Shown piece by piece: positions 1 to 64,000 of a stretch of 64,000 nucleotides of DNA. Made by a program: the position numbers and the translations under genes. Position 1 is the stretch's first letter. The number at the start of each line of letters is the position of its first letter. A model generated the notes under the pieces. It was not told where the DNA came from, searched no databases, and saw only the letters and a program-made list of their open reading frames with translations. The DNA comes from Clostridiales bacterium (GTDB taxonomy: Bacteria; Bacillota; Clostridia; Lachnospirales; Lachnospiraceae): positions 190,527 to 254,526 of the forward strand of contig JAJQCD010000010.1 of NCBI GenBank assembly GCA_021202925.1. Reading direction: 5' to 3'.

Positions 1-1
1 G

Positions 2-142
2 CACATTCGCTATCCAGATATCAAAGAAGATCGGGATGAATACGATTGGACAGTGTTTTTTTCACACATCGGAATGGGAAAAGCTATAGTTGCATATTTA
101 GGAGTATCGTTAAATCAAAGAATCGAATCACACCAAAGATAA
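2..142 (+). CDS. C-terminal end of an unidentified gene (partial)
   Basis: An open frame enters from the left edge and ends at TAA 140-142, giving 46 C-terminal residues that include the stretch EYDWTVFFSHIGMGKAIVAYLG. The start lies outside the window. I do not recognise the family, and no domain can be assigned from so short a tail. The next gene begins 49 bases downstream with its own ribosome site, so co-transcription is possible but not shown. Confidence 0.4.
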   Translation, partial: HIRYPDIKEDRDEYDWTVFFSHIGMGKAIVAYLGVSLNQRIESHQR

Positions 143-191
143 ACGATAAAAGGCATAAAGTATTACTAAAAACGTTTGCGGAGGTGGATGA

Positions 192-1007
192 ATGAATCAT
201 GTACGGAAAAGCCGGATGGAAGTGATACAGCGAGAAGTAGAACGCATACGAAGTTCGAATCTTCTGAGTGATACATTTGCATCGATTGCGCTGGAAGATG
301 CATCAGCGTGCCAGTATGTTCTGCGCAGGATATTGGGACAGGACGATCTAACTGTGTTTCAGGTAAAGGGACAGTATCGGCTCCTGAATCTGACGGCAAA
401 GGATTCTATTCTGGATATTTTGGCGGAAGATGGAGAAGGACGCCTGATGAATCTGGAGATACAGCGCAGGAATACGGTCGACCATCCGAGGCGCACGCGC
501 TATTATGGCTCGATGCTGGACAAGAGCAGCCTGGATAAGGGCCTTACTTATGATAAGATGCCTGATGTCTACGTCATTTATATCAGCGAAAAGGATTTGC
601 TGAAAACCGGTGAATCCGTCAGTTGGGTAAAGAAGAGCCTGGGGAAGAACAGGAAAGCGTATGATGACGGAAGGTACGTCATTTATGTAAATGCTAACGT
701 TGATGATGGGACAGAAGTGGCAGAGATGATGAAATATTTCAAAACCGCCGATCCGGATGACATGAGCCAGGGAGCATTGTCCAGACGAGTACGGTACCTG
801 AAACGGGAAAAAGGAGGATATCAACTCATGTGCGAAGCCGCAGAGGAATTGATCAATTGGGGAAGGGAAGAAGGTCGCGAAGAAGGTGTACTTGATACAC
901 TGATTACGTTGGTACGGGACGGTCTGATTTCCGTGAAGGATGCAGCTGCGAGGGCCAATCTGACAGAGGAAGTTTTTATCAGCAGGATGAGTACGGTTAA
1001 GAAGTGA
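192..1007 (+). CDS. Rpn-family PD-(D/E)XK nuclease / transposase-like protein
   Basis: 271 aa. The N-terminal two thirds match the Rpn (recombination-promoting nuclease, formerly PD-(D/E)XK family transposase) pattern. An aspartate in DSILDILAED is followed by the E-x-Q active-site variant in MNLEIQRR (residues about 78-97), then a Tyr/Arg-rich helix RRTRYYGSML. The C-terminus is charged, with REEGREEG, and ends in a small helical domain. GGAGG at 179-183 sits 8 bases before the ATG. Family knowledge: Rpn proteins are DNA endonucleases often present in many copies in gut Clostridia, and some limit phage. A second member lies at 10713-11639. Its role here is unknown. Family assignment is firm, function is not. 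Confidence 0.8.
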   Translation: MNHVRKSRMEVIQREVERIRSSNLLSDTFASIALEDASACQYVLRRILGQDDLTVFQVKGQYRLLNLTAKDSILDILAEDGEGRLMNLEIQRRNTVDHPRRTRYYGSMLDKSSLDKGLTYDKMPDVYVIYISEKDLLKTGESVSWVKKSLGKNRKAYDDGRYVIYVNANVDDGTEVAEMMKYFKTADPDDMSQGALSRRVRYLKREKGGYQLMCEAAEELINWGREEGREEGVLDTLITLVRDGLISVKDAAARANLTEEVFISRMSTVKK

Positions 1008-1028
1008 TTTGCGAAATATTGTTTTTAT

Positions 1029-1055
1029 GCGGTCTCAGATGAGGCCGTTTTTTTG
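1029..1055 (+). terminator. Rho-independent terminator after the Rpn gene
   Basis: GCGGTCTC-AGAT-GAGGCCGT forms a stem (one G-T pair) followed directly by a run of seven T. It lies 22 bases after the stop of the Rpn gene. Confidence 0.8.
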
Positions 1056-1178
1056 CGTGTGCTGTTTCGTCGCCAAACCGTAATCTGGAAAATATTGGTT
1101 GCAGATTGCAACAGAAAAATATATAATAAAAATAAAATTATAATTTATATATATATTACAAAAGAGGACGATGAAAAT

Positions 1179-1799
1179 ATGCTTTATGATTACCTGAGAG
1201 AGACGTACGGTGAGGATGAGCCCATATTTGTGGCAGAGATTCATTATCGGGATCAGTCGATGAATTATGTCAGGCAGCAGATCATGAGGATGACGGAGAT
1301 GGGGCTGTTAAAGCGATACGATACAGGTATTTATTTTGTCCCATCACAATCGGAATCCGCTTCTGAACTTTCCATAGATAAGGTAATTGACCGGAAGTAT
1401 CTGCAGTCGGAGGGGCAGAGATGCGGCTATATCGGTGGTGTTGCGTTTGCGAACCAGGTCGGACTGACGACGCAGACGCCGACCGAGCTTGAGATTTTTA
1501 CGAACAGGACAGCGAATGATTTCCGGAGGGCGAAGCTGGGGTCTTCGTATCTTATCGTTCGGAGACCGAAGGTCGTGGTGACGGAACAGAATTATCGACA
1601 GCTGCAGTTACTGGATTTGCTAAAGGATATCGATTCTTATACAGAAGTACAGCCAGAGGATCAGTATCAACGGATCGTTGCTTACATGAATGCGTCTCAC
1701 ATCCTCTTCCATGATTTAAGAGATTATCTGCCGTATTATCCGGATCGGATTTACAAAAATATGTATCAGGTTGGATTGCTGGAGGGGGCGATGAAATAA
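1179..1799 (+). CDS. AbiEi-like / DUF6088 antitoxin-type protein without a visible toxin partner
   Basis: 206 aa from ATG 1179, which has AAAGAGGA about 10 bases upstream; longer in-frame extensions lack a good start. An N-terminal winged-helix segment (YVRQQIMRMTEMGLLKRYDTGIYF) is followed by a core containing CGYIGGVAFANQVGLTTQ and ELEIFTNRTANDFRRAKLG. This is the arrangement of DUF6088/AbiEi-type transcriptional antitoxins that normally precede an AbiEii nucleotidyltransferase toxin. In the 290 bases before the next gene I see no AbiEii reading frame, so this copy appears orphaned. It may regulate a toxin elsewhere or be a relic. The family call is by pattern recognition only. Confidence 0.6.
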   Translation: MLYDYLRETYGEDEPIFVAEIHYRDQSMNYVRQQIMRMTEMGLLKRYDTGIYFVPSQSESASELSIDKVIDRKYLQSEGQRCGYIGGVAFANQVGLTTQTPTELEIFTNRTANDFRRAKLGSSYLIVRRPKVVVTEQNYRQLQLLDLLKDIDSYTEVQPEDQYQRIVAYMNASHILFHDLRDYLPYYPDRIYKNMYQVGLLEGAMK

Positions 1800-2088
1800 A
1801 TCCGGCCTGCAGTCTGCCTGCAGGTCTGGCAGCATGATTCGCGCCTGGATGACAGTGGATTCCGGCCATGCAGGCGAAGCCGTCCGGTATCAGATAGCCA
1901 GGTAAAGTCCGGTTTTTTTCTCAGAATATGGAAAATGTGACCAGTTACAGGTTCTGAAGTAGTATATTAACAGACATAGCTTGCCATAATTTCGACAAAG
2001 GAAGATGCAAGAAAGGCGACACGTTTCTGCATGGAAAGCAATGGCGGATTAACAGAGAAATATCTCATCAGAGCGGGAGGTTTGAGCG

Positions 2089-2997
2089 ATGCGTAAGACA
2101 AAAAGCAGGGTGATATACAAAAAGGTACTGGAGGATTATCGGAGGACTTTGATTGAGGAAGAGAAGAGCGGGAATACAATTGAACAGTATCTGCGTGATC
2201 TGGAGGGTTTCATGCATTTTACGAATGGGAAGCCGGTGGATAAGAAGATGGCGGTGGAATATAAGATGAAGCTGTCCAAAACCTATAAGCCAAGGAGTGT
2301 GAACGTGAAACTCTGCGCAATCAATGGGTTCTTTAAACGGCTGGGGTGGTATGAGTGTACGGTAAAACTGATGAAGATTCAGAAGGACACCTTCCGCCCG
2401 GTGGATAAGGTGATGACAAAAGAGGAGTATGGGATGCTTTTGGCTGCGGCGAAGCGCCTGGGGAAGAGACGGTTAAGTCTCGTGATGCAGACGTTATGTT
2501 CGATGGGGCTAAGGGTGAGCGAACTGAGATTCATCACCGTAAAGGCCGTCTGTCAGGGATACGCAGATGTGACGCTGAAGGGGAAGACCCGGACGGTTCT
2601 TCTGCCTGAGGATTTGATGGTTTTACTCGGGGAGTATATTCGCGACATCGGCATTTCGGATGGCTGCGTGTTCGTCACCAGGAGCGGAAAAGCACTGGAT
2701 CGGAGCAATATCTGCCATGAGATGAAGGCGTTGGGCGAGAAGGCCGGACTCAAACGGAGCAAGATTTTTCCACACAACCTGCGACATTTATTCGCCTGTG
2801 TATATTACGCCGAGGAGAAGAATGCGAACCATCTGGCAGATATTATGGGCCATTCCAGCCTGGATACGACGCGTATCTATACGCAAGGCAGTATGGAAGA
2901 GGAACTGATGGCCTTAAATAAGATGGGGCTGGTGGATCTCTCCGATTTCCGGCTGGAACACAAAACGGGGATCCGGGCAAAAGAAAAGACCGCATAA
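2089..2997 (+). CDS. Tyrosine site-specific recombinase (Xer/RecV-like), probable invertase of the phase switches
   Basis: 302 aa. An N-terminal SAM-like core-binding domain (about 15-95) is followed by a catalytic domain with the complete active-site set: Arg in GLRVSELR, Lys in KGKTRTVLLP, HNLRH, His in MGHSSLDTT, and the nucleophile Tyr in RIYTQ. GGGAGG lies just upstream of the ATG. The final codons and the TAA stop (2995-2997) lie inside the left inverted repeat of the adjacent invertible element, so the gene abuts its likely substrate. Inversion leaves its coding sequence intact because the repeat half is restored. Family knowledge: Mpi and RecV tyrosine recombinases flip several promoters in trans in Bacteroides and C. 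difficile. No second recombinase gene occurs near the second switch at 41.5 kb, so this protein is the natural candidate for both. Confidence 0.88.
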   Translation: MRKTKSRVIYKKVLEDYRRTLIEEEKSGNTIEQYLRDLEGFMHFTNGKPVDKKMAVEYKMKLSKTYKPRSVNVKLCAINGFFKRLGWYECTVKLMKIQKDTFRPVDKVMTKEEYGMLLAAAKRLGKRRLSLVMQTLCSMGLRVSELRFITVKAVCQGYADVTLKGKTRTVLLPEDLMVLLGEYIRDIGISDGCVFVTRSGKALDRSNICHEMKALGEKAGLKRSKIFPHNLRHLFACVYYAEEKNANHLADIMGHSSLDTTRIYTQGSMEEELMALNKMGLVDLSDFRLEHKTGIRAKEKTA

Positions 2998-3229
2998 TCT
3001 ATATTATGCGGTCACATGAATTCGATGGTTTCATTCTACAACATTACGAAAGAAAAAGCAAGATAATTCCTTGAAAAATACGAAAAACGGAATATGGAAC
3101 CGGGTTCCGGCTGTTGACGAGATTTCGACAGTCGTATTTCCTGCGTCTGAAATTATGTATAAAACGATGGATTTACAGTTCATTGACCGGGTTTTGCACA
3201 CGTTTACCTCATAATATAGATTATGCGGT
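2989..3229. repeat. Invertible promoter element 1 (inverton): 24-bp inverted repeats flanking 193 bp
   Basis: The left repeat at 2989-3012 and right repeat at 3206-3229 are reverse complements at 23 of 24 positions. Each repeat is also nearly palindromic: arms GACCGCATAAT and ATTATGCGGTC around a 4-base centre, CTAT on the left and ATAG on the right. The asymmetric centre sets orientation, so recombination between the sites inverts the interior. The interior carries a good promoter on the minus strand (3033-3061) pointing left, away from the HTH/adhesin genes. Flipping it would place the promoter about 95 bases before the HTH start. The recombinase gene ends inside the left repeat. A homologous element lies at 41459-41686. 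Confidence 0.88.
3033..3061 (-). promoter_or_regulatory. Sigma-A promoter inside inverton 1, currently facing left (OFF)
   Basis: Read on the minus strand: TTGCTT (3061-3056), 17 bases, TAGAAT (3038-3033). As drawn it would transcribe through the left repeat and antisense into the 3' end of the recombinase gene. After inversion it would drive the HTH gene and the large adhesin. The same two hexamers with the same spacing occur in the second element, and downstream bases are also related, which argues that the promoter is selected rather than chance. Confidence 0.8.
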
Positions 3230-3299
3230 GGAATCGGATAAAAAAGGTCTGGGATAAGGTGAAGAGAGAACGCAGGAACAGACGAAGGAGGAATGAGAC

Positions 3300-3560
3300 T
3301 TGAGACGAGTCTACAAAGTGACGCCGGAGGGAATGGTCATCAAGCTGTTGATGGCGCAGAACAATCTCACAGTGAAGGAACTGGGCAAGCGGGTCGGAAA
3401 GAGTGAGGCTACTGTTTGCGATGTGATTTCAGGCAAAAATAAGAGTGAGAAGACATTAAACCTGATACTGGAAACCTTACAGGAAGACGGTGTGGTCAAT
3501 ATTTCGGAATACCGTCAGATTTATGATATTCTGCTCAAGGCAGAAGAATGCAGAGGGTAA
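3300..3560 (+). CDS. Small HTH (Xre-like) regulator heading the adhesin locus
   Basis: 86 aa from TTG 3300, with AAGGAGG at 3285-3291. One compact helix-turn-helix fold: NNLTVKELGKRVGKSEATVC is the recognition unit, followed by SGKNKSEKTLNLILETLQ. It is a clear paralogue of the 41810-42097 product (shared TPEGM, MAQNNLTV-type and CDVISGKN segments), with the same TTG start and ribosome site. Both genes lie directly after an invertible promoter and before surface-protein genes. I infer that it is the first gene of a phase-variable transcript and modulates the operon or the switch. The target is unknown. Confidence 0.75.
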   Translation: MRRVYKVTPEGMVIKLLMAQNNLTVKELGKRVGKSEATVCDVISGKNKSEKTLNLILETLQEDGVVNISEYRQIYDILLKAEECRG

Positions 3561-3908
3561 GACGCGTCAGGCGGATAGGAAGGGATCTTGTTTCGTCAGA
3601 TGGAAAAGAAACGAACAGGAAGGGGACAGTCTGATTTCTGTTGGCTGAGAGAAGCCGAAAGAAAGTAAGACGATTATATAGTATAGGGGAACCCCGCGAG
3701 ATTCCGATTGCATACAATCCTTGTGGCTGATCTACGGTACCTGGATTGCAAGGGGAATTTCAGAAATATTTGCGAAAAACGGAGGTAACGCGAATGGTGT
3801 GATGGCGCAGTGGAAAACTGCGGGAATCAATGAGAACGACAGAAAATGGAATCATGTCGAAGTGAAAAACTGGCTTTGACAAATAAAATAAAGAAGGAAG
3901 GGGAGAGA
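3561..3908 (+). other. 348-bp leader between HTH gene and adhesin gene
   Basis: No convincing gene is visible. There is no clear terminator, and no strong promoter in either orientation, consistent with read-through from the HTH gene. The stretch ends with a GGAAGGGGAG ribosome site for the ATG at 3909. Confidence 0.4.
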
Positions 3909-6900
3909 ATGAAAGTGTCTGGAAATAAGGACAGAGGGCGAAGCCGCAGGAAGAAAGTGACATTGGCTTCGCGGTTTTATGCTGAGATGATGAAAGCAAA
4001 GCGATGGATTTCGGCAGCTGTTTGTATCAGTATGCTCGGAAGCAGTGTCGTGAATCCGGCGATGCTGGCTTATGCGGATTCGTCGTCAGATGATGAGGAA
4101 ATTCAGGAATTTGAGCTGGAGAGCGAAGCGATCGGACAGGCTATTACGGAAGCCATTGCCGATGGTTCGCAGGTCAGTGCAGAGGAACTGGGCTTTTCCG
4201 GCGCAGAGGAAGATACGTATGCGGAGTTATTTGACGCAGATGGTTTGTTATATGAAGTAAAACCGGAGATTGAAGAGACCAAAGATGATGATGGGGATCT
4301 CGATCTGCGGATATTTGTGCGTCTGGATGTGGTGGATTTGCTGGACGAGGGCGAGATCCTGGACAGCTATGAGATCACCGGAGATGAAGATGTATTCTTC
4401 ATGCTCGTGAACAACACAGATACCGAGCAGAATGCCATCGTGATTGTCGATGGCAGAGAGACGGATGTGATTACGGTTGCACCGGAGAGCGAGGTTGCGG
4501 AAGCGGCTGCGGAGGATGCTGAGATCGTCATTCCGGCCGGTGGAGGATCCGGCGCGGGTAGTGCATCGGATGAGGAAGCGGAAACGGAAGTTGTTATCCT
4601 GGATGAGGAAGCAACGGAAGAAGCGGAATCAACAGATGATACGGACGACGCTACGGACGATGCAGAGCCGACAGACGATGAAACGGACGATGCAGAGCCG
4701 ACAGACGAAACAGACGAAGCTGATTCAGCAGACGAAACAGACGAAGCTGATTCAGCAGACGAAACAGACGATGTGGAATCGAAGGACGAAACAGAGGACG
4801 CGGGTTCGACAGACGAAGCAGAGGCAGAGGATGAGGATGATGCCGATCCGACGGATGATACGGATCAGGATGATGCGGCTGACGAGGATCAGGATGATAC
4901 AGGCGCAGAAGATTCTGGAGATAAGGATGCAGACACCGAATCGGATACGGATTCTGATAGTACCGATAGTACCGATAGTAGCGACGGCAGCGATAGTAGC
5001 AATAGCAGTGATAGTAGCGACAGCAGCGATAGTAGCGACAACGGTGACAGCGGCAATAGCAGTGACAGCAGCGACAGTTCCAATGACAGCAGCGATTCAT
5101 CGGAAGTGGCGTCGATTTCCGTTCACAAGTACAACCTGGTGACACTGGCCGCTTCTCCGACTGATGCAGAAGAAGCGGAAGAAGTGCTGATCGTGTCGGA
5201 AGACAGCAATCAGCTGGATGGCGAGCTGTATGACGCAGTTGCCATGGAAGACGGCGCGGCCGTGGTATTCGTGACAACGACAGAAGAACTGGGCCTGGAA
5301 GGTTTGCTTTCCGAAAGTTATACCGTATACACGGCGGAGACTGAGACAGCCGCAATTACGGCTCTGGTTCCAGAGGGCGCTTTCGATGAGGAAGTCAGTC
5401 TGTATGCAGAGGATATCACTGAAGATTCCGACCAGTATGCGGATGTGAAAGAGAGCGTTGACAGCCAGGCGGCAGAGGAAGGCTTGACCGATTACAGCTT
5501 TGTTGCGTATGATATTTGCTTTAAGAATGCGGCTGATGAAGAGATAGAGCCGAATGAAGGCGCTTCGATTCGCATCTCGATTTCTGCGCTGAGTGACAGC
5601 ACAACGGAAACGACGAGTGACGAAACTGTTGAATTGTCGATGTATCACATCAAGGATGACGGTACGGTAGAAAGCCTTGAGACAGAAACAGAGGCAGACG
5701 AAACTGGCGCGATTCAGACAATCAACTTTGAATTAGACAGCTTTTCGATTACCGTTGCGGTGACTTCGATTAACGACGAAAAGACACTTACTGTTGATGC
5801 TAGTGCAAGCGAGGTGACAGGTGAAACCTACACCTCCATCCAGGCAGCAATTGATTATATCAATACACAGGATGATAAGACTGGGTGGACAATCAACGTA
5901 ACCGATGGTACCTATGATCGTTTCAGAGTAGAATCTGGCGTAGATAGTCTGACCATTATTGGCAATGGTGATGGTACGGTTATTCAGACCATGGTTGGAA
6001 CTGAAAAGGTTTATGGCAATACTGATCCCAATGGCATCATCGTAAATGCAAGCAATTTCACATTGAAAAATGCAAAAATTACAAAGGGCACCTCTGTTGT
6101 TGCAACAGCCGCTGCATGGAAATCATGCGCCATTTTCCTCCCTTCTGGTGGCGCCGCTGACGGTTTTACCCTCGATAATGTGAATATTGTAGCTGATGAT
6201 GGCGGGTATGGTGTGTTTGCAGATAACAAAGAAGATGTGCTTACAATTAATAACTGCGCATTTAGTAATTTGACCTATGCCATTTATTACTATAATTCCT
6301 CCAGTGGTCCAGAGAGTGTTACGATCACAAATAACACGTTTAGTGACTGCTCCTTTGCCCTGTTTATGGACTACGCTGCTGTACCAGTGAACAGTTCAAC
6401 AGGAACTGGTGCTGTGATTTTTTCCGGGAATACAGTAACAGGTACTTCCGATTTGCGTTGTAAGGTTGTGATCGAAGACGAGCAGGAAAAGAACGCTGTT
6501 ACTGTAACGATCGAAAGTAACAAGTTGAGTTACGCACTGATCGGAACTGTAAATCTTCGGGCTGAAAATGAATGCAGTGACGTGTTGAGTAAAAATACGT
6601 TCATAAACGATAGCTTTTATGTAGATGCCATTTATCCGGGAGATATTACTGTTACCTGGGTATCCTATCAGGCTCCTGAAAATGATGAAGGGTCTTGGGT
6701 TTTGACCGGAATTGACGGAACACTGACTTACAGCGAGCAAGTGCAGGCTGCAATTGATGAAGCCAATGCCAGTGGTTCGCACACACTGAATATTACAGGT
6801 CTTGATACAGACGACGACGGAGATATTGATACATTGATGGAAACGTTTACTGCCATCAAAGACTGCATCTACTGGGAGAGTAAGAGTTCGGGTGGAGAAA

Positions 6901-6926
6901 CTGTAACGCCAACAGGGACTGATTAG
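3909..6926 (+). CDS. Giant LPXTG adhesin, N-terminal part, ended by an in-frame TAG
   Basis: 1005 aa from ATG 3909 (ribosome site GGAAGGGGAG; an upstream in-frame ATG at 3846 lacks one). A signal peptide with a charged start and hydrophobic core ends near MLAYA-D. Next come an acidic region, long Asp/Glu/Ser/Thr repeats (about 240-400), an Ig-like segment, and a parallel beta-helix-like part with Asn ladders (about 650-900). The frame ends at TAG 6924-6926. The downstream frame continues in phase for 1200 more codons with two VWA domains and the sorting signal, so this is one gene cut by a single codon. In the internal duplicate around 8451 the matching codon is TGG (GAT TGG GAC versus GAT TAG GAT), so the stop is most simply a TGG-to-TAG change. 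Without read-through the product would be secreted unanchored. Confidence 0.82.
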   Translation: MKVSGNKDRGRSRRKKVTLASRFYAEMMKAKRWISAAVCISMLGSSVVNPAMLAYADSSSDDEEIQEFELESEAIGQAITEAIADGSQVSAEELGFSGAEEDTYAELFDADGLLYEVKPEIEETKDDDGDLDLRIFVRLDVVDLLDEGEILDSYEITGDEDVFFMLVNNTDTEQNAIVIVDGRETDVITVAPESEVAEAAAEDAEIVIPAGGGSGAGSASDEEAETEVVILDEEATEEAESTDDTDDATDDAEPTDDETDDAEPTDETDEADSADETDEADSADETDDVESKDETEDAGSTDEAEAEDEDDADPTDDTDQDDAADEDQDDTGAEDSGDKDADTESDTDSDSTDSTDSSDGSDSSNSSDSSDSSDSSDNGDSGNSSDSSDSSNDSSDSSEVASISVHKYNLVTLAASPTDAEEAEEVLIVSEDSNQLDGELYDAVAMEDGAAVVFVTTTEELGLEGLLSESYTVYTAETETAAITALVPEGAFDEEVSLYAEDITEDSDQYADVKESVDSQAAEEGLTDYSFVAYDICFKNAADEEIEPNEGASIRISISALSDSTTETTSDETVELSMYHIKDDGTVESLETETEADETGAIQTINFELDSFSITVAVTSINDEKTLTVDASASEVTGETYTSIQAAIDYINTQDDKTGWTINVTDGTYDRFRVESGVDSLTIIGNGDGTVIQTMVGTEKVYGNTDPNGIIVNASNFTLKNAKITKGTSVVATAAAWKSCAIFLPSGGAADGFTLDNVNIVADDGGYGVFADNKEDVLTINNCAFSNLTYAIYYYNSSSGPESVTITNNTFSDCSFALFMDYAAVPVNSSTGTGAVIFSGNTVTGTSDLRCKVVIEDEQEKNAVTVTIESNKLSYALIGTVNLRAENECSDVLSKNTFINDSFYVDAIYPGDITVTWVSYQAPENDEGSWVLTGIDGTLTYSEQVQAAIDEANASGSHTLNITGLDTDDDGDIDTLMETFTAIKDCIYWESKSSGGETVTPTGTD
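4612..5105 (+). repeat. Tandem acidic and Ser-Asp repeats inside the adhesin gene
   Basis: Direct DNA repeats encode DETDEADSA-type units around 4710-4770, where a 27-base block occurs twice in a row. They are followed by SSDSSDSSD-type units built on GATAGTAGCGACAGC-like hexamers around 4950-5100. Such repeats form extended, negatively charged stalks in Gram-positive adhesins and are prone to length change by slippage. Confidence 0.8.
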
Positions 6927-6980
6927 GATATTTCAAAATCGAAAACAGCTACCAATCTGGATTCGAATTATGAGTCCAAT

Positions 6981-9900
6981 GTGACTCTTTCCCTTCCTTC
7001 CGCGAGCTATACGGGAGATCTGGATGTAGTATTTGTTTTAGACGGTTCGACCAGTACAGATGAGAAGGGATTAGTTGAACAGGCAGCGAACCTGTTGGAA
7101 AGCCTTCTGGATTATGAAAACCTGACAGTGAAAGCAGGGGTCGTTATCTTTGGCGGTTCAAATCCGATTCTTTATAACAGTGAGCTGTCTGAGTTGGATA
7201 CAGAAATATGCAGTACCCTGATAAAAGAAATGACAGATACTGATTATGGTAAAAATGAGGAGGGACATAAGGGCTACGGCTGTTCCGGCAGCAACCTGCA
7301 GGCCGGTGTCGAAATCGCTCGCGGTCTACTCAATGGTGATAGTAGTGTAGATGTGTCAGATAAATATATGATCATTCTTTCGGATGGCGCTGCCCGCATG
7401 TGGTATGAAAATAATGCGGCTATGTCGCAAACTTATACTACAGGTAGTACAATCTTTTGGAATAGTAATGAAGACTGGATAAAACGTTATGATAATTCAG
7501 GATATAATGTTTCTGATGCTTGGACAGGATTAGAGGCAAATGGTGTAACGAAACCTGTGTTCAGCGAAATATGGTCTGCCGGTCAAAACGATACAGACAT
7601 CGGAAATTATGGAATGACCGAAGATGAAAAAAATAGTGCAAGTCCGGATGATTCCGGGGTCGCTTCATGGAAGACGGTGGCAACTGATCCGGATTATTAT
7701 ACGACATATGAAGCTGCCTGCTATTACGCAGCAACTTCAATTGTAGAGGCTTCGAATGAATCGAATGTAATCATGGTGACATATCCATACCACTCTGAAA
7801 GAAGCTATGGTGAATTCATTGATGAGTTCAAGGACTGGCTGGAGAACTGTGTCACGCGATATGAGAGCAGCGAAGCGGATGCCGAAACGATTTTTGCCAG
7901 TGTGAAGGACGACCTGATCCAATTGGTAGACGCCGGAAGCACGGTAGTTGATGTAATTGGTAAAACAGACGAGTATGATTTCGATTTTGTTGACGATGCG
8001 GAGAAAATCAGCCTGACCGTCGGCGACGTGACGTACACCACGACAAAAGTGGATGCAACCAACGAAAATGAGACTTCCTGTTATACTTTCACCAGCGACG
8101 GAGTGACAGCAACCAATGGTGCACAGGCTCCATTTGTTCTTCACTACTATAAAGATGGAACAACGGATATTTCCGGAGAGTGTTTCGTATGGGATATCAA
8201 TGTACCTGTGACAAAAGATCAGAAGGTGCAGCTTACCTACACGGTGAAATTGATGAACCCGTCTTCAGTAAGCGGAACCTATGGCACGTATGACAATGAT
8301 GGCAGTGAAGGGTATAATGGTCTCTATACGAACAACAGCGCTACACTGAATCCGGTAGACAGCAACGGAGATCCTGGAACTCCGGAAGATTTCCAGAAAC
8401 CAACCGTATCTTATGAGATACTTTCCGGAACGACGACAGATTGGGACTACTCAAAATCAAAAGAGGCCACAAATCTGGAAAAAGATTCGGATGATAATTA
8501 TTATTCGGATGTGACGTTGTCCTTGCCTTCCGCACAGGAGTCGCTGGTATCTGACGTGGTGTTTGTCCTGGATAAATCCACGAGTAATGATACGGAAGAT
8601 AATGCTCTTGCTATGTTGCGGGATTTAAAGACTCAAGTGGAATCTGTAGGCGCACAGGTTAAGGTCGGCGTGGTGATTTTTAACAAAATTGCCAACGTGA
8701 CGGACTTCATGGATCTGACCACAGAATACGATAAGATTGAGTCTGCGATTACACAAACTATATCTGGTGGAACCAATATGCAGGCTGGTCTTCTGGCGGC
8801 CAAAGAGATGCTTAAAGAGGATACTGAGGTCGAGAACAGCCGGAAATATATGATTCTTGTCAGTGACGGCCTGTCCTATTATTTCTGTCAGGAAGAAGAT
8901 TATAATAAAGCGTATACAATCGCTTTGTACGATTCCTATGGTGGATTAAACAGCTATACTGGTATTGAATGCTGGAACGCAAAATATGAAGATTATAATT
9001 TCAGTCCGGATAGCTGGAAAGCCTGGATGGGGACGGTATCAGGCCTTTTGGAGACGACAGATTATGAACAGTACGTTTATGAAGTGGATTCCGAATTTTC
9101 AACGGGAGTACCGTATGATGAAATAGCTGATTACCCCATTAACGCTGACCTCTCGCTGTACTATTCAAGCGAATTGTATTCAGAGCTGGCAAATACATAT
9201 CGGTGTTATGCAGTATACAATGGAACCTCCGCATATAAGTGGGGTACCACCTTTATGAATTATCTGTCAGATGGAGAAACCGTTTCATTTGAAGAGATTG
9301 AGGATAATATTATCTATCTTCTTGACAAAGGAAGTACTGTTGTAGACTATATAGGTTATGTTGCCGGAACGGACGGGTACAATTTTGACTTTGTCGATGA
9401 CGCCGCTTATCTGACATTAACGGTAGGTGCGGAAACGTATGCAGTCACAGAGATCACCGAAGGACTGGAAGCTGGCGAAACATCCCAATATGGTTTTGGA
9501 AATGTAATCGTTAGCGAAGAAGGAGAAACTTATTATCCGTTTGTTCTTCATTACTACGCCGGTGAAAAGCTGGATGATGAGTATTTCGTATGGGATATCA
9601 ACGTTCCGATCAGTAATTTTGTTCAGGTTCAGCTGACCTATCGGGTGATCCTGACGAATCCACAGACAACTGCTGGAACCTATGGCGTGTATGATCAGTA
9701 TGGAGATAATAATGACGGCAGTGCAGGTTATGACCTCTATACCAATAACAGCGCAACGCTCTATCCGGTAGACACCAACGGAAACGAAGGCGATCCGGAA
9801 GATTTCCAGAAGCCGACGGTAGAGTATACGGTGGAGAATTCTCCGACGGCTCCGACCGATCCGACAACGCCGACCGATCCAACCGATCCGACGACACCGG

Positions 9901-10544
9901 ATGAAGAGGAAGAGACCGGCGATCTGACGGTGACCAAGGTGGTAACCGGAAGCGGAGGAAGTACAACAAAAGAGTTCACATTCAAAGTTACCCTCGATGA
10001 TACCAGCATCAACGGAACCTACGGTGACATGACGTTTACAGATGGTGTCGCAACCTTTACTCTGAAGAGTGGAGAAAGCAAGACAGCGACCGGGCTTCCG
10101 GCAGGCATTGGCTATACGGTGACCGAGACGGCGGCAAGCGGGTATACGACGTCGGTTGATGGGACAACGACATTGACATCCGAGGGTACGATTGAAAGTG
10201 GCAGCACCATTACGGTGACCTTTACCAATTACAAAGCGAAGTCCAGTTCCAGCAATAGCGGTAATGGCGGCGGAAGTTCCAGCAGTTCAAGCAGTTCAAC
10301 CTCTGGAACGACAGCAGGCTCCTCGAGCGGGCCGGGCGTAACCTCCAGTGATTCGGGAACATCCGGTTCGGGTGATCCGGGCGACCCGGGCGATCCGGCG
10401 TCTTCTTCCGATGCGGATCCGCTGACCGCGCTTCCGAAGACCGGAGACAATGGAATGAACACAGCCATGTTTACCCTTCTCTTCGGAATGGTGGCAGTAG
10501 CATATGTCATCCTTTCTGATCGCAGGAAGGAAAAAGAGAACTAA
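6981..10544 (+). CDS. Giant LPXTG adhesin, C-terminal part: two VWA domains, DUF7601/CnaB-like domain, LPKTG anchor
   Basis: This is the in-frame continuation of the gene starting at 3909. The first possible GTG after the TAG is at 6981 but has no ribosome site, so independent translation is doubtful. Two tandem copies of a roughly 490-residue unit each open with TLSLPSA followed by a von Willebrand A domain. The MIDAS motif is DGSTS near 7041 and DKSTS near 8571, and each unit ends at a NNSATL...PEDFQKPTV segment. Then come a Pro/Thr linker, a DUF7601/Cna-B-like stalk domain (GDLTVTKVVTG to TFTNYKA), a Ser/Gly linker, and the sorting signal LPKTG at 10431-10445 with membrane segment and RRKEKEN tail. 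Family knowledge: VWA pilin tips bind host matrix through the metal site. Nothing in this locus encodes a sortase, so the pilus locus at 44 kb or a housekeeping enzyme would have to anchor it. Confidence 0.8.
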   Translation: MTLSLPSASYTGDLDVVFVLDGSTSTDEKGLVEQAANLLESLLDYENLTVKAGVVIFGGSNPILYNSELSELDTEICSTLIKEMTDTDYGKNEEGHKGYGCSGSNLQAGVEIARGLLNGDSSVDVSDKYMIILSDGAARMWYENNAAMSQTYTTGSTIFWNSNEDWIKRYDNSGYNVSDAWTGLEANGVTKPVFSEIWSAGQNDTDIGNYGMTEDEKNSASPDDSGVASWKTVATDPDYYTTYEAACYYAATSIVEASNESNVIMVTYPYHSERSYGEFIDEFKDWLENCVTRYESSEADAETIFASVKDDLIQLVDAGSTVVDVIGKTDEYDFDFVDDAEKISLTVGDVTYTTTKVDATNENETSCYTFTSDGVTATNGAQAPFVLHYYKDGTTDISGECFVWDINVPVTKDQKVQLTYTVKLMNPSSVSGTYGTYDNDGSEGYNGLYTNNSATLNPVDSNGDPGTPEDFQKPTVSYEILSGTTTDWDYSKSKEATNLEKDSDDNYYSDVTLSLPSAQESLVSDVVFVLDKSTSNDTEDNALAMLRDLKTQVESVGAQVKVGVVIFNKIANVTDFMDLTTEYDKIESAITQTISGGTNMQAGLLAAKEMLKEDTEVENSRKYMILVSDGLSYYFCQEEDYNKAYTIALYDSYGGLNSYTGIECWNAKYEDYNFSPDSWKAWMGTVSGLLETTDYEQYVYEVDSEFSTGVPYDEIADYPINADLSLYYSSELYSELANTYRCYAVYNGTSAYKWGTTFMNYLSDGETVSFEEIEDNIIYLLDKGSTVVDYIGYVAGTDGYNFDFVDDAAYLTLTVGAETYAVTEITEGLEAGETSQYGFGNVIVSEEGETYYPFVLHYYAGEKLDDEYFVWDINVPISNFVQVQLTYRVILTNPQTTAGTYGVYDQYGDNNDGSAGYDLYTNNSATLYPVDTNGNEGDPEDFQKPTVEYTVENSPTAPTDPTTPTDPTDPTTPDEEEETGDLTVTKVVTGSGGSTTKEFTFKVTLDDTSINGTYGDMTFTDGVATFTLKSGESKTATGLPAGIGYTVTETAASGYTTSVDGTTTLTSEGTIESGSTITVTFTNYKAKSSSSNSGNGGGSSSSSSSSTSGTTAGSSSGPGVTSSDSGTSGSGDPGDPGDPASSSDADPLTALPKTGDNGMNTAMFTLLFGMVAVAYVILSDRRKEKEN

Positions 10545-10574
10545 GAAAATGGTTTTATAAGGGAATGGTTTCAG

Positions 10575-10608
10575 ACACGCGGAGATTCCGGTAATCTCCG
10601 CGTGTTTT
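10575..10608 (+). terminator. Strong intrinsic terminator after the adhesin gene
   Basis: A perfect 13-bp stem (ACACGCGGAGATT with AATCTCCGCGTGT) around CCGGT, followed by TTTT, begins 31 bases after the stop codon. Confidence 0.85.
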
Positions 10609-10650
10609 ACGTCCTGCGTTATCAAAATATTAAAAACATTTGAAAAAAGA

Positions 10651-10679
10651 TTGAATCATAATTTTGCATGGGTTATACT
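10651..10679 (+). promoter_or_regulatory. Sigma-A promoter of the second Rpn gene
   Basis: TTGAAT, 17 bases, TATACT. The promoter overlaps the in-frame ATG at 10668, which supports the later start at 10713. Confidence 0.6.
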
Positions 10680-10712
10680 GTACATGGGATTCCTCTTTGT
10701 GGAGGATATCGT

Positions 10713-11639
10713 ATGTTACAGAAGTTTCAGGATTTGACAATCAAAAATTCGTTTATGTTTGCCGCTGTTATGAGCAACGAAGAGCTGTGTCGTCGTCTGT
10801 TAGAAGTGATTCTGGAGATTCCTATCCGGAAGGTATCGATCGTCACGGAAAAGACGATAAACTATCATCCGGAATACCATGGCATACGTCTGGATGTGCT
10901 TGCAGTAGAAGACGGGACAGAGCGCCGGTTCAATGTTGAGATGCAGGTCAAGCGAAAGGACGGACTATTTCACAGGTGTCGTTATTATCACGCACACATG
11001 GATATGGATGCTCTGTTGGCTAATATGGAGTACACGAACCTTCCGGATTGTTATGTTATCTTTATCTGTGATTTTGATCCGTTGAATTCTGGCCTGTATC
11101 GTTATACCTGCCAGATGGCATGCAGGGAAAACGGACAGATTCTGTCTGATGGAAGCAGGACGGTTTTGCTGAATACAAAGGGAATGAATCCAGAAGACAT
11201 TCCGAAGGAACTTGTGGACTTTCTTACGTATGCGCGACATCCGGACCAACCGACACAGAACATGTTACAGGATGATTTTGTGAGGTCTCTGGATAACGAA
11301 GTAGCGGCAATCAAACGAAACAGAACCTGGGAGGCGAAGTATATGCGTTTCATGGAGTTGCTGGAGGATGAACGCGCGGAGGCACGCGCGGAAGGACATG
11401 CGGAAGGACATGCGGAGGGACATGCGGAGGGACGTGCGGAAGGACGTGCGGAAGGACGTGCAGAAGGTCGCGCTGAGAGCCGCACGGAGGATATCATTGA
11501 TCTTTTACAGGAACTTGGAGATGTGCCGGAAGATATTCTTCAGCGGATCAGTAAGGAGAATGAGGAAGCTGTCTTGAAGAAGCTTCTTCGACTTGCGGCG
11601 AAGGCGGAGTCCTTTGAGGCATTCCGGGAGAAGATGTAG
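10713..11639 (+). CDS. Rpn-family PD-(D/E)XK nuclease with tetrapeptide repeat tail
   Basis: 308 aa from ATG 10713 (GGAGGA at 10701-10706). It starts MLQKFQDLTIKNSFMF, as many Rpn proteins do. The nuclease core shows the Asp of IRLDVLAVED and the E-x-Q motif in FNVEMQVKR, then RCRYYHAHMD. The C-terminal linker is seven near-identical AEGH/AEGR units encoded by a 12-bp tandem repeat, then a short helical domain. It is only distantly similar to the Rpn protein at 192-1007. It stands alone between two terminators with its own promoter. Confidence 0.82.
   Translation: MLQKFQDLTIKNSFMFAAVMSNEELCRRLLEVILEIPIRKVSIVTEKTINYHPEYHGIRLDVLAVEDGTERRFNVEMQVKRKDGLFHRCRYYHAHMDMDALLANMEYTNLPDCYVIFICDFDPLNSGLYRYTCQMACRENGQILSDGSRTVLLNTKGMNPEDIPKELVDFLTYARHPDQPTQNMLQDDFVRSLDNEVAAIKRNRTWEAKYMRFMELLEDERAEARAEGHAEGHAEGHAEGRAEGRAEGRAEGRAESRTEDIIDLLQELGDVPEDILQRISKENEEAVLKKLLRLAAKAESFEAFREKM
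11388..11471 (+). repeat. 12-bp minisatellite in the Rpn gene (7 units)
   Basis: Seven back-to-back units of GCGGAAGGACRT type, with few substitutions and an eighth decayed unit following, each encode Ala-Glu-Gly-His/Arg. The unit length keeps the reading frame, so copy-number change would alter linker length without breaking the protein. Confidence 0.9.
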
Positions 11640-11725
11640 AAGTAAGCGTACAGAAGATAAGGTATGAAATTAAGATGGTAAACAGTCAATTTTATCGAAA
11701 AGAGAGGAATCCTGTTTACAAATGA

Positions 11726-11776
11726 AAAAACCTGTCCTTGCACAACGGATCGTTATTGTGCAAAGACAGGTTATTT
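11726..11776. terminator. Bidirectional terminator between convergent genes
   Basis: AACCTGTCCTTGCACAA pairs with TTGTGCAAAGACAGGTT (one mismatch) around a short loop. A-tracts lie on the left and a T-rich tail on the right, so it can stop both the Rpn transcript and the minus-strand gene, whose stop codon (11771-11773) lies in its edge. Confidence 0.75.
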
Positions 11777-12208
11777 TGCTTTGCATGAGAATTGTCTGCG
11801 CCATGAGTGGTGAGGAGAATTTGGTCGATTCAGCCCGTGCTTATGTGTTTTTTGATATAAGCGGATGGTGTCATCCTGATTTTGATTCAGCAAACGGACG
11901 TATGCAAGGATGCCCTCCGAGATGCGGGAGATATCTTCCTCCTTGTGAAGCCGGTAAAGCGTATCGGAGACTTCTGCGAAGGGAGCGGAGGACATCTGGG
12001 TTTCCAGGGAAATGATGATGTTGTCGCACAACTGCAGAAGGAAGTCCCGGTTGGATACCCCCAGCAGGATTTTTTCCAGGTCTTCTGTCGTTTGCTGATG
12101 ACGCGTGGAATCCTTTTCTGCCAGAATGAGAATCAGATGGTTGACCCGTTCGACAATCGTGCCATAGTTGAAATTCGGTATAATCGTCGTTCTGTCTATA
12201 AAATACAA
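11771..12208 (-). CDS. Hypothetical protein, probably a 5'-truncated gene fragment
   Basis: 145 aa if started at the TTG 12208, but the same frame stays open to about 12295 without a plausible start or ribosome site. There it runs antisense into the L-fucose isomerase remnant. The visible sequence is mainly helical (residues 15-110) with a basic tail. I do not recognise the family. The abrupt junction with another broken gene suggests a deletion or insertion scar that removed its 5' end. A terminator follows at once. Confidence 0.4.
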   Translation of the reverse strand: MYFIDRTTIIPNFNYGTIVERVNHLILILAEKDSTRHQQTTEDLEKILLGVSNRDFLLQLCDNIIISLETQMSSAPFAEVSDTLYRLHKEEDISRISEGILAYVRLLNQNQDDTIRLYQKTHKHGLNRPNSPHHSWRRQFSCKAK

Positions 12209-12289
12209 CAGATCATATCGTTTCAGCCTCTGAATGACGGGCAGCAGCAGGGTCTTTAAGCTGGAGTAGGAAATCCGTCGGTACTCGAT

Positions 12290-12598
12290 AGAGGTACCTT
12301 CTATCGTCTGCAGAGCACCGCGGACAGTAAGCTGTGTGCCTATGTGGCCCAGGGCGAAGTGCTTCCGGTTGCAACGCGCTCATTTGGTTCGGTCGGTATT
12401 TTTGCGATCCCGGAGATGGGACGTTTCTACCGTCATGTTCTGATTGAGAAGAACTATCCGCATCACGGCGCAGTGGCGTTCGGACATTACGGGAAAGCAC
12501 TTTATGAAGTATTCAAATACATCGGCGTGGATGTGAATGCGATTGGATATAACCAGCCAAAGGGCATGAGGTATGCGACGGAAAATCCATTCGCGTGA
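12290..12598 (+). pseudogene. fucI: L-fucose isomerase, C-terminal fragment
   Basis: An in-frame stretch of about 100 codons (GTFYRLQSTADSKLC onward, including MGRFYRHVLIEKN, PHHGAVAFGHYGK and YNQPKGMRYATENPF) matches, by recognition, the C-terminal domain of L-fucose isomerases. The rest of the roughly 590-residue enzyme is absent. The frame meets the minus-strand fragment near 12290. A terminator typical of a gene end is kept at 12668. It is a remnant without a start site and is not expected to be functional. Confidence 0.65.
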
Positions 12599-12667
12599 AA
12601 ATTCAGCCCAAAATTAACGATAGAAGCTGCCATTGCCTGCTGCTTCGCATACAACGGCAGATGGAAG

Positions 12668-12693
12668 AGCCGGAAGCTTTTTCCGGCTTTTTT
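12668..12693 (+). terminator. Intrinsic terminator after the fucose isomerase remnant
   Basis: AGCCGGAA-GCTTT-TTCCGGCT is followed by a run of T; a perfect 8-bp stem. Confidence 0.85.
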
Positions 12694-12770
12694 CTGTCTG
12701 TTTCCGGAAGTTTTTTGCCGCGTCAGATATCGTTCGGGCGGGCAGTTTTGTCATGCGTCAGAAAACAGGG

Positions 12771-12799
12771 TTGAGAAAAGAAAGAAAAACACATATAAT
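12771..12799 (+). promoter_or_regulatory. Sigma-A promoter of the AAA-ATPase-like gene
   Basis: TTGAGA, 17 bases, TATAAT, 38 bases before the start codon at 12837. Confidence 0.75.
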
Positions 12800-12836
12800 A
12801 GAGACGGGTTATAAAAGGGAAGGAGGATGTAGCTTC

Positions 12837-14426
12837 ATGGGAATCTATTTAAACCCGGGGAACCGGGGATTTCAGGTAATCCGGAATGGAAAGTACGTTG
12901 ATAAAACCGGACTGATTGCTTATGTGAATCGAACACTCAATACTCCTCAGAAACTGACATGCTTCAGCCGCCCTCGTCGTTTTGGAAAGTCATTTGCAGC
13001 GAAGATGCTCTGTGCGTATTATGACAAGAGCTGTAACTCACGTTTTCTGTTTGAAGGACTGGAAATATCGAAGAAAGATTCGTTTGATAAGTACCTGAAC
13101 AAGTATGATGTGATTTATCTGGATATTACATGGTTTGTTTCAACAACTGCCGATATAAACAGGGTGGTTGAGGATGTGCAGAACAGTGTCATTGAAGAGC
13201 TGAAAAATGAATTTTGGGAGCTTGTTCCTGAGAATGAAAAATCCATGCCACGGGTTATGTCTGCGATCGCCACAAAGACAGGCAGACAGTTCATTGTTAT
13301 TATCGACGAATGGGACGCGCTTTTTCGCGAAGCGAAAGATAATGAGACGCTTCAAAAGAAATACGTTCAGCTTCTTAGGGGTCTTTTTAAGGGCGGAACC
13401 GTAACGGATGAGACGATTGCGGCCGCCTATATGACCGGTATTCTCCCGATAAAAAAATACGGGACGGAGTCAGCGCTGACGGATTTTCAGGAATTTACGA
13501 TGGTTGCACCGGATGCGTTGGCACCGTATGTTGGATTTACAGAACAGGAAGTCCTGGATTTGTGTGATCAGAATCATCTGGATTTTGAAGAAGTAAAGTT
13601 TTGGTATGATGGTTATTTCTTTGAGGGCGTTGGATCGGTGTACAGTCCGAATTCCGTCATGCAGGCGGTTGAGAGAAAGTCACTGAGAAACTATTGGACA
13701 ACTTCGGAAACTTATGAATCACTGGCTGCTTATATTGGAATGGATTACAGAGGGTTAAAAAAAGATGTGATTCGTATGCTCGGCGGTGAAGCGATCAGAG
13801 TCAGAATCAGTACCTTCCAAAATGACATGACCTCTTTTAAAAGTAAGGATGATGTGCTGACACTATTGATTCATCTGGGATATTTAAGCTATCATACGGC
13901 GACAAAGAAGGTGGTGATACCAAATCAGGAAGTGGCGGATGCTTTTGGCGATGCCACAGATCAGGAGGGATGGGAAGAGATAGGAGAACTGATTCGGGAA
14001 TCCGATGATTTGCTGGATGCGACACTTGGCGGTGATTCGGATGCAGTAGCAAAGGCACTCGAGAAAGTACATGAGGCAAATTCCTCTGTCTTACGCTACA
14101 ATAATGAGGCAGCTCTCAGCAGTGCAATTATGATCGCCTATTACACGGCAAGAAGAATATACAAAATTGTGCCGGAGTTTCCACAGGGAAAGGGATTTGC
14201 CGATCTGGCCTTTCTTCCGCGCAGGGGGTCGGATAAGCCGGCTATGATTGTGGAACTGAAATATGAGAAAGACGCAGATACGGCAATCCGCCAGATACAT
14301 GAGAATCGCTATGATGGCGATTTGAAAAAGTATTTTGGCAACCTGCTTCTGGTAGGGATTAACTATGACAAAGACGCAAAGGGAATCCATGCGAAGAGAC
14401 ATAGCTGTGTGATTGAACGAGCGTAA
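12837..14426 (+). CDS. AAA-ATPase-like / PD-(D/E)XK nuclease domain protein (copy 1)
   Basis: 529 aa from ATG 12837 (AAGGAGG, 10 bases upstream). The N-terminal AAA-ATPase-like domain carries an unusual Walker A, SRPRRFGKSF, and Walker B in IVIIDEWDALF. A middle region has the family signature MTGILPIKKYGTESALTDF. The C-terminal PD-(D/E)XK nuclease domain shows Asp in KGFADLAF, the E-x-K core in MIVELKYEKDADTA, and HENRYDGDLKKYF. This two-domain family is highly multi-copy in gut Clostridia and Bacteroidetes; its function is not established. A close paralogue is at 53068-54660. Both copies sit beside broken genes (fucI before this one, an FMN-binding fragment after the other). Confidence 0.85.
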   Translation: MGIYLNPGNRGFQVIRNGKYVDKTGLIAYVNRTLNTPQKLTCFSRPRRFGKSFAAKMLCAYYDKSCNSRFLFEGLEISKKDSFDKYLNKYDVIYLDITWFVSTTADINRVVEDVQNSVIEELKNEFWELVPENEKSMPRVMSAIATKTGRQFIVIIDEWDALFREAKDNETLQKKYVQLLRGLFKGGTVTDETIAAAYMTGILPIKKYGTESALTDFQEFTMVAPDALAPYVGFTEQEVLDLCDQNHLDFEEVKFWYDGYFFEGVGSVYSPNSVMQAVERKSLRNYWTTSETYESLAAYIGMDYRGLKKDVIRMLGGEAIRVRISTFQNDMTSFKSKDDVLTLLIHLGYLSYHTATKKVVIPNQEVADAFGDATDQEGWEEIGELIRESDDLLDATLGGDSDAVAKALEKVHEANSSVLRYNNEAALSSAIMIAYYTARRIYKIVPEFPQGKGFADLAFLPRRGSDKPAMIVELKYEKDADTAIRQIHENRYDGDLKKYFGNLLLVGINYDKDAKGIHAKRHSCVIERA

Positions 14427-14454
14427 CTTGCGGCATCGGAACGGAGAGCATCGA

Positions 14455-15747
14455 ATGAGTGTAGAGAAACAATTGCGCCGCTATATTGTGCCGAATATGC
14501 TGGCGATGGTCGGGATATCGTGTTATATCCTGGCAGATACCTTTTTCATTTCCTGCGCGGCTGGAGCCAATGGCATTACTGCATTGAATCTGACGCTGCC
14601 CATATACAGCCTGATCTTTGGTATCGGGTCGATGATCGGCGTGGGCTTTGCCATTCAATATACGCTGACCAGGGGACATGCAGCCGCCCGGTCCGAAGCG
14701 ATGTTTTCCTATGCAGTCGAATGGGAGATTCTGTTCAGTCTGATTTTTGTGTTCATGGGAATCCTCTGTCCGGACAAAGCATTGCGTCTGATGGGAGCGG
14801 ATGAGGAAATTCTGGCGACCGGCCGGGCATACCTGCGAATTGTGCTGCTGTTTGCGCCCTGCTTCATGCTGAATTATACCTTTACGTCTTTTGTACGCAA
14901 CGATCATGCGCCAAAGCTCGCCATGGCGGCGACCCTGTCCAGCAGCCTGTTCAATATCCTGTTTGATTATCTGTTTATGTTCCCTCTGGGAATGGGGATG
15001 GCGGGCGCGGCACTGGCCACCGGCCTTTCCCCGTTAGTCAGTGTACTGGTGTGCATGGCACATTATCTGTCGGACAGAAATACGATTGTGTTTCATCTGC
15101 TGCCGCCATCAATTCACTGCCTGTTTCCCGCGTGTCAGGCGGGAATTGCTTCCCTGATCGGAGAGACAGCCGGTGGGTTGACCACCACCGCGTTTAATTA
15201 TATCTTACTGGGATTGTCCGGAAATACCGCCGTTGCCGCTTATGGTATCGTGGCGAATTTTGCTTTGGTAGCGACGGCAATCTTTAATGGAATCGCCCAG
15301 GGACAGCAGCCGATTTTAAGCGAACGGTATGCCAAGGGAGATCGGGACGGCATCCGGAAAGTGTTGAAGCATTCGACTCAGATTGCGCTTGGAATTGCGG
15401 CCTGTCTGGTTCTCTGTACGCTTGTTTTTTCCGGTGTTCTGACCGATATTTTTAACAGTGAAGGATCAGTGGAATTGAAGCAGTACGCCACGCAGGGAAT
15501 GCGCATTTATTTTGCCGGATTCCTTTTTGCCGCGATCAATATTGTTAAGGCCGGTTATTTCAGCGCAACCGATGCACCGGGCAAATCGTTTGTCATTGCC
15601 ATGAGCAGGGGTCTGGTGTCGATAACCGTATTTGCGTTCGTATTATCGCGGATATCTGGCGTGACGGGGGTATGGCTGTCATTTCCGGCGGCGGAACTGT
15701 TTACCTGGCTGCTTGCACGGGGAATCGCCGGAGGAACAGATTCCTGA
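14455..15747 (+). CDS. MATE family multidrug/sodium antiporter
   Basis: 430 aa from ATG 14455 (weak ribosome site CGGAGAG). About twelve hydrophobic segments fall in two homologous halves, with MATE-typical patches such as ADTFFISCAAGANGITALNLT near the N-terminus, FNILFDYLFMFPLGMGMAGAA, and FNGIAQGQQPILSERYAKG in the second half. It would export cationic or other small molecules across the membrane with ion coupling. It begins 28 bases after the AAA-ATPase gene and is followed 35 bases later by an amidohydrolase, so the two may be co-transcribed. The substrate cannot be predicted. Confidence 0.85.
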   Translation: MSVEKQLRRYIVPNMLAMVGISCYILADTFFISCAAGANGITALNLTLPIYSLIFGIGSMIGVGFAIQYTLTRGHAAARSEAMFSYAVEWEILFSLIFVFMGILCPDKALRLMGADEEILATGRAYLRIVLLFAPCFMLNYTFTSFVRNDHAPKLAMAATLSSSLFNILFDYLFMFPLGMGMAGAALATGLSPLVSVLVCMAHYLSDRNTIVFHLLPPSIHCLFPACQAGIASLIGETAGGLTTTAFNYILLGLSGNTAVAAYGIVANFALVATAIFNGIAQGQQPILSERYAKGDRDGIRKVLKHSTQIALGIAACLVLCTLVFSGVLTDIFNSEGSVELKQYATQGMRIYFAGFLFAAINIVKAGYFSATDAPGKSFVIAMSRGLVSITVFAFVLSRISGVTGVWLSFPAAELFTWLLARGIAGGTDS

Positions 15748-15782
15748 TACGATCAGAAAAAGAACAGGAAAGAAGGTATAAA

Positions 15783-17087
15783 ATGACCAGTAGAAAAATT
15801 TTGTTAAAACAGGCCAACCTGATTACGGAGAAGGGTGAACTCCTTCTGAGCCGGGACGTCGCTGTGGCGGATGGGATCATCCGGGAAGTGAAAGACGGCG
15901 GAGAAATCCCGGAGACGGATTTTGACCAGGTGGTGGATTGCACCGGGCTTTACGTCACGCCGGGACTTGTGAATCTGCACTGTCACTGTGCCATGAATAT
16001 TTTCAAGGGAATTGCGGAAGATGTCGATGCGGATGCCTGGTTCAACGAACGCATCTGGCCCTATGAGAGCAAGCTGTCTGCCGAAGACGTCTATGTGGGG
16101 ACGAAGCTGGGAATTGCGGAGATGTTAAACTGCGGAGTCACGACGTTCGCGGATCACTATTTCGAAGAGGAGTCGGTGCTGCGCGCAGCCCTGGAGACGG
16201 GAATCCGGGTGGATCTGGCGCCTACGATCTTCGGCAGTGCGCTGGATTTTGAAGAGCGATTGGAGACGGTCAGCGCTTTCTGTGAGAGAAACCGCAGCAT
16301 CTCCGGACGCGTATCCCTGCGCCTGGGTCCGCACGCACCCTACACCTGTCCGCCGGATTCACTGAAGAAGATCGTAGCACGCGCAAAGAAACTGGATCTG
16401 GGGCTGCATCTGCATGTCTCTGAGACCAGTGAGCAGGTGAAACAGAGCCGGGAAATCTATGGGAAAACGCCTTTTGCAATGGCCGCAGAGGCCGGTGTCT
16501 TCGAGCGAAATGTACTGGTCGCTCATGGGCTCTGGATCGAAGAAGAGGATTTTCCATATCTGGGAGAGGAAACCTGGTTTGCTTTCTGCCCCAAGACCTA
16601 TCTGAAATTATCCATGGGGACAGGGCTGGCATTCCGGGAGAGAGGAAGACTCCATTACAGCTTTGGCACAGACGGCGCGGCCAGTTCCAACACGCTGAAT
16701 CCCTGCGAACAGGCGCGATGCTTTGCCCAGGCGGGGAAGTTCCTGGAGGGAGATCCCTGCGACTATGAGACACGAGAGGTGTGGAAAGCCCTGATGAACG
16801 GTCATCATGCCTTTTCCTTCCACAGTGGCCGGTTGGAAGCCGGATATGCGGCGGATCTGGCAATCTGGGATCTGAAAAAGCCGAATACCTGGCCGGTGTA
16901 TGATCCGCTCACAGCGATCCTGTACAGCAGTGAGCCTTCGAATGTGGCCTATACCATGGTAGACGGGGAGTTCTTAAAAGAACAGGGATGCCTGAAGCTG
17001 GACATAGAGGCACTCCTGGACGAGGGAGCTGCGGTGCAGAAAGAAATCGTGCGGCGTGGAAAAGGCCAGGCAAAGGTCTTTTACTAA
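15783..17087 (+). CDS. Amidohydrolase, MTA/SAH deaminase-like (TRZ/ATZ family)
   Basis: 434 aa from ATG 15783 (AAAGAAGG upstream). A metal-dependent amidohydrolase barrel: the first ligands are in GLVNLHCHCAMN, then HLHVSETSEQ, the His of LVAHGLW, and the Asp of SFGTDGAASSN. The segment WFNERIWPYE is typical of the 5'-methylthioadenosine/S-adenosylhomocysteine deaminase branch. The enzyme would deaminate a purine-like or related heterocycle in the cytoplasm. The exact substrate is uncertain because family members also include guanine, cytosine and chlorohydrolases. Adjacent to the MATE pump. Confidence 0.75.
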   Translation: MTSRKILLKQANLITEKGELLLSRDVAVADGIIREVKDGGEIPETDFDQVVDCTGLYVTPGLVNLHCHCAMNIFKGIAEDVDADAWFNERIWPYESKLSAEDVYVGTKLGIAEMLNCGVTTFADHYFEEESVLRAALETGIRVDLAPTIFGSALDFEERLETVSAFCERNRSISGRVSLRLGPHAPYTCPPDSLKKIVARAKKLDLGLHLHVSETSEQVKQSREIYGKTPFAMAAEAGVFERNVLVAHGLWIEEEDFPYLGEETWFAFCPKTYLKLSMGTGLAFRERGRLHYSFGTDGAASSNTLNPCEQARCFAQAGKFLEGDPCDYETREVWKALMNGHHAFSFHSGRLEAGYAADLAIWDLKKPNTWPVYDPLTAILYSSEPSNVAYTMVDGEFLKEQGCLKLDIEALLDEGAAVQKEIVRRGKGQAKVFY

Positions 17088-17126
17088 GACATGCAAAAAC
17101 AGACCATTTGCTGACATGACCGGCTA

Positions 17127-17155
17127 TTGCGGAACCGGGCGTATTCAGGTATAAT
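17127..17155 (+). promoter_or_regulatory. Sigma-A promoter of the lipoprotein gene
   Basis: TTGCGG, 17 bases, TATAAT, 36 bases before the start codon. Confidence 0.7.
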
Positions 17156-17191
17156 AACTCTGTCAGAAAACGACGATTCAGGGGGGAATAC

Positions 17192-18403
17192 ATGGATATG
17201 AAGCGATTATTAAAAAAGGGAATGGCGGGAGCGCTGGCGGTGCTGACAGCGGCTCAGCTATGCGGATGTTCCGCAGCGACTCCGGTGATTTCGGAATTGG
17301 AAGATAAATCCGTAAAAATCGTCAAAGACCTGCTGGAATTCGGAATTGGCCTGGTAAAGGGATCAGAGGATCAGGAGGATACGAATGCAGATGAGGAAAG
17401 TACCGCTCAGAATATGGATGCAGAACAACCGGAAGCAGCTGAAATGACGGAAGAAGAACGTATTCCGGACGAGGATATCGCTGAGGATGTTTTTCTGCAA
17501 AAGCTGGACAAACTGGTATCCGATTATGGGCTTTTCGGGAAACACCAGACAGGAACGATGACAACCTGGCAGGATGAGTGGTTTGAAGCCGAAGGAATAA
17601 TGGGAGCTGCGATTCAGGATTTCGATTCGGACGGAGTTCCGGAAATGCTGGTCTGTATTTCTGAAATGTGTGAAGACCATGCAGAGGATGGTTATTACCA
17701 TATCATGCTGTACATGTGGGAATGTGAGGAAGCCGAGGCTGTCCTGGCTGACAGCGTACCGTTTGCCGCTTACATTCAATCAGAGTATATGGACGGAAAT
17801 CTGTCCGAAGTGCTTTTTCGCGCGGCCAACTGGACCGAAGGAATCCAGGCACTCCAGATTGTACAGGTGGACGGATACAGCTATCTGATGTGTGAGGATC
17901 AGGAAGTGGCGTCTGCTTTTGCGGATGGATCCAGCCGCAGCTACTGGCTGATGTCTTACCGTGACGGAAGGCTGGAATATGATGCTTCCTTCACGCAGAC
18001 GGGAGGCGGAAGTTCGGATTTTGCCTATACCGGTTATCGGTTTGAAAAAGGAGCGTTGAGCAGCTCGGATTTGTATTTCAGTGAGTGGTATGAAGACAAC
18101 GCTTTGTTTGATAATTACGGGGAAGCCCTTTCTTCATTCTGGGAGGATTATGGTATTCTGGTCGAGGAAAGCAGGAGAGATGACAGCAGTGTTTACGATA
18201 CCTATGAGGCGTTTACATCGATCCTGTCTCCGGATAACGATGTCGCTTCGGTATTTGTGTTTACGAATACGCTGGTTTCGAGGGAATATGTCGGAGCAAG
18301 CTTTTCCACAATCGCGGGCTTCGAAGCCAATCTGACATGGGGAGATGAATTGCTGGAGCAGTATAGCGGAGAAAGTGAAAGTGGGACGGAAACAGAGAGT
18401 TAA
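17192..18403 (+). CDS. Predicted lipoprotein of unknown function
   Basis: 403 aa; GGGGGG ribosome site just before ATG 17192. The N-terminus is a short lipoprotein signal, MAGALAVLTAAQLCGC, with the lipobox LCGC. An acidic linker follows (about 45-95). The remaining 300 residues form a soluble extracellular domain with several aromatic-rich strands and FDSDGVPEML, a calcium-loop-like Asp cluster. I do not recognise the family. It is a single-gene transcript with its own promoter and terminator. Confidence 0.65.
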   Translation: MDMKRLLKKGMAGALAVLTAAQLCGCSAATPVISELEDKSVKIVKDLLEFGIGLVKGSEDQEDTNADEESTAQNMDAEQPEAAEMTEEERIPDEDIAEDVFLQKLDKLVSDYGLFGKHQTGTMTTWQDEWFEAEGIMGAAIQDFDSDGVPEMLVCISEMCEDHAEDGYYHIMLYMWECEEAEAVLADSVPFAAYIQSEYMDGNLSEVLFRAANWTEGIQALQIVQVDGYSYLMCEDQEVASAFADGSSRSYWLMSYRDGRLEYDASFTQTGGGSSDFAYTGYRFEKGALSSSDLYFSEWYEDNALFDNYGEALSSFWEDYGILVEESRRDDSSVYDTYEAFTSILSPDNDVASVFVFTNTLVSREYVGASFSTIAGFEANLTWGDELLEQYSGESESGTETES

Positions 18404-18420
18404 GTTTGCCATAGCAGCAG

Positions 18421-18457
18421 GGAAAAGGCGTCGGCCATAGCGGTCGACGCCTTTCCT
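18421..18457 (+). terminator. Intrinsic terminator after the lipoprotein gene
   Basis: GGAAAAGGCGTCG and CGACGCCTTTCC pair around GCCATAGCGGT; the T tract is short, so efficiency is uncertain. Confidence 0.65.
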
Positions 18458-18533
18458 GGTATCAGTCTTAGTGAAGAATCTGGATATATTCATTGCAGGA
18501 ATCGCTTCCATAATTTAATGAGAAATATTATCA

Positions 18534-18561
18534 TTGCAAAATAAGAATTCCGATGTATAAT
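18534..18561 (+). promoter_or_regulatory. Promoter of the PKS/NRPS biosynthetic operon
   Basis: TTGCAA, 16 bases, TATAAT, 54 bases before the GTG start of the first gene. No other strong promoter is seen through to 36207, and the genes are closely packed, so this probably drives the whole operon. Confidence 0.7.
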
Positions 18562-18590
18562 TAGCTATAGCTAACCCATGCTTTGCATGG
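18561..18590. promoter_or_regulatory. Two palindromes at the transcription start: candidate operators
   Basis: A perfect 14-bp palindrome TTAGCTATAGCTAA at 18561-18574 begins at the last base of the -10 box. It is followed by CCATGC-TTT-GCATGG at 18576-18590. Both lie over the expected start of transcription, where a repressor dimer would block initiation. No regulator gene is encoded in the operon. Confidence 0.5.
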
Positions 18591-18615
18591 ATGATCTTTG
18601 GGAGGAAGAGTACCA

Positions 18616-19827
18616 GTGAAGCTTAAATTTCTTGTTTTATACATTTCGCTTTTCGTAATGTTATTTATATTAATGGGATGCGCATCCAAATATGCAAAAG
18701 AAGAGAGCTCCGATGAATCATCATTTCAGACAAGTGTCATTTACGGAACGGTTCAGGCAGAAAATACGCAGGATATCGTAATTGATTTTACCGCTACGGT
18801 AAAAGAAATCAGCATAACGGAAGGGGATACGCTGAACGACGGTGACCCTATTCTTGTTCTGGACATATCGGATTATGAACATTCTATTCAGCAAAAGAAA
18901 TATGAACTGCAGGAATACAGAATAGCGCTTGCAGATGCGGCACGTCAGCAGGTTTCAGAAAAAGAGGAAATTAATTATATCGAAAACCAGTTGGAATTAA
19001 AAAAAGGATATCTCGAGAACAAAAATTCTCCGGAATTACTCACTCTGTATAATGAGATCAGTGCGCTTGAGGAAAAGCTTGCCGTGGATAAAAAAAGATA
19101 CGAAGCCGGGCAGGAACTTCTGAATATGGGGGGAGTATCTCAGATTGAATTAATGGAGTACAAATATACATATGAAGATACACTTGCATCGTATAACAAT
19201 GCTGTTTTGTCAGCGGATAACACAATCACTTCGTTGGAACAAGAGGTTTTATCGCTGGAAAGCCAGCTTCATTCACTGGAAGCAAGCATAAAAAACAGTG
19301 AATCCACAATAAAGGCTAACCGGGAAACATTGATTGTGAATATCAATTCGACACGTGATCAAATCAACAATATGGAAGAAAAACTGAATAAAAGTTACCT
19401 TCAGAATGGAACAATTGTTGCTCCCAGGGAAGGAACGATCGTGAGCGTCATTAATTGTGAAAAGGGCGAAGTTTTGTCAGCAGAAAGTGGAACGGTTCTG
19501 AAGCTTGTATATAACGACAGTCTTTATGTACAGGGAGAAGTTCTGGAGGATATGCTGTCATCGGTGCGGGTTGGCGATCAGGTTGATATCGCGCTTGCAG
19601 AAAGTGATGGGGACCGAGCGATAGACGGTACAATTATTCAGCTTTCGGATGTAGCGGTAGAAAAAGACGGGGATACTATTGTGATGGCTAAAATCCGGGT
19701 CGATCACGGCTATGATTATCTGAAAACAGGACTTTCTGTTGATATTTATTTAAAAGATAGAAACGATGAACCTGAGTCAGAAGAGGAAAGTGTAGCAATT
19801 GAAGAAGGAGAAGAGGCAGGGGAATGA
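18616..19827 (+). CDS. HlyD/MacA-type periplasmic-adaptor lipoprotein of the exporter
   Basis: 403 aa from GTG 18616 (GGGAGGAAG upstream; the TTG 18598 would overlap the ribosome site). A signal with lipobox LMGC anchors it outside the membrane. A beta-barrel/lipoyl half begins at GTVQAENTQDIVIDFTATVK. A long alpha-helical coiled coil spans about 80-265, then the second lipoyl half (GTIVAPREGTIVSV) and a barrel domain. In Bacillota such proteins pair with MacB-type ABC transporters, whose ATPase and permease lie at 31600-34576 in the same operon. It overlaps the next gene by ATGA. Confidence 0.82.
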   Translation: MKLKFLVLYISLFVMLFILMGCASKYAKEESSDESSFQTSVIYGTVQAENTQDIVIDFTATVKEISITEGDTLNDGDPILVLDISDYEHSIQQKKYELQEYRIALADAARQQVSEKEEINYIENQLELKKGYLENKNSPELLTLYNEISALEEKLAVDKKRYEAGQELLNMGGVSQIELMEYKYTYEDTLASYNNAVLSADNTITSLEQEVLSLESQLHSLEASIKNSESTIKANRETLIVNINSTRDQINNMEEKLNKSYLQNGTIVAPREGTIVSVINCEKGEVLSAESGTVLKLVYNDSLYVQGEVLEDMLSSVRVGDQVDIALAESDGDRAIDGTIIQLSDVAVEKDGDTIVMAKIRVDHGYDYLKTGLSVDIYLKDRNDEPESEEESVAIEEGEEAGE

Positions 19828-22232
19828 ATAGTATTGTTGATTTTCTGAAAAAGAATGATTCCATGACGGAAGGGTTGAATTTTTTCTATGGATCCGGACA
19901 TGAGGTCTTTATCAGCTATCACGATTTTATGAATAGGGCAAAGATGGTTCTTGGTTATCTTCAGAATATGGGAATGAGAGAAGGGGAAGAAGTTGTTTTT
20001 CAGATAGAGGATCCGCAAAAATTTCTCACTCTGTTCTGGGGCTGTGTGATGGGGAAGCTGATACCGGTTCCTGTACTTGTAGGCAATAACGATGAGCATA
20101 AAAGAAAAATCATAAAAATATGGGAAACTTTGCAATCGCCTTATCTGGCCATGACGGAAGATATTGTGGACAGATTAAAAGCAGACTTGCAAAGACTTTC
20201 GCCGGAGTGCTCTCTTGTGAGAGATTTTGACAGGAGGGCATTTACGGTCGAGGAAGCGATGAAAAGCGAAAAACCTGGTATCTGTTCCGAAATTGAGGAA
20301 GATGATTTATGTTTTATTCAATTCTCGTCAGGTTCAACCGGCGACCCAAAGGGCGTGATGCTGACACACAAAAACCTTATGACAAATACGAAAGATATTG
20401 TCAACGATTCTGGTTTAAGAAAGGACGATCGGATTCTCAACTGGATGCCGCTTACTCATGATATGGGCCTGATCGGCTGCAACCTTTCACCAACAAGAAT
20501 CGGGGCAACACAGACGGTAATGGCAACATCGCTTTTTGCGAGAAAACCTGTTTTGTGGTTGGAACTGATTGAGAAAGAAAAGATAACCGTTTCCTGTTTG
20601 CCTAATTTTGGCTGCCGATTGATTCTGAAATACTGGCAACGACAAAAGAGAAAAAGACCGGATGCCGATTATGATCTGTCTTCTTTGCGCCTGCTGTTTA
20701 ACGGAGCAGAACCTATTTCGTATGCACTGGAAACAGAGTTTCTCAATGAATTTGAGAAACATCATATGAATAAGAAATGTATGATGAACGTATATGGGAT
20801 GGCCGAGGCGAGCCTTGCTGTATGCTTTCCAATTCCTGGCGCTGAAATAGAGCCATACTATGTAAAACGAGAAAGCCTGAAAATCGGTCAAACGGTAGCG
20901 ATCGAAAATAATGCCAGTGCGTCGACGGTAACGTTGGTAGATGTCGGAAGTCCGATAGGAGATCTGGCAATGAAAATTGTGGATGATGATGGGAAAAAAC
21001 TTGGCGAAAATCAGGTGGGGTACATATGGATAAAAGGTGAAAATGTAACGAAGGGATATTATCATAATGAGAACATTACAGCGGAGACGATTACCGAAGA
21101 TGGTTATCTGAAAACCGGAGATGTTGGGTTTGTAACAGATGGGAAACTGATTGTTACAGGAAGAGCAAAGGACATTATATTTATTAATGGACAGAATTAT
21201 TATCCTCCTGATCTGGAGAGGGTTTGTGAAGGCATTGATTCAATCGAATTGAATACAGTGGCTGCATGTGGCGTGAGGCCGAATGGTGCTGAAAATGACC
21301 AGATCGCTATATTTATCCTTTCATCAGCGTCGATGGATCAGTTTTCTGTTACAGCCTGGAAAGTGAAACAGACACTCCTGAAAACAATGGGAATAGATGC
21401 TGACTATTTTGTGCCGATACATAAAATGCCGAAGACAACAAGTGGAAAATTGCAGAGATACGTTTTGGGAAGGAAGCTGGAGGCGGGCGAGTATAACGAC
21501 ATAATAGACGCGGTGAATCGGAAACTTTCAGAAAGGCGGGAGCGAACATTATCTGAAATAAAAATGCGCCATTTTCATACGAAAACAGAGGCAAAGCTTT
21601 TTGAAATTTGTGCCGAATTTGTTGATATGAGTGGAGCTGACACGACTAACAATTTTTCGCAGCTTGGATTCACATCCATGACCATGGTCAAGGTTTCAGA
21701 GAAGATAAAAAGCGAGTTTGGAAAGAGGATCGTGGCGGCTGATTTGTATGCGTATCCAACCATAGAAAAACTGGCGCATCTGATTGAGAATGACAGCAGC
21801 ATTGTAATCAGAAAAAATCGATTCAAGGCTCGGCTGGTCGATTACAGAAACGATGAACCGTCACCGTTAGAATTTGAGTTTGAGGGCGGGCAAGACGCGG
21901 ATGACAGGATCGAAAGTTTTTTGGAAAGCGCAATTGATGGAGATTTGGCTGTTGTATATGAGGAAAACAGTGCTGGTGTTGATTGCGTCGAAATATGTAA
22001 AGGCAGGCGAACCGTCATTGAAACCGTGACAGCGGAAAGCATGGAAACAGCGAGAATCGATTATCATGAGAAAGGCTTCAGCATTCTCATTGTGAGAGAT
22101 CGGGAACCGGGTGACATTAACCAATATTTCGACATCATCATTGAGGTGATCAAAGCAAGATACGGAGAAATTACGCTTTTTGTATTCAATAACAATGCAC
22201 TGAGGGCAGAACGGATCTGCGAAGCATTATAA
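19824..22232 (+). CDS. Fatty-acyl-AMP ligase (FAAL) with C-terminal acyl carrier domain: pathway initiation
   Basis: 802 aa. Residues 1-590 are an adenylate-forming domain with FSSGSTGDPKG at 167-177, the FAAL-like MPLTHDMGLIG, VYGMAEAS, and the terminal GKLQR lysine region. It resembles fatty-acyl-AMP ligases more than amino-acid adenylation domains. A carrier domain follows with the phosphopantetheine serine in LGFTSMT (Ser618). The last 110 residues are unassigned. It should activate a free fatty acid with ATP and load it on its own carrier, starting the assembly line. Start overlaps the stop of the adaptor gene (ATGA). Confidence 0.82.
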   Translation: MNSIVDFLKKNDSMTEGLNFFYGSGHEVFISYHDFMNRAKMVLGYLQNMGMREGEEVVFQIEDPQKFLTLFWGCVMGKLIPVPVLVGNNDEHKRKIIKIWETLQSPYLAMTEDIVDRLKADLQRLSPECSLVRDFDRRAFTVEEAMKSEKPGICSEIEEDDLCFIQFSSGSTGDPKGVMLTHKNLMTNTKDIVNDSGLRKDDRILNWMPLTHDMGLIGCNLSPTRIGATQTVMATSLFARKPVLWLELIEKEKITVSCLPNFGCRLILKYWQRQKRKRPDADYDLSSLRLLFNGAEPISYALETEFLNEFEKHHMNKKCMMNVYGMAEASLAVCFPIPGAEIEPYYVKRESLKIGQTVAIENNASASTVTLVDVGSPIGDLAMKIVDDDGKKLGENQVGYIWIKGENVTKGYYHNENITAETITEDGYLKTGDVGFVTDGKLIVTGRAKDIIFINGQNYYPPDLERVCEGIDSIELNTVAACGVRPNGAENDQIAIFILSSASMDQFSVTAWKVKQTLLKTMGIDADYFVPIHKMPKTTSGKLQRYVLGRKLEAGEYNDIIDAVNRKLSERRERTLSEIKMRHFHTKTEAKLFEICAEFVDMSGADTTNNFSQLGFTSMTMVKVSEKIKSEFGKRIVAADLYAYPTIEKLAHLIENDSSIVIRKNRFKARLVDYRNDEPSPLEFEFEGGQDADDRIESFLESAIDGDLAVVYEENSAGVDCVEICKGRRTVIETVTAESMETARIDYHEKGFSILIVRDREPGDINQYFDIIIEVIKARYGEITLFVFNNNALRAERICEAL

Positions 22233-22251
22233 AAGTGAGCGGGAGGTTGTT

Positions 22252-23403
22252 ATGAGTTATGGAATTGTTTTTACCGGTCAGGGTTCGCAAGTGCCATCTA
22301 TGGCAAAGGAGCTTATCAGAAATTATGCATCGGCGAAAGAACTGTTTTCAGAAGCTGACCATATCCTGGGCTATTCGTTGACGGCTCTTTGTTCAAATGA
22401 GGAGGACTACGACAGGCTGAATTATACCAGATTTTCCCAACCGGCTATATTTGTAACGGAGTATGCATTATTTTATGTTTTAAAGGAATATCTGCAGGAA
22501 AACGAATACTTACCGTCATTTATGGCGGGACATAGTCTGGGCGAGTATACAGCTCTTGCTTCCGGCGGGGTAATGAGTTTTGCTGACACGCTCAGGCTGG
22601 TGAGCAGACGTGGAGAATATATGAGCGCTTCAGCGGAAGAGATGGATAGTACAATGGTCGCTGTGTCAGGGATGCCGGATGATGCAACTTTAATTTTTGA
22701 CGATTATCTGCAAAAGCATCATGATATTTTTGTTGCCTGTGAAAACAGCAATACCCAGACAGTATATTCGATGCCTAAGAAATTGGTGAAGGAATTTGCA
22801 GGAGTTACTTCAAAGCAGGGTGCTCGAACGAAGGAACTCTCTGTAGAAGGTGGGTTCCACAGTGCGTTCATGTCTTCTGCAAAATGCAAACTGGAAGAAG
22901 AGGTGAAACGATATGATTTTAAGGAAGCAACCTGTCAGATATACGCAAATGTGAGTGGCGATGTATATCAATCCGTTGATGAAATAAAAAAGCTTCTTCC
23001 GGAGCAGTTGACAAACAGAGTACGATGGAAAGATATCGTGGAAAAAATCGTTGCTTCACGTCCGGACTTTGTGCTGGAAATAGGACCGGCTCCGGTTTTG
23101 TCATATGGTCTGAAAAAGGTCATGGCGGCAGAAAAAGTGATTCATGTGGGACCGACATCGGATATCACTGAGATATCCCGTGAAATCAGAGAAAGAACAA
23201 ACGAGAAAAACAGGAAGGAATTGAAGGGAATCGTCCGCGCTCTGGTTTGCAGCAAAAGCGACGGTACAATGGAAACGCTGTTGAGGAGAGAGCGTGCTTA
23301 TGATTATCTGATGGATCTGATTAAGGGAGGGGCTGTGGATAGCCGACAGGTAGCTGCCGCTAAAAACAGGTGCAGGGAACTGGTACAGAGGGTAGTCTTA
23401 TGA
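22252..23403 (+). CDS. Trans-acting malonyl/acyl transferase (AT)
   Basis: 383 aa with GGGAGG before the ATG. FabD/AT fold: GQGSQ at residues 9-13, the nucleophile serine in GHSLGEYTA, Arg in RRGEYM, and the second catalytic His in GGFHSAFM. About 85 extra residues follow the usual AT end (after EISREIRERT) and are helical; they may dock to the synthase. The KS protein that follows has no AT domain, so this freestanding enzyme should supply its extender unit (probably malonyl) in trans. It ends in an ATGA overlap with the next gene. Confidence 0.82.
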   Translation: MSYGIVFTGQGSQVPSMAKELIRNYASAKELFSEADHILGYSLTALCSNEEDYDRLNYTRFSQPAIFVTEYALFYVLKEYLQENEYLPSFMAGHSLGEYTALASGGVMSFADTLRLVSRRGEYMSASAEEMDSTMVAVSGMPDDATLIFDDYLQKHHDIFVACENSNTQTVYSMPKKLVKEFAGVTSKQGARTKELSVEGGFHSAFMSSAKCKLEEEVKRYDFKEATCQIYANVSGDVYQSVDEIKKLLPEQLTNRVRWKDIVEKIVASRPDFVLEIGPAPVLSYGLKKVMAAEKVIHVGPTSDITEISREIRERTNEKNRKELKGIVRALVCSKSDGTMETLLRRERAYDYLMDLIKGGAVDSRQVAAAKNRCRELVQRVVL

Positions 23404-26400
23404 GAAGCGTAAATAAAAAGGATATTGCCATTGTCAGTATGGCAGCGGTGATGCCACAGGCAAACAATCTGAAGGAGTATTGGAGCAATCTGTTTGAAGG
23501 GATTGACTGTATAAGGGAATTTCCTGTAAACAGAAAAAAAGACATAGCCGATTATGTCAGATTCCTGGGAGAAAAGGAAAATTATATTAAGGCTGGTTAT
23601 CTGGAACGTATCGATCAGTTTGATAATCGTTTTTTCAACCTTACACCAAAGGAAGCCATGCTGATGTCTCCTTCACAGAGAATCATCCTGGAAACGGCAT
23701 ATAAAGCTTTTACTGATGCAGGCTACGACCGACAGAAATTAAATAAAAGCAGAACAGGCGTATATGTTGGATATATAGGAGATAATGAGGGTTCTGTTTA
23801 CAGAAATATGCTGGAGAACCTTACAGATGAATTTTCATCGGTAGCCATGAGCGGAAATCTCTCGTCGATCATTGCCGGACGGATCAGTTATACATTTAAT
23901 CTTACCGGACCGTGTATGCTGATCGATACGGCCTGTTCTTCGTCGCTGGTTGCTCTTTATACGGCCTGCCGGGATATCAGAAATGGGTTGTGTGACATGG
24001 CCCTTGCCGGAGCGGTAAAGCTTTGTATGCTCCCGCTTGATTCTAAAGAAAAGATTGGAATTGAGTCATCGGATAACAAAACCAGAACATTTGATGAGCA
24101 TGCGGATGGAACAGGCATAGGCGAAGGGTGCGGCGCCGTTGTTGTGAAATCACTGGCCAGGGCAGAGCGTGACGGGGATTATATTTATGCTGTGATAAAA
24201 GGAGGATATGTAAATCAGGATGGCGCTTCTTCGGGAATAACGGCTCCGAATCCCGCCGCACAGCGCGATCTGTATTGGGGAGCATGGAAAGACGCCGGCA
24301 TCGATCCGGAAACCATTTCTTACATCGAAGCGCACGGAACGGGGACAACGCTCGGTGATCCGATTGAGATCGAAGGTTTGACTGGCGCGTTTAAAAAATA
24401 TACCGATAAAACTCAGTTTTGTGCGATTGGATCGGTTAAAACCAACATTGGACATTTATATGAAGCGGCCGGGATCGCTTCTGTCATCAAGACAGTACTG
24501 GCTCTGAACTTCGGGAAAATACCGAAAAGCCTTCATTTTGAAATGCCAAATCCGCAGATTGATTTTATTCATTCGCCTTTTTATGTATCAGGCGAGACCT
24601 CCGACTGGCAGAAAAACGGCGATACCTGTGTAGCCGGTGTATCTGCCTTTGGTTTCAGTGGTACCAACTGTCATCTGATTCTGGAAGAGTATACAGGCAG
24701 GGCAAAACCATATATGGAATCCATTGAGGAAAAACTGGAAAAAAGTACCACGATGATTTTTGACGAGAAACGGTTCTGGTTTCAAACAAAATATATGCCG
24801 GTTTCTTGCAAAAAGAAAGTGAAAGAAGAACATGAGAATCACGTAAAGTTATCTGGTAAGAAGAATATCTCGGAACTGGAACAAAAAATCGGGGATATGT
24901 GGTCGAAATATATGGGTTATGAAGAATTGAATGTTTTTGATGATTTTTTCCGTCTTGGTGGAGACTCCATTCTTGCGGCAAAAATTGTGGCTGATATACA
25001 GAAATCGATATCCGGCAAGGTGAAACCGTCGGATATGTTCACGTACCCTACGATAGCGGCAATTGCCGAACAAATAGAACATTTTCATTCGGGCAGACGT
25101 CAACAGATCCGAAGGCTTCCGGAGGCTTCCTGCTACAAATGCTCCGCAGAGCAGCAAAGATTATACATTGTGTATCAGATAGAAAACCGGGATGGAACCT
25201 ACAATATGCCGTTTGTTGCAGAGTTTGATACAATCATTAACCACGGCGCACTGGGGAGGGCTATAAAAACGGTTGTTGACCGGCACGAAACTCTGCGAAC
25301 CTGCTTTTTTGAACAAGACGGGCAGATATGGCAGAAAATCGAACCATGCCTGCAGTGGAAGCCGGAATTTGAAAGCATAAAAGAAACCGAGCTGGAAGCA
25401 AAGTTAATGGAATGCCTGCATCCGTTTGACCTGGAAAAGGCACCATTGATAAGAACGAAAATCTTCGAAACGGAAAGCAGAACCATATTGTTTGTGGACA
25501 TGCATCATATCATTTCAGACGGTACATCCATGGGGCTGTTTATAAAGGAAGTCATGGCGGTCTACAGAGGAGAACAACTGCCGGAGCTCGAAGTACAGTA
25601 TAAAGATTTTTCGGCATGGCAGGAGGAATTTTTAAAAAGTGAAGAGGTAAAAAGACAGGAACAATTCTGGCAGGATACTTTTGCAGATGGGATACCTTTG
25701 ATCAGGCTACCGCAGGATTTTGCCCATCCCTCAAACAGAACAACAAGGGGCGGTTCCTATTCTTTTGCAGGTACGGAAAGTGAGAGAAATGCGGTGGAAC
25801 TCTGTGCGCAAAAACACGCCTGTACCTCATTTGTTGTGCTTCTGGCTGCCTACTTTATTATGCTCCATAAGTTCAGCATGCAAAACTGTATTGTAGTGGG
25901 TTCGCCGGTCAGTGGAAGAACGCATTATCAGGCTGCCAACATGATCGGAATGTTTGTCAATATGATGCCATTTATGACAAAGATCGAAGATGATATGGAT
26001 GTTTCATTATTTATTGATCAGACCAAGGCTCTTGTCTATCGTGTATACGAAAACCAGGAATGCCAGTTTGAAACGATCGCCCGACTCAATGTGAAAAACA
26101 GAGTAGCAGGCAGAAATCCGGTTATGGATGTTATTTTCGCATACCAGAACATGGAACTCCCCAGTCTTGTACTGGATGGAAATCAGGCCAAATGTTACAG
26201 CCTGAATCAGGATTCAAAATATGACCTGATGCTTGAAATATATGACGATGAAAAGGGTTTTCGAATGAGGTTTGAATATTATAAAGAGATTTTCCGGGAA
26301 AATACGATAAAAGAATTTGCTGACGAATATAATCGTATTTTAGATGCCATGACAGGGAACGGCCAAAAGGAAACCATAGCCGATCTTTGTTACAGTGGAG

Positions 26401-26441
26401 AACGATCAGCAGAAAATATATCGATTGATTTTGACTTTTAG
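23400..26441 (+). CDS. Hybrid PKS/NRPS protein: ketosynthase - carrier - condensation
   Basis: 1013 aa from ATG 23400. The ketosynthase (1-440) has all three catalytic residues: Cys179 in DTACSSS, His in EAHGTGT, and His in KTNIGH. A carrier domain has FFRLGGDSI with Ser523. A condensation domain (about 575-1000) has HHIISDG from residue 702 and the downstream DFSAWQ and VGSPVSGR motifs. No AT, KR, DH or ER domain is present, so one Claisen extension should leave a beta-keto group. The condensation domain would then transfer this chain to an amino acid held by the next protein. Confidence 0.88.
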   Translation: MRSVNKKDIAIVSMAAVMPQANNLKEYWSNLFEGIDCIREFPVNRKKDIADYVRFLGEKENYIKAGYLERIDQFDNRFFNLTPKEAMLMSPSQRIILETAYKAFTDAGYDRQKLNKSRTGVYVGYIGDNEGSVYRNMLENLTDEFSSVAMSGNLSSIIAGRISYTFNLTGPCMLIDTACSSSLVALYTACRDIRNGLCDMALAGAVKLCMLPLDSKEKIGIESSDNKTRTFDEHADGTGIGEGCGAVVVKSLARAERDGDYIYAVIKGGYVNQDGASSGITAPNPAAQRDLYWGAWKDAGIDPETISYIEAHGTGTTLGDPIEIEGLTGAFKKYTDKTQFCAIGSVKTNIGHLYEAAGIASVIKTVLALNFGKIPKSLHFEMPNPQIDFIHSPFYVSGETSDWQKNGDTCVAGVSAFGFSGTNCHLILEEYTGRAKPYMESIEEKLEKSTTMIFDEKRFWFQTKYMPVSCKKKVKEEHENHVKLSGKKNISELEQKIGDMWSKYMGYEELNVFDDFFRLGGDSILAAKIVADIQKSISGKVKPSDMFTYPTIAAIAEQIEHFHSGRRQQIRRLPEASCYKCSAEQQRLYIVYQIENRDGTYNMPFVAEFDTIINHGALGRAIKTVVDRHETLRTCFFEQDGQIWQKIEPCLQWKPEFESIKETELEAKLMECLHPFDLEKAPLIRTKIFETESRTILFVDMHHIISDGTSMGLFIKEVMAVYRGEQLPELEVQYKDFSAWQEEFLKSEEVKRQEQFWQDTFADGIPLIRLPQDFAHPSNRTTRGGSYSFAGTESERNAVELCAQKHACTSFVVLLAAYFIMLHKFSMQNCIVVGSPVSGRTHYQAANMIGMFVNMMPFMTKIEDDMDVSLFIDQTKALVYRVYENQECQFETIARLNVKNRVAGRNPVMDVIFAYQNMELPSLVLDGNQAKCYSLNQDSKYDLMLEIYDDEKGFRMRFEYYKEIFRENTIKEFADEYNRILDAMTGNGQKETIADLCYSGERSAENISIDFDF

Positions 26442-26454
26442 GGAGGAATATGAA

Positions 26455-29400
26455 ATGCCAGATCGGATGTCGTTTCAGAAGTATTGGGACAATGTTTTTG
26501 CAGACAGCAAAGCCATCAATAAAGACAGTTTTTTTATCACTTCACAGAACGCTCGCTTTGTGGACAGAGAGTATACCTTTACCAGTTCTGTTGGTACAGC
26601 AATCAACAGAATGTCGAAGGGAAGCCCTTTGGCGCAGTATGTCATTTTACTGGCTGCAGTATCGTATATGCTTGCGCGTTATACCGATACTTCGGTCGTA
26701 TCGTTAGGCGTGGCTAATTTTACAAACAAAAACGGGCGGAACGCCAATAGCGTGATACCGGTTGTATTTCATATTGATGAAGAATTCAGTGTGAAGGAGT
26801 GGATCAATTATGTTAAGGAAGTAGTACTTGATGCGCAGAAGAATACGCAATACAATATAGCGGATTATATGGATAAGAATGAACTTGTTCTGGAGCAGTT
26901 TGTTAATACCTGTGTTTCACTCGAGGTGGACGGCGAATATAACACGAGACTAAGCGATTCAGGCAATAAAACACATTTTAAGTTTTTTATAAATGAAGAT
27001 GATATCACGGCAATTGTACATTATTCTGAAAGTGTTTCCGGAAATATGGATTATCTTATAGAGAACCTGACACTTTTATGTGAGACGTTTTCGGATTCAG
27101 CAGACAGGAAGCTTTCACAGATTGATGTGGTATCGGGCACAGAGAGAACACGCATCGAAGAATTCAATCGCACGGAAAGAGAGTATGATTTTACCAGAAA
27201 TTATTATGATCTTTTTAAAGAGCAATGTGAAATGACGCCAGATAACGTTGCTGTTGTGGACAACGGGGTGGAGACAACTTATCGGGAAATTGATCGGATG
27301 GCTTCACAGATTTCTTCTTACCTGACAGATAGAGCCAACATAAAACCGAACGATTTTGTGGCGATTCTTTATCCGAATTCAACTGCTCAGATTATAGCTA
27401 CTCTGGCGGTACTCAAAAGTGGAGCAGGTTTTATTCCGCTTGATACGGATCTTCCCAGGGAAAGGGTGAAATTCATTATCAACAACTCGTCTGCCAGAGT
27501 GATTATCTTTCCAGCGTCAGGAATTAAGATCGCTCAGGATCTGCTTTGGGAGTGCCCGAGCCTGGAACGGGCGTTTTGCGCGGACAGCCTTAATGTGGAA
27601 CTCGAAAAAGAAGAAGCAGATAACATGTACATGGATAAAAGTCTGTGGGAGTATGTCGGCAACCGTTCTCAGGATGATATTTCGCTGGGCGGCTGGTCCA
27701 GCAGTTATACGGGTGAAAACTTTTCAAAGGAAGAGATGAACGAATACAGCCAGAATGCTTTCCGGAAACTTCGTCCGCTTCTTTCCGGCAGAGAAAAGAT
27801 CCTGGAGATCGGCTGCGGATCCGGCCTGACCATGTTTCCGCTTTCGGCATACAGCGGGGAATACCACGCAATTGACCTGTCACAAAGCACCGTGGATAAG
27901 GACAGGGAAAAAGCAAAGCGTGAAAATCTTACCAATATTCATATATCCTGTTATGCTGCTCATGAGGTTCTGGAAATCAATCAGACAGGTTTTGATCTGG
28001 TTATCATGAACAGTGTTGTACAGTGTTTTAATGGTCATAATTACCTTAAGCAGGTAATTCGCGATGCGGTATCCATGATGAAGGATAAGGGGAGCATATT
28101 TATTGGTGATGTCATGGATATTGACAGGAAAAGCGAATTTGAACAATCGCTCAGAAATTATAAGAAAGAGAATCCTCAGGCCAGGACAAAGCTTGATTTG
28201 AGTGAGGAATTATTTCTTGGACGTGAATTTTTCGAAAATCTCCCTTATTTTGTGGAGGGAATATCCGAGGTGAGTATCTCGCCCAAGATTTATACTATAT
28301 CAAACGAATTGACACGCTATCGATTTGACGTCATGTTAACGATCGACAAAAAGTCAGAATCAAAGCCCGGCAGACAAACAAAATTTCTGGATTGTCTTGC
28401 AGATGTAACAGAATATGAATATACGGCGGACAAACCACCCGTTGCCGGATCTTTGGATGATTCGGCTGTGGTGATATACACTTCAGGAACGACAGGGACG
28501 CCGAAGGGAGTTGATATCAGCTATCGATCACTTTTAAGCCTTTGTTTTTATTCTGCTGAGGTTTTTCATATTACGGAAAAGGACAGAAGAGCAAAAAACG
28601 CAACCTTTTCGTTTGATGCTTCGTTATGGGAAGTATATCCTTTTTTGCTGAAGGGCGCTTCGGTCTATATTGTTGATCCTGCTATTAAGCTGGATCTTTC
28701 TGCCATAAATAATTTTTTTGAAAAGAATCATATTACGATTGCCCTTTTTACCACACAGGTTGCGGAACAGTTTATGAAACTGAAAAACAGATCTTTGAGA
28801 TATCTGATCGCCGGTGGTGAAAAGCTGAGAAGATTTTATAAAAACAGCAATTACATTATGATGAACGCATATGGTCCTACGGAAACAACTGTGGTTGCCA
28901 CATCGTACATCGTAACAGAAGATATGGAAAACATACCGATCGGAAAGCCTTTTCCAACCATGCACTGTTATATCGTTGACAGCAAAGGAAGACTTCAGCC
29001 GTTGGGTGCGCGAGGGGAACTGTATATAGGCGGAAACGGAGTAGGGAAGGGATATGTCAATATGCCCGACCTTACCGCAGAACGGTTTGTAATATGGAAC
29101 GGAGAAAGGATATACAAAAGCGGAGATTATGCGTATTACAGGGATGATGGGAATATACTGTTCTTTGGCAGACGGGACAAACAGTTAAAAATAAACGGTT
29201 ACAGAGTAGAGGTAAGCGAAATAGAAAAGCATATTCTTGTCCTGGACAGAATAAAAGAAGCGGTTGTGCTGGATTTTGCTGACGCGGAGGGAAATAAATA
29301 TCTGTGCTGTTATTATGTGGCTGCAGATGATATTACGACGGATGAGTTCAGAGATTATCTTTCTGATGCGCTTCCGCCTTATATGATACCGGCATATTTT

Positions 29401-30978
29401 GTAAGGCTTGAACAAATCCCGTATACGATCAATGGGAAAGTCATGCGCCGCGATCTTCCGAACCCAAAATCAATGGCTGGAGGCGAAAACAAAACGAAAC
29501 CAGTAAACCGGAAAGAAGCCGAAATACTTGACATATGGAAAAAAGTTCTCGGACTCGACGAGATAGGAACCGAGGATGATTTCTTTCAGATTGGCGGTAA
29601 TTCTATTAAGGGAATTAAAATTGTATCTGCCATGAGCGAGAATTTTAATATTGATATCAACCGGATATTCAGCTATACCACAGTAAAAAAGCTTGCTGAA
29701 CACACGGAATATGCAAAAGGTCATTTGAAACGAATACGGGATATGGTGATCGATGATCAGACCAGGGGCATAAACAAAAAGGATTTCCTGCTGAATGAAT
29801 CAGCGGTTGAAAAATATAAGGCTTCGATCGGCCATGATAAGGTGGACTTTAATCCGAAAAAATACAAAAATGTACTTGTTTTGGGGGCTACAGGATTTTT
29901 GGGAAGTCATATTTTATATGAATTGCTGAAAACAACGGCAGCAAATGTTGTTGTCATCATAAGAGGAAAGAACCGGAAGGAGGCTGTACAAAAACTTGGA
30001 GATACAATCCGATATTACTTTGACGACATCACGGAAGAAGAGATGGGAAGAATCCGGGTGTTAAACGGAGAAGTTACAAGGCCGGAGTTTGGCATAGAGA
30101 AGGAGGAATATGAAAGACTTGCTGTGGATACGGACGCTGTCATAAATGCAGCGGCAAATGTACGTCATTATGGCAGTTATGAAGAGTTCTACGGCATTAA
30201 CGCGGAACTGACAGCGAAGCTGGTTCAATTTGCATTAAACAGAAGTATAGACATCCATCATATTTCCACCGTAGGTATCGCGGCAGGCATGGTGGAAGGA
30301 CGGAAGGATCTTGTTTTTACGGAAGATGATTTTGATATCGGTCAGAAGACGGATAACGTTTACGCGTATACAAAATTCCTGGGTGAAAGGAATTTGCTGG
30401 ATGCACGTCAAATGGAAGTAAACGCAAATATTTACCGTATGGGCAACCTGACAGGGAGAGCAAAGGATGGATTCTTCCAGAAAAACATAGGCGAGAATGG
30501 ATTTTATAAGATTATGCGGGCGATGCTTTCTATGGGAATTATGCCGGATATAAAAGAGAACACGATCGATTTTACATATATTGATGAGGCGGCGAAGGCA
30601 GTTACACGTCTGGTATTTTCAGATCATGCCTGTAACAGCACTTATCATATTCAAAATGGCAAGTGCACGAGTATTTCTGCCATTGGAAAATGGTTCCAGG
30701 AGCTGGGAATGAAAGTGGAATTGATGGAATATACGGAGTATTTAACATTCCTTTTTGATCATCATACGGATGATAGATACGCAGAAGATATACAAACGAT
30801 TCTTTTACACACTCATATGGAAGAAAATGTGAAGCTTTCCAGATTCCGGATTCTGTGTGACAAAACGGAGGAAATTCTCAGAAGCTGTGGATTTGAGTGG
30901 ACAGAGCCTTCTGTCAGGGAGATCGGAAGTATCATCCGTTTCTGTGAAACCAGTGGATTTTTGAAGATGTGTAACTGA
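26455..30978 (+). CDS. NRPS: partial condensation - adenylation interrupted by methyltransferase - carrier - thioester reductase
   Basis: 1507 aa from ATG 26455 (GGGAGG upstream). Residues 1-250 resemble the second half of a condensation domain without HHxxxDG. Adenylation motif A2 (LKSGAGFIPLD) is at 320. A SAM methyltransferase with ILEIGCGSG at about 450 is inserted, and adenylation resumes at A3 (YTSGTTGTPKG, 675), A4 FDAS, A5 NAYGPTE (about 804) and A10 NGKVMRR. The carrier has FFQIGGNSI (Ser1050). The terminal domain is an NAD(P)H thioester reductase (GATGFLG from 1144, Tyr1303-x3-Lys1307). Aligned by eye to GrsA the pocket reads D-A-W-L-I-G-A-V-V, suggesting a hydrophobic residue, low certainty. 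Reductive release should yield an aldehyde. Confidence 0.88.
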   Translation: MPDRMSFQKYWDNVFADSKAINKDSFFITSQNARFVDREYTFTSSVGTAINRMSKGSPLAQYVILLAAVSYMLARYTDTSVVSLGVANFTNKNGRNANSVIPVVFHIDEEFSVKEWINYVKEVVLDAQKNTQYNIADYMDKNELVLEQFVNTCVSLEVDGEYNTRLSDSGNKTHFKFFINEDDITAIVHYSESVSGNMDYLIENLTLLCETFSDSADRKLSQIDVVSGTERTRIEEFNRTEREYDFTRNYYDLFKEQCEMTPDNVAVVDNGVETTYREIDRMASQISSYLTDRANIKPNDFVAILYPNSTAQIIATLAVLKSGAGFIPLDTDLPRERVKFIINNSSARVIIFPASGIKIAQDLLWECPSLERAFCADSLNVELEKEEADNMYMDKSLWEYVGNRSQDDISLGGWSSSYTGENFSKEEMNEYSQNAFRKLRPLLSGREKILEIGCGSGLTMFPLSAYSGEYHAIDLSQSTVDKDREKAKRENLTNIHISCYAAHEVLEINQTGFDLVIMNSVVQCFNGHNYLKQVIRDAVSMMKDKGSIFIGDVMDIDRKSEFEQSLRNYKKENPQARTKLDLSEELFLGREFFENLPYFVEGISEVSISPKIYTISNELTRYRFDVMLTIDKKSESKPGRQTKFLDCLADVTEYEYTADKPPVAGSLDDSAVVIYTSGTTGTPKGVDISYRSLLSLCFYSAEVFHITEKDRRAKNATFSFDASLWEVYPFLLKGASVYIVDPAIKLDLSAINNFFEKNHITIALFTTQVAEQFMKLKNRSLRYLIAGGEKLRRFYKNSNYIMMNAYGPTETTVVATSYIVTEDMENIPIGKPFPTMHCYIVDSKGRLQPLGARGELYIGGNGVGKGYVNMPDLTAERFVIWNGERIYKSGDYAYYRDDGNILFFGRRDKQLKINGYRVEVSEIEKHILVLDRIKEAVVLDFADAEGNKYLCCYYVAADDITTDEFRDYLSDALPPYMIPAYFVRLEQIPYTINGKVMRRDLPNPKSMAGGENKTKPVNRKEAEILDIWKKVLGLDEIGTEDDFFQIGGNSIKGIKIVSAMSENFNIDINRIFSYTTVKKLAEHTEYAKGHLKRIRDMVIDDQTRGINKKDFLLNESAVEKYKASIGHDKVDFNPKKYKNVLVLGATGFLGSHILYELLKTTAANVVVIIRGKNRKEAVQKLGDTIRYYFDDITEEEMGRIRVLNGEVTRPEFGIEKEEYERLAVDTDAVINAAANVRHYGSYEEFYGINAELTAKLVQFALNRSIDIHHISTVGIAAGMVEGRKDLVFTEDDFDIGQKTDNVYAYTKFLGERNLLDARQMEVNANIYRMGNLTGRAKDGFFQKNIGENGFYKIMRAMLSMGIMPDIKENTIDFTYIDEAAKAVTRLVFSDHACNSTYHIQNGKCTSISAIGKWFQELGMKVELMEYTEYLTFLFDHHTDDRYAEDIQTILLHTHMEENVKLSRFRILCDKTEEILRSCGFEWTEPSVREIGSIIRFCETSGFLKMCN

Positions 30979-31017
30979 CGGAGAACGAAAAAATGTTTGT
31001 GAAAGAAGGTGGCGCTT

Positions 31018-31560
31018 GTGCTTTACAAAGGCCTGGAAATGACAGACAGTGTAATAAAAGAAAAATATGTTTTTAAGGAACTGGGCAGTGAGAATGGAGG
31101 AAAGCGACTGGTATATGAATGCCAGATTGAGCCAACGGATCGGGCGATATCACCCGTTCACGTCCACCCGTTTTCAGACGAAAAGTTTGTTGTTCTGGAG
31201 GGAGAGATCACAATAAAAACATGCGGAAAAGAAAACATATATAAGGCAGGGGATCGAATTAATATAAAAAAAGGGACTCCCCATACAGGATATAATAAAA
31301 GTAATAAAAATGCAATTGTTCTCTGTACAGTGGAGCCGGCAATGACTATGGGTGAATATATATATGCGACCACAAGGCTTTCTAACATGGGAAAGACAAA
31401 TAAACATAACCTGCCAAACCTGTTGACTGTGGCGGCGATGGGATATAAATATAAAGATCAGGCGTATCTTCCTCAGTTTATTGTGCTTCAGCGAATTTAT
31501 TTTAGTACTGTAGGACGTATGGTAGCCTGGGTGTATGATCAATTTCACATAGAATACTGA
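31018..31560 (+). CDS. Cupin-domain protein, putative tailoring enzyme
   Basis: 180 aa from GTG 31018, which has AAGAAGG 8 bases upstream; the in-frame GTG at 31009 would overlap that site. A single cupin barrel carries a complete metal-ligand set: His-x-His and Glu in VHVHPFSDEK, and the later His in KKGTPHTGYN. The C-terminal 70 residues are helical and hydrophobic. The position between the synthetase and exporter genes suggests that it modifies or stabilises the product; the reaction is unknown. Confidence 0.7.
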   Translation: MLYKGLEMTDSVIKEKYVFKELGSENGGKRLVYECQIEPTDRAISPVHVHPFSDEKFVVLEGEITIKTCGKENIYKAGDRINIKKGTPHTGYNKSNKNAIVLCTVEPAMTMGEYIYATTRLSNMGKTNKHNLPNLLTVAAMGYKYKDQAYLPQFIVLQRIYFSTVGRMVAWVYDQFHIEY

Positions 31561-31599
31561 TGACCAACATAAAAAGCCGGTAAGCGAGGAGATTGGAGA

Positions 31600-32298
31600 A
31601 TGTTTGTAGAGGCGAAAGACATTGTAAAAGAGTATCAAAATGGTGAAAGTATACTCAAAGCCGTTGATCATGCTTCTTTTTCCGTGAAGCAAGGCGATAT
31701 ATGCGTGATCCTGGGACCTTCCGGATCCGGAAAATCCACACTGATGAATATCATAGGAGCTCTGGAACGAGTAACAAGTGGAGATATGGTGATAGATGGT
31801 ATCCCTATCACTTCTCTGAAAGGAGAAGAACTGATCCGGTTTCGACGGAATTATATCGGATTTGTTTTTCAGTTTTATAACCTGATACAAAACCTTACGG
31901 TAAGAGAGAATATAGAAATATGCAAAAACTTAAGCGACTGCAGTCTGGACATAGACACCCTGATAGAAAAAGTGGGGTTAACGGAACATCGTGACAAATT
32001 TCCTGCCCAGCTTTCAGGAGGACAGCAGCAGAGAGCAGCGATTGCCCGGGCACTTGTAAAAAATCCGAAGCTGCTTTTATGCGATGAACCGACCGGAGCA
32101 CTTGACTATAAAACGTCAAAGGAAATACTGAATCTCTTTGAAGATCTGAATCGGAACTATGGAACGACAATTATTATGATTACTCATAATGACGCAATTG
32201 AAAATATGGCACACAGAATTATCAGGATAAAAGATGGAAAAATTGTTCTGGACAAAGAAAATGAGAATAGAAAAAGCGCTGCAGAGATTAGCTGGTAA
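31600..32298 (+). CDS. ABC transporter ATPase, MacB/LolD type
   Basis: 232 aa. Walker [11 protein letters not shown]-loop FVFQFYNLI, signature LSGGQQQR, Walker [13 protein letters not shown], and His in MITHND. The CDEPTGALD wording is typical of the MacB/LolD/FtsE subfamily that works with FtsX-like permeases. It should power product export together with the permease that follows and the adaptor at 18616. Confidence 0.9.
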
Positions 32299-32299
32299 A

Positions 32300-34576
32300 A
32301 TGAAGGACAGCTGGTATTTCAAACGAGCCGTAAGGGAGCTGAAAGAAAACAAAATCAAATATATCAGTTTTTTCCTGCTCATCACTATGAGTGTTATGAT
32401 CATCATCGGTTTTAACCGGTCGATGAACAGCTATGTAAAAACGGTGGAGGTATTTTTTGAGACGAACGCCGTAGAAGATGGGCAGTTTGTGGTATACGGG
32501 AAGTTATCTAAAAGAAGGATATCTTCTCTGGAAAGTAAATATGACATAAACATCGAAGAAGTAAAAAGCTATGAATCTGATTTCCTTACAGACGTAAATG
32601 GGAACTCGGTTTCCAGGGATGAGAATATCGTAGTGAGGGTATTTTCTTATGAGGGGGAGATCAACATTTTTTCTGTCCTGCAAGGAGAAATGCCGCAAAA
32701 AAACAGCCAGATTGCCCTTGACCCAAAGTTTGCTGAGAAGCACGGTTTTCATATCGGAGACAGGATTGTAATCAACAGCCGTACATTTGATATTACAGGT
32801 TTTGGCATTTCACCGGACTATATTTTTACGCTGAAAAACATGACTGACATGTCAGCTTCTCCGGAGACATTTGGCGTGGCCTATGTCAGTGACAAAGACA
32901 TGTCACGGATTTCCACATCGTCCGGACAGGAAACGTTGTATTGTTTTAAAGGAAATGGTGGGGATTATGAAGAACTTCGAACAGAACTTCAGAAGAACTC
33001 CTCTCTTTCTTCGTTTACCCTGAGAAAGGATAATCCAAGGATCATCCAGGTGTTTGACGACGCGAATGCGCCAAGACAGGTGTCCCTCGTGATTGGACTG
33101 CTTCTTGTAATCGTTGTAGCTTTTGTGATATCAATTTCCGTCAACAACACAATAGCAAACGAGAGCAAAACAATAGGTATTTTTTATGCCCTTGGGTTTA
33201 AAAGAAATGAGCTGTTACAATACTATATGCTGCTTCCATGTCTGATTGTGGTTAGCGCCACACTGATCGGCGCCATTGCCGGTATGGTGATATCAGGCCC
33301 GCTTCTGGCTGTGGAAGCGGAATATACTACGCCGGCGATTCAGATGAAAAGTTCACCAGTCCTGATTTTTTCCGGGATTATACTTCCAGTCGCACTTACT
33401 TTTTTGATTTCTTATTGTTCCATATCAAGGACATTGAATGAGACGCCGTTGTCCTTACTGAGAGGAAATAATCATGTGAAAATGCCGGGAAGTGTGGAAA
33501 AATGGATTGGCAGACTCGATATTCCATTCACCCTGCGCTTCCGGTTAAAATCTGTAGTACGGGAAAAAAGAAGCTTGATCGTGCTTTTTTTTGGAATCAC
33601 CTTATCGGTATATATTCTTTTTACGGCAATGTATCTGAATGATTCTGCGAGGAATTTTGTGTCTACGGTACAATCATCTATGCCGTATGAGAGCATGTAT
33701 GTTTTTGGAGACAAAAGGGATCTGAACAAATATTCTGTTTACGGAGAAACGGCTGCCATAAAAGAAGTCCGGTTTTATGACGGGACGAAAATGCGAAATA
33801 TTTATTTACAGGGCATAGACAGAAACACGACAATGTTTGAGATACCGGAGATGCGATCACTCACTGACAATGAGGTTCTTGTATCTCTCTCTGCAAATAA
33901 AAAATACGGTTTCAGGAAAGGAGATGAAATCCGTATTTATGATGATGTTGAAGATAAAACTTATATGGTTACGGTAGCCGGAATATCCTCGTATGATTAT
34001 GGACATTACCTGTATACGACCAAAGAAGGTTACAACCGGATCCTGGGGCTTCATTCTGACAGCAGTAATGCTCTTTTAACCATGCACAGTCTGGATATTG
34101 ATGGTGACAAGATTCAGTCAACCTTCCATAAATCTGAAGTGGTTGATTCTCTGTCAGGAACTCTGAATATGATTAAAATATTGTCAGGGATTATGCTCTG
34201 GATAGGAGGATCAATCCTGATCTGTATGACAGTGATGCTTTTGCAGATGAACCTGGACAAAGACAAAAATAATATATCCATGATTAAGATATTCGGGTAC
34301 AGGAAGGACGAGATTAATCAGCTTTATTTAAACGGGACGGTGCTGATATTGATTGGTGGAGGTATCTGTGCAGTTCCAATGGGTTATTATACCACAAAAG
34401 TAATGTATGATGGGATTATGGATAATCTGCAGCAATATTTTCTGCCGCATATATTCTTCCTTTCCTTTCTGACCGCCTTTTTAATTATCGTGATCAGTTA
34501 TCGTGTGGCAATGTATGTACTTGCAAAGAAGATTGATAAAATTCCGCTTACAGAAGTGATAAAGAACAGGGAGTAA
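32300..34576 (+). CDS. ABC transporter permease, FtsX/MacB family
   Basis: 758 aa from ATG 32300, one base after the ATPase stop. In-frame ATGs at 32234 and 32261 overlap the ATPase gene and cannot be excluded, as none has a strong ribosome site. A first membrane helix (ISFFLLITMSVMIIIGF) leads to a large extracellular domain (about 45-255), a three-helix FtsX block (LVIGLLLVIVVAFVISISV onward), a second extracellular domain, and a terminal three-helix block. This duplicated layout fits exporters of lipids or small peptides driven by a MacB-like ATPase. Confidence 0.83.
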   Translation: MKDSWYFKRAVRELKENKIKYISFFLLITMSVMIIIGFNRSMNSYVKTVEVFFETNAVEDGQFVVYGKLSKRRISSLESKYDINIEEVKSYESDFLTDVNGNSVSRDENIVVRVFSYEGEINIFSVLQGEMPQKNSQIALDPKFAEKHGFHIGDRIVINSRTFDITGFGISPDYIFTLKNMTDMSASPETFGVAYVSDKDMSRISTSSGQETLYCFKGNGGDYEELRTELQKNSSLSSFTLRKDNPRIIQVFDDANAPRQVSLVIGLLLVIVVAFVISISVNNTIANESKTIGIFYALGFKRNELLQYYMLLPCLIVVSATLIGAIAGMVISGPLLAVEAEYTTPAIQMKSSPVLIFSGIILPVALTFLISYCSISRTLNETPLSLLRGNNHVKMPGSVEKWIGRLDIPFTLRFRLKSVVREKRSLIVLFFGITLSVYILFTAMYLNDSARNFVSTVQSSMPYESMYVFGDKRDLNKYSVYGETAAIKEVRFYDGTKMRNIYLQGIDRNTTMFEIPEMRSLTDNEVLVSLSANKKYGFRKGDEIRIYDDVEDKTYMVTVAGISSYDYGHYLYTTKEGYNRILGLHSDSSNALLTMHSLDIDGDKIQSTFHKSEVVDSLSGTLNMIKILSGIMLWIGGSILICMTVMLLQMNLDKDKNNISMIKIFGYRKDEINQLYLNGTVLILIGGGICAVPMGYYTTKVMYDGIMDNLQQYFLPHIFFLSFLTAFLIIVISYRVAMYVLAKKIDKIPLTEVIKNRE

Positions 34577-34578
34577 CC

Positions 34579-35502
34579 ATGGTATTAGTATGTGGAGCCG
34601 GTGCAATTGGCAGTTTGATTGCTTATCGACTGAAAAAAGCCGGGAAAGAAATAGAAATTCTGGCTCGCGGAAATCGCCTGGAAGAGATTCGCGTGAAAGG
34701 AATTACAGTTTCAAAAAGAATGGGATTCAAGAGGAACAGCGTGAGGGTAAATACATGTGAAAGGTTCCAGGGAAATGTGTACTATGATTTTATTCTGATT
34801 GTCGTACCCAATCAGAGTGTGGAACAAGTGATCGAAAGCATGCCGGACAATATGCAATTTGGGAAAATATTGTTTATCGGTAATCATGTGATGCCAGAAA
34901 TGACGGAGAAAAAGGTATTGCGGAAATTTGGCGGTAAAACGAAGGTCCTGTTTGGTTTGCTCAATGCCGTAGCGGAACTCAAAGCGGGAGTTGATACATA
35001 TCTTTCTGCTTCCACTATACCATTATTCGTTACAGATACGGGTGATAACAAAAATGTGAAGGACCTTCTGGCTGGCAGCGGAATAAAACCTGTTTTCAAA
35101 AGAAACATGCCTGGTATTCTCAAAACGCATGGAGCACTTGTTTTGCCATTTGCTTATGTCTGCTATGGATTTGATGGAAATCTCAAGCAGGTGCCAGGGT
35201 ATTTTTCGAACCGGGTGATAACAGCAATAGCGGAAGGACTTGAGTTGGTTGAACAAAGTGGTTTTCAAACAGAACCCGGATGGATAAAACGTTTGATAAA
35301 GCATAAACGGATCCTCAGCGTGATCATTCCGATTGTTTTTCACACTCCACTTGCAGATATTATGATTACGGAACACGCGAAAAGGTGCGTATCGGAAATC
35401 ACATATATGAGCAAGGTGTTTGATATTATGATAAGACAGAGCAGGAATGATTATCCTGCATGGATCGAGCTGAGAGATTTAAACCCAAATCGGATGGAAT
35501 GA
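34579..35502 (+). CDS. PanE/ApbA-like NAD(P)-dependent reductase
   Basis: 307 aa. An N-terminal Rossmann fold with VCGAGAIGSLIAYRLKKAG and the ketopantoate reductase-like LARGNRLEEIRVKG is followed by a helical C-terminal domain. Key residues of true ketopantoate reductases are not obvious in the C-terminal half. As the gene starts two bases after the permease and lies in the operon, I infer a tailoring reduction of the product (ketone, imine or aldehyde) rather than pantothenate synthesis. It could, however, support phosphopantetheine supply. Confidence 0.75.
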   Translation: MVLVCGAGAIGSLIAYRLKKAGKEIEILARGNRLEEIRVKGITVSKRMGFKRNSVRVNTCERFQGNVYYDFILIVVPNQSVEQVIESMPDNMQFGKILFIGNHVMPEMTEKKVLRKFGGKTKVLFGLLNAVAELKAGVDTYLSASTIPLFVTDTGDNKNVKDLLAGSGIKPVFKRNMPGILKTHGALVLPFAYVCYGFDGNLKQVPGYFSNRVITAIAEGLELVEQSGFQTEPGWIKRLIKHKRILSVIIPIVFHTPLADIMITEHAKRCVSEITYMSKVFDIMIRQSRNDYPAWIELRDLNPNRME

Positions 35503-35520
35503 GAAAAGGATCGTTATATC

Positions 35521-36207
35521 GTGACAACCTTTTTAATTTCTGCTTTAAAGATGGTAAGAACGTCAATGGTTAATATTTATTATACAAAGATATATGAACT
35601 CGATCCTGAGTTATTGACATGTGTTTTAAATCAGTTTCCGACGGAATTAAGCGAAAAATATCACTGGTTCAGAATGAAAGATGACAGATTAAGATATCTG
35701 TTCTCAAGAATACTGTTAAGAAATGTTTTGAGTAAGTATCCGGTGCATGATGCTGTATTTTATAAAAACAGCTATGGAAAACCATTTATCAGGAACAGTG
35801 CTGTGTATTTTAATATCTCCCACAGTGGAGAATATACGGCACTTTCTGTTGGAGACGAGGAAAATGGTATAGACATAGAAAAAATCGAACATATAAACAT
35901 AGAAAAGTTCAAAATATGTTTTACGAACAGTCAATGGAGGAGTATCTCAAAAAGCGATGCTCCATATTTGGAGTTCTATCAAAACTGGACAATCAAAGAG
36001 AGCTTTATGAAATTAATTGGCAAGGGTTTCTTTATGGATTTCAATTCGTTTGAATATCATCATACAGAAATCATTTACAACGGATGTTTCTATAAATATA
36101 AAATTTTTAATGATATAGATGGGTATAGTCTTTGTTGCTGTACCCGGAGCGGAAATATCAGTCCGAAACCTGTATATATATCTCCGGAAATGCTCCGTTT
36201 CTATTAA
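35521..36207 (+). CDS. 4'-phosphopantetheinyl transferase, Sfp type
   Basis: 228 aa if started at GTG 35521; ATG 35566 (MVNIYYTKIYEL) is an equally typical Sfp start. The magnesium-binding motif GIDIEKIEHI and the second motif WTIKESFMKLIGKG are both present, as is KPFIRNSAVYFNISHSGEY. It transfers phosphopantetheine from CoA to the carrier-domain serines of the FAAL, KS protein and NRPS, completing a self-sufficient pathway. Last gene of the operon. Confidence 0.85.
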   Translation: MTTFLISALKMVRTSMVNIYYTKIYELDPELLTCVLNQFPTELSEKYHWFRMKDDRLRYLFSRILLRNVLSKYPVHDAVFYKNSYGKPFIRNSAVYFNISHSGEYTALSVGDEENGIDIEKIEHINIEKFKICFTNSQWRSISKSDAPYLEFYQNWTIKESFMKLIGKGFFMDFNSFEYHHTEIIYNGCFYKYKIFNDIDGYSLCCCTRSGNISPKPVYISPEMLRFY

Positions 36208-36259
36208 GTCTCAGTGAGACTGCGCGTCGATGACATGTGGGCGTGATGGCTCTCATACC

Positions 36260-36793
36260 CTAATTAATTTGTTCAAAAGATACGCTGTTAATCTGTAAGA
36301 CGGACTGATTTCTGGAAATGGTGAGCGTCAGAGCATACGTTCCTGCAACTTCGCCACCTTCCCATGGGCGCTTATACTGAAAAACCATTGTTCCGGTTCC
36401 TTCCTTCAAAGCGATGATATGGAATTCAGCAATTCCACCCGCACCGACACGCCGGGATGTGTTGTCAGGTTCAACATATGTATTGTAATCGCTTGCAAAA
36501 ATATCGGTTTCTTCCGTGATCACCCATGTATAGCCGGTGGTTGCGTTGGCATCCAGATCGAGAACCAGGGATCCCTCATCAAAAATCTGTGCGTAAAATT
36601 TTTCACCATATACTACACTGGTTCCGTCCCATTCTGATGCTTCTTCGGCTTCCGTTACAGAACGTTCGGAAGCTGTCATTTTGCCAGATTCGCTATCGCT
36701 GTTTCCTGCACAGGCTGTCAGGGAAGCTGCAATTAACGCCATTGTTATAATTTTCCGAAACATTCTGGAATGGTGCATCCTCACTGCGCTCAT
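36260..36793 (-). CDS. Chagasin-type cysteine protease inhibitor lipoprotein (family I42)
   Basis: 177 aa; AGGAGG directly before ATG 36793. A lipoprotein signal ends in SLTAC. The mature part carries the three I42 loops: NATTGYTW (NPTTGY-like), the RRVGAGGIAEF loop, and YKRPWEGG (RPW loop). Family knowledge: these proteins block papain-like cysteine proteases. The protein would sit on the outer face of the cell membrane. It converges on the end of the biosynthetic operon, has its own strong promoter at 36917-36945, and follows a 120-base leader. Confidence 0.82.
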   Translation of the reverse strand: MSAVRMHHSRMFRKIITMALIAASLTACAGNSDSESGKMTASERSVTEAEEASEWDGTSVVYGEKFYAQIFDEGSLVLDLDANATTGYTWVITEETDIFASDYNTYVEPDNTSRRVGAGGIAEFHIIALKEGTGTMVFQYKRPWEGGEVAGTYALTLTISRNQSVLQINSVSFEQIN

Positions 36794-36916
36794 GTGTCCT
36801 CCTGATATTATATCTTATCATTCTTACCATCGCGGCATAGGATTTCCTCCCCGATTCTTCCGGGATTATCAATGATCAGCGCTTTTAACACATAAGGAAT
36901 CATCTCCTTTAAAAGT

Positions 36917-36945
36917 ATCATATATCAGAATATGTTTGTTGTCAA
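36917..36945 (-). promoter_or_regulatory. Strong sigma-A promoter of the chagasin-like gene
   Basis: On the minus strand: TTGACA (consensus), 17 bases, TATGAT. It lies directly after the terminator of the upstream beta-glucosidase gene. Confidence 0.85.
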
Positions 36946-36947
36946 GA

Positions 36948-36970
36948 AAAGCGTACAAAGTGTACGCTTT
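36948..36970 (-). terminator. Terminator after the GH1 gene
   Basis: AAAGCGTACA and TGTACGCTTT form a perfect 10-bp stem with a 3-base loop; on the minus strand it is followed by TTTTCTT-type residues. Confidence 0.8.
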
Positions 36971-37014
36971 TTGCATTTTACCCAATTTATATCGCTTCGG
37001 CATGTGGCCGACCA

Positions 37015-38469
<1,455 letters not shown>

Positions 38470-38488
38470 TTATCTGATTTTTTCTTCC

Positions 38489-38517
38489 ATTATAACAGTG
38501 GAAATGAAAAATGAAAA
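38489..38517 (-). promoter_or_regulatory. Promoter of the GH1 gene, extended -10
   Basis: Minus strand: TTTTCA, 17 bases, TATAAT with an upstream TG (TGTTATAAT). Its -35 lies only 26 bases from the -35 of the divergent PTS promoter, so a shared operator could control both. Confidence 0.7.
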
Positions 38518-38543
38518 TTGTTTTTCGTAACCGTTTTTAAATA

Positions 38544-38572
38544 TTGACAGAAAAATAAAACAATGCTAGTCT
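38544..38572 (+). promoter_or_regulatory. Promoter of the PTS gene
   Basis: TTGACA, 17 bases, TAGTCT. The gap between this and the divergent promoter holds CGGTTACGAAAAAC on the minus strand, a possible regulator site. Confidence 0.6.
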
Positions 38573-38605
38573 TGGGTTATGAAAAACGAAGGAGGAATCA
38601 CAGGT

Positions 38606-40000
38606 ATGGAGGAGCTGTCAGTAAAGGAAATCATAGCCGGGCTCGGCGGCAGGGAGAATCTGGCCAGCGCGATGCATTGTGCAACACGGCTCAGAGTTAC
38701 AACAAAGGACAAAAGCAAGGTAGATATTGCGGCTCTGAAAAGGATTGACGGAGTTCTCGGCGTTGTGGACGGAGAAATCCAGACTCAGATTATCATTGGA
38801 GCGGAGGTGTCCAATGTCTACCGCAGGTTTATTGAAGAGACAGGACTGGAAGAAAAGAGCGCAATCGAAGAGAATCTTGATGAGCAGAAGATACTGAAAG
38901 AAGATCTGAAGAATAAAAAAGGACGGAGACTGACCCGTTTCTTCGAGACGATTGCCGCGATATTCAATCCGATTGTGCCGGCATTGGCCGGTTGTGGATT
39001 TTTGTCAGCTATCATTATGGTTGCCATGGCATTGGGAGCGTCCATGTCGATGCCGACATTCAAGCATTTTGTGACGATTTCGATGGCGATTTTTACGTTC
39101 CTGCCATTTCTGCTCGCCGCATCGACAGCAAAAGTATTTAAAATGAATCAGTATGTAGCGCTTACGATTTGCGCTGCGATGATGGCTCCCGCCTGGTCGA
39201 GTATGATAGCGGATGGGGCAGTCTCATCGACGTTCCTCGGGATTCCGTTCCGGCTGATCGATTACAGCGGATCGGTGCTTCCGATTGTTTTTGCGATCAT
39301 TCTGGCTTCCTATGTGGAAAAAGGAAGTGACCGCATCATCAAAGGACCGCTTAAAATTATCCTGGTTCCGGCAATCACCATTCTGGTATCGACGGTCATC
39401 ACGCTCTGGACGGTCGGGCCGTTTACTTATTGGGTGGGCGAACTGCTGGCGTCCGGAATGAACTGGCTGTTTGTCCATGGCGGCTGGATGGCCGGACTGG
39501 TTTATGGCGGCATTTATTCGGGAATGGTTGTCCTCGGAATCCATCACGGAATGGTTCCAGTCCTGACGCAGATGATTTCCACAAACGGCTTCAACTATGT
39601 ATCGCCAACGTCCGGATCAGCCAATATCGGGCAGGCGGGAGCGGCCTTTGGCGTATGGCTGAAAGAAAAGAATAAGAGGCAGAAGGCAAACGCGGCGAGC
39701 GCCTGTATCGCGGCCTGTGTCGGCATCACCGAACCGGTCATCTACGGTGTCAATGTCCCAAATGGAAGAACATTTTTCTTCGGTTCGATCGGCGGCGCGG
39801 TTGGTGGCGCGGTTGCCGGCGTCCTGCGGTTAAAGGCATATGCGATCGGAGGGCCTTCGTTCTTAAACTTCGGCATGTTTCTGGGAGGAGAGGATGCCTT
39901 TGTCAACTGCGGACTGGTTATGGTGTGCTTTGTGATCGCGTTTGTTGTTTCTGCGGCGTTGACAATTCTGTTCTGGAAACCCGCTGATTCAGAATCTTAA
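38606..40000 (+). CDS. PTS beta-glucoside-type EIIBC transporter
   Basis: 464 aa from ATG 38606, chosen because EIIB domains start at this point and AAGGAGG lies 10 bases upstream. The EIIB domain (about 1-85) has the phosphorylated Cys in HCATRLR. A linker (85-125) leads to an EIIC membrane domain with about ten segments, including PALAGCGFLSA and GITEPVIYGVN. No EIIA domain is attached, so an EIIA (for example a glucose-type one) must act in trans. It takes up and phosphorylates a beta-glucoside that the divergent GH1 enzyme would hydrolyse. Confidence 0.86.
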   Translation: MEELSVKEIIAGLGGRENLASAMHCATRLRVTTKDKSKVDIAALKRIDGVLGVVDGEIQTQIIIGAEVSNVYRRFIEETGLEEKSAIEENLDEQKILKEDLKNKKGRRLTRFFETIAAIFNPIVPALAGCGFLSAIIMVAMALGASMSMPTFKHFVTISMAIFTFLPFLLAASTAKVFKMNQYVALTICAAMMAPAWSSMIADGAVSSTFLGIPFRLIDYSGSVLPIVFAIILASYVEKGSDRIIKGPLKIILVPAITILVSTVITLWTVGPFTYWVGELLASGMNWLFVHGGWMAGLVYGGIYSGMVVLGIHHGMVPVLTQMISTNGFNYVSPTSGSANIGQAGAAFGVWLKEKNKRQKANAASACIAACVGITEPVIYGVNVPNGRTFFFGSIGGAVGGAVAGVLRLKAYAIGGPSFLNFGMFLGGEDAFVNCGLVMVCFVIAFVVSAALTILFWKPADSES

Positions 40001-40074
40001 ACGGTCTGCTTTTTATGCCAGGTCGCCGGAGCGACTAATAAGGAGAATTCGGAAGATAAGGGAGAAAAAAGCAA

Positions 40075-41292
40075 ATGAAATCATTAAAAAATGTGAACAT
40101 CACGCTGGCGATCTTTGTTGGACTGATCGCGGGGATTCTGGTTGGCCTCGTTGTGCCCGGCAGTATCAGCTGGTTTTATGGTCTTCTTGGTGTAGTCAGT
40201 TCACTTTACATGAGCGCGCTGAAGATGATGATCTATCCGTTGGTCTTCTGCTCAATCGTCGTTGGTATCCACGGCATTGGCAATATCCGGGCGACCGGCA
40301 GAATCGGCGGACTTGCGTTGCTGTTCTTTCTGGTGACGACTGCCTTTGCGAGCTTTCTTGGTCTGATTCTGCCCCGTATTCTGAATCTGGGAGCAGGGGT
40401 TACGATTGTGATGTCGGAAAGTACCGTGGAAGCCACACAGTTTACGAGTCTTCTGGATACGGTAGAGACATTGATTCCCTCCAATCCGATCGCAGCCTTT
40501 GCGGAAGGGAATATGCTTCAGGTGTTGGTGTTCGCCCTGATCATCGGGTTTACGGTGCTGTCGATCGGCGAGAAAGCAGACCCCTTTATGGCAGTTGTGA
40601 CCTCTGTAAATGATCTGTCCTTAAAGATTATTTCGGTGGTTATGTATTTTACCCCGCTCGGCGTCTTCTGCTCGATCGCGACCGTAGTGGAAGCCAACGG
40701 TACGGATACGGTGCTGTCTCTGGCGACGGTGATGATCGCAATTTATGTCACCTATTTCCTGTATGCCCTGCTGTTTTACGGAGGCCTGGTAAAGACCCTT
40801 GGCAAATGTCCGGTTGGTCGCTTCTTTACTGCGGTGGCGCCTGCCGCGCTCAATGCTTTTGGTACCTGCTCTTCGTCTGCGACAATTCCGCTGAGTATGC
40901 GCTGTATGGAGGATGAGCTGAATTGTCCCAACGAGATTACTTCCCTGGTGGTTCCACTGGGCGCAACCGTCAATATGGACGCCGTATCGATTGTAATGAG
41001 CTTCATGATCCCGTTTTTTGCTTCCGCCTGCGGCGTAAACGTAAGCCTCAGCATGATGGTTGTTGTCCTGCTGGCAAACGTGCTGCTCAGCATCGGTACA
41101 CCCGGCGTGCCGGGCGGCGCGATCGCATCCTTTGCGGCTTTGTCGGCAATGGTCGGTCTGCCGGGCGGGATCATGGGTGTGTACATCAGCGTCAATACTC
41201 TGGCTGATATGGGCGCTACCTGTGTCAATGTGCTGGGAGATCTGGCATGCTGCCAGGTGCTGAAGGCGAAGCTGTACCCGGACAGAGAATAG
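40075..41292 (+). CDS. Dicarboxylate/amino acid:cation symporter (DAACS family)
   Basis: 405 aa. About eight helices plus re-entrant loops. A Ser-rich HP1 segment appears in NAFGTCSSSATIPLSM, followed by NMDAVSIVMSF (NMDG-like TM7 motif) and the HP2 loop GTPGVPGGAIA. Family members take up glutamate, aspartate, serine/threonine or C4-dicarboxylates with sodium or protons; the substrate cannot be fixed here. It lies 74 bases after the PTS gene and is followed by a bidirectional terminator. Confidence 0.85.
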   Translation: MKSLKNVNITLAIFVGLIAGILVGLVVPGSISWFYGLLGVVSSLYMSALKMMIYPLVFCSIVVGIHGIGNIRATGRIGGLALLFFLVTTAFASFLGLILPRILNLGAGVTIVMSESTVEATQFTSLLDTVETLIPSNPIAAFAEGNMLQVLVFALIIGFTVLSIGEKADPFMAVVTSVNDLSLKIISVVMYFTPLGVFCSIATVVEANGTDTVLSLATVMIAIYVTYFLYALLFYGGLVKTLGKCPVGRFFTAVAPAALNAFGTCSSSATIPLSMRCMEDELNCPNEITSLVVPLGATVNMDAVSIVMSFMIPFFASACGVNVSLSMMVVVLLANVLLSIGTPGVPGGAIASFAALSAMVGLPGGIMGVYISVNTLADMGATCVNVLGDLACCQVLKAKLYPDRE

Positions 41293-41367
41293 GGAGAGCG
41301 GGGGGGGAACTGCGGAAATTACATGGAAGAATGGCAAGGCTCTTTCTTTGTGTGGTATGTCCGGTAA

Positions 41368-41414
41368 ATAGAAAAAGGCGGAGACACGATGAAACGTGTT
41401 TTCGCCTTTTTCTA
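41368..41414. terminator. Bidirectional terminator between symporter and inverton 2
   Basis: AATAGAAAAAGGCG pairs with CGCCTTTTTCTATT with an inner GACACG/CGTGT stem. In the present orientation it would also stop transcripts leaving inverton 2 to the left. Confidence 0.85.
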
Positions 41415-41458
41415 TTGCCTGTCGGCCGAACATATGCTTCTTTGACAAATCAAATAAG

Positions 41459-41686
41459 ACCACATAATCAACATTATGTGGTCGAATAAACTCGATGTTT
41501 TTATTCTACACTAATCATATCAAAAAAGCAAGCGAAATCATTAAAATTTTAAAAAAATATGAAGAAAAATGCAGCCTGACTGCAATGTCTGTTCTGAAAA
41601 CCGGATATTTGTGTCATGATGATGGTCAGAAATGGCGTATTGGCAAGGCTTTGCGCGGCTTAACCACATAATGTTGATTATGTGGT
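41459..41686. repeat. Invertible promoter element 2 (inverton): perfect 24-bp inverted repeats flanking 180 bp
   Basis: The left repeat 41459-41482 and right repeat 41663-41686 are perfect reverse complements (24 of 24). Each is itself a dyad, with arms GACCACATAAT and ATTATGTGGTC around CAAC on the left, and GTTG on the right. Arms and layout match element 1 (CCRCATAAT ... ATTATGYGG). The interior again carries a minus-strand promoter facing left. No recombinase gene is adjacent, so the recombinase at 2089-2997 probably acts in trans. Inversion would aim the promoter at the HTH/pilus operon. Confidence 0.88.
41503..41531 (-). promoter_or_regulatory. Sigma-A promoter inside inverton 2, currently facing left (OFF)
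   Basis: Minus strand: TTGCTT (41531-41526), 17 bases, TAGAAT (41508-41503). Hexamers and spacing are identical to those in element 1, and the bases after the -10 (ACATCGAGTT versus CCATCGAATT) are also related. Confidence 0.8.
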
Positions 41687-41809
41687 TATGGACGAGGCAG
41701 AGGTCGTGGACAGTGGTCGATGCTTATTTTGCGGTATTGCAATTTTTTTTACCCGGCAATTGAATGAATTCGATTGGGTTAAGGAATGATGACGAAGGAG
41801 GGAGACCGC

Positions 41810-42097
41810 TTGAAGCGTGTACACAAAGTCACGCCGGAAGGAATGCTGATCAAGATGCTGATGGTACAGAATAACCTCACGGTAAGGGAGCTTGGCAATC
41901 GGATTGGGAAGGCGGATGCGACGATCTGCGATGTGATATCGGGTAAGAACCGGAGCAGGAAGACGCTGGATCTGATCATGAGCGCTTTGCAGGAGGGCTC
42001 GACGGCAGACCTTTCGGAATACCGGAATTTTATCGCAACTCAGTTCAGTGACACCGACGCCCGGACAGAAGAAGAGGCGGAGGAATGTGTGACATGA
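41810..42097 (+). CDS. Small HTH (Xre-like) regulator heading the pilus operon
   Basis: 95 aa from TTG 41810, chosen because the paralogue at 3300 uses the same TTG with the same AAGGAGGG spacing; an in-frame ATG at 41786 lacks a site. Helix-turn-helix: NNLTVRELGNRIGKADATIC, then SGKNRSRKTLDLIMSALQ. The shared N-terminus RVxKVTPEGM makes it a clear paralogue of the locus-1 protein. First gene after inverton 2, so expression should depend on switch orientation. Target unknown. Confidence 0.78.
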   Translation: MKRVHKVTPEGMLIKMLMVQNNLTVRELGNRIGKADATICDVISGKNRSRKTLDLIMSALQEGSTADLSEYRNFIATQFSDTDARTEEEAEECVT

Positions 42098-42115
42098 CGG
42101 AGAGGTGGGCCGGTT

Positions 42116-42406
42116 ATGACAGATAAGGAACTGAAGCGCCTGAGCCGGGGCGAACTGCTGGAGATGCTGTTGATCCAGATCGAGGAGAATGAAGGTCTCA
42201 GAAAGAGTCTGGCCGATGCTGAGGCGGCCCTTGCGGACCGGAAGATCCAGATTGAGGAAGCAGGATCGCTGGCAGAAGCAGCGCTGAGACTGAACAAAGT
42301 CTTTGAAGCGGCAGATCAGGCGGCAAGCCAGTATCTGGAGAATATCCGCAGGATGGCGGAGAAAGCAGAGGAAGGAAACACAGAGCCATGGGAAGACGGG
42401 CGGTAA
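42116..42406 (+). CDS. Small coiled-coil protein of unknown function
   Basis: 96 aa, almost entirely charged helix. Residues 10-50 have heptad-like Leu/Ile spacing (LLEMLLIQIEENEGLRKSLA), and the tail is acidic. No signal peptide, so it is cytoplasmic. It overlaps the signal peptidase gene by 19 bases, which suggests translational coupling. Similar small helical proteins accompany pilus signal peptidases in related bacteria, in my recollection; the role is unknown. Confidence 0.6.
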   Translation: MTDKELKRLSRGELLEMLLIQIEENEGLRKSLADAEAALADRKIQIEEAGSLAEAALRLNKVFEAADQAASQYLENIRRMAEKAEEGNTEPWEDGR

Positions 42407-42975
42407 GCGGTGAGTTGCCGAGTACGGATCAGCTCCGTACGGAACTGCACAGAGAGCGTTACCGGAAGCGTTACCGGCAGGTTTTGCGCAGTACAATCTT
42501 CATGCTGATTGTGGTGGCGGCGGCAGCCGTTCTGGTTGCAGTATTATTCATGCCGGTTTTACAGATTTACGGATCGTCGATGGTACCGACCCTGTCGGAA
42601 GGAGATATCGTGATTTCGGTCAAGGGGACCGATTTTGAAAAGGGCGACATCGTTTCCTTTTATTCGGGCAACAAGATCCTGGTGAAGCGCTACATTGCAG
42701 GTCCGGGTCAGTGGGTCGACATCGATGAAGATGGGAATGTTTCGGTGGACGGCGAATTACTGGATGAGCCATATCTGGTTGAGAAGGCGTTGGGAGACTG
42801 CAACATCCGGCTCCCGTATCAGGTGCCGGACGAGCGTATTTTCTGTATGGGAGACCATCGCAGCACATCCGTGGACTCCCGCAATACTTCGATTGGCAGC
42901 ATCGCCGATGAAGACATAGTCGGAAAGATTGTATTCCGGATCTGGCCGCTGGACAGATTCGGCTCAGTGCAATAG
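42388..42975 (+). CDS. Type I signal peptidase of the pilus locus
   Basis: 195 aa. One N-terminal membrane segment (about 35-55), the catalytic serine in YGSSMVPTL (Ser64), the general-base lysine in ILVKRYIA (Lys100), and GDHRSTSVDSR (box E). It would remove signal peptides from the pilins encoded downstream, and a dedicated copy is common in pilus islands. Translation probably couples to the overlapping upstream gene. Confidence 0.88.
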   Translation: MGRRAVSGELPSTDQLRTELHRERYRKRYRQVLRSTIFMLIVVAAAAVLVAVLFMPVLQIYGSSMVPTLSEGDIVISVKGTDFEKGDIVSFYSGNKILVKRYIAGPGQWVDIDEDGNVSVDGELLDEPYLVEKALGDCNIRLPYQVPDERIFCMGDHRSTSVDSRNTSIGSIADEDIVGKIVFRIWPLDRFGSVQ

Positions 42976-42994
42976 AAAGGAACAGGTGAAACAA

Positions 42995-43813
42995 ATGGGG
43001 GACAGAGTTCTGAAAAAAATCTCCGAATACATAAGGGCGCATAAGCTGGAACGGAAGTGGCAGATGACGCTGACTTCCCTGGGAGCGGTTGTGGTCTTCT
43101 GTACGACGTATGCGCTGATTTTGCCTGCGTTGACGCTGGAGAAGGACAAGCTGGCGACAGCGAGTGACGCGGATGAAAAAGCGACGGCGGGTGACGCAGA
43201 TTACGACCCGGAGGCGGACATCGAGCTGATCAATGATCTTGAGGTGGAGGAAGAGGAGCTGGCAACCGACAGCGACTGGTACGCGCCGGACATCGATCTT
43301 TTCAATGACCTGGCGTCAGACAGCAATGCCTCAGGCAGATGGGCGCAGAACCTGCTGACCATGGCAGAGAGCCAGGTTGGATACACGGAAGGCAGCGGCG
43401 GTTACAGCTATTATGGGGAATATTTCGGGAAGCCGTATGAGAAGTGGAACACCCTGTTCCTGAATTTCTGCCTGGATTATGTACAGATTCCCAAGAAGGT
43501 GATTCCGCAGGAGGATACGGCGGCGGCACTGGCGAGTGCATTGAAGAAGTCGGATCAGGCGTTGTATATGACGGCGGATGATTATACGCCGAAACCGGGC
43601 GACCTGGTATTCCTGGATACGGATGAAGACGGAAGGATCGACCGGGTTGGCGTGGTTTCAACCTGCGAGGATGGCACACTGGTTGTGATTGAGGGTGACG
43701 CCGCATACGACTCTTATGAGACAGCGACGGCCAGCGACGCCGAAGAGGCTGAGCCGGAGGATGTGACAGCAGCAGACACGGAGACGGCGACAGCCAGTAA
43801 TGCGGAATCATAA
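42995..43813 (+). CDS. Membrane-anchored CHAP/NlpC-like protein with missing catalytic residues
   Basis: 272 aa from ATG 42995 (AAAGGAACAGG upstream). One N-terminal membrane segment (about 28-46), an acidic Ala/Asp/Ser linker, then a papain-fold-like domain (AESQVGYTE, WNTLFLNFCLDYVQIP, PKPGDLVFLDTDEDGRIDRVGVVS). In related clostridial surface proteins these positions read WCAMFVSFC and DHVGIV. Here the nucleophile Cys is Asn and the His is Arg, so the domain looks catalytically dead. It may instead bind cell wall or assist pilus assembly. Confidence 0.7.
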   Translation: MGDRVLKKISEYIRAHKLERKWQMTLTSLGAVVVFCTTYALILPALTLEKDKLATASDADEKATAGDADYDPEADIELINDLEVEEEELATDSDWYAPDIDLFNDLASDSNASGRWAQNLLTMAESQVGYTEGSGGYSYYGEYFGKPYEKWNTLFLNFCLDYVQIPKKVIPQEDTAAALASALKKSDQALYMTADDYTPKPGDLVFLDTDEDGRIDRVGVVSTCEDGTLVVIEGDAAYDSYETATASDAEEAEPEDVTAADTETATASNAES

Positions 43814-43818
43814 ATAAT

Positions 43819-44640
43819 ATGAAGAAAAAAGGACGGATAGCAGATATTATTCTGATCCTGATTTTTCTCGTAGGACTGTGCCTGCTGGTGTATCCGACAT
43901 TCAGTGATTACTGGAACTCCCTGCATCAGTCCAGGGCGATCGCCCAGTACGCGGAGCAGGTGGCACAGCTGGACAATGCGACCTATCAGGAGATGCTGAA
44001 AAATGCGAGGGTGTATAATGATACTCTTTCGAAGAAGGAGAACCGTTATGTTCTTTCAGAAGAAGAGCAGGAACGGTATGACAGTCTGCTGAATATCTCC
44101 GGAACCGGAGTGATGGGATACATTGAGATTCCGAAGATCGACTGCCATCTCCCGATCTATCACGGGACAGATGAGGCTGTGCTGCAGATTGCGGTCGGAC
44201 ACATTGCGGGGAGTTCCCTTCCCGTGGGCGGCCTGGGAACGCACAGTGTGCTGTCGGGACACAGGGGACTACCGAGTGCGAAGCTCTTTACGGATCTGGA
44301 CAAGCTGATCGAGGGCGATACCTTCCTGATCCGCGTCCTGGATGAAGTCCTGACCTACGAGGTGGATCAGATTCTGATCGTAGAGCCATACGAGATGGAA
44401 GCGCTGGAGATTGAGGAAGGGATGGATTACTGCACCCTGGTTACCTGTACGCCGTATGGGATCAATACCCATCGGCTCCTGGTGAGGGGACACCGGACAG
44501 ATACCATGGAGGAGGCAGCTGAAGTCCGTGTGACGGCGGATGCGATCCAGATTGAGCCGTTGATGGTGGCTCCGCTGGTAGCGGTTCCGATTGTTTTGTT
44601 ACTGTTGATTGTTTTGCTGATCACAACTCGCAAGAAATAA
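43819..44640 (+). CDS. Class C pilus sortase
   Basis: 273 aa. An N-terminal membrane helix (10-27), a class C-type helical extension (about 40-90), then the sortase barrel with His in SVLSGHRGLP, Cys210 in LVTCTPYG, and Arg in THRLLVRG. The C-terminal membrane helix (LLLLIVLLI) is typical of pilin-polymerising sortases. I see no DPW-type lid motif. It would link pilin subunits through LPXTG threonine and pilin lysine. Confidence 0.87.
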   Translation: MKKKGRIADIILILIFLVGLCLLVYPTFSDYWNSLHQSRAIAQYAEQVAQLDNATYQEMLKNARVYNDTLSKKENRYVLSEEEQERYDSLLNISGTGVMGYIEIPKIDCHLPIYHGTDEAVLQIAVGHIAGSSLPVGGLGTHSVLSGHRGLPSAKLFTDLDKLIEGDTFLIRVLDEVLTYEVDQILIVEPYEMEALEIEEGMDYCTLVTCTPYGINTHRLLVRGHRTDTMEEAAEVRVTADAIQIEPLMVAPLVAVPIVLLLLIVLLITTRKK

Positions 44641-44659
44641 TGAGGGAGGCAGATGAGAT

Positions 44660-45457
44660 ATGAGGATGCGAAGAAGACTGACCGCATGGCTGACCGCCGC
44701 GGCATTATCACTGGCCGGTATGGGGACGGCTGCTTACGCTGCGGAAGTGCCGGATCTGTCCGCGACAGGGACGATTTCGCTGACTATGATGTACGGCGAG
44801 AAAGTCGTCAAAGGCGGCAAGATTTCGCTGTACCGTGTCGGTGATATCCTGGAGGATGACGGGAATTACAGCTTCGTGCTGACGGATGACTTTGCAGACA
44901 GCGGGGTGAGTCTCGATGATGTGACGTCGACAGAGACCGCGGAAGCGCTGAAGACCTACATCACAGAAAATAAACTGGCAGACCTGGGCTCGTCGCAGAG
45001 TCTTAGTACCGGTACAGCGACCTGGACGGATTTGCCGGTTGGCCTGTATCTGTTGGTGCAGACAACAAGAGCCAGCGGATACAAACTGGCGTCTCCATTC
45101 CTGGTCAGCCTGCCCATGTATGAGGACGGCGTATATGTTTACACCGTAGAGGCGGCTCCGAAAGTCGAACTGGAGAAGGGAACCAGTGGCGGCGGTGGAG
45201 GCGGAGGCGGTGGCTCCTCATCCGGAGGCGGCGGTGGCAGTTCCTCCAGCTCCGGTGGACCGGGAAGCAGCAGCGGTTCTTCTGGTTCGGATTCCGGTTC
45301 TCCTGCCTCTTCCTCGGATGCGGATACGGGAGTTGGCGACAGACTGCCGCAGACCGGGCAGCTGAACTGGCCGGTGCCGGTACTGGTTGTATTCGGACTG
45401 GCGCTGATATCCGCAGGCTGGATTCTTCGTTTTGGCAGGAAGGATCATGAGAAATAA
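44660..45457 (+). CDS. Minor (basal) pilin with LPQTG signal
   Basis: 265 aa. Signal peptide ending TAAYAAE, a single SpaA/Cna-B-like domain (about 35-175), a Gly/Ser-rich flexible stalk (about 180-220), LPQTG from residue 229, a membrane helix and the tail RFGRKDHEK. The short size and the position between two sortases fit a basal pilin joined to the cell wall. Its end overlaps the next sortase by 11 bases. Confidence 0.83.
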   Translation: MRMRRRLTAWLTAAALSLAGMGTAAYAAEVPDLSATGTISLTMMYGEKVVKGGKISLYRVGDILEDDGNYSFVLTDDFADSGVSLDDVTSTETAEALKTYITENKLADLGSSQSLSTGTATWTDLPVGLYLLVQTTRASGYKLASPFLVSLPMYEDGVYVYTVEAAPKVELEKGTSGGGGGGGGGSSSGGGGGSSSSSGGPGSSSGSSGSDSGSPASSSDADTGVGDRLPQTGQLNWPVPVLVVFGLALISAGWILRFGRKDHEK

Positions 45458-46094
45458 GATTGGCGCACTTTGCATCGGTCTGGGGCTGTTATTTATTCTC
45501 GGCGCACTTGCCCTGTTCGGGTGGAACCAGCTGGAAGACATGCGGGCTGGGGCAGAAGCCGAGAGTTATTTACCCCGCTTGGTCGAATATATTGAAGCTC
45601 AGGACGCCGCTCCGGCGACCAATTTACCGCCTGAGCTTCAGAAAGAGAGCGAAGAGACAGCGGAGATCGACGGTTACAGCTACATCGGTTTTCTGTCTAT
45701 CCCGGCGCTGGATCTGGAATTGCCGGTTATGTCCGAGTGGGATTACGCGAAGCTTAAGATTTCGCCCTGCCGCTATGTGGGCTCCGCGAAGACAGACGAC
45801 CTGGTGATCGCGGCGCACAATTACAGTCGCCATTTCGGGAACCTGTCGAAGCTGACTTCGGGCGATGAAGTGTACTTCATCGATATGGAAGGAGTCCGCT
45901 ATACCTATACCGTTGAAGTGATTGAGACATTAGAGCCGGATGCGATTGAAGAAATGACCGACAGCGATTATGCCCTGACGCTTTTCACCTGTACCTACGG
46001 AGGGCAGATGCGGGTGACCGTCCGCTGCAGTCGACAGATCAGAAAGATAAATGAGGGACAAGGATTGGATGAAGGTATACAAAGCCGGAACTGA
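45447..46094 (+). CDS. Second sortase (class D-like), likely the wall-anchoring enzyme
   Basis: 215 aa. N-terminal membrane helix (5-24), then a compact sortase barrel with His in VIAAHNYSRHFGNL, Cys182 in LTLFTCTYGG, and Arg in RVTVRC. It has no C-terminal membrane helix, unlike the class C enzyme upstream. Such a second sortase often attaches the finished pilus to peptidoglycan. The class assignment is tentative. Confidence 0.8.
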   Translation: MRNKIGALCIGLGLLFILGALALFGWNQLEDMRAGAEAESYLPRLVEYIEAQDAAPATNLPPELQKESEETAEIDGYSYIGFLSIPALDLELPVMSEWDYAKLKISPCRYVGSAKTDDLVIAAHNYSRHFGNLSKLTSGDEVYFIDMEGVRYTYTVEVIETLEPDAIEEMTDSDYALTLFTCTYGGQMRVTVRCSRQIRKINEGQGLDEGIQSRN

Positions 46095-46217
46095 GCGGTT
46101 TGCTGGTATCGGCCTGGTATAAAAACAATGGAAGGAAAGAGGAACAGGAGTGAAACAGACGAACCTCTGAACACGTCCATTGGCAACAGAAAAATAACAG
46201 GAAAAGGAGTAAGTTTT

Positions 46218-47837
46218 ATGAAAAAACTAAAAAAAGCAGTCAGTGTATTACTGATGGTGGTCATGGTTCTGAGTATGACCTGTACCGGATTTGCTAATAC
46301 AACGTATTCCGACACAAGCGGATCCATTACCATCAATAATGATGTAAGTGGTTACACTTATGTTGCTTATCAAATTTTTGATGGAGATCTGATCAACGGA
46401 AAGCTGTCCAATATTGTTTGGGGTAGCGCCATTGCGACTACTGACCATAGTTCTGCACTTGCTGCAGTACAGGCAATTACAGTAAATAGCGATGAACCAT
46501 TTAAGGATTGTACAAGTGCTGCGGATGTAGCTGATGTGTTGGATGCCTGTTCTGATGACGATGCTATCGTGCAGGCGTTTGCCGATGCAATTGGCGAATA
46601 TGCGTCTTCTAATGGAGTGACTCTGAGTCAGAAATCAGATAAGTCTGGTTATTATACAGATATAACTGACGTAGGCTACTATCTTGTCAAGACATCAGTT
46701 GTACCAGATGGTTATACTCATACTCGTTATATTATGTTGGTTGTCGGCGCCGCAGAAGCTAATACGAAGTCAAGCAAAACTACCTTGGACAAAACTGTAG
46801 ACGATATAGATGACTCAACCGGTGATAAAGAAAGCGACGAAACGGCTGACTATGATCTGTATGATGATGTTCCGTTTACACTGACTGCTACATTGCCAAC
46901 TAATTATTCAGAATATGATACTTATAAGCTGGTATTCCATGATACTCTTTCCAGCAGCCTGAGTTTTAATGAAAATGTAGTAGTAACAGTTTACAGTGAT
47001 TCAACTGACACAACTGGGACGGTAGTATATTCCGGATATTCTGTAGAAATCCCGGGAGATAACGGCGAGACTTTTAAGGTGGTCATTAATGATACAAATG
47101 CCTTATATGAGTCAGGCTCTACTACTGCCATCAGTGTAACAAAAGATTCAATTATCGTTGTAACATATACTGCACAATTGATTGCGACAACCAGTAATGC
47201 TGCTGATGCAGCGACCAATACAGCTAAATTAGAGTATTCAGACGACCCGAACAGCAGTGGTTCTGGCAGTACTGGTAATACTCCGGATGATGTTACCACT
47301 GTTTTCACCTTTAATCTGTATGTAGAAAAAACGGATGGAACCGATGCTCTGGCAGGCGCAGCTTTCACTTTGTACAAATATGCTCCAAATGATTCAAACG
47401 CTGATGCTAACGGTTTTATCGAGGTAAAAGCACTTGACGCAGGAACGGAAACAGAATTCTGCTTTGATGGTTTGGATGCAGGTCAGTATAAGATTGTTGA
47501 GACTACGACTCCTGCGGGATACAACTCCATCGAGGATATCTATTTTGTAATCGAGGCGAATCATTATGAGAATGCTTCTGGAGAAGCAGTAGTCGAACTG
47601 AGTGCTACAGAGACTGATTCAAGCTGGGGTAAAAAGACTGGCAGTGATGCGCAGACGATCACCGTAAAGAACGGAACGGAACTGGATTTGGAAACGACTA
47701 TTGTTAACAAGGCTGGCGCTACCCTGCCCAGCACCGGTGGTATCGGTACCACGATCTTCTATGTGGTTGGCGGAATCCTGGTCGTGGCCGCGGCAGTGCT
47801 TCTGATTACCAAGGGACGCATGAAAAGATCAGAATAA
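46218..47837 (+). CDS. Major pilin subunit (LPSTG, isopeptide-type domains)
   Basis: 539 aa from ATG 46218 (AAAAGGAG). Signal peptide ends near TGFAN. An N-terminal D1 domain is followed by TTLDKTVDD, a candidate pilin-motif lysine, then a D2 domain (DVPFTLTATLP) and a Cna-B D3 domain with the E-box YKIVETTTPAGYN. LPSTG from residue 503, a membrane helix and the tail KGRMKRSE complete it. Size, three-domain plan and sortase neighbours make this the shaft pilin. Sequence A/T content rises relative to the genes before it. Confidence 0.87.
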   Translation: MKKLKKAVSVLLMVVMVLSMTCTGFANTTYSDTSGSITINNDVSGYTYVAYQIFDGDLINGKLSNIVWGSAIATTDHSSALAAVQAITVNSDEPFKDCTSAADVADVLDACSDDDAIVQAFADAIGEYASSNGVTLSQKSDKSGYYTDITDVGYYLVKTSVVPDGYTHTRYIMLVVGAAEANTKSSKTTLDKTVDDIDDSTGDKESDETADYDLYDDVPFTLTATLPTNYSEYDTYKLVFHDTLSSSLSFNENVVVTVYSDSTDTTGTVVYSGYSVEIPGDNGETFKVVINDTNALYESGSTTAISVTKDSIIVVTYTAQLIATTSNAADAATNTAKLEYSDDPNSSGSGSTGNTPDDVTTVFTFNLYVEKTDGTDALAGAAFTLYKYAPNDSNADANGFIEVKALDAGTETEFCFDGLDAGQYKIVETTTPAGYNSIEDIYFVIEANHYENASGEAVVELSATETDSSWGKKTGSDAQTITVKNGTELDLETTIVNKAGATLPSTGGIGTTIFYVVGGILVVAAAVLLITKGRMKRSE

Positions 47838-48234
47838 GTAACGTGTAATTCGAGATATGATACATAATCTGTAATTTGTTCCTGACTGGAGCAAAACAAA
47901 AGGAACATCCGGAACCCGGATTCGTATAAGAATCTGCTGTCAGCAGCTTCTTACTAACGCTAAGGCAAGTAAGGTTCGTTGTCTGCCATCGTCCTTGCGG
48001 TGGCAGACAGCAAAAGAATAAAGCAGAGGGGTATGAGGGAGCAGGAATGGGAGACACAAACAGATTCATTTGGAAACAATGGGGAAAAGACTTAAACAGG
48101 AAAACAACGTTGCCGCATGAACAGGGCAGGTTGAATATAGATTGGATGCAGGCGGCCTTCATGAAGAGGGTAGCGTATCAATAAAGCGAGGATAAGCAGA
48201 CAAGCAAATGCCGGTTGGTATGGGAGGTAATGAG
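47838..48234 (+). other. 397-bp gap between major pilin and fibro-slime adhesin genes
   Basis: No convincing gene. Two hairpins are seen: TAAGAATCTGCTG with its partner ending TTCTTA at about 47931-47957, and GTCTGCCATCG with CGGTGGCAGAC at about 47980-48010. Neither has a T run, so they may be mRNA processing or stability elements that set the pilin/tip ratio rather than terminators. No strong promoter was seen. Confidence 0.35.
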
Positions 48235-51200
48235 ATGCGAAATTTGATACAGAGATTTGAAAAAGCTGTTTTAAGGAAAAAGGTCGTCCGTCACCGTTGT
48301 GCTACGGTGTTAGCTGCGTCGGCTTTGGCGGCTGCAATATGTGCGTATGGACAGATGAATCCGGAGGCAGCTACTACGAGTATGGCTTCATCCTCGGACT
48401 GGGAGGAATCAGATTCGTCAGGAGATGCCGTCCGCGAGGTAACCTATGCAATCGAAGATGGCCGGATTATTGGCTATGCACTGGTTCCGGATTCGGAGAT
48501 CTATACCCTGAGCTATACCGGGGAGGACTATGCAGTAATTGTGTCGTATGGCGGAGATGCTCTGGTACCGGAAGATGCAGAACTGGTTGTCACCGAATAT
48601 GACTCAGATTCAGAAGTCTGGCAGAACCGCTATGAAGAGACAGCTGCTCTTTATGGCTGGGAGGACGAAGAGACGGAAGAGATCGCATCCGATGCAAACG
48701 CAACGACTGTAAAAACGTTGCACCATGGATTCCGCCTGTTTGATATTGATGTATATGCGGATGGAGAAGAGGTCGAGCTGGCTGCCGAAGCAACCGTCTA
48801 TATCACATTTAGCGCAGGGAATGAGCCTGAGAGCTGCATGGTCACCTCTTTTAGCGACGGAGCGGCTGATGTTGGAGCAGTCAAGGGGTATGAGAGCGGA
48901 AATCAGATTGTTTCGTTTGGTACTGAGAAGCTGGACAGCTATGGTATCTCTCTGACCACCGTGAAGGATTCCTATACCATCTTAAATTTTGAAGGCGACG
49001 ATTATATTATTACAGTTACTTACGATGAGGAAGCCGGACTGCCGGAAGGTACAGAACTGTCTGTAAGCGAATACGGGATGGATTCTGAAACCTGGCATAA
49101 CCGTTATAATGAAACGGCGTTGCTGTATGGATGGACGGAAGAAGAAGCTTATTCATTCCGCCTGTTTGATATCAGCCTGCTTGCAGACGGTGAAAAGATC
49201 GAGCCGAGTGCAGACGTAAACGTGGTGATTTCTTTACTGGAAAAGTCCGAGATGAAGGACTATACTGTCACTCATTATGGCGAAGAGAAAACAGAGACAA
49301 TAGAGGCAACTTCCGAGTTTGAGGAAGGAATGCAGAGTGTCAGCTTTGATGCTGCGGAGTTTTCGGACTACAGCTTGGCTACAGCGGCGAATCCGACGTT
49401 TACGGTGCAGTATTATGCATATTTGGATCTGGTATCCAAGACTGGAGATAATACTCTGACAGTAATTGACACCAGTGGGGGAAATCTGCCAAAAAATGGG
49501 ACCGACCCGAGTACTACAACAATGGGGTTGAAGAAGTCCGGAACGAATTCTCTTGGCACTCTCTATAAAGTGGCAACAGAATCGACTCTTACGCAAGTTT
49601 ATTCAGATGGAAGCTATACTTATTCATATGCACCAAAACTCGAATATGTAAATAAACTGGCTCAAAATACCGGTTATACTTTAAAGGAGATATGGGTATT
49701 AAAGAGTGGGAAGGATAGTTCAAGCATAACAAGCACGGATTGGGATTCTTATACTTATTCGGATAGCCTGACATTTACCAATACAGCTTCTGCAGCATCA
49801 GGTTCATGTATCTATATAGATAACAGTACAGTCATGCGGTTAGTTTATGATACGAACCCAGCGACTTATACAAACAAAGCAAACCTGTATGATTATGATA
49901 TATCCGATGGGAAAACATATAAGAGTGCAAGCACAACGGGTGGAACCACTACAAATAACGGGACAAATACTGTATATGCGTATACCTATCTGAGTGGCAT
50001 CAATAGTAACGGGAATTATAGCGGAAGCGGGACAAAGCTGGGATTTGGTAACGATAATACCGGATCTGGGCTTGGAGCTCTTTTGTGGAGTGGAAATCTG
50101 CTGAATAAATATAATACTAATGGATATAAAGGCTGCACTTTTGGATTGGTGAGTTCCTTGGATAGTGGCATAATAGATTATTCCAGTGGCGTAGTTGCTC
50201 CGAATTTATTTGACGATGGATCAGCTACGGGCAAAACAACTTATAATAATCAGAATTTAATTTTTGATAAGGATGGCGACACTTATACTTTAACTAAAAT
50301 TAGTGGAGATGCAAACATTACAGACTTGGATACATTCCTGACATTCAGTGCCCATGGAACCATTACCACAAATAATTTCTGGCCTATGGATACTGTTGCT
50401 TCCTATGGAACATCTGGTCATGATTTGAAGTTTGGGGATAGTGATCTGCATGGTTTACGAAAACATTTTGGAAATGGCAGTACCGGTAATTTTTCGGATA
50501 GTGATGACGGCTCGGATCATAACAGTTACTTCGGTATGCAGTATGCTGTTGATTTCACGCTGACAGCAGATTATGTCGGACCACTGAATTACTATTTCTT
50601 CGGTGATGATGACATGTGGGTGTTCCTTGATGGCGAGCTTGTTTGTGATATTGGCGGTGTGCATTCTTCTGTTGGCGAATATGTGGATCTCTGGGATTAC
50701 ATCATAAAAGGTAGTGCAGGACCCCATACCTTGAGCTTTTACTATACAGAACGTGGCGCGTCTGGTTCCACCTGCTATATGCGTTTTACTCTCCCATCTG
50801 TATCGTCCAACACTCCTGTGCAGGATACAGGTAATCTGCGGGTAGAAAAAGAAGTAAGTGGTACTGGTGCAGATTCTCAGGAAGAATTTAAATTCACACT
50901 TGGTTTAAAGGATAGCAGTGGTGACGAGTTAACGGATACGTATGGTTACACAATTCATAATTCAGATGACACACAGGTTAGTACAGGTACAATTACAAGC
51001 GGCGGAACATTTGAGTTGTCGGATGGGCAATACATCATTGTGAGTTATCTTCCGGATGGCACAGAATGTACGGTGACTGAAACGAGTACCAATTATGTAA
51101 CAACATATAAAGTAGACAGTGGAAGTTATGATTCGGGGTTATCCGCCAGTACCAGTATAGTAGATGATGATACGGTAGTGATACATTTCCTGAACACGCG

Positions 51201-51315
51201 TGAGTATACGCTTCCTGAGTCCGGTGGGTCCGGCGTATGGATGTTCGCATCCATTGGCGTTGCGCTCTGCGGAGCGGCAGGTGTCGTCTTCTATCAGCGC
51301 AGAAGACGGATATAA
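48235..51315 (+). CDS. Large surface adhesin with fibro-slime domain and LPESG sorting signal (likely pilus tip)
   Basis: 1026 aa from ATG 48235 (GGGAGGT upstream). A long signal peptide with a basic start is followed by two tandem copies of an about 120-residue module (YTLSYTGEDYAVIVSY... WQNRYEETAALYGW and TILNFEGDDYIITVTY... WHNRYNETALLYGW). A Thr/Ser/Tyr-rich beta region then precedes a fibro-slime/PA14-like domain with YYFFGDDDMWVFLDGELVCD and GGVHSS. Next come a DUF7601-like stalk (GNLRVEKEVSG) and LPESG at residue 993 with membrane helix and RRRRI tail. The sorting motif has Ser instead of Thr at position four. It probably binds ligand at the pilus tip. Confidence 0.83.
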   Translation: MRNLIQRFEKAVLRKKVVRHRCATVLAASALAAAICAYGQMNPEAATTSMASSSDWEESDSSGDAVREVTYAIEDGRIIGYALVPDSEIYTLSYTGEDYAVIVSYGGDALVPEDAELVVTEYDSDSEVWQNRYEETAALYGWEDEETEEIASDANATTVKTLHHGFRLFDIDVYADGEEVELAAEATVYITFSAGNEPESCMVTSFSDGAADVGAVKGYESGNQIVSFGTEKLDSYGISLTTVKDSYTILNFEGDDYIITVTYDEEAGLPEGTELSVSEYGMDSETWHNRYNETALLYGWTEEEAYSFRLFDISLLADGEKIEPSADVNVVISLLEKSEMKDYTVTHYGEEKTETIEATSEFEEGMQSVSFDAAEFSDYSLATAANPTFTVQYYAYLDLVSKTGDNTLTVIDTSGGNLPKNGTDPSTTTMGLKKSGTNSLGTLYKVATESTLTQVYSDGSYTYSYAPKLEYVNKLAQNTGYTLKEIWVLKSGKDSSSITSTDWDSYTYSDSLTFTNTASAASGSCIYIDNSTVMRLVYDTNPATYTNKANLYDYDISDGKTYKSASTTGGTTTNNGTNTVYAYTYLSGINSNGNYSGSGTKLGFGNDNTGSGLGALLWSGNLLNKYNTNGYKGCTFGLVSSLDSGIIDYSSGVVAPNLFDDGSATGKTTYNNQNLIFDKDGDTYTLTKISGDANITDLDTFLTFSAHGTITTNNFWPMDTVASYGTSGHDLKFGDSDLHGLRKHFGNGSTGNFSDSDDGSDHNSYFGMQYAVDFTLTADYVGPLNYYFFGDDDMWVFLDGELVCDIGGVHSSVGEYVDLWDYIIKGSAGPHTLSFYYTERGASGSTCYMRFTLPSVSSNTPVQDTGNLRVEKEVSGTGADSQEEFKFTLGLKDSSGDELTDTYGYTIHNSDDTQVSTGTITSGGTFELSDGQYIIVSYLPDGTECTVTETSTNYVTTYKVDSGSYDSGLSASTSIVDDDTVVIHFLNTREYTLPESGGSGVWMFASIGVALCGAAGVVFYQRRRRI

Positions 51316-51410
51316 GCCAGGAGAGACCGGTCATCTTCAGATATTGAAGCTTGATATCTGTGTATGTCGGATACAGCTGATACCAATGAAATCTTACAAA
51401 AGTAAAAATA

Positions 51411-51455
51411 CAGCAAAGCGGCGATAGTAATTGATTTGCCGCTTTCTGTTTTTGC
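51411..51455 (+). terminator. Terminator after the fibro-slime adhesin
   Basis: AAAGCGGC pairs with GCCGCTTT, extended by CAG/CTG, followed by TTTTTG; about 95 bases after the stop. Confidence 0.75.
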
Positions 51456-51606
51456 GTATAGGCTATAGTGAATTATTTTTTATGCTGTTCGTCGAATCAA
51501 TGCAAATGACACAGGGATATTGGCAGGAGCGCTGTATGAATGGGATGTAAAATAAGAGACGGAGAGCCATGACAGACGCACGATTGCTTGTGAAAGGAAA
51601 AACAGG

Positions 51607-52815
51607 ATGATGAAAAAGGCACTCGGAGTATTGATGTGGATCCTGGCGATGTGTGCATGCTCAGGAACTGTATATGCAACAGAAAGCAGGATAGGAAATG
51701 CGAGGGAGAATTATTGCAATGTCGCTTTTTACATAACAGATGAAACCGCTGACGGTTATCCGGGCAGTAAGTTTACGGCGACATGGACGGATGAGACGGG
51801 AACGTATACCGGACAATACGATTTCACCAAAGGGAACAGTTGGGGAAACGGAAGAGGCGTAATTGTCACGATGGAAGCGCCAGTAACCTTCCAGGTGGAT
51901 TTTTCCGGTTTGGAAGAGGGGTATAAAATTGTAAACACGCTTGATTTATCAGAAGAGATCACGTTTGAGACAATATCCGGCGGGACGGCAAGCGTTTACT
52001 GGTCTGTCTTTGACAGTGAAAATACTACGGGTACAATTGGCGGAACTCCGGATGATACAAAAGAAATTACGACGGAAAGTCAGATAGTGAAGCAGTCGGA
52101 GAATGGAAACCGGGTAATTAAAAATGAAGAAGCGGAAGAAGTCTATCAGAACTTTCTTTCCGCAGTGAGTTACATTGCAGATAGTGACGAGTGGTATTCT
52201 GCTTTGCTGATTCAGTATGATTGGTTCGGAGAAGCCTCTTATGCTCCATGGTATGCTGAGTATGTGGCAGGTGGAACAAAAGAAGAATTCCTTTCCATGT
52301 CTCTGTTTGACCGTTTCGTATGGTCGGAAACTTATCTGAGGTACGCATGGGCAGTCGGCACAGGCTCTTACAGCACCTATTTTGGAAGTAAGGAAAACTT
52401 TGAAAGCCATATTACGAACAATATTGTGAATATGATTAACAACGCCACAGATTACGAAGCAGTGGAAGAAGCCTACCTTACCCTTGCAGAGTGGCAATAT
52501 AATTATGTCACAGAAAATGGTTTCCCGTTCAACTTTGTCAATAACCGGTCTTATCTTGACGAAGGTGGTTCTCTGCCGGATAGTGTAGCCCAAACGGAAT
52601 CCGGGACAAATTCGGATGACGCAGAACTGGCAGAAATCCGTAAGGAATTGATGGCGGAACTCAGTGAGGAAGAGATTGCGGAATTGAGTGGAGATACAGA
52701 AACAACCAAAAAAGTCGACAGCACGTCCTCCTCCGGGCCAGGAGCGATAGTTGTAATTCTTGTTGTGATAATCGTTGGTGGTAGTGTGTACTTCTTCCTT
52801 TGCAGGAAGAAGTAG
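51607..52815 (+). CDS. Secreted, membrane-anchored protein of unknown function
   Basis: 402 aa. Signal peptide with a Cys pair (ILAMCACSGTVYAT), a beta-rich domain (25-140), a helical domain with many Trp/Tyr residues (about 165-320; YAPWYAEYVAGGTKEEF), an acidic helix, a Ser linker, and a C-terminal membrane helix (AIVVILVVIIVGGSVYFF) ending CRKK. There is no LPXTG motif, so it stays in the membrane. It follows the pilus genes but lies after a terminator, so it may be transcribed separately. Family not recognised. Confidence 0.65.
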   Translation: MMKKALGVLMWILAMCACSGTVYATESRIGNARENYCNVAFYITDETADGYPGSKFTATWTDETGTYTGQYDFTKGNSWGNGRGVIVTMEAPVTFQVDFSGLEEGYKIVNTLDLSEEITFETISGGTASVYWSVFDSENTTGTIGGTPDDTKEITTESQIVKQSENGNRVIKNEEAEEVYQNFLSAVSYIADSDEWYSALLIQYDWFGEASYAPWYAEYVAGGTKEEFLSMSLFDRFVWSETYLRYAWAVGTGSYSTYFGSKENFESHITNNIVNMINNATDYEAVEEAYLTLAEWQYNYVTENGFPFNFVNNRSYLDEGGSLPDSVAQTESGTNSDDAELAEIRKELMAELSEEEIAELSGDTETTKKVDSTSSSGPGAIVVILVVIIVGGSVYFFLCRKK

Positions 52816-53001
52816 TATGATTTATAAGCAGGAGAGCGCCGTATTGCATTGCTTTTCGCATTCATGAATAAACTGCATTTTAAGAATAACCCTGTGGGAG
52901 ATTTCCGAAATGTGTTGTTGTCCGGCCTGTGCTGCGGATTTTTCCAACAAGGGGTTATTTTGTGATGATAAGAGAATAGCTGAAAATTTGCAGGAGAGGT
53001 A

Positions 53002-53030
53002 TTGACATTCGGATTGATGCCCCATAAAAT
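53002..53030 (+). promoter_or_regulatory. Sigma-A promoter of the second AAA-ATPase-like gene
   Basis: TTGACA, 17 bases, TAAAAT, about 37 bases before the start at 53068. Confidence 0.78.
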
Positions 53031-53067
53031 ACAAAATAATAAAAGGTATCAAAGGAGATTACAGTTT

Positions 53068-54660
53068 ATGGGAATCTATTTAAATCCGGGATATACAGGA
53101 TTTGAAGAAATCAGAAGAGATATATATGTGGATAAAACAGGACTCCTCTCTTTTATGAACAGTCTCATAGGCAAGCCAAAGCCTCTGGTAAGTTTTAGCA
53201 GACCAAGACGTTTTGGAAAATCCTTTGATGCAAACATGATTTGTGCATATTATGACAGGAGCTGTGACTCCAGGTTTCTTTATGAAGATCTCAGAATATC
53301 AAAAGATGACAGCTTTGAAAAGCATCTGAATAAATATAATGTCATAACCTTTGATGTAACGGGTTTCATTATGGATTCAAGGGATAATGATACGGATATT
53401 ATTCTGAATATAAGGAATTCTTTGCTCAGAGAATTAAGAGACACTTTTCCGGGTTGTATTGATGATGAAGAAAAGAATCTTGGGAAGGCTTTATATGCCG
53501 TTGTATCAAAAGGAAATGAGAAATTTGTATTTGTTATAGACGAATGGGATGCGCTGTTCAGAGAATATAAGGATGATAAGCGACTTCAGGAGGATTATAT
53601 TCTTTTTCTGAGAAACCTTTTCAAAAATAAGGATACGACTTCCAGGACAATTGCTGCCGCATATATGACGGGTATTCTCCCGATTAAGAAGTATGGCACA
53701 GAATCTGCATTGACGGATTTTAAAGAATACTCCATGACGACGCCGAAAAGACTTGCAAAGTATGTTGGCTTTACAGAAGCCGAAGTTAAGGATCTTTGTG
53801 ATGAATATCGGATGGATTTTAATGAAATGCAGTCCTGGTATGACGGTTATTCATTTAGTCGGGTTAATCATGTGTATAGCCCAAACTCGGTGATGAACGC
53901 AATACAGGAAGAAGAAATACAAAATTATTGGACGCAAACAGAAACATTTGAAAGCCTGAAAAAATATATTCAGATAAACAAGGACGGCTTAAAGGATGCA
54001 ATTGTTTTAATGCTTGGCGGTCAACGGGTACAGATTGATGTCAGCACATTCCAAAATGATATTACATCTTTTGACAGTAAAGACGATGTGCTGACATTAT
54101 TAATTCACCTTGGATACCTGGCATACGATCAGAAGAAAAAAGAGGTTTATATTCCGAATCAGGAGGTGGCGGAAGCCTTCCGGTCTTCTGTTAAGGGTGG
54201 AAAATGGAAGTCTGTGGAACAGGCAATCAACAACGCGGAAAGACTTCTGGATGCAACACTTCGCGGAGAGAGCGACACCGTTGCACAGGCACTGGAAGCG
54301 GTGCATGAAGAATGCTCTTCCGTATTGACATACAACGACGAGAATTCTCTTGCCTGTGCGATCTATATCGCATATTACACAGCGAAGAATTACTACAAAA
54401 TCATCAGAGAACTTCCGACAGGCAAAGGCTTTGCAGATTATGCTTTTATTCCCGGAAAAGATACCGATAAGCCTGCCATGATCATCGAGTTAAAGTATGA
54501 TAAAGACGCTGACACCGCAATCCGGCAAATACATGAGAACCGTTATGACGGCGATTTAAAGAAGTATTATGGAGGTCTGCTTTTGGTTGGAATCAATTAC
54601 GACAAAGACGCGAAGAAAACGAATGCGAAGAGACACAGTTGTCTGATTGAAAAGGTGTAA
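53068..54660 (+). CDS. AAA-ATPase-like / PD-(D/E)XK nuclease domain protein (copy 2)
   Basis: 530 aa from ATG 53068 (AAAGGAG). Same architecture as the gene at 12837: Walker A SRPRRFGKSFDA, Walker B VFVIDEWDALFREY, family signature MTGILPIKKYGTESALTDF, and C-terminal nuclease with GKGFADYAF, MIIELKYDKDADTA and HENRYDGDLKKYY. The two copies are near-identical over long stretches at both ends and more diverged in the middle. Base use is A/T-richer than in copy 1, which suggests separate arrivals rather than a recent duplication. Confidence 0.85.
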   Translation: MGIYLNPGYTGFEEIRRDIYVDKTGLLSFMNSLIGKPKPLVSFSRPRRFGKSFDANMICAYYDRSCDSRFLYEDLRISKDDSFEKHLNKYNVITFDVTGFIMDSRDNDTDIILNIRNSLLRELRDTFPGCIDDEEKNLGKALYAVVSKGNEKFVFVIDEWDALFREYKDDKRLQEDYILFLRNLFKNKDTTSRTIAAAYMTGILPIKKYGTESALTDFKEYSMTTPKRLAKYVGFTEAEVKDLCDEYRMDFNEMQSWYDGYSFSRVNHVYSPNSVMNAIQEEEIQNYWTQTETFESLKKYIQINKDGLKDAIVLMLGGQRVQIDVSTFQNDITSFDSKDDVLTLLIHLGYLAYDQKKKEVYIPNQEVAEAFRSSVKGGKWKSVEQAINNAERLLDATLRGESDTVAQALEAVHEECSSVLTYNDENSLACAIYIAYYTAKNYYKIIRELPTGKGFADYAFIPGKDTDKPAMIIELKYDKDADTAIRQIHENRYDGDLKKYYGGLLLVGINYDKDAKKTNAKRHSCLIEKV

Positions 54661-54719
54661 GCAGGAAGAACGGAAACAGTGCATAATTGAATCAGGCAAA
54701 GAAAAACAGGCAGAAGAAG

Positions 54720-54829
54720 TCCTTAAGGAACAGATTTTAGCGGCGCAGGGAGTGGAGATTGACGGCGTATCCGGGGCTACGGACACGACATCCGCAGTTA
54801 AGGCAGCGCTTGCAGAAGCTCTGAAATAG
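54720..54829 (+). pseudogene. C-terminal fragment of an FMN-binding domain protein
   Basis: The frame reads KEQILAAQGVEIDGVSGAT then DTTSAVKAALAEALK and stops. The DGVSGAT motif with a following Ser-Ala helix is the flavin attachment signature of FMN-binding (RnfG/NqrC-type or fumarate-reductase-associated) domains. Only about 35 residues remain and they join directly to the 3' end of the AAA-ATPase gene, so this is a remnant. Confidence 0.6.
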
Positions 54830-54989
54830 ATTGCTTTTTCTTATCGCATCGGGTATAATGACAGCCGGAATTGCTATTTTGACAATAAGCGCTGGATGAC
54901 GCAGACGTTGTCCGGCGCATTTATTTTTGCCCAGGAATATGGATAGCAGGCTGCGACAAAAGCGGGCTTTTGCAGGGAGAAAAATAGTG

Positions 54990-56840
54990 ATGGCCTCACG
55001 ATACAACACGGGAAGGACAAAAAATTCGATGAGAAAACACAAAAATAACAGACGAAGCAACATCCGAACTATAATTTCCGATGCGTTACTCACGATTGGG
55101 GTTGCCGCAGGACTGTCGATGAATTCTTACGCCGCATCTGGCTGGCAGCAGGAGGAGGATCACTGGTATTATTATGACAACAAAGGGACTCGCGTTGAGA
55201 ACCAATGGAAACAGGCCGGTGAGGACTGGTACTGGCTGGCGGGGGATAATGGCGGCGCCATGGCAGTAAACCGGCTGATTCAGGTCGAGGGTGATTACTA
55301 TTATGTGGATGATCGTGGAGCCAGAGTTTGCAGTCAATGGGTATCCTTCGTCAACCCGGATTATGATGAGAGAGAAAATTACGCGGAATATCGCTGGTAT
55401 TATTTCCAGGCGAATGGGAAAGCCTGTCGGGCCGGAGGCCGCGGTAAGATCAGCTTCCGGACGATTGATGGGAAAAAGTATGCGTTTGACCAGGAAGGAA
55501 AGATGCTGTATGGCTGGCTGAATCAGTCGGAGGCAGAATTGCAGACGGATGAAAGTGACTGGGAGACATGTGAGTATTACATGGGAACCTGGAATGATGG
55601 AGCTATGAAGACGGGCTGGCAATTGATAAGCGTTTATGACGAGGATGAGGATGACGACAGGAATTACTGGTTTTATTTTAAACAGAGTGGAAAGAAACAG
55701 GCCAATACTTCTGATGAATTGGATATCAAAGAAGTAAAGATGAATGGCAGGTACTATGGATTTGATTCCCGCGGCGTGATGGCTTATCAGTGGACGATGG
55801 CAAGTGCGTCCAATGCTGCTTCGGATGTGTCAAACTGGCGCTATTTCAATAGTCCGGAGGATGGCGCCCGCGCTACAAAAGGATGGTTCCGTGTCGTTCC
55901 GCCGGATAATGACGGAGATGACAATACGTTTAAGGATTATGGGACCGGAAAAACGTTTGCGAAAACGGATGCGGAGGATGAAAGCATGCGTTGGTATTAT
56001 GCGGACGGGCATGGCGAAATCTACGAAGGTGTGTTTCAGAAAATTAATGGGCAGTATTATGGGTTTTCCCCGGAGGGGAGCGGAAGTGCGGGGAAGATGC
56101 TGACCGGTCTTTGCGCGTTACGGGTAGACGGAGATCAGATCACAAAACTGTATAAATCCGGGATGGGATACGGTGATCTGGAAAATCTGATGAACGGCGA
56201 GGGCAGCTATGAATCGTTTGACAGTGAGAATGGAGATGCGTTGTATTATTTTGACAGTGATGGACATTTACAGACAGGTAAGGTGACGGTGAAGCTGGGC
56301 GGAGTAAGCTATCCGTTTTATTTTCAGGAGCATGGCGGCGCGGGGAGCCGCGGCCGGAGCAAAAACGGCGTCTACCAGAAAAAGAATATTTACAGGAACG
56401 GATTGCTGGTCAAGGCGACGGATGACAAATATCAGGTTGTGTACGCCGATGGGGATACTGATGGATACGGCGCAACGATCGAATCGATCGACAGCAGTTA
56501 TTTCCGGCGTGAGTCGCTGAACGCAGGGAAAAACCGGAAGGGCGATCGTGTGCATTACTTTGGGACGTTGGATGAAAATTATTATCTGGTCGATGCAAAA
56601 GGGCAGATCATAAAGAATAAAATCGCCAGGGATGATAGCGAATGGTACTTTTTTGTCGATGACAGACGGATAAAAATGTATGCGGATCAGAAGAATCTGA
56701 AAGCGGACGAGGATGGTCTGACGGATGAGGACGGAAATGATCTGAAAGAGTGGAATGAAAAAGACGTGATGATTTCCGGCGGATATTCCGGAGGACCGGG
56801 AGAAGATATGGTGAATGAGTTTGAGGGGTATGAAGAGTAA
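54990..56840 (+). CDS. Secreted protein built of cell-wall/choline-binding-type repeats
   Basis: 616 aa from ATG 54990 (GGGAGAA upstream); ATG 55029 is an alternative. A basic start and hydrophobic segment (LLTIGVAAGLSMNSYAAS) act as signal. The rest is a chain of about 15 irregular Trp/Tyr/Gly repeats of cell-wall-binding type, such as HWYYYDNKGTRVENQWK, DWYWLAGDNGG and YYYVDDRGARVCSQWV. No catalytic domain was recognised, so it may be a wall-binding or adhesion protein. The acidic C-terminus ends without an anchor. Confidence 0.75.
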   Translation: MASRYNTGRTKNSMRKHKNNRRSNIRTIISDALLTIGVAAGLSMNSYAASGWQQEEDHWYYYDNKGTRVENQWKQAGEDWYWLAGDNGGAMAVNRLIQVEGDYYYVDDRGARVCSQWVSFVNPDYDERENYAEYRWYYFQANGKACRAGGRGKISFRTIDGKKYAFDQEGKMLYGWLNQSEAELQTDESDWETCEYYMGTWNDGAMKTGWQLISVYDEDEDDDRNYWFYFKQSGKKQANTSDELDIKEVKMNGRYYGFDSRGVMAYQWTMASASNAASDVSNWRYFNSPEDGARATKGWFRVVPPDNDGDDNTFKDYGTGKTFAKTDAEDESMRWYYADGHGEIYEGVFQKINGQYYGFSPEGSGSAGKMLTGLCALRVDGDQITKLYKSGMGYGDLENLMNGEGSYESFDSENGDALYYFDSDGHLQTGKVTVKLGGVSYPFYFQEHGGAGSRGRSKNGVYQKKNIYRNGLLVKATDDKYQVVYADGDTDGYGATIESIDSSYFRRESLNAGKNRKGDRVHYFGTLDENYYLVDAKGQIIKNKIARDDSEWYFFVDDRRIKMYADQKNLKADEDGLTDEDGNDLKEWNEKDVMISGGYSGGPGEDMVNEFEGYEE

Positions 56841-56872
56841 AAAGCACGGTTCGGAGATGACCGATGAATTCA

Positions 56873-56897
56873 GGGAGACACCAAAGCGGCGTCTCCC
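56873..56897. terminator. Possible bidirectional terminator between convergent genes
   Basis: GGGAGACACC and GGCGTCTCCC form a 10-bp stem (one G-T pair) around AAAGC. There is no clear T run on either side, so it may only be a mRNA 3' hairpin. Confidence 0.4.
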
Positions 56898-56947
56898 TTG
56901 TGAAACGGTGATTGGAACAGACAAAATCAGAGAGAAACCTTTGCCAG

Positions 56948-57733
56948 TCAGCTTCGATGGTATTGCGCGTGCGGTCGTTTCTCAAGAAAGGCAGTGGTTG
57001 CTTCCAGGTGGTCCGCTGTTGCGAAGCAGGAGGCAAACAGATTGGTCTCATTGTCCAGACATTTGGTGAGTTCGACACCAATGGAGCTGTTGATGGATTT
57101 CTTCATGCTTTCGACGGCGATTGGCGCCATGTCTGCGATTTGAGCAGCCAGTTTTCTGGCGGTTTCCATCAGTTTTTCCGGTTCGGTGACGAATTCGACG
57201 ACACCGAGCTGAAGCGCTTCCTGCGCGTCAAGATTCCGTCCGGAATACAGAAGTTCCTTTGCGCGTGACGCGCCGACGGTTCTCGGAAGGAGAATCGTGC
57301 CGGCCCAGCCGGGGATGCCGCCCAGGCGGATGGTGGGAATTCCGATCTTTGCATCCGTAGCGGCGACGGTGATATCACTTGCGAGGATGATTTCCATTCC
57401 GCCTCCGAGGGCGTATCCTCTGACAGCGCTGATGACCGGAACCCGGTGGTGAAAGATGGAGAGGACGCATTTCTTTCCGCGTTCGGAGAAGGCGGCGGCC
57501 TCTGCCGGATTCAGCTGTACTTCTTCTTTGATATCGCCGCCTGCGGTAAAGGCCCGCTCACCGGCTGCGGTGATGATGACGCAGCGGACGTCCAGATCCT
57601 CCTCTGCCTGCTTCAGCGCAGCCGTCAGTTCATCGAGCATCTGGGAGTTGAATGCGTTCAGCGCCCGTGGCCGGTTGATGGTAATGACAGCGATGTGATC
57701 CTTGCTTTCATATAACATAAATTCCAGTTCCAT
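56948..57733 (-). CDS. Enoyl-CoA hydratase/isomerase family protein
   Basis: 261 aa; GGAGG lies 12 bases before ATG 57733. Crotonase fold with INRPRALNAFNSQML, the oxyanion-hole segment AFTAGGDIKE, and the second one RGYALGGGMEIILASD. The catalytic acid at the usual Glu of hydratases appears as GGIPGWAGTILLPR. It acts on a CoA thioester; hydration, isomerisation or another crotonase reaction are all possible. Last gene of the eight-gene minus-strand operon that starts at 63551. Confidence 0.82.
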   Translation of the reverse strand: MELEFMLYESKDHIAVITINRPRALNAFNSQMLDELTAALKQAEEDLDVRCVIITAAGERAFTAGGDIKEEVQLNPAEAAAFSERGKKCVLSIFHHRVPVISAVRGYALGGGMEIILASDITVAATDAKIGIPTIRLGGIPGWAGTILLPRTVGASRAKELLYSGRNLDAQEALQLGVVEFVTEPEKLMETARKLAAQIADMAPIAVESMKKSINSSIGVELTKCLDNETNLFASCFATADHLEATTAFLEKRPHAQYHRS

Positions 57734-57797
57734 GATCGTTTCCTCCGTTTGTTTTCCGGAATGGTTCCGTTCCTTCCGTGCAGTTTACGGTTGTCTG

Positions 57798-59249
57798 TCA
57801 CATTTCCGGGAGATTCTTATATATGGTTTTTCCTGAGATGTTTTTAGGAATTGCGTCAATTGGCATCACGCGCACGCCGGTCGGATGCAGACCGGTTTTT
57901 TCCGTGATCCATGCCTCGACCTGACTGCAGAAGGTCTCGTCTGCCTGGGTCAGGTAGATGCGCATATGGTCGTCCTCGCCGGTACAGGCGATATCTATGC
58001 GGTCATATTGTTGTTTGATCATCTGTTCGATTTCATCCATGTTCACCCGTTTGCCAAACATTTTCAGAAAACGTTTTTTGCGCCCGGTGATATAGTAATA
58101 ACCGTCCGGGTCCCGTTTCGCCATGTCACCGGTAAAGAGAACCCCACCGCGTTCATCGCCTTTAGCCAGATCGGCTCTGGTCTGGGCGTAGCCCATGGTC
58201 ACATTTTCTCCCTCGTAGACCAGTTCACCGACGACATCCGGTTCGGTGATTTCGGTGTGTTCATCCTCCATCAGGCGGAAGGTTCCGCCCGGAATGGCAA
58301 TTCCCATGCTGCCGCATTTGCGGATGGCGTCCTTCGCGGGGAGATATCCCATTCGGGCAGTGGCTTCTGTCTGCCCGTACATGACAATGAATCGTCGACC
58401 GTTTCGTTCTGCGTATTCTGCAAATTCGCGATGCAGCTTCGGGGACAGTTTGCCGCCGGCCTGTGTCATGGTGCGCAGCGTTGGAAGTTCCATGTCAAAG
58501 AAAGACAGCCGCTTCAGCATCTCAAAGGTATAGGGAACGCCGCTGATGGAAGTGGCACCTTCCCTGCGGAAAAATTCCCAGAATTCCCGTTCAAACAACG
58601 TATGCCGCGTGAGAAGGACGGTGGCGCCAACGAGAAAGTGACTGTTCATGATGGAAAGGCCGAAGGTGTAGGGCATGGGGAGAGAGGTAATCGGCCGTTC
58701 GGTATCGTTCAGTTCCAGGTATTCGGCAATGGCCGCCGCGTTTGACGCGATATTCCTGCGGCTTTGCCGGACAAGCTTGGGGCTTCCGGTGCTGCCGGAG
58801 GTGGTCAGAAGGAGCGCCAGATCCTTGTGGAGAGGGGAGCGTGTGGTCGCGTCGCCGCATTGGATGATCTGATATCGGAAACAGGAACAAATTACTTTGC
58901 TGTTTTCCGGCGGCGTGCTGCCTTCCGGCGAAGAATGAGGATCAATGCAGCTGTCGTCCGGCATCGCGACGTATTCCGGTTGATATGCGGCAATGAGTTG
59001 TCTGGCAAGATCGTGATCGAGGTTCTTATCCAGCAGAACCGGAACGATTCCCCGGTTGAGGCAGGACAGGTAAACGAATACAGCGCCGATGGAATTCTCA
59101 CAAAACAGAAACAGGAGTCTGCCGCTATCGAGCTGTGTCTCCACACGGTGATAAAAATCCGCAAAATCTCCATAGGTGACACATTGACCGGTGTCTTCTA
59201 TCAACATCGGATGATTCCGGTACTCCGGATGAATGTCATAAAAGTTCAC
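57798..59249 (-). CDS. AMP-dependent acyl ligase/synthetase
   Basis: 483 aa from GTG 59249 (AAGGAGG upstream). Adenylate-forming enzyme: TTSGSTGSPKLVRQS (ATP loop), MYGQTEAT, LFTGDMAKRD and GRKKRFLKMFGKRVN, and the C-terminal lysine region NISGKTIYKN. Its short size fits a ligase loading a carrier protein rather than an NRPS module, and a carrier protein gene lies in the same operon. The substrate is a carboxylic acid of unknown identity. Confidence 0.83.
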   Translation of the reverse strand: MNFYDIHPEYRNHPMLIEDTGQCVTYGDFADFYHRVETQLDSGRLLFLFCENSIGAVFVYLSCLNRGIVPVLLDKNLDHDLARQLIAAYQPEYVAMPDDSCIDPHSSPEGSTPPENSKVICSCFRYQIIQCGDATTRSPLHKDLALLLTTSGSTGSPKLVRQSRRNIASNAAAIAEYLELNDTERPITSLPMPYTFGLSIMNSHFLVGATVLLTRHTLFEREFWEFFRREGATSISGVPYTFEMLKRLSFFDMELPTLRTMTQAGGKLSPKLHREFAEYAERNGRRFIVMYGQTEATARMGYLPAKDAIRKCGSMGIAIPGGTFRLMEDEHTEITEPDVVGELVYEGENVTMGYAQTRADLAKGDERGGVLFTGDMAKRDPDGYYYITGRKKRFLKMFGKRVNMDEIEQMIKQQYDRIDIACTGEDDHMRIYLTQADETFCSQVEAWITEKTGLHPTGVRVMPIDAIPKNISGKTIYKNLPEM

Positions 59250-59268
59250 AAAAAGCCCTCCTTCCTGT

Positions 59269-60459
59269 TCAGCCGATTGTCCGTGACAGACTTTGGATCA
59301 GATCCTTTCCGTCCCAGATGAGATCCATGGAAAGAGCCTGTCCGAACGGTACGATGCGATGGATGCCACGCAGTCTGTTGCAAAGTGTCTGTTTCAACAG
59401 TTCTTCTCTTGGAATACCGAAAAAGGTCAGTGTCTGTACTTTTTCCGTTACGGCATGGGTCCAGTCGTCCTCATTCCTCATGTGATACTCCAGGAAGCTT
59501 CCGAACTGCATCGGCCATGCGGCCGTTTTCTCTGAAAGGCTGCTGACTTCCATCACATAAAGGCGGTTATCCCAATGGCGAAGGGTTTGAATTTCCGGAT
59601 GCAGTCCGGCGCATTCCCACAGACTGCCATATTTTCGACTCACCTTGATTTCGGAGAGTGCGTAGCGTTTCGAGGCAGCTGCCACAGCATTCCAGAATCG
59701 TCCGGATGCGAGTCGTCCGGTTGTCTCATCCGTTTCTTTCCAGCATACAATTCGCGGACAGGAACAGGCATTCTGATCCATTGCATAGGTGTCATTGTAA
59801 AAACGGCCGGCCAGGTTCCTGCATTCTTCCTTTTCAAGCGCCATGATCGCTCCGGCGTCGAGTACGGCGATGGATGTCCGGTCCGGAAAAGCGAGTTCGG
59901 CTGCAGAGCTTTTGAGGGGAATCCTGCGGATTTCCTCTACGGTTCGGTCACCACCCCAGATGATCCTCGCATCACATTCCCGGCTGAATTGTTCGGTAAG
60001 GTCAGTACAGGAGCGATCGTAGGCGAGGATATGGATTCGTTTTTTCATATCTGTGAACCGGGATTCCCGGAGCAGGTCAGCGAGTAGCCTGCATGCTTTT
60101 TCACATTCTTCCGTTCGGCGCCCGGAGACCCGTACACGACAGGAATTGCCGGCTAACAGAGCAATCGCGCAGCTGTAGAGGAACATCAGGGGAACGTTGG
60201 ACGGGGCGATGTGAAATGTGATTCCCAGGCCCAAAGAACCGGAACGGCCGTATCGCTCTTTCAGATCGGCCAGGTGCGCACGCCTGAGCCAGAAGCCAAG
60301 CGCACGCAGCTCTTCGCTTGCATCCGCACGCGGAAGGCTTCGAATGCGTTCGGACAATGCGGTGAGAAATTCGATGGTTTCCTCTGCAAACGGTTCGGTA
60401 GGCGTCGCGTCCAGGGACAGGGAACCGACCAAAGATAAGATTCTGGTTTCATCCTTCAT
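59269..60459 (-). CDS. luxC: LuxC-type acyl-CoA/acyl-protein reductase
   Basis: 396 aa from ATG 60459, which overlaps the LuxE stop by 11 bases; a longer frame to 60549 lacks support. LuxC/aldehyde dehydrogenase-like fold: LGLGITFHIAPSNVPLMF, the nucleophile cysteine in MDQNACSCPR, and the C-terminal segment QTLTFFGIP. LuxC reduces an acyl group received from LuxE to a free aldehyde with NADPH. No luciferase genes (luxA/B) are present, so the aldehyde must serve another purpose. Confidence 0.8.
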   Translation of the reverse strand: MKDETRILSLVGSLSLDATPTEPFAEETIEFLTALSERIRSLPRADASEELRALGFWLRRAHLADLKERYGRSGSLGLGITFHIAPSNVPLMFLYSCAIALLAGNSCRVRVSGRRTEECEKACRLLADLLRESRFTDMKKRIHILAYDRSCTDLTEQFSRECDARIIWGGDRTVEEIRRIPLKSSAAELAFPDRTSIAVLDAGAIMALEKEECRNLAGRFYNDTYAMDQNACSCPRIVCWKETDETTGRLASGRFWNAVAAASKRYALSEIKVSRKYGSLWECAGLHPEIQTLRHWDNRLYVMEVSSLSEKTAAWPMQFGSFLEYHMRNEDDWTHAVTEKVQTLTFFGIPREELLKQTLCNRLRGIHRIVPFGQALSMDLIWDGKDLIQSLSRTIG

Positions 60460-61522
60460 AGGTATCGCTGCACCCCCTGACTTCTGCTTTTGGAATCCGG
60501 CCTGTGATACGGATATATTTGCCTTTCCTGCCGCATGGGCAGTCATCAATTCCCAGAATGATGCCTTTGTCCTCAGTGAGGATGGAATGTCCCGGATAGG
60601 AATGCGCCATCGGCGTTAAAACCTGGATCACGCCTTCTGTTCCGTTTTCGCAACAGGAAAAATCGTCCATGCTGCGGATCAGAATATCAGAATAGCTGCT
60701 GACATGCAGATGCCCGCATTCGCATTCCATGTAAATGCAGCCGGTCTGCTCGGCCATGCCGTAATAATCGCGCACAATGGAAAGTCCGCAGGTTTCACGA
60801 AGTCCTGCGCGGAATTCTTCCGCGGATACCGCTTCGTTCTGCAGCTTTTTCCATCCGCCTCCGTGGATCAGAATTCCATGTTCGAGCGGAAGCATTCTTC
60901 CGGCATTTCGGAGAGCCTGGCAGAAATATTTCCAGATCATATAGGTGAAGCCAAAGATCAGTACCGGACCATCCCCGGCCTCCTGGATAAACTGTTCAAT
61001 CGTCTGAAAATCCAGTTCCATCCGTTCGTTCAGTGCGTATCGTCTTCTGGTTCCAAAGATGGAAAAACCAAGGATTCCGGCGCCTCTGGCGGAGAAAAGA
61101 TTGCGGTCACGCAGGACGTTGGGGGAGTCGATGATCAGCATGGGGATACGCCGGGGGCCGATGAAACTGCTGACAATCCGTTCCAGCGTCCGCTGCTGCC
61201 ATGCAGCCGTCTGCCGGTCCAGAAAGATTTTCGAAGTCTGTTGCCCGGTCGTCCCGGAGGAAGTCATTGTCTTGAAAATCTCGTCTTCCGGCACACTGCA
61301 CAGGGAGAGAGTCTTAAAGAGAGAGACCGGAACCATCGGAATCGTTTCGACTGTGCGTTCGGTTCCGATTTGATCACCCAGAAGAGCGCAGGCCTTGTCA
61401 TACGCTGCACAGTTCTTTCTGTGGTGATCGGTCAGGTCGCTCAGAAGCTCCCGGAATATCCGTTCCTTTGCATCCTGTTGCAGTTCATATGGATCATAAG
61501 CGAGAAGGTCGTCATAGGTCAT
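60449..61522 (-). CDS. luxE: LuxE-type acyl-protein synthetase
   Basis: 357 aa. LuxE family features: MTSSGTTGQQTSKIFLD (adenylate loop), IFGFTYMIWKYF, DYYGMAEQTG, and a zinc-like Cys cluster (CECGHLHVSS and DDCPCGRKGKYI). It activates a carboxylic acid with ATP and passes it to the LuxC cysteine. It overlaps the metallo-hydrolase before it and LuxC after it by 11 bases each, so the three are translationally coupled. Confidence 0.82.
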   Translation of the reverse strand: MTYDDLLAYDPYELQQDAKERIFRELLSDLTDHHRKNCAAYDKACALLGDQIGTERTVETIPMVPVSLFKTLSLCSVPEDEIFKTMTSSGTTGQQTSKIFLDRQTAAWQQRTLERIVSSFIGPRRIPMLIIDSPNVLRDRNLFSARGAGILGFSIFGTRRRYALNERMELDFQTIEQFIQEAGDGPVLIFGFTYMIWKYFCQALRNAGRMLPLEHGILIHGGGWKKLQNEAVSAEEFRAGLRETCGLSIVRDYYGMAEQTGCIYMECECGHLHVSSYSDILIRSMDDFSCCENGTEGVIQVLTPMAHSYPGHSILTEDKGIILGIDDCPCGRKGKYIRITGRIPKAEVRGCSDTYEG

Positions 61523-62183
61523 GGAATTGTCTCACCTCCGCGGACATCTGAAATCGTTCCCCGTGCCCCGGACAGATCCAGGTTCCGTCCGGAATGTTCT
61601 GCAGCCATGATCTGGCGCAGGCTTCGTATTCCTCATCGCTTCCGCCGGGCAGTCTTGTAAGGACCTTTTCTCCGGGCAGAAGATAGTCGCCGACAAACAG
61701 CATACCGTTCCAGGAAATGACACTGCTGCCGTGCGTATGCCCGGGAAGAGATTTCATCCACACCCGGCTGTCACCAAAGGGAAGACTGATCTCTTCTGAG
61801 AACAGGACGTCGGCCGGTTGACAGATGAACGGTTCATAAGGGACAAAACGGGTTTCTCCGCTTTTGTAGTAGAGAAACATTTCCATCATCCGCGACATGT
61901 TCTCCTTCATGCTTTTCATCCCTTCGCCACAGGCGCAGCTGGCAACGACGAGCGGATCAAAATCTTTTCGCAGCGCGTTCAGGGCACTGATATGGTCGCA
62001 GTGTTCGTGTGTCAGAAGCACAAGAGGAGAGTGAATGTTGCGATTTTGCAACAACGGCTTCAGCTGACTGTAATCATTGGGGTCAATAATCAGGCATTTT
62101 TCGTTTCGCAGGAATCCGTAACAGTTGCTGTCCGTCACCGGATCGATGATGCGGAAGCTGTCATCATTCCACTGCGATTCCAT
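61512..62183 (-). CDS. Metallo-beta-lactamase-fold hydrolase
   Basis: 223 aa from ATG 62183, overlapping the carrier protein gene; longer frames run antiparallel to nothing but lack a start site. The metal motif HEHCDH (LLTHEHCDHIS), the later His in LPGHTHG, and the Asp in FVGDYLLPG and the CPGHGE His are all present, which is the glyoxalase-II-like subgroup. It probably hydrolyses a thioester or releases an acyl group from the carrier. Substrate unknown. Confidence 0.8.
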   Translation of the reverse strand: MESQWNDDSFRIIDPVTDSNCYGFLRNEKCLIIDPNDYSQLKPLLQNRNIHSPLVLLTHEHCDHISALNALRKDFDPLVVASCACGEGMKSMKENMSRMMEMFLYYKSGETRFVPYEPFICQPADVLFSEEISLPFGDSRVWMKSLPGHTHGSSVISWNGMLFVGDYLLPGEKVLTRLPGGSDEEYEACARSWLQNIPDGTWICPGHGERFQMSAEVRQFHDL

Positions 62184-62403
62184 AGCGTCCCAGCACCTCT
62201 TTTCCCTTCTCGTAGGAGGTGAAATCAAGGACATCCTGCGTGTCGATGCGGATGTCAAACGCTTCTTCCAGATCGTTCATCAGATCCATATGTCCGATGG
62301 AATCCCAGAGCGGGATGCCCTGATACTTCAGTCCCGGCAGCTCCTCGTCGGTTTTCCGGAATGCTCTGCGGAAAATGCTGTTATATTTCTCCAGATTGGT
62401 CAT
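62164..62403 (-). CDS. Acyl carrier protein
   Basis: 79 aa from ATG 62403 (AAAGGCAGG 9 bases upstream; an in-frame GTG at 62412 abuts that site). Four-helix carrier with the phosphopantetheine serine in LWDSIGHMDL and the acidic helix LEEAFDIRID. It should carry the acyl group for the ligase, dehydratase and reductase encoded around it. Confidence 0.85.
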   Translation of the reverse strand: MTNLEKYNSIFRRAFRKTDEELPGLKYQGIPLWDSIGHMDLMNDLEEAFDIRIDTQDVLDFTSYEKGKEVLGRYGIAVE

Positions 62404-62468
62404 TGTTGACACCTGCCTTTCGTTTTTTATAAAATATATAAATTAATATCATGGGTCGTCTGTTTTTG

Positions 62469-63257
62469 TCAGCCCCAGAAATCTTCGGCTTCCGGCAACG
62501 GAATGTTCTCCTGTGGATTTTCCACTTCGAACAGAGATTTTGTCATCAGCTGTCTGCATTTGGCGGCTGCTACCATTTCCCCGTCCTGATTGACGCAGAT
62601 GCCGGAAAAGGTTCCGATATACTGTTCATTTCCTTCCCGACAGGAGAGAAAACGTACCTTTGCGGTAATGGTATCTCCGTAAAACACCGGTTTCAGGAAG
62701 CGAACCTGTTCTTCCACAAATACGGTTCCCTCTCCGGGAAGCTGCATTCCCATTACGCTGGAAATCAGGCTTGCCGCCAGCACACCGTGGACGACCGGAC
62801 GGCCGTAAACCGATTGCTTTGTGAATTCTGCGTCCGTGTGAAGACGGCTGCAGTCGCCGGTCAGGGCAGCAAATTTATTCACGTCATCCCGGAAAAAGGT
62901 CTTTTTCATCTCGGCCTGCTGCCCAACTCTGAGTATTTTTCGCTCTGACGTATTCGCGGGTTCATTTTTCATCCCGGTATCCGCATCGCTCTTCGCACGT
63001 TCTTCTTCCAGGTATGTCTTTACCTGTACGAAGCTTCGTTCGGTCGGAAGCACGAATAATCGCTTTTCTGCAACGAGTCCGGCCGTGGATGCGCAGGCAC
63101 GCATACAGCCGCAGACAATCAGCCATACATCGCAGGTGTTCCCTTCCGAAGCGCCACGAAATTCGTGTTCCGGAAACTGCTTTTTCAGCAGATCAACCTG
63201 GCGGCCGCGGTTATAGATGGAATTGCAGCCACCGCAATATTTGACTCCGATAACCAT
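62469..63257 (-). CDS. Fusion of a CGGCN cysteine-rich domain with a MaoC-type dehydratase
   Basis: 262 aa. Residues 1-85 hold CGGCNSIYNRG and CGCMRACAS, a small Cys-rich domain known from Clostridia proteins of unclear function. Residues 120-250 are a MaoC-like hot-dog domain with the catalytic Asp/His pair in TGDCSRLHTDAEFTK and the motif GRPVVHGVL. The dehydratase part would act on a 3-hydroxyacyl thioester. I do not know this fusion from elsewhere; the Cys-rich part may bind metal or use electrons. Spacing to the NifU-like gene is 9 bases. Confidence 0.75.
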   Translation of the reverse strand: MVIGVKYCGGCNSIYNRGRQVDLLKKQFPEHEFRGASEGNTCDVWLIVCGCMRACASTAGLVAEKRLFVLPTERSFVQVKTYLEEERAKSDADTGMKNEPANTSERKILRVGQQAEMKKTFFRDDVNKFAALTGDCSRLHTDAEFTKQSVYGRPVVHGVLAASLISSVMGMQLPGEGTVFVEEQVRFLKPVFYGDTITAKVRFLSCREGNEQYIGTFSGICVNQDGEMVAAAKCRQLMTKSLFEVENPQENIPLPEAEDFWG

Positions 63258-63266
63258 GTGGCGTCC

Positions 63267-63551
63267 TTACCTTTCGATTTGATGGTTCAGAAGCTTTTTC
63301 GCAAAATCCAGAAGCTCCGGATTGACCTCATTCACCAGCACAACGTCGGTCACTTCCGGAATTTCGCTCATAACGGTCTTCCCGATCAGCTCCTCTGTGG
63401 TCAGTTTGGCAGATGGACATCCCGAACACTGGCCGGTCAGGCGGATTCTTAAGATGCCATCTGTAAAATCTACAATCTGTACATCACCTTCATGGCTTAA
63501 AAGGGAAGGCCGCACCTTCTCCTCGATCACTTTTTCGATTTTTCCTAACAT
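63267..63551 (-). CDS. NifU C-terminal-like iron-sulfur scaffold protein
   Basis: 94 aa; GGGAG before ATG 63551. NifU-like domain with the Fe-S ligand pair CSGCPSA and the usual VRPSLLSHEGDVQIVDF N-terminal part. First gene of the minus-strand operon. It may deliver clusters to the Cys-rich domain encoded next, which is an inference from adjacency. Confidence 0.83.
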   Translation of the reverse strand: MLGKIEKVIEEKVRPSLLSHEGDVQIVDFTDGILRIRLTGQCSGCPSAKLTTEELIGKTVMSEIPEVTDVVLVNEVNPELLDFAKKLLNHQIER

Positions 63552-63612
63552 TTGTTACTCCCTTCCGCATGGTGGATTGACTCAAACTCTTATTTTCAAT
63601 CGTTTCGTATTT

Positions 63613-63621
63613 ATTATAGCA
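63613..63621 (-). promoter_or_regulatory. Extended -10 promoter of the LuxCE-type operon
   Basis: Minus strand TGCTATAAT, with only a weak -35 (CTGGCA, 17 bases upstream). It lies 62 bases before the NifU-like start and is the best promoter seen for the eight-gene operon. Confidence 0.55.
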
Positions 63622-63931
63622 TAAAGCAATTTTTATGCCAGATATAATTGCACGATGATTTTGGGCTCGTCTGCTTTCTGAATTTCAGGGAAGAAAATCG
63701 AATTTGGCGGGCAGAGTCAGAACCAATATTGCAAAAACGCAACACAAGGACAAAAATGTTTTATTTTCGCAACAAGACGACCCCGGGTTTTCAACATTTG
63801 TAACAAAAAACAGAAGAGTCAGCCAGCTTACATTGCGATTTCGCTAAAATTTTGAAATAAAATGGAGTACGTAACGAAAAGAAATAAGGGTTCTGTCTGC
63901 ATTTGCAAAGAGTTGACGGGCAGGTGTCGAT
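63622..63931. other. Gene-free spacer with repeated GCAACA/GTAACA motifs
   Basis: No gene is seen. The motif CGCAACA occurs near 63738 and 63769 and TGTAACA near 63800. Regular positioning 130-200 bases upstream of the sigma-54 promoter suggests binding sites for an enhancer-binding activator. Confidence 0.4.
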
Positions 63932-63949
63932 TTGGCACAAAGATTGCTA
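63932..63949 (+). promoter_or_regulatory. Sigma-54 (RpoN) -24/-12 promoter
   Basis: TTGGCACAAAGATTGCTA fits the consensus YTGGCAC-N5-TTGCW, with GG (63934-63935) exactly ten bases from GC (63946-63947). AAGGAGGG at 63985-63992 follows, so the driven gene begins at or just past the right edge. Sigma-54 transcription needs an activator ATPase, which is not encoded here. Confidence 0.82.
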
Positions 63950-64000
63950 TTATAAATATTGTATAAATAAAATTAAAAAAATATAAGGAGGGAAGTGACG

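Follow-up and report, generated by a model that had tools for sequence, protein, structure and literature searches.

A candidate invertible promoter in front of a helix-turn-helix gene and an adhesin locus, one of four switches with common arms and different centres in a clostridial genome

Two 24-bp inverted repeats in front of a small helix-turn-helix (HTH) gene and an adhesin locus raise the question of whether the DNA between them is a promoter segment inverted by a recombinase, or whether the repeats are operators, terminators, attachment sites or the relics of a switch that is now locked. The window analysed here is the whole stretch of 64,000 nucleotides (64 kb), which was compared with its 3.17 Mb source genome (G000), 24 genomes of the genus and 397 genomes of the family. 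On the strength of these sequence comparisons we give a probability of roughly 0.9 to the reading of 2989-3229 as an invertible promoter cassette flipped by a Xer-like tyrosine recombinase.

Anatomy of the cassette and its neighbours

The locus contains the following features:

2089-2997, plus strand: tyrosine recombinase, 302 aa (Pfam Phage_integrase 2.5e-23, SAM-like N-domain 8.5e-6)
2978-3013, minus strand: terminator-like element that the left site would form in an OFF transcript, an 11-bp hairpin and then CTTTTCTTTT
2989-3012, plus strand: candidate left recombination site, ACCGCATAATCTATATTATGCGGT, centre CTAT (TCTATA)
3013-3205: candidate invertible segment, the 193 bp enclosed by the sites, aligning reversed relative to its flanks against the C18 paralogue
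3033-3061, minus strand: candidate promoter TTGCTT-17-TAGAAT, facing the recombinase (OFF), with a counterpart in 9/9 HTH-type cassettes
3206-3229, minus strand: candidate right recombination site, ACCTCATAATATAGATTATGCGGT, the same centre inverted (ATAG)
3300-3560, plus strand: small HTH protein, 86 aa, first gene behind the switch (HTH_3 3.6e-5)
3909-6926, plus strand: N-terminal part of the adhesin, ending at an in-frame TAG (6924-6926) and without a Pfam hit at 1e-3
6981-10544, plus strand: C-terminal part of the adhesin in the same frame, with VWA, DUF7601 and an LPKTG-type anchor

The two sites are inverted repeats, equal at 23/24 positions and 193 nt apart, and each forms a dyad whose 4-base centre is not palindromic (left CTAT, right ATAG). 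The extended arms of the left site read GACCGCATAAT...ATTATGCGGTC. With up to three mismatches allowed, the 24-mer has no third copy across the 64 kb window and no match in 100 dinucleotide-preserving shuffles. The recombinase frame stops in the half of the left site that lies away from the segment and that inversion would not exchange, so that the recombinase stop would be kept in both orientations. An earlier note made from the DNA letters had described the repeats with their asymmetric centres, the end of the recombinase gene inside the left repeat and the enclosed promoter, all of which are borne out, the promoter lying on the minus strand at 3061-3033. It was also right, as anatomy, that the promoter as assembled faces away from the HTH gene and the adhesin (OFF).

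The recombinase carries the catalytic domain of the phage-integrase superfamily (PF00589). Residues R142, K166, H229, R232, H255 and Y264, which we take to be the R-K-H-R-H-Y catalytic residues of the tyrosine recombinase family, do not vary among seven aligned recombinases. The best solved chains are 4a8e (named XerC-like) and 5hxy (XerA). All 11 NCBIfam matches fall below their cut-offs, among them the equivalogs XerC (100.9 vs 335.15 bits), XerD (102.9 vs 329.6) and archaeal XerA (133 vs 220), and by these scores the protein is Xer-like only and no Xer equivalog. The close recombinases of the source genome are that of the window (C10) and those on C18 (75%) and C13 (72%), with two more at ~30%; the locus of the C13 recombinase contains no strong inverted pair.

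For a transcript directed at the recombinase, the left site reads as an intrinsic terminator, with an 11-bp stem (-16.3 kcal/mol, z -3.65) followed by UUUUCUUUU. In nine related cassettes, defined below, the recombinase-side site is followed by at least six T in ten in 6/9, vs 0/9 for the HTH-side site (maximum 4; Fisher 0.009 between sides). With hairpin and T tract on the recombinase side, termination at the site would be favoured for an OFF transcript and read-through for an ON transcript, which would make the left site a putative one-way terminator. The T tract is missing in 3/9 cassettes, the left hairpin of C18 is weak (-4.3 kcal/mol), and terminator-like sites in 1900-4100 number 2 vs 1.2 expected from shuffles. 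Coding constraint is an alternative source of the A-rich stretch where the recombinase ends in the site, because that stretch also encodes the recombinase C-terminus; against it stand the C4 and second C10 switches, which have no adjoining recombinase.

An adhesin does lie behind the switch, as the earlier note had it, but the "giant adhesin gene" of that note is not a single open frame, being split by the TAG at 6924-6926. In our own reading its start at 3909 is signal-peptide-like and its end bears the LPKTG-type anchor. The interruption is either a mutation or an assembly error, and since the frame is interrupted, the ON state may yield no more than a truncated protein here. At the C4 locus the counterpart adhesin-like frame runs uninterrupted for 1904 aa.

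Two further observations concern the surroundings of the adhesin. The leader between it and the HTH gene of this C10 locus (3594-3788) has a 72% conserved counterpart at the C4 locus (L010 7128-6929), its one match among the loci compared. Rfam gave no match at E 1 in window positions 1-14000, and eight matches in L010 6500-8000 were all under their gathering scores; the leader is possibly an RNA element or attenuator. The adhesin locus is flanked by PD-(D/E)XK transposase-like and AAA-ATPase/PDDEXK genes (192-1007, 10668-11639 and 12831-14426).

Four switches in the source genome and the orientation of their promoters

The core CATAAT-N4-ATTATG occurs at eight places in the 3.17 Mb genome, which form four inverted pairs, and a reversed-pattern control in the same genome gave 0. 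The single switch seen in the earlier note is real and is in fact one of these four, which have common arms, promoter and HTH family, and centres that are all different: CTAT at 2989-3229, CAAC at a second switch on C10, ATGT on C4 and GTAT on C18.

A genome search with the 421-bp neighbourhood of the cassette found the paralogue on C18. Both its flanks match the window on the same strand (recombinase side 75% over 935 nt, HTH side 76% over 289 nt), and the intervening cassette matches on the opposite one (74%, E 2e-35). The C18 cassette is thus in the opposite, ON orientation, with its promoter facing the HTH gene. In our own reading of the translations, this gene is followed by one for a phosphatase-like protein and by another whose parts resemble a chain-length regulator and an epimerase.

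The second switch on C10 falls within the window:

41459-41482, plus strand: left site, centre CAAC
41503-41531, minus strand: candidate promoter TTGCTT-17-TAGAAT, facing away (OFF)
41663-41686, minus strand: right site, CAAC centre inverted
41810-42097, plus strand: HTH gene, start codon by analogy
42116-51315, plus strand: surface operon with sortase-dependent pilus genes

This operon encodes a signal peptidase I, a class C sortase, a second sortase, a pilin with isopeptide and LPXTG domains, a pilin-like protein (below cut-off) and a fibro-slime-domain protein. The C4 switch precedes an HTH gene and the 1904-aa adhesin-like frame, and the loci behind the four switches are those of a VWA adhesin, a pilus, a second giant adhesin and capsule-type genes. 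No recombinase match lies within the 14-kb stretch of the C4 switch, and the recombinase nearest to the second C10 switch is that of the 2989-3229 switch, ~39 kb off. These two of the four, having no adjoining recombinase, would have to be served in trans.

The string TTGCTT-N17-TAGAAT has two copies in the window, 3061-3033 and 41531-41503. A generic promoter scan of 1900-4100 (at least 4/6 per hexamer) does not list the copy at 3061-3033, because its -35 element TTGCTT is weak, with a poor match to sigma-A; the scan gives 2 promoter-like sites elsewhere, against 3.0 expected. The case for this candidate promoter rests on conservation in relatives. Nine complete cassettes, each with both sites and an HTH gene of the same family, were available for comparison (four of G000 and five of the relative G007); the set excludes G007:C4, with one site at a contig end, as well as the G011, G016 and G017 pairs. 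TTGC[TA]T-17-TA[GA]AAT is present in 9/9, a count that describes a fitted pattern, the expression having been widened by eye after its first version missed C51 and C87 of G007. The end of the -10 element is 32-33 nt from the site centre in all nine.

Seven of the nine cassettes are OFF and two are ON, G000:C18 and G007:C154, in which the promoter faces the HTH gene. Untrimmed, 22/22 same-state and 14/14 opposite-state pairs align as predicted, in part by construction, because the state was read from the promoter. For a whole-segment flip test, 75 nt were removed at the promoter end and the remainder of the 36 cassette pairs was aligned. Under these conditions 13/14 opposite-state pairs align better as reverse complements, and 18/22 same-state pairs align better unreversed (4/22 reversed), a contrast with a Fisher p of 1.5e-5, in which the pairs are non-independent and many of the differences small, few large. 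The clearest reversed alignments are C10a-C18 (36.5 vs 6.9) and C51-C154 of G007 (44 vs 9). As in invertons, inverted repeats flank a promoter upstream of the gene it would control, the promoter being recognized through its conservation alone, and the orientation of the segment would set the transcription of the downstream gene.

All the evidence on orientation comes from comparing paralogous or related loci or species, which is compatible with a switch that was once active and is now locked OFF, and the TAG in the adhesin frame would fit a gene decaying behind such a switch. We think this unlikely: the recombinase frame is intact and holds the presumed catalytic residues, the central 16 bp of 2989-3012 and 3206-3229 are perfect inverted matches, and two paralogous recombinases could also act on the sites. 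A switch that can still be flipped is the reading we prefer.

The HTH genes behind the switches form a rare family, found in 3/397 family genomes and 4/24 genus genomes. The presumed recognition helix A-T-[IV]-C-D-[VI]-[IV]-S-G-K-N holds in nine aligned copies, eight from switch loci and one without a switch, and this stretch is nearly identical at the eight switch loci. Its sameness suggests one shared DNA target, and our guess is that the HTH protein might be a trans-acting coordinator. In the loci examined, 3/7 HTH copies of G000 have no inverted pair (C4:157320, C18:298375 and C28:53001, with none scoring at least 14), as have 2/8 of G007; 2/5 copies of G002 have a pair of the ACAAC class. 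Going by these sequences, HTH and switch are separable. One switchless copy in G000 precedes another adhesin-like frame (L087 2-5542), with no cassette in the stretch examined.

Crossover centres and sites in relatives

Searched for with the site alone, the core matches in 14/24 genomes of the genus. Switches with the same HTH family were found in G000 (four) and G007 (five with both sites and one at a contig end), and all six centres of G007 differ. A survey with site and promoter across 397 family genomes gave four places, all in the source genome; among the matches listed, the 397-genome draws hold G000 and G020 alone of the genus, so that they speak for other genera. Many single site matches have no recombinase, HTH gene or partner within the stretch examined, and at least two, in G007:C25, appear in our own reading to be coding sequence of a phosphomutase-like gene.

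The recombinase of the window has 31 relatives in 12/24 genus genomes (3/31 with an internal stop). The pair search used 30 of them, one having no locus, and found a strong inverted pair in 17/30 loci, each of them 3' of the gene, vs 0/90 Markov shuffles. Among the 13 loci without a strong pair, a contig end truncates nine within 320 bp, and a weaker pair is present in one. Contig ends within 320 bp of the gene are confined to the 3' side (9/30 vs 0/30 on the 5' side, p 0.002), a pattern that would fit samples of mixed orientation and is only suggestive.

Many sites are found close to contig ends, but a Fisher test of contig ends was set aside, as it counted G023 and G001, for which other causes are likely. 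In G023 one cassette end recurs on three contigs, and the gene start in G001 may belong, in our own reading, to a mobile element. The G023 site, GTTCGCATAATGTTTATTATGCGAAC, stands at three contig ends (L070, L071 and L072) and may be a dispersed repeat or a multi-partner switch.

Site arms vary with the recombinases beside them. Arms CATAAT...ATTATG accompany recombinases of at least 67% identity, and also some at 40-45%; CATAAT...GTTATG accompanies recombinases at 50-53%, and ACAACNGAAT...TTNNGTTGT those at 41-45%. Sites of the form ACAACNGAAT...GTTGT, with matching centres, make up a separate class in G010, G014 and G002 (L109, L112, L110, L121, L129 and L102), where they adjoin 41-45% recombinase relatives or HTH genes.

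Strand exchange by tyrosine recombinases needs homology in the crossover region, a demand that can be followed at the centres of the paired sites. A first set of pairs came from a search with the core pattern, in which the centre is unconstrained. The centres match when inverted in 12/12; mismatches number 0/48 at the centre vs 37/120 at unconstrained arm positions (Fisher 7e-7). A second set consists of 12 of the 17 strong pairs, found from the recombinases without a site pattern and none of them from G000 or G007; the remaining five were already in the first set, and two of the 12 are common to both sets. Here mismatches are 0/144 within 6 bp of the centre vs 23/168 at positions 7-13 (p 5e-7), and 0/120 vs 20/140 (p 4e-6) minus the two common pairs. 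As the second set was chosen for inverted repeats, overall similarity is expected of it; a concentration of that similarity at the centre is not.

These matches bear on whether the dyads might instead be operators of the HTH protein, or simple terminators, in a segment that does not invert. The sites are near-palindromic and of operator size, an HTH gene adjoins them, and the left one reads as a terminator. An operator or hairpin, however, needs no match between non-palindromic centres, and such matches are found throughout both sets; in G006, G008, G013, G016 and G017, moreover, sites stand beside a recombinase in genomes where this HTH protein has no match at 1e-6, and cassettes occur in both orientations. 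We regard operators or terminators as very improbable, and the matched centres, which fit strand exchange by a tyrosine recombinase, point to recombination sites.

The same centres bear on attachment-type sites for the excision or integration of a small element. The near-palindromic form of each site makes the pair 88% identical as direct repeats, as such an element would have them. The asymmetric centre is nevertheless inverted between the copies in 12/12 pairs, no gene was seen in the segment, and all eight core matches in the genome are paired, with none single, so that we give excision hardly any credence.

Inversion is therefore the reading carried forward, and the invertible-promoter switch proposed in the earlier note gains strong support from comparison, through the paralogue in opposite orientation, the nine cassettes and the matching centres. 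A Xer-like recombinase, from the adjoining gene and/or the C18 and C13 paralogues, would bind the dyad arms, and the matching asymmetric centres would align the two sites so that the 193-bp segment is inverted. As assembled (OFF), the promoter would aim at the recombinase and its transcript run into the left-site hairpin and U-tract; after inversion (ON), it would aim at the HTH gene and, behind it, the surface operon. That the segment flips in living cells, and by this recombinase, is what we infer from the sequence comparisons.

The private centres CTAT, CAAC, ATGT and GTAT would confine each pair to recombination within its own locus, and loci whose centres match within a pair and differ from one another are predicted not to recombine with each other. 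Different centres by themselves are weak evidence; by our own estimate random 4-mers would rarely collide. Tentatively, and with more doubt than confidence, the switches may form an address-coded network in which few recombinases flip four (here) to six (in the relative) surface switches in cis and in trans, private centres insulate the loci, and the HTH protein of an ON locus acts on a common target elsewhere, coordinating the surface.

Comparison with known systems

Recombinase-linked invertons of Clostridia are already known: in the available text of Jin et al. 2025, inverton group 139, with 32/33 members from the class Clostridia, is tied to tyrosine recombinase invertase group 35 (PMC11892184). 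The likeness to the switches described here, inverted repeats beside a tyrosine-type recombinase, is one of description, and that text, as far as available, does not mention private centres, nor does "helix-turn-helix" appear in its main text (PMC11892184).

The earlier note had taken the use of the recombinase from the precedents of RecV and Mpi, both of which differ from the present system. According to the excerpted account of RecV in C. difficile, it is a tyrosine recombinase of the XerC/XerD family that inverts several segments away from its own gene, and by this description it resembles the present system in recombinase type, in having several segments and in the action in trans that is predicted here (PMC5903667). 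The promoter of cwpV, by contrast, lies outside the invertible segment, termination having been proposed in the portion of that report available (PMC2784873), whereas the promoter is inside the segment in 9/9 cassettes here, which do not follow the cwpV type of RecV switch. The repeats of the C. difficile switches are given in the same excerpted account as unrelated, except for Cdi2 and Cdi5 (PMC5903667); the loci of the present system have common arms and different centres. Mpi of Bacteroides fragilis is described there as a serine recombinase, and its regulon is similar in that one recombinase system serves many invertible regions of surface genes (PMC5903667), but the recombinase of the window is of the tyrosine type (PF00589) and the system is not of the Mpi kind.

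In the fim switch of E. coli, as outlined in the available part of the cwpV report, a promoter likewise lies in an invertible segment with a recombinase adjoining and a surface structure behind it (PMC2784873). The present system differs in having several loci per genome, a recombinase gene that ends inside the site and an HTH gene first in the operon. Since its switches sit before adhesins, pilus and capsule-type genes, they would set the surface that a cell shows.

In the literature searched, parts of which were accessible, we found no description of shared arms combined with private centres, and an earlier account may be in print. The apparent novelty lies in the multi-locus layout of common arms and private centres, in the common HTH first gene and in the one-sided terminator-like site. 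If the reading is true, it would explain how one genome can undergo many inversions without being scrambled, and swaps of centres between loci would predict which loci recombine. Engineered lox variants with the same arms and different spacers form insulated recombination pairs. The arrangement in the window is a natural one, in which insulation is deduced from the centres, and, if true, it would be the natural counterpart of engineered orthogonal recombination sites.
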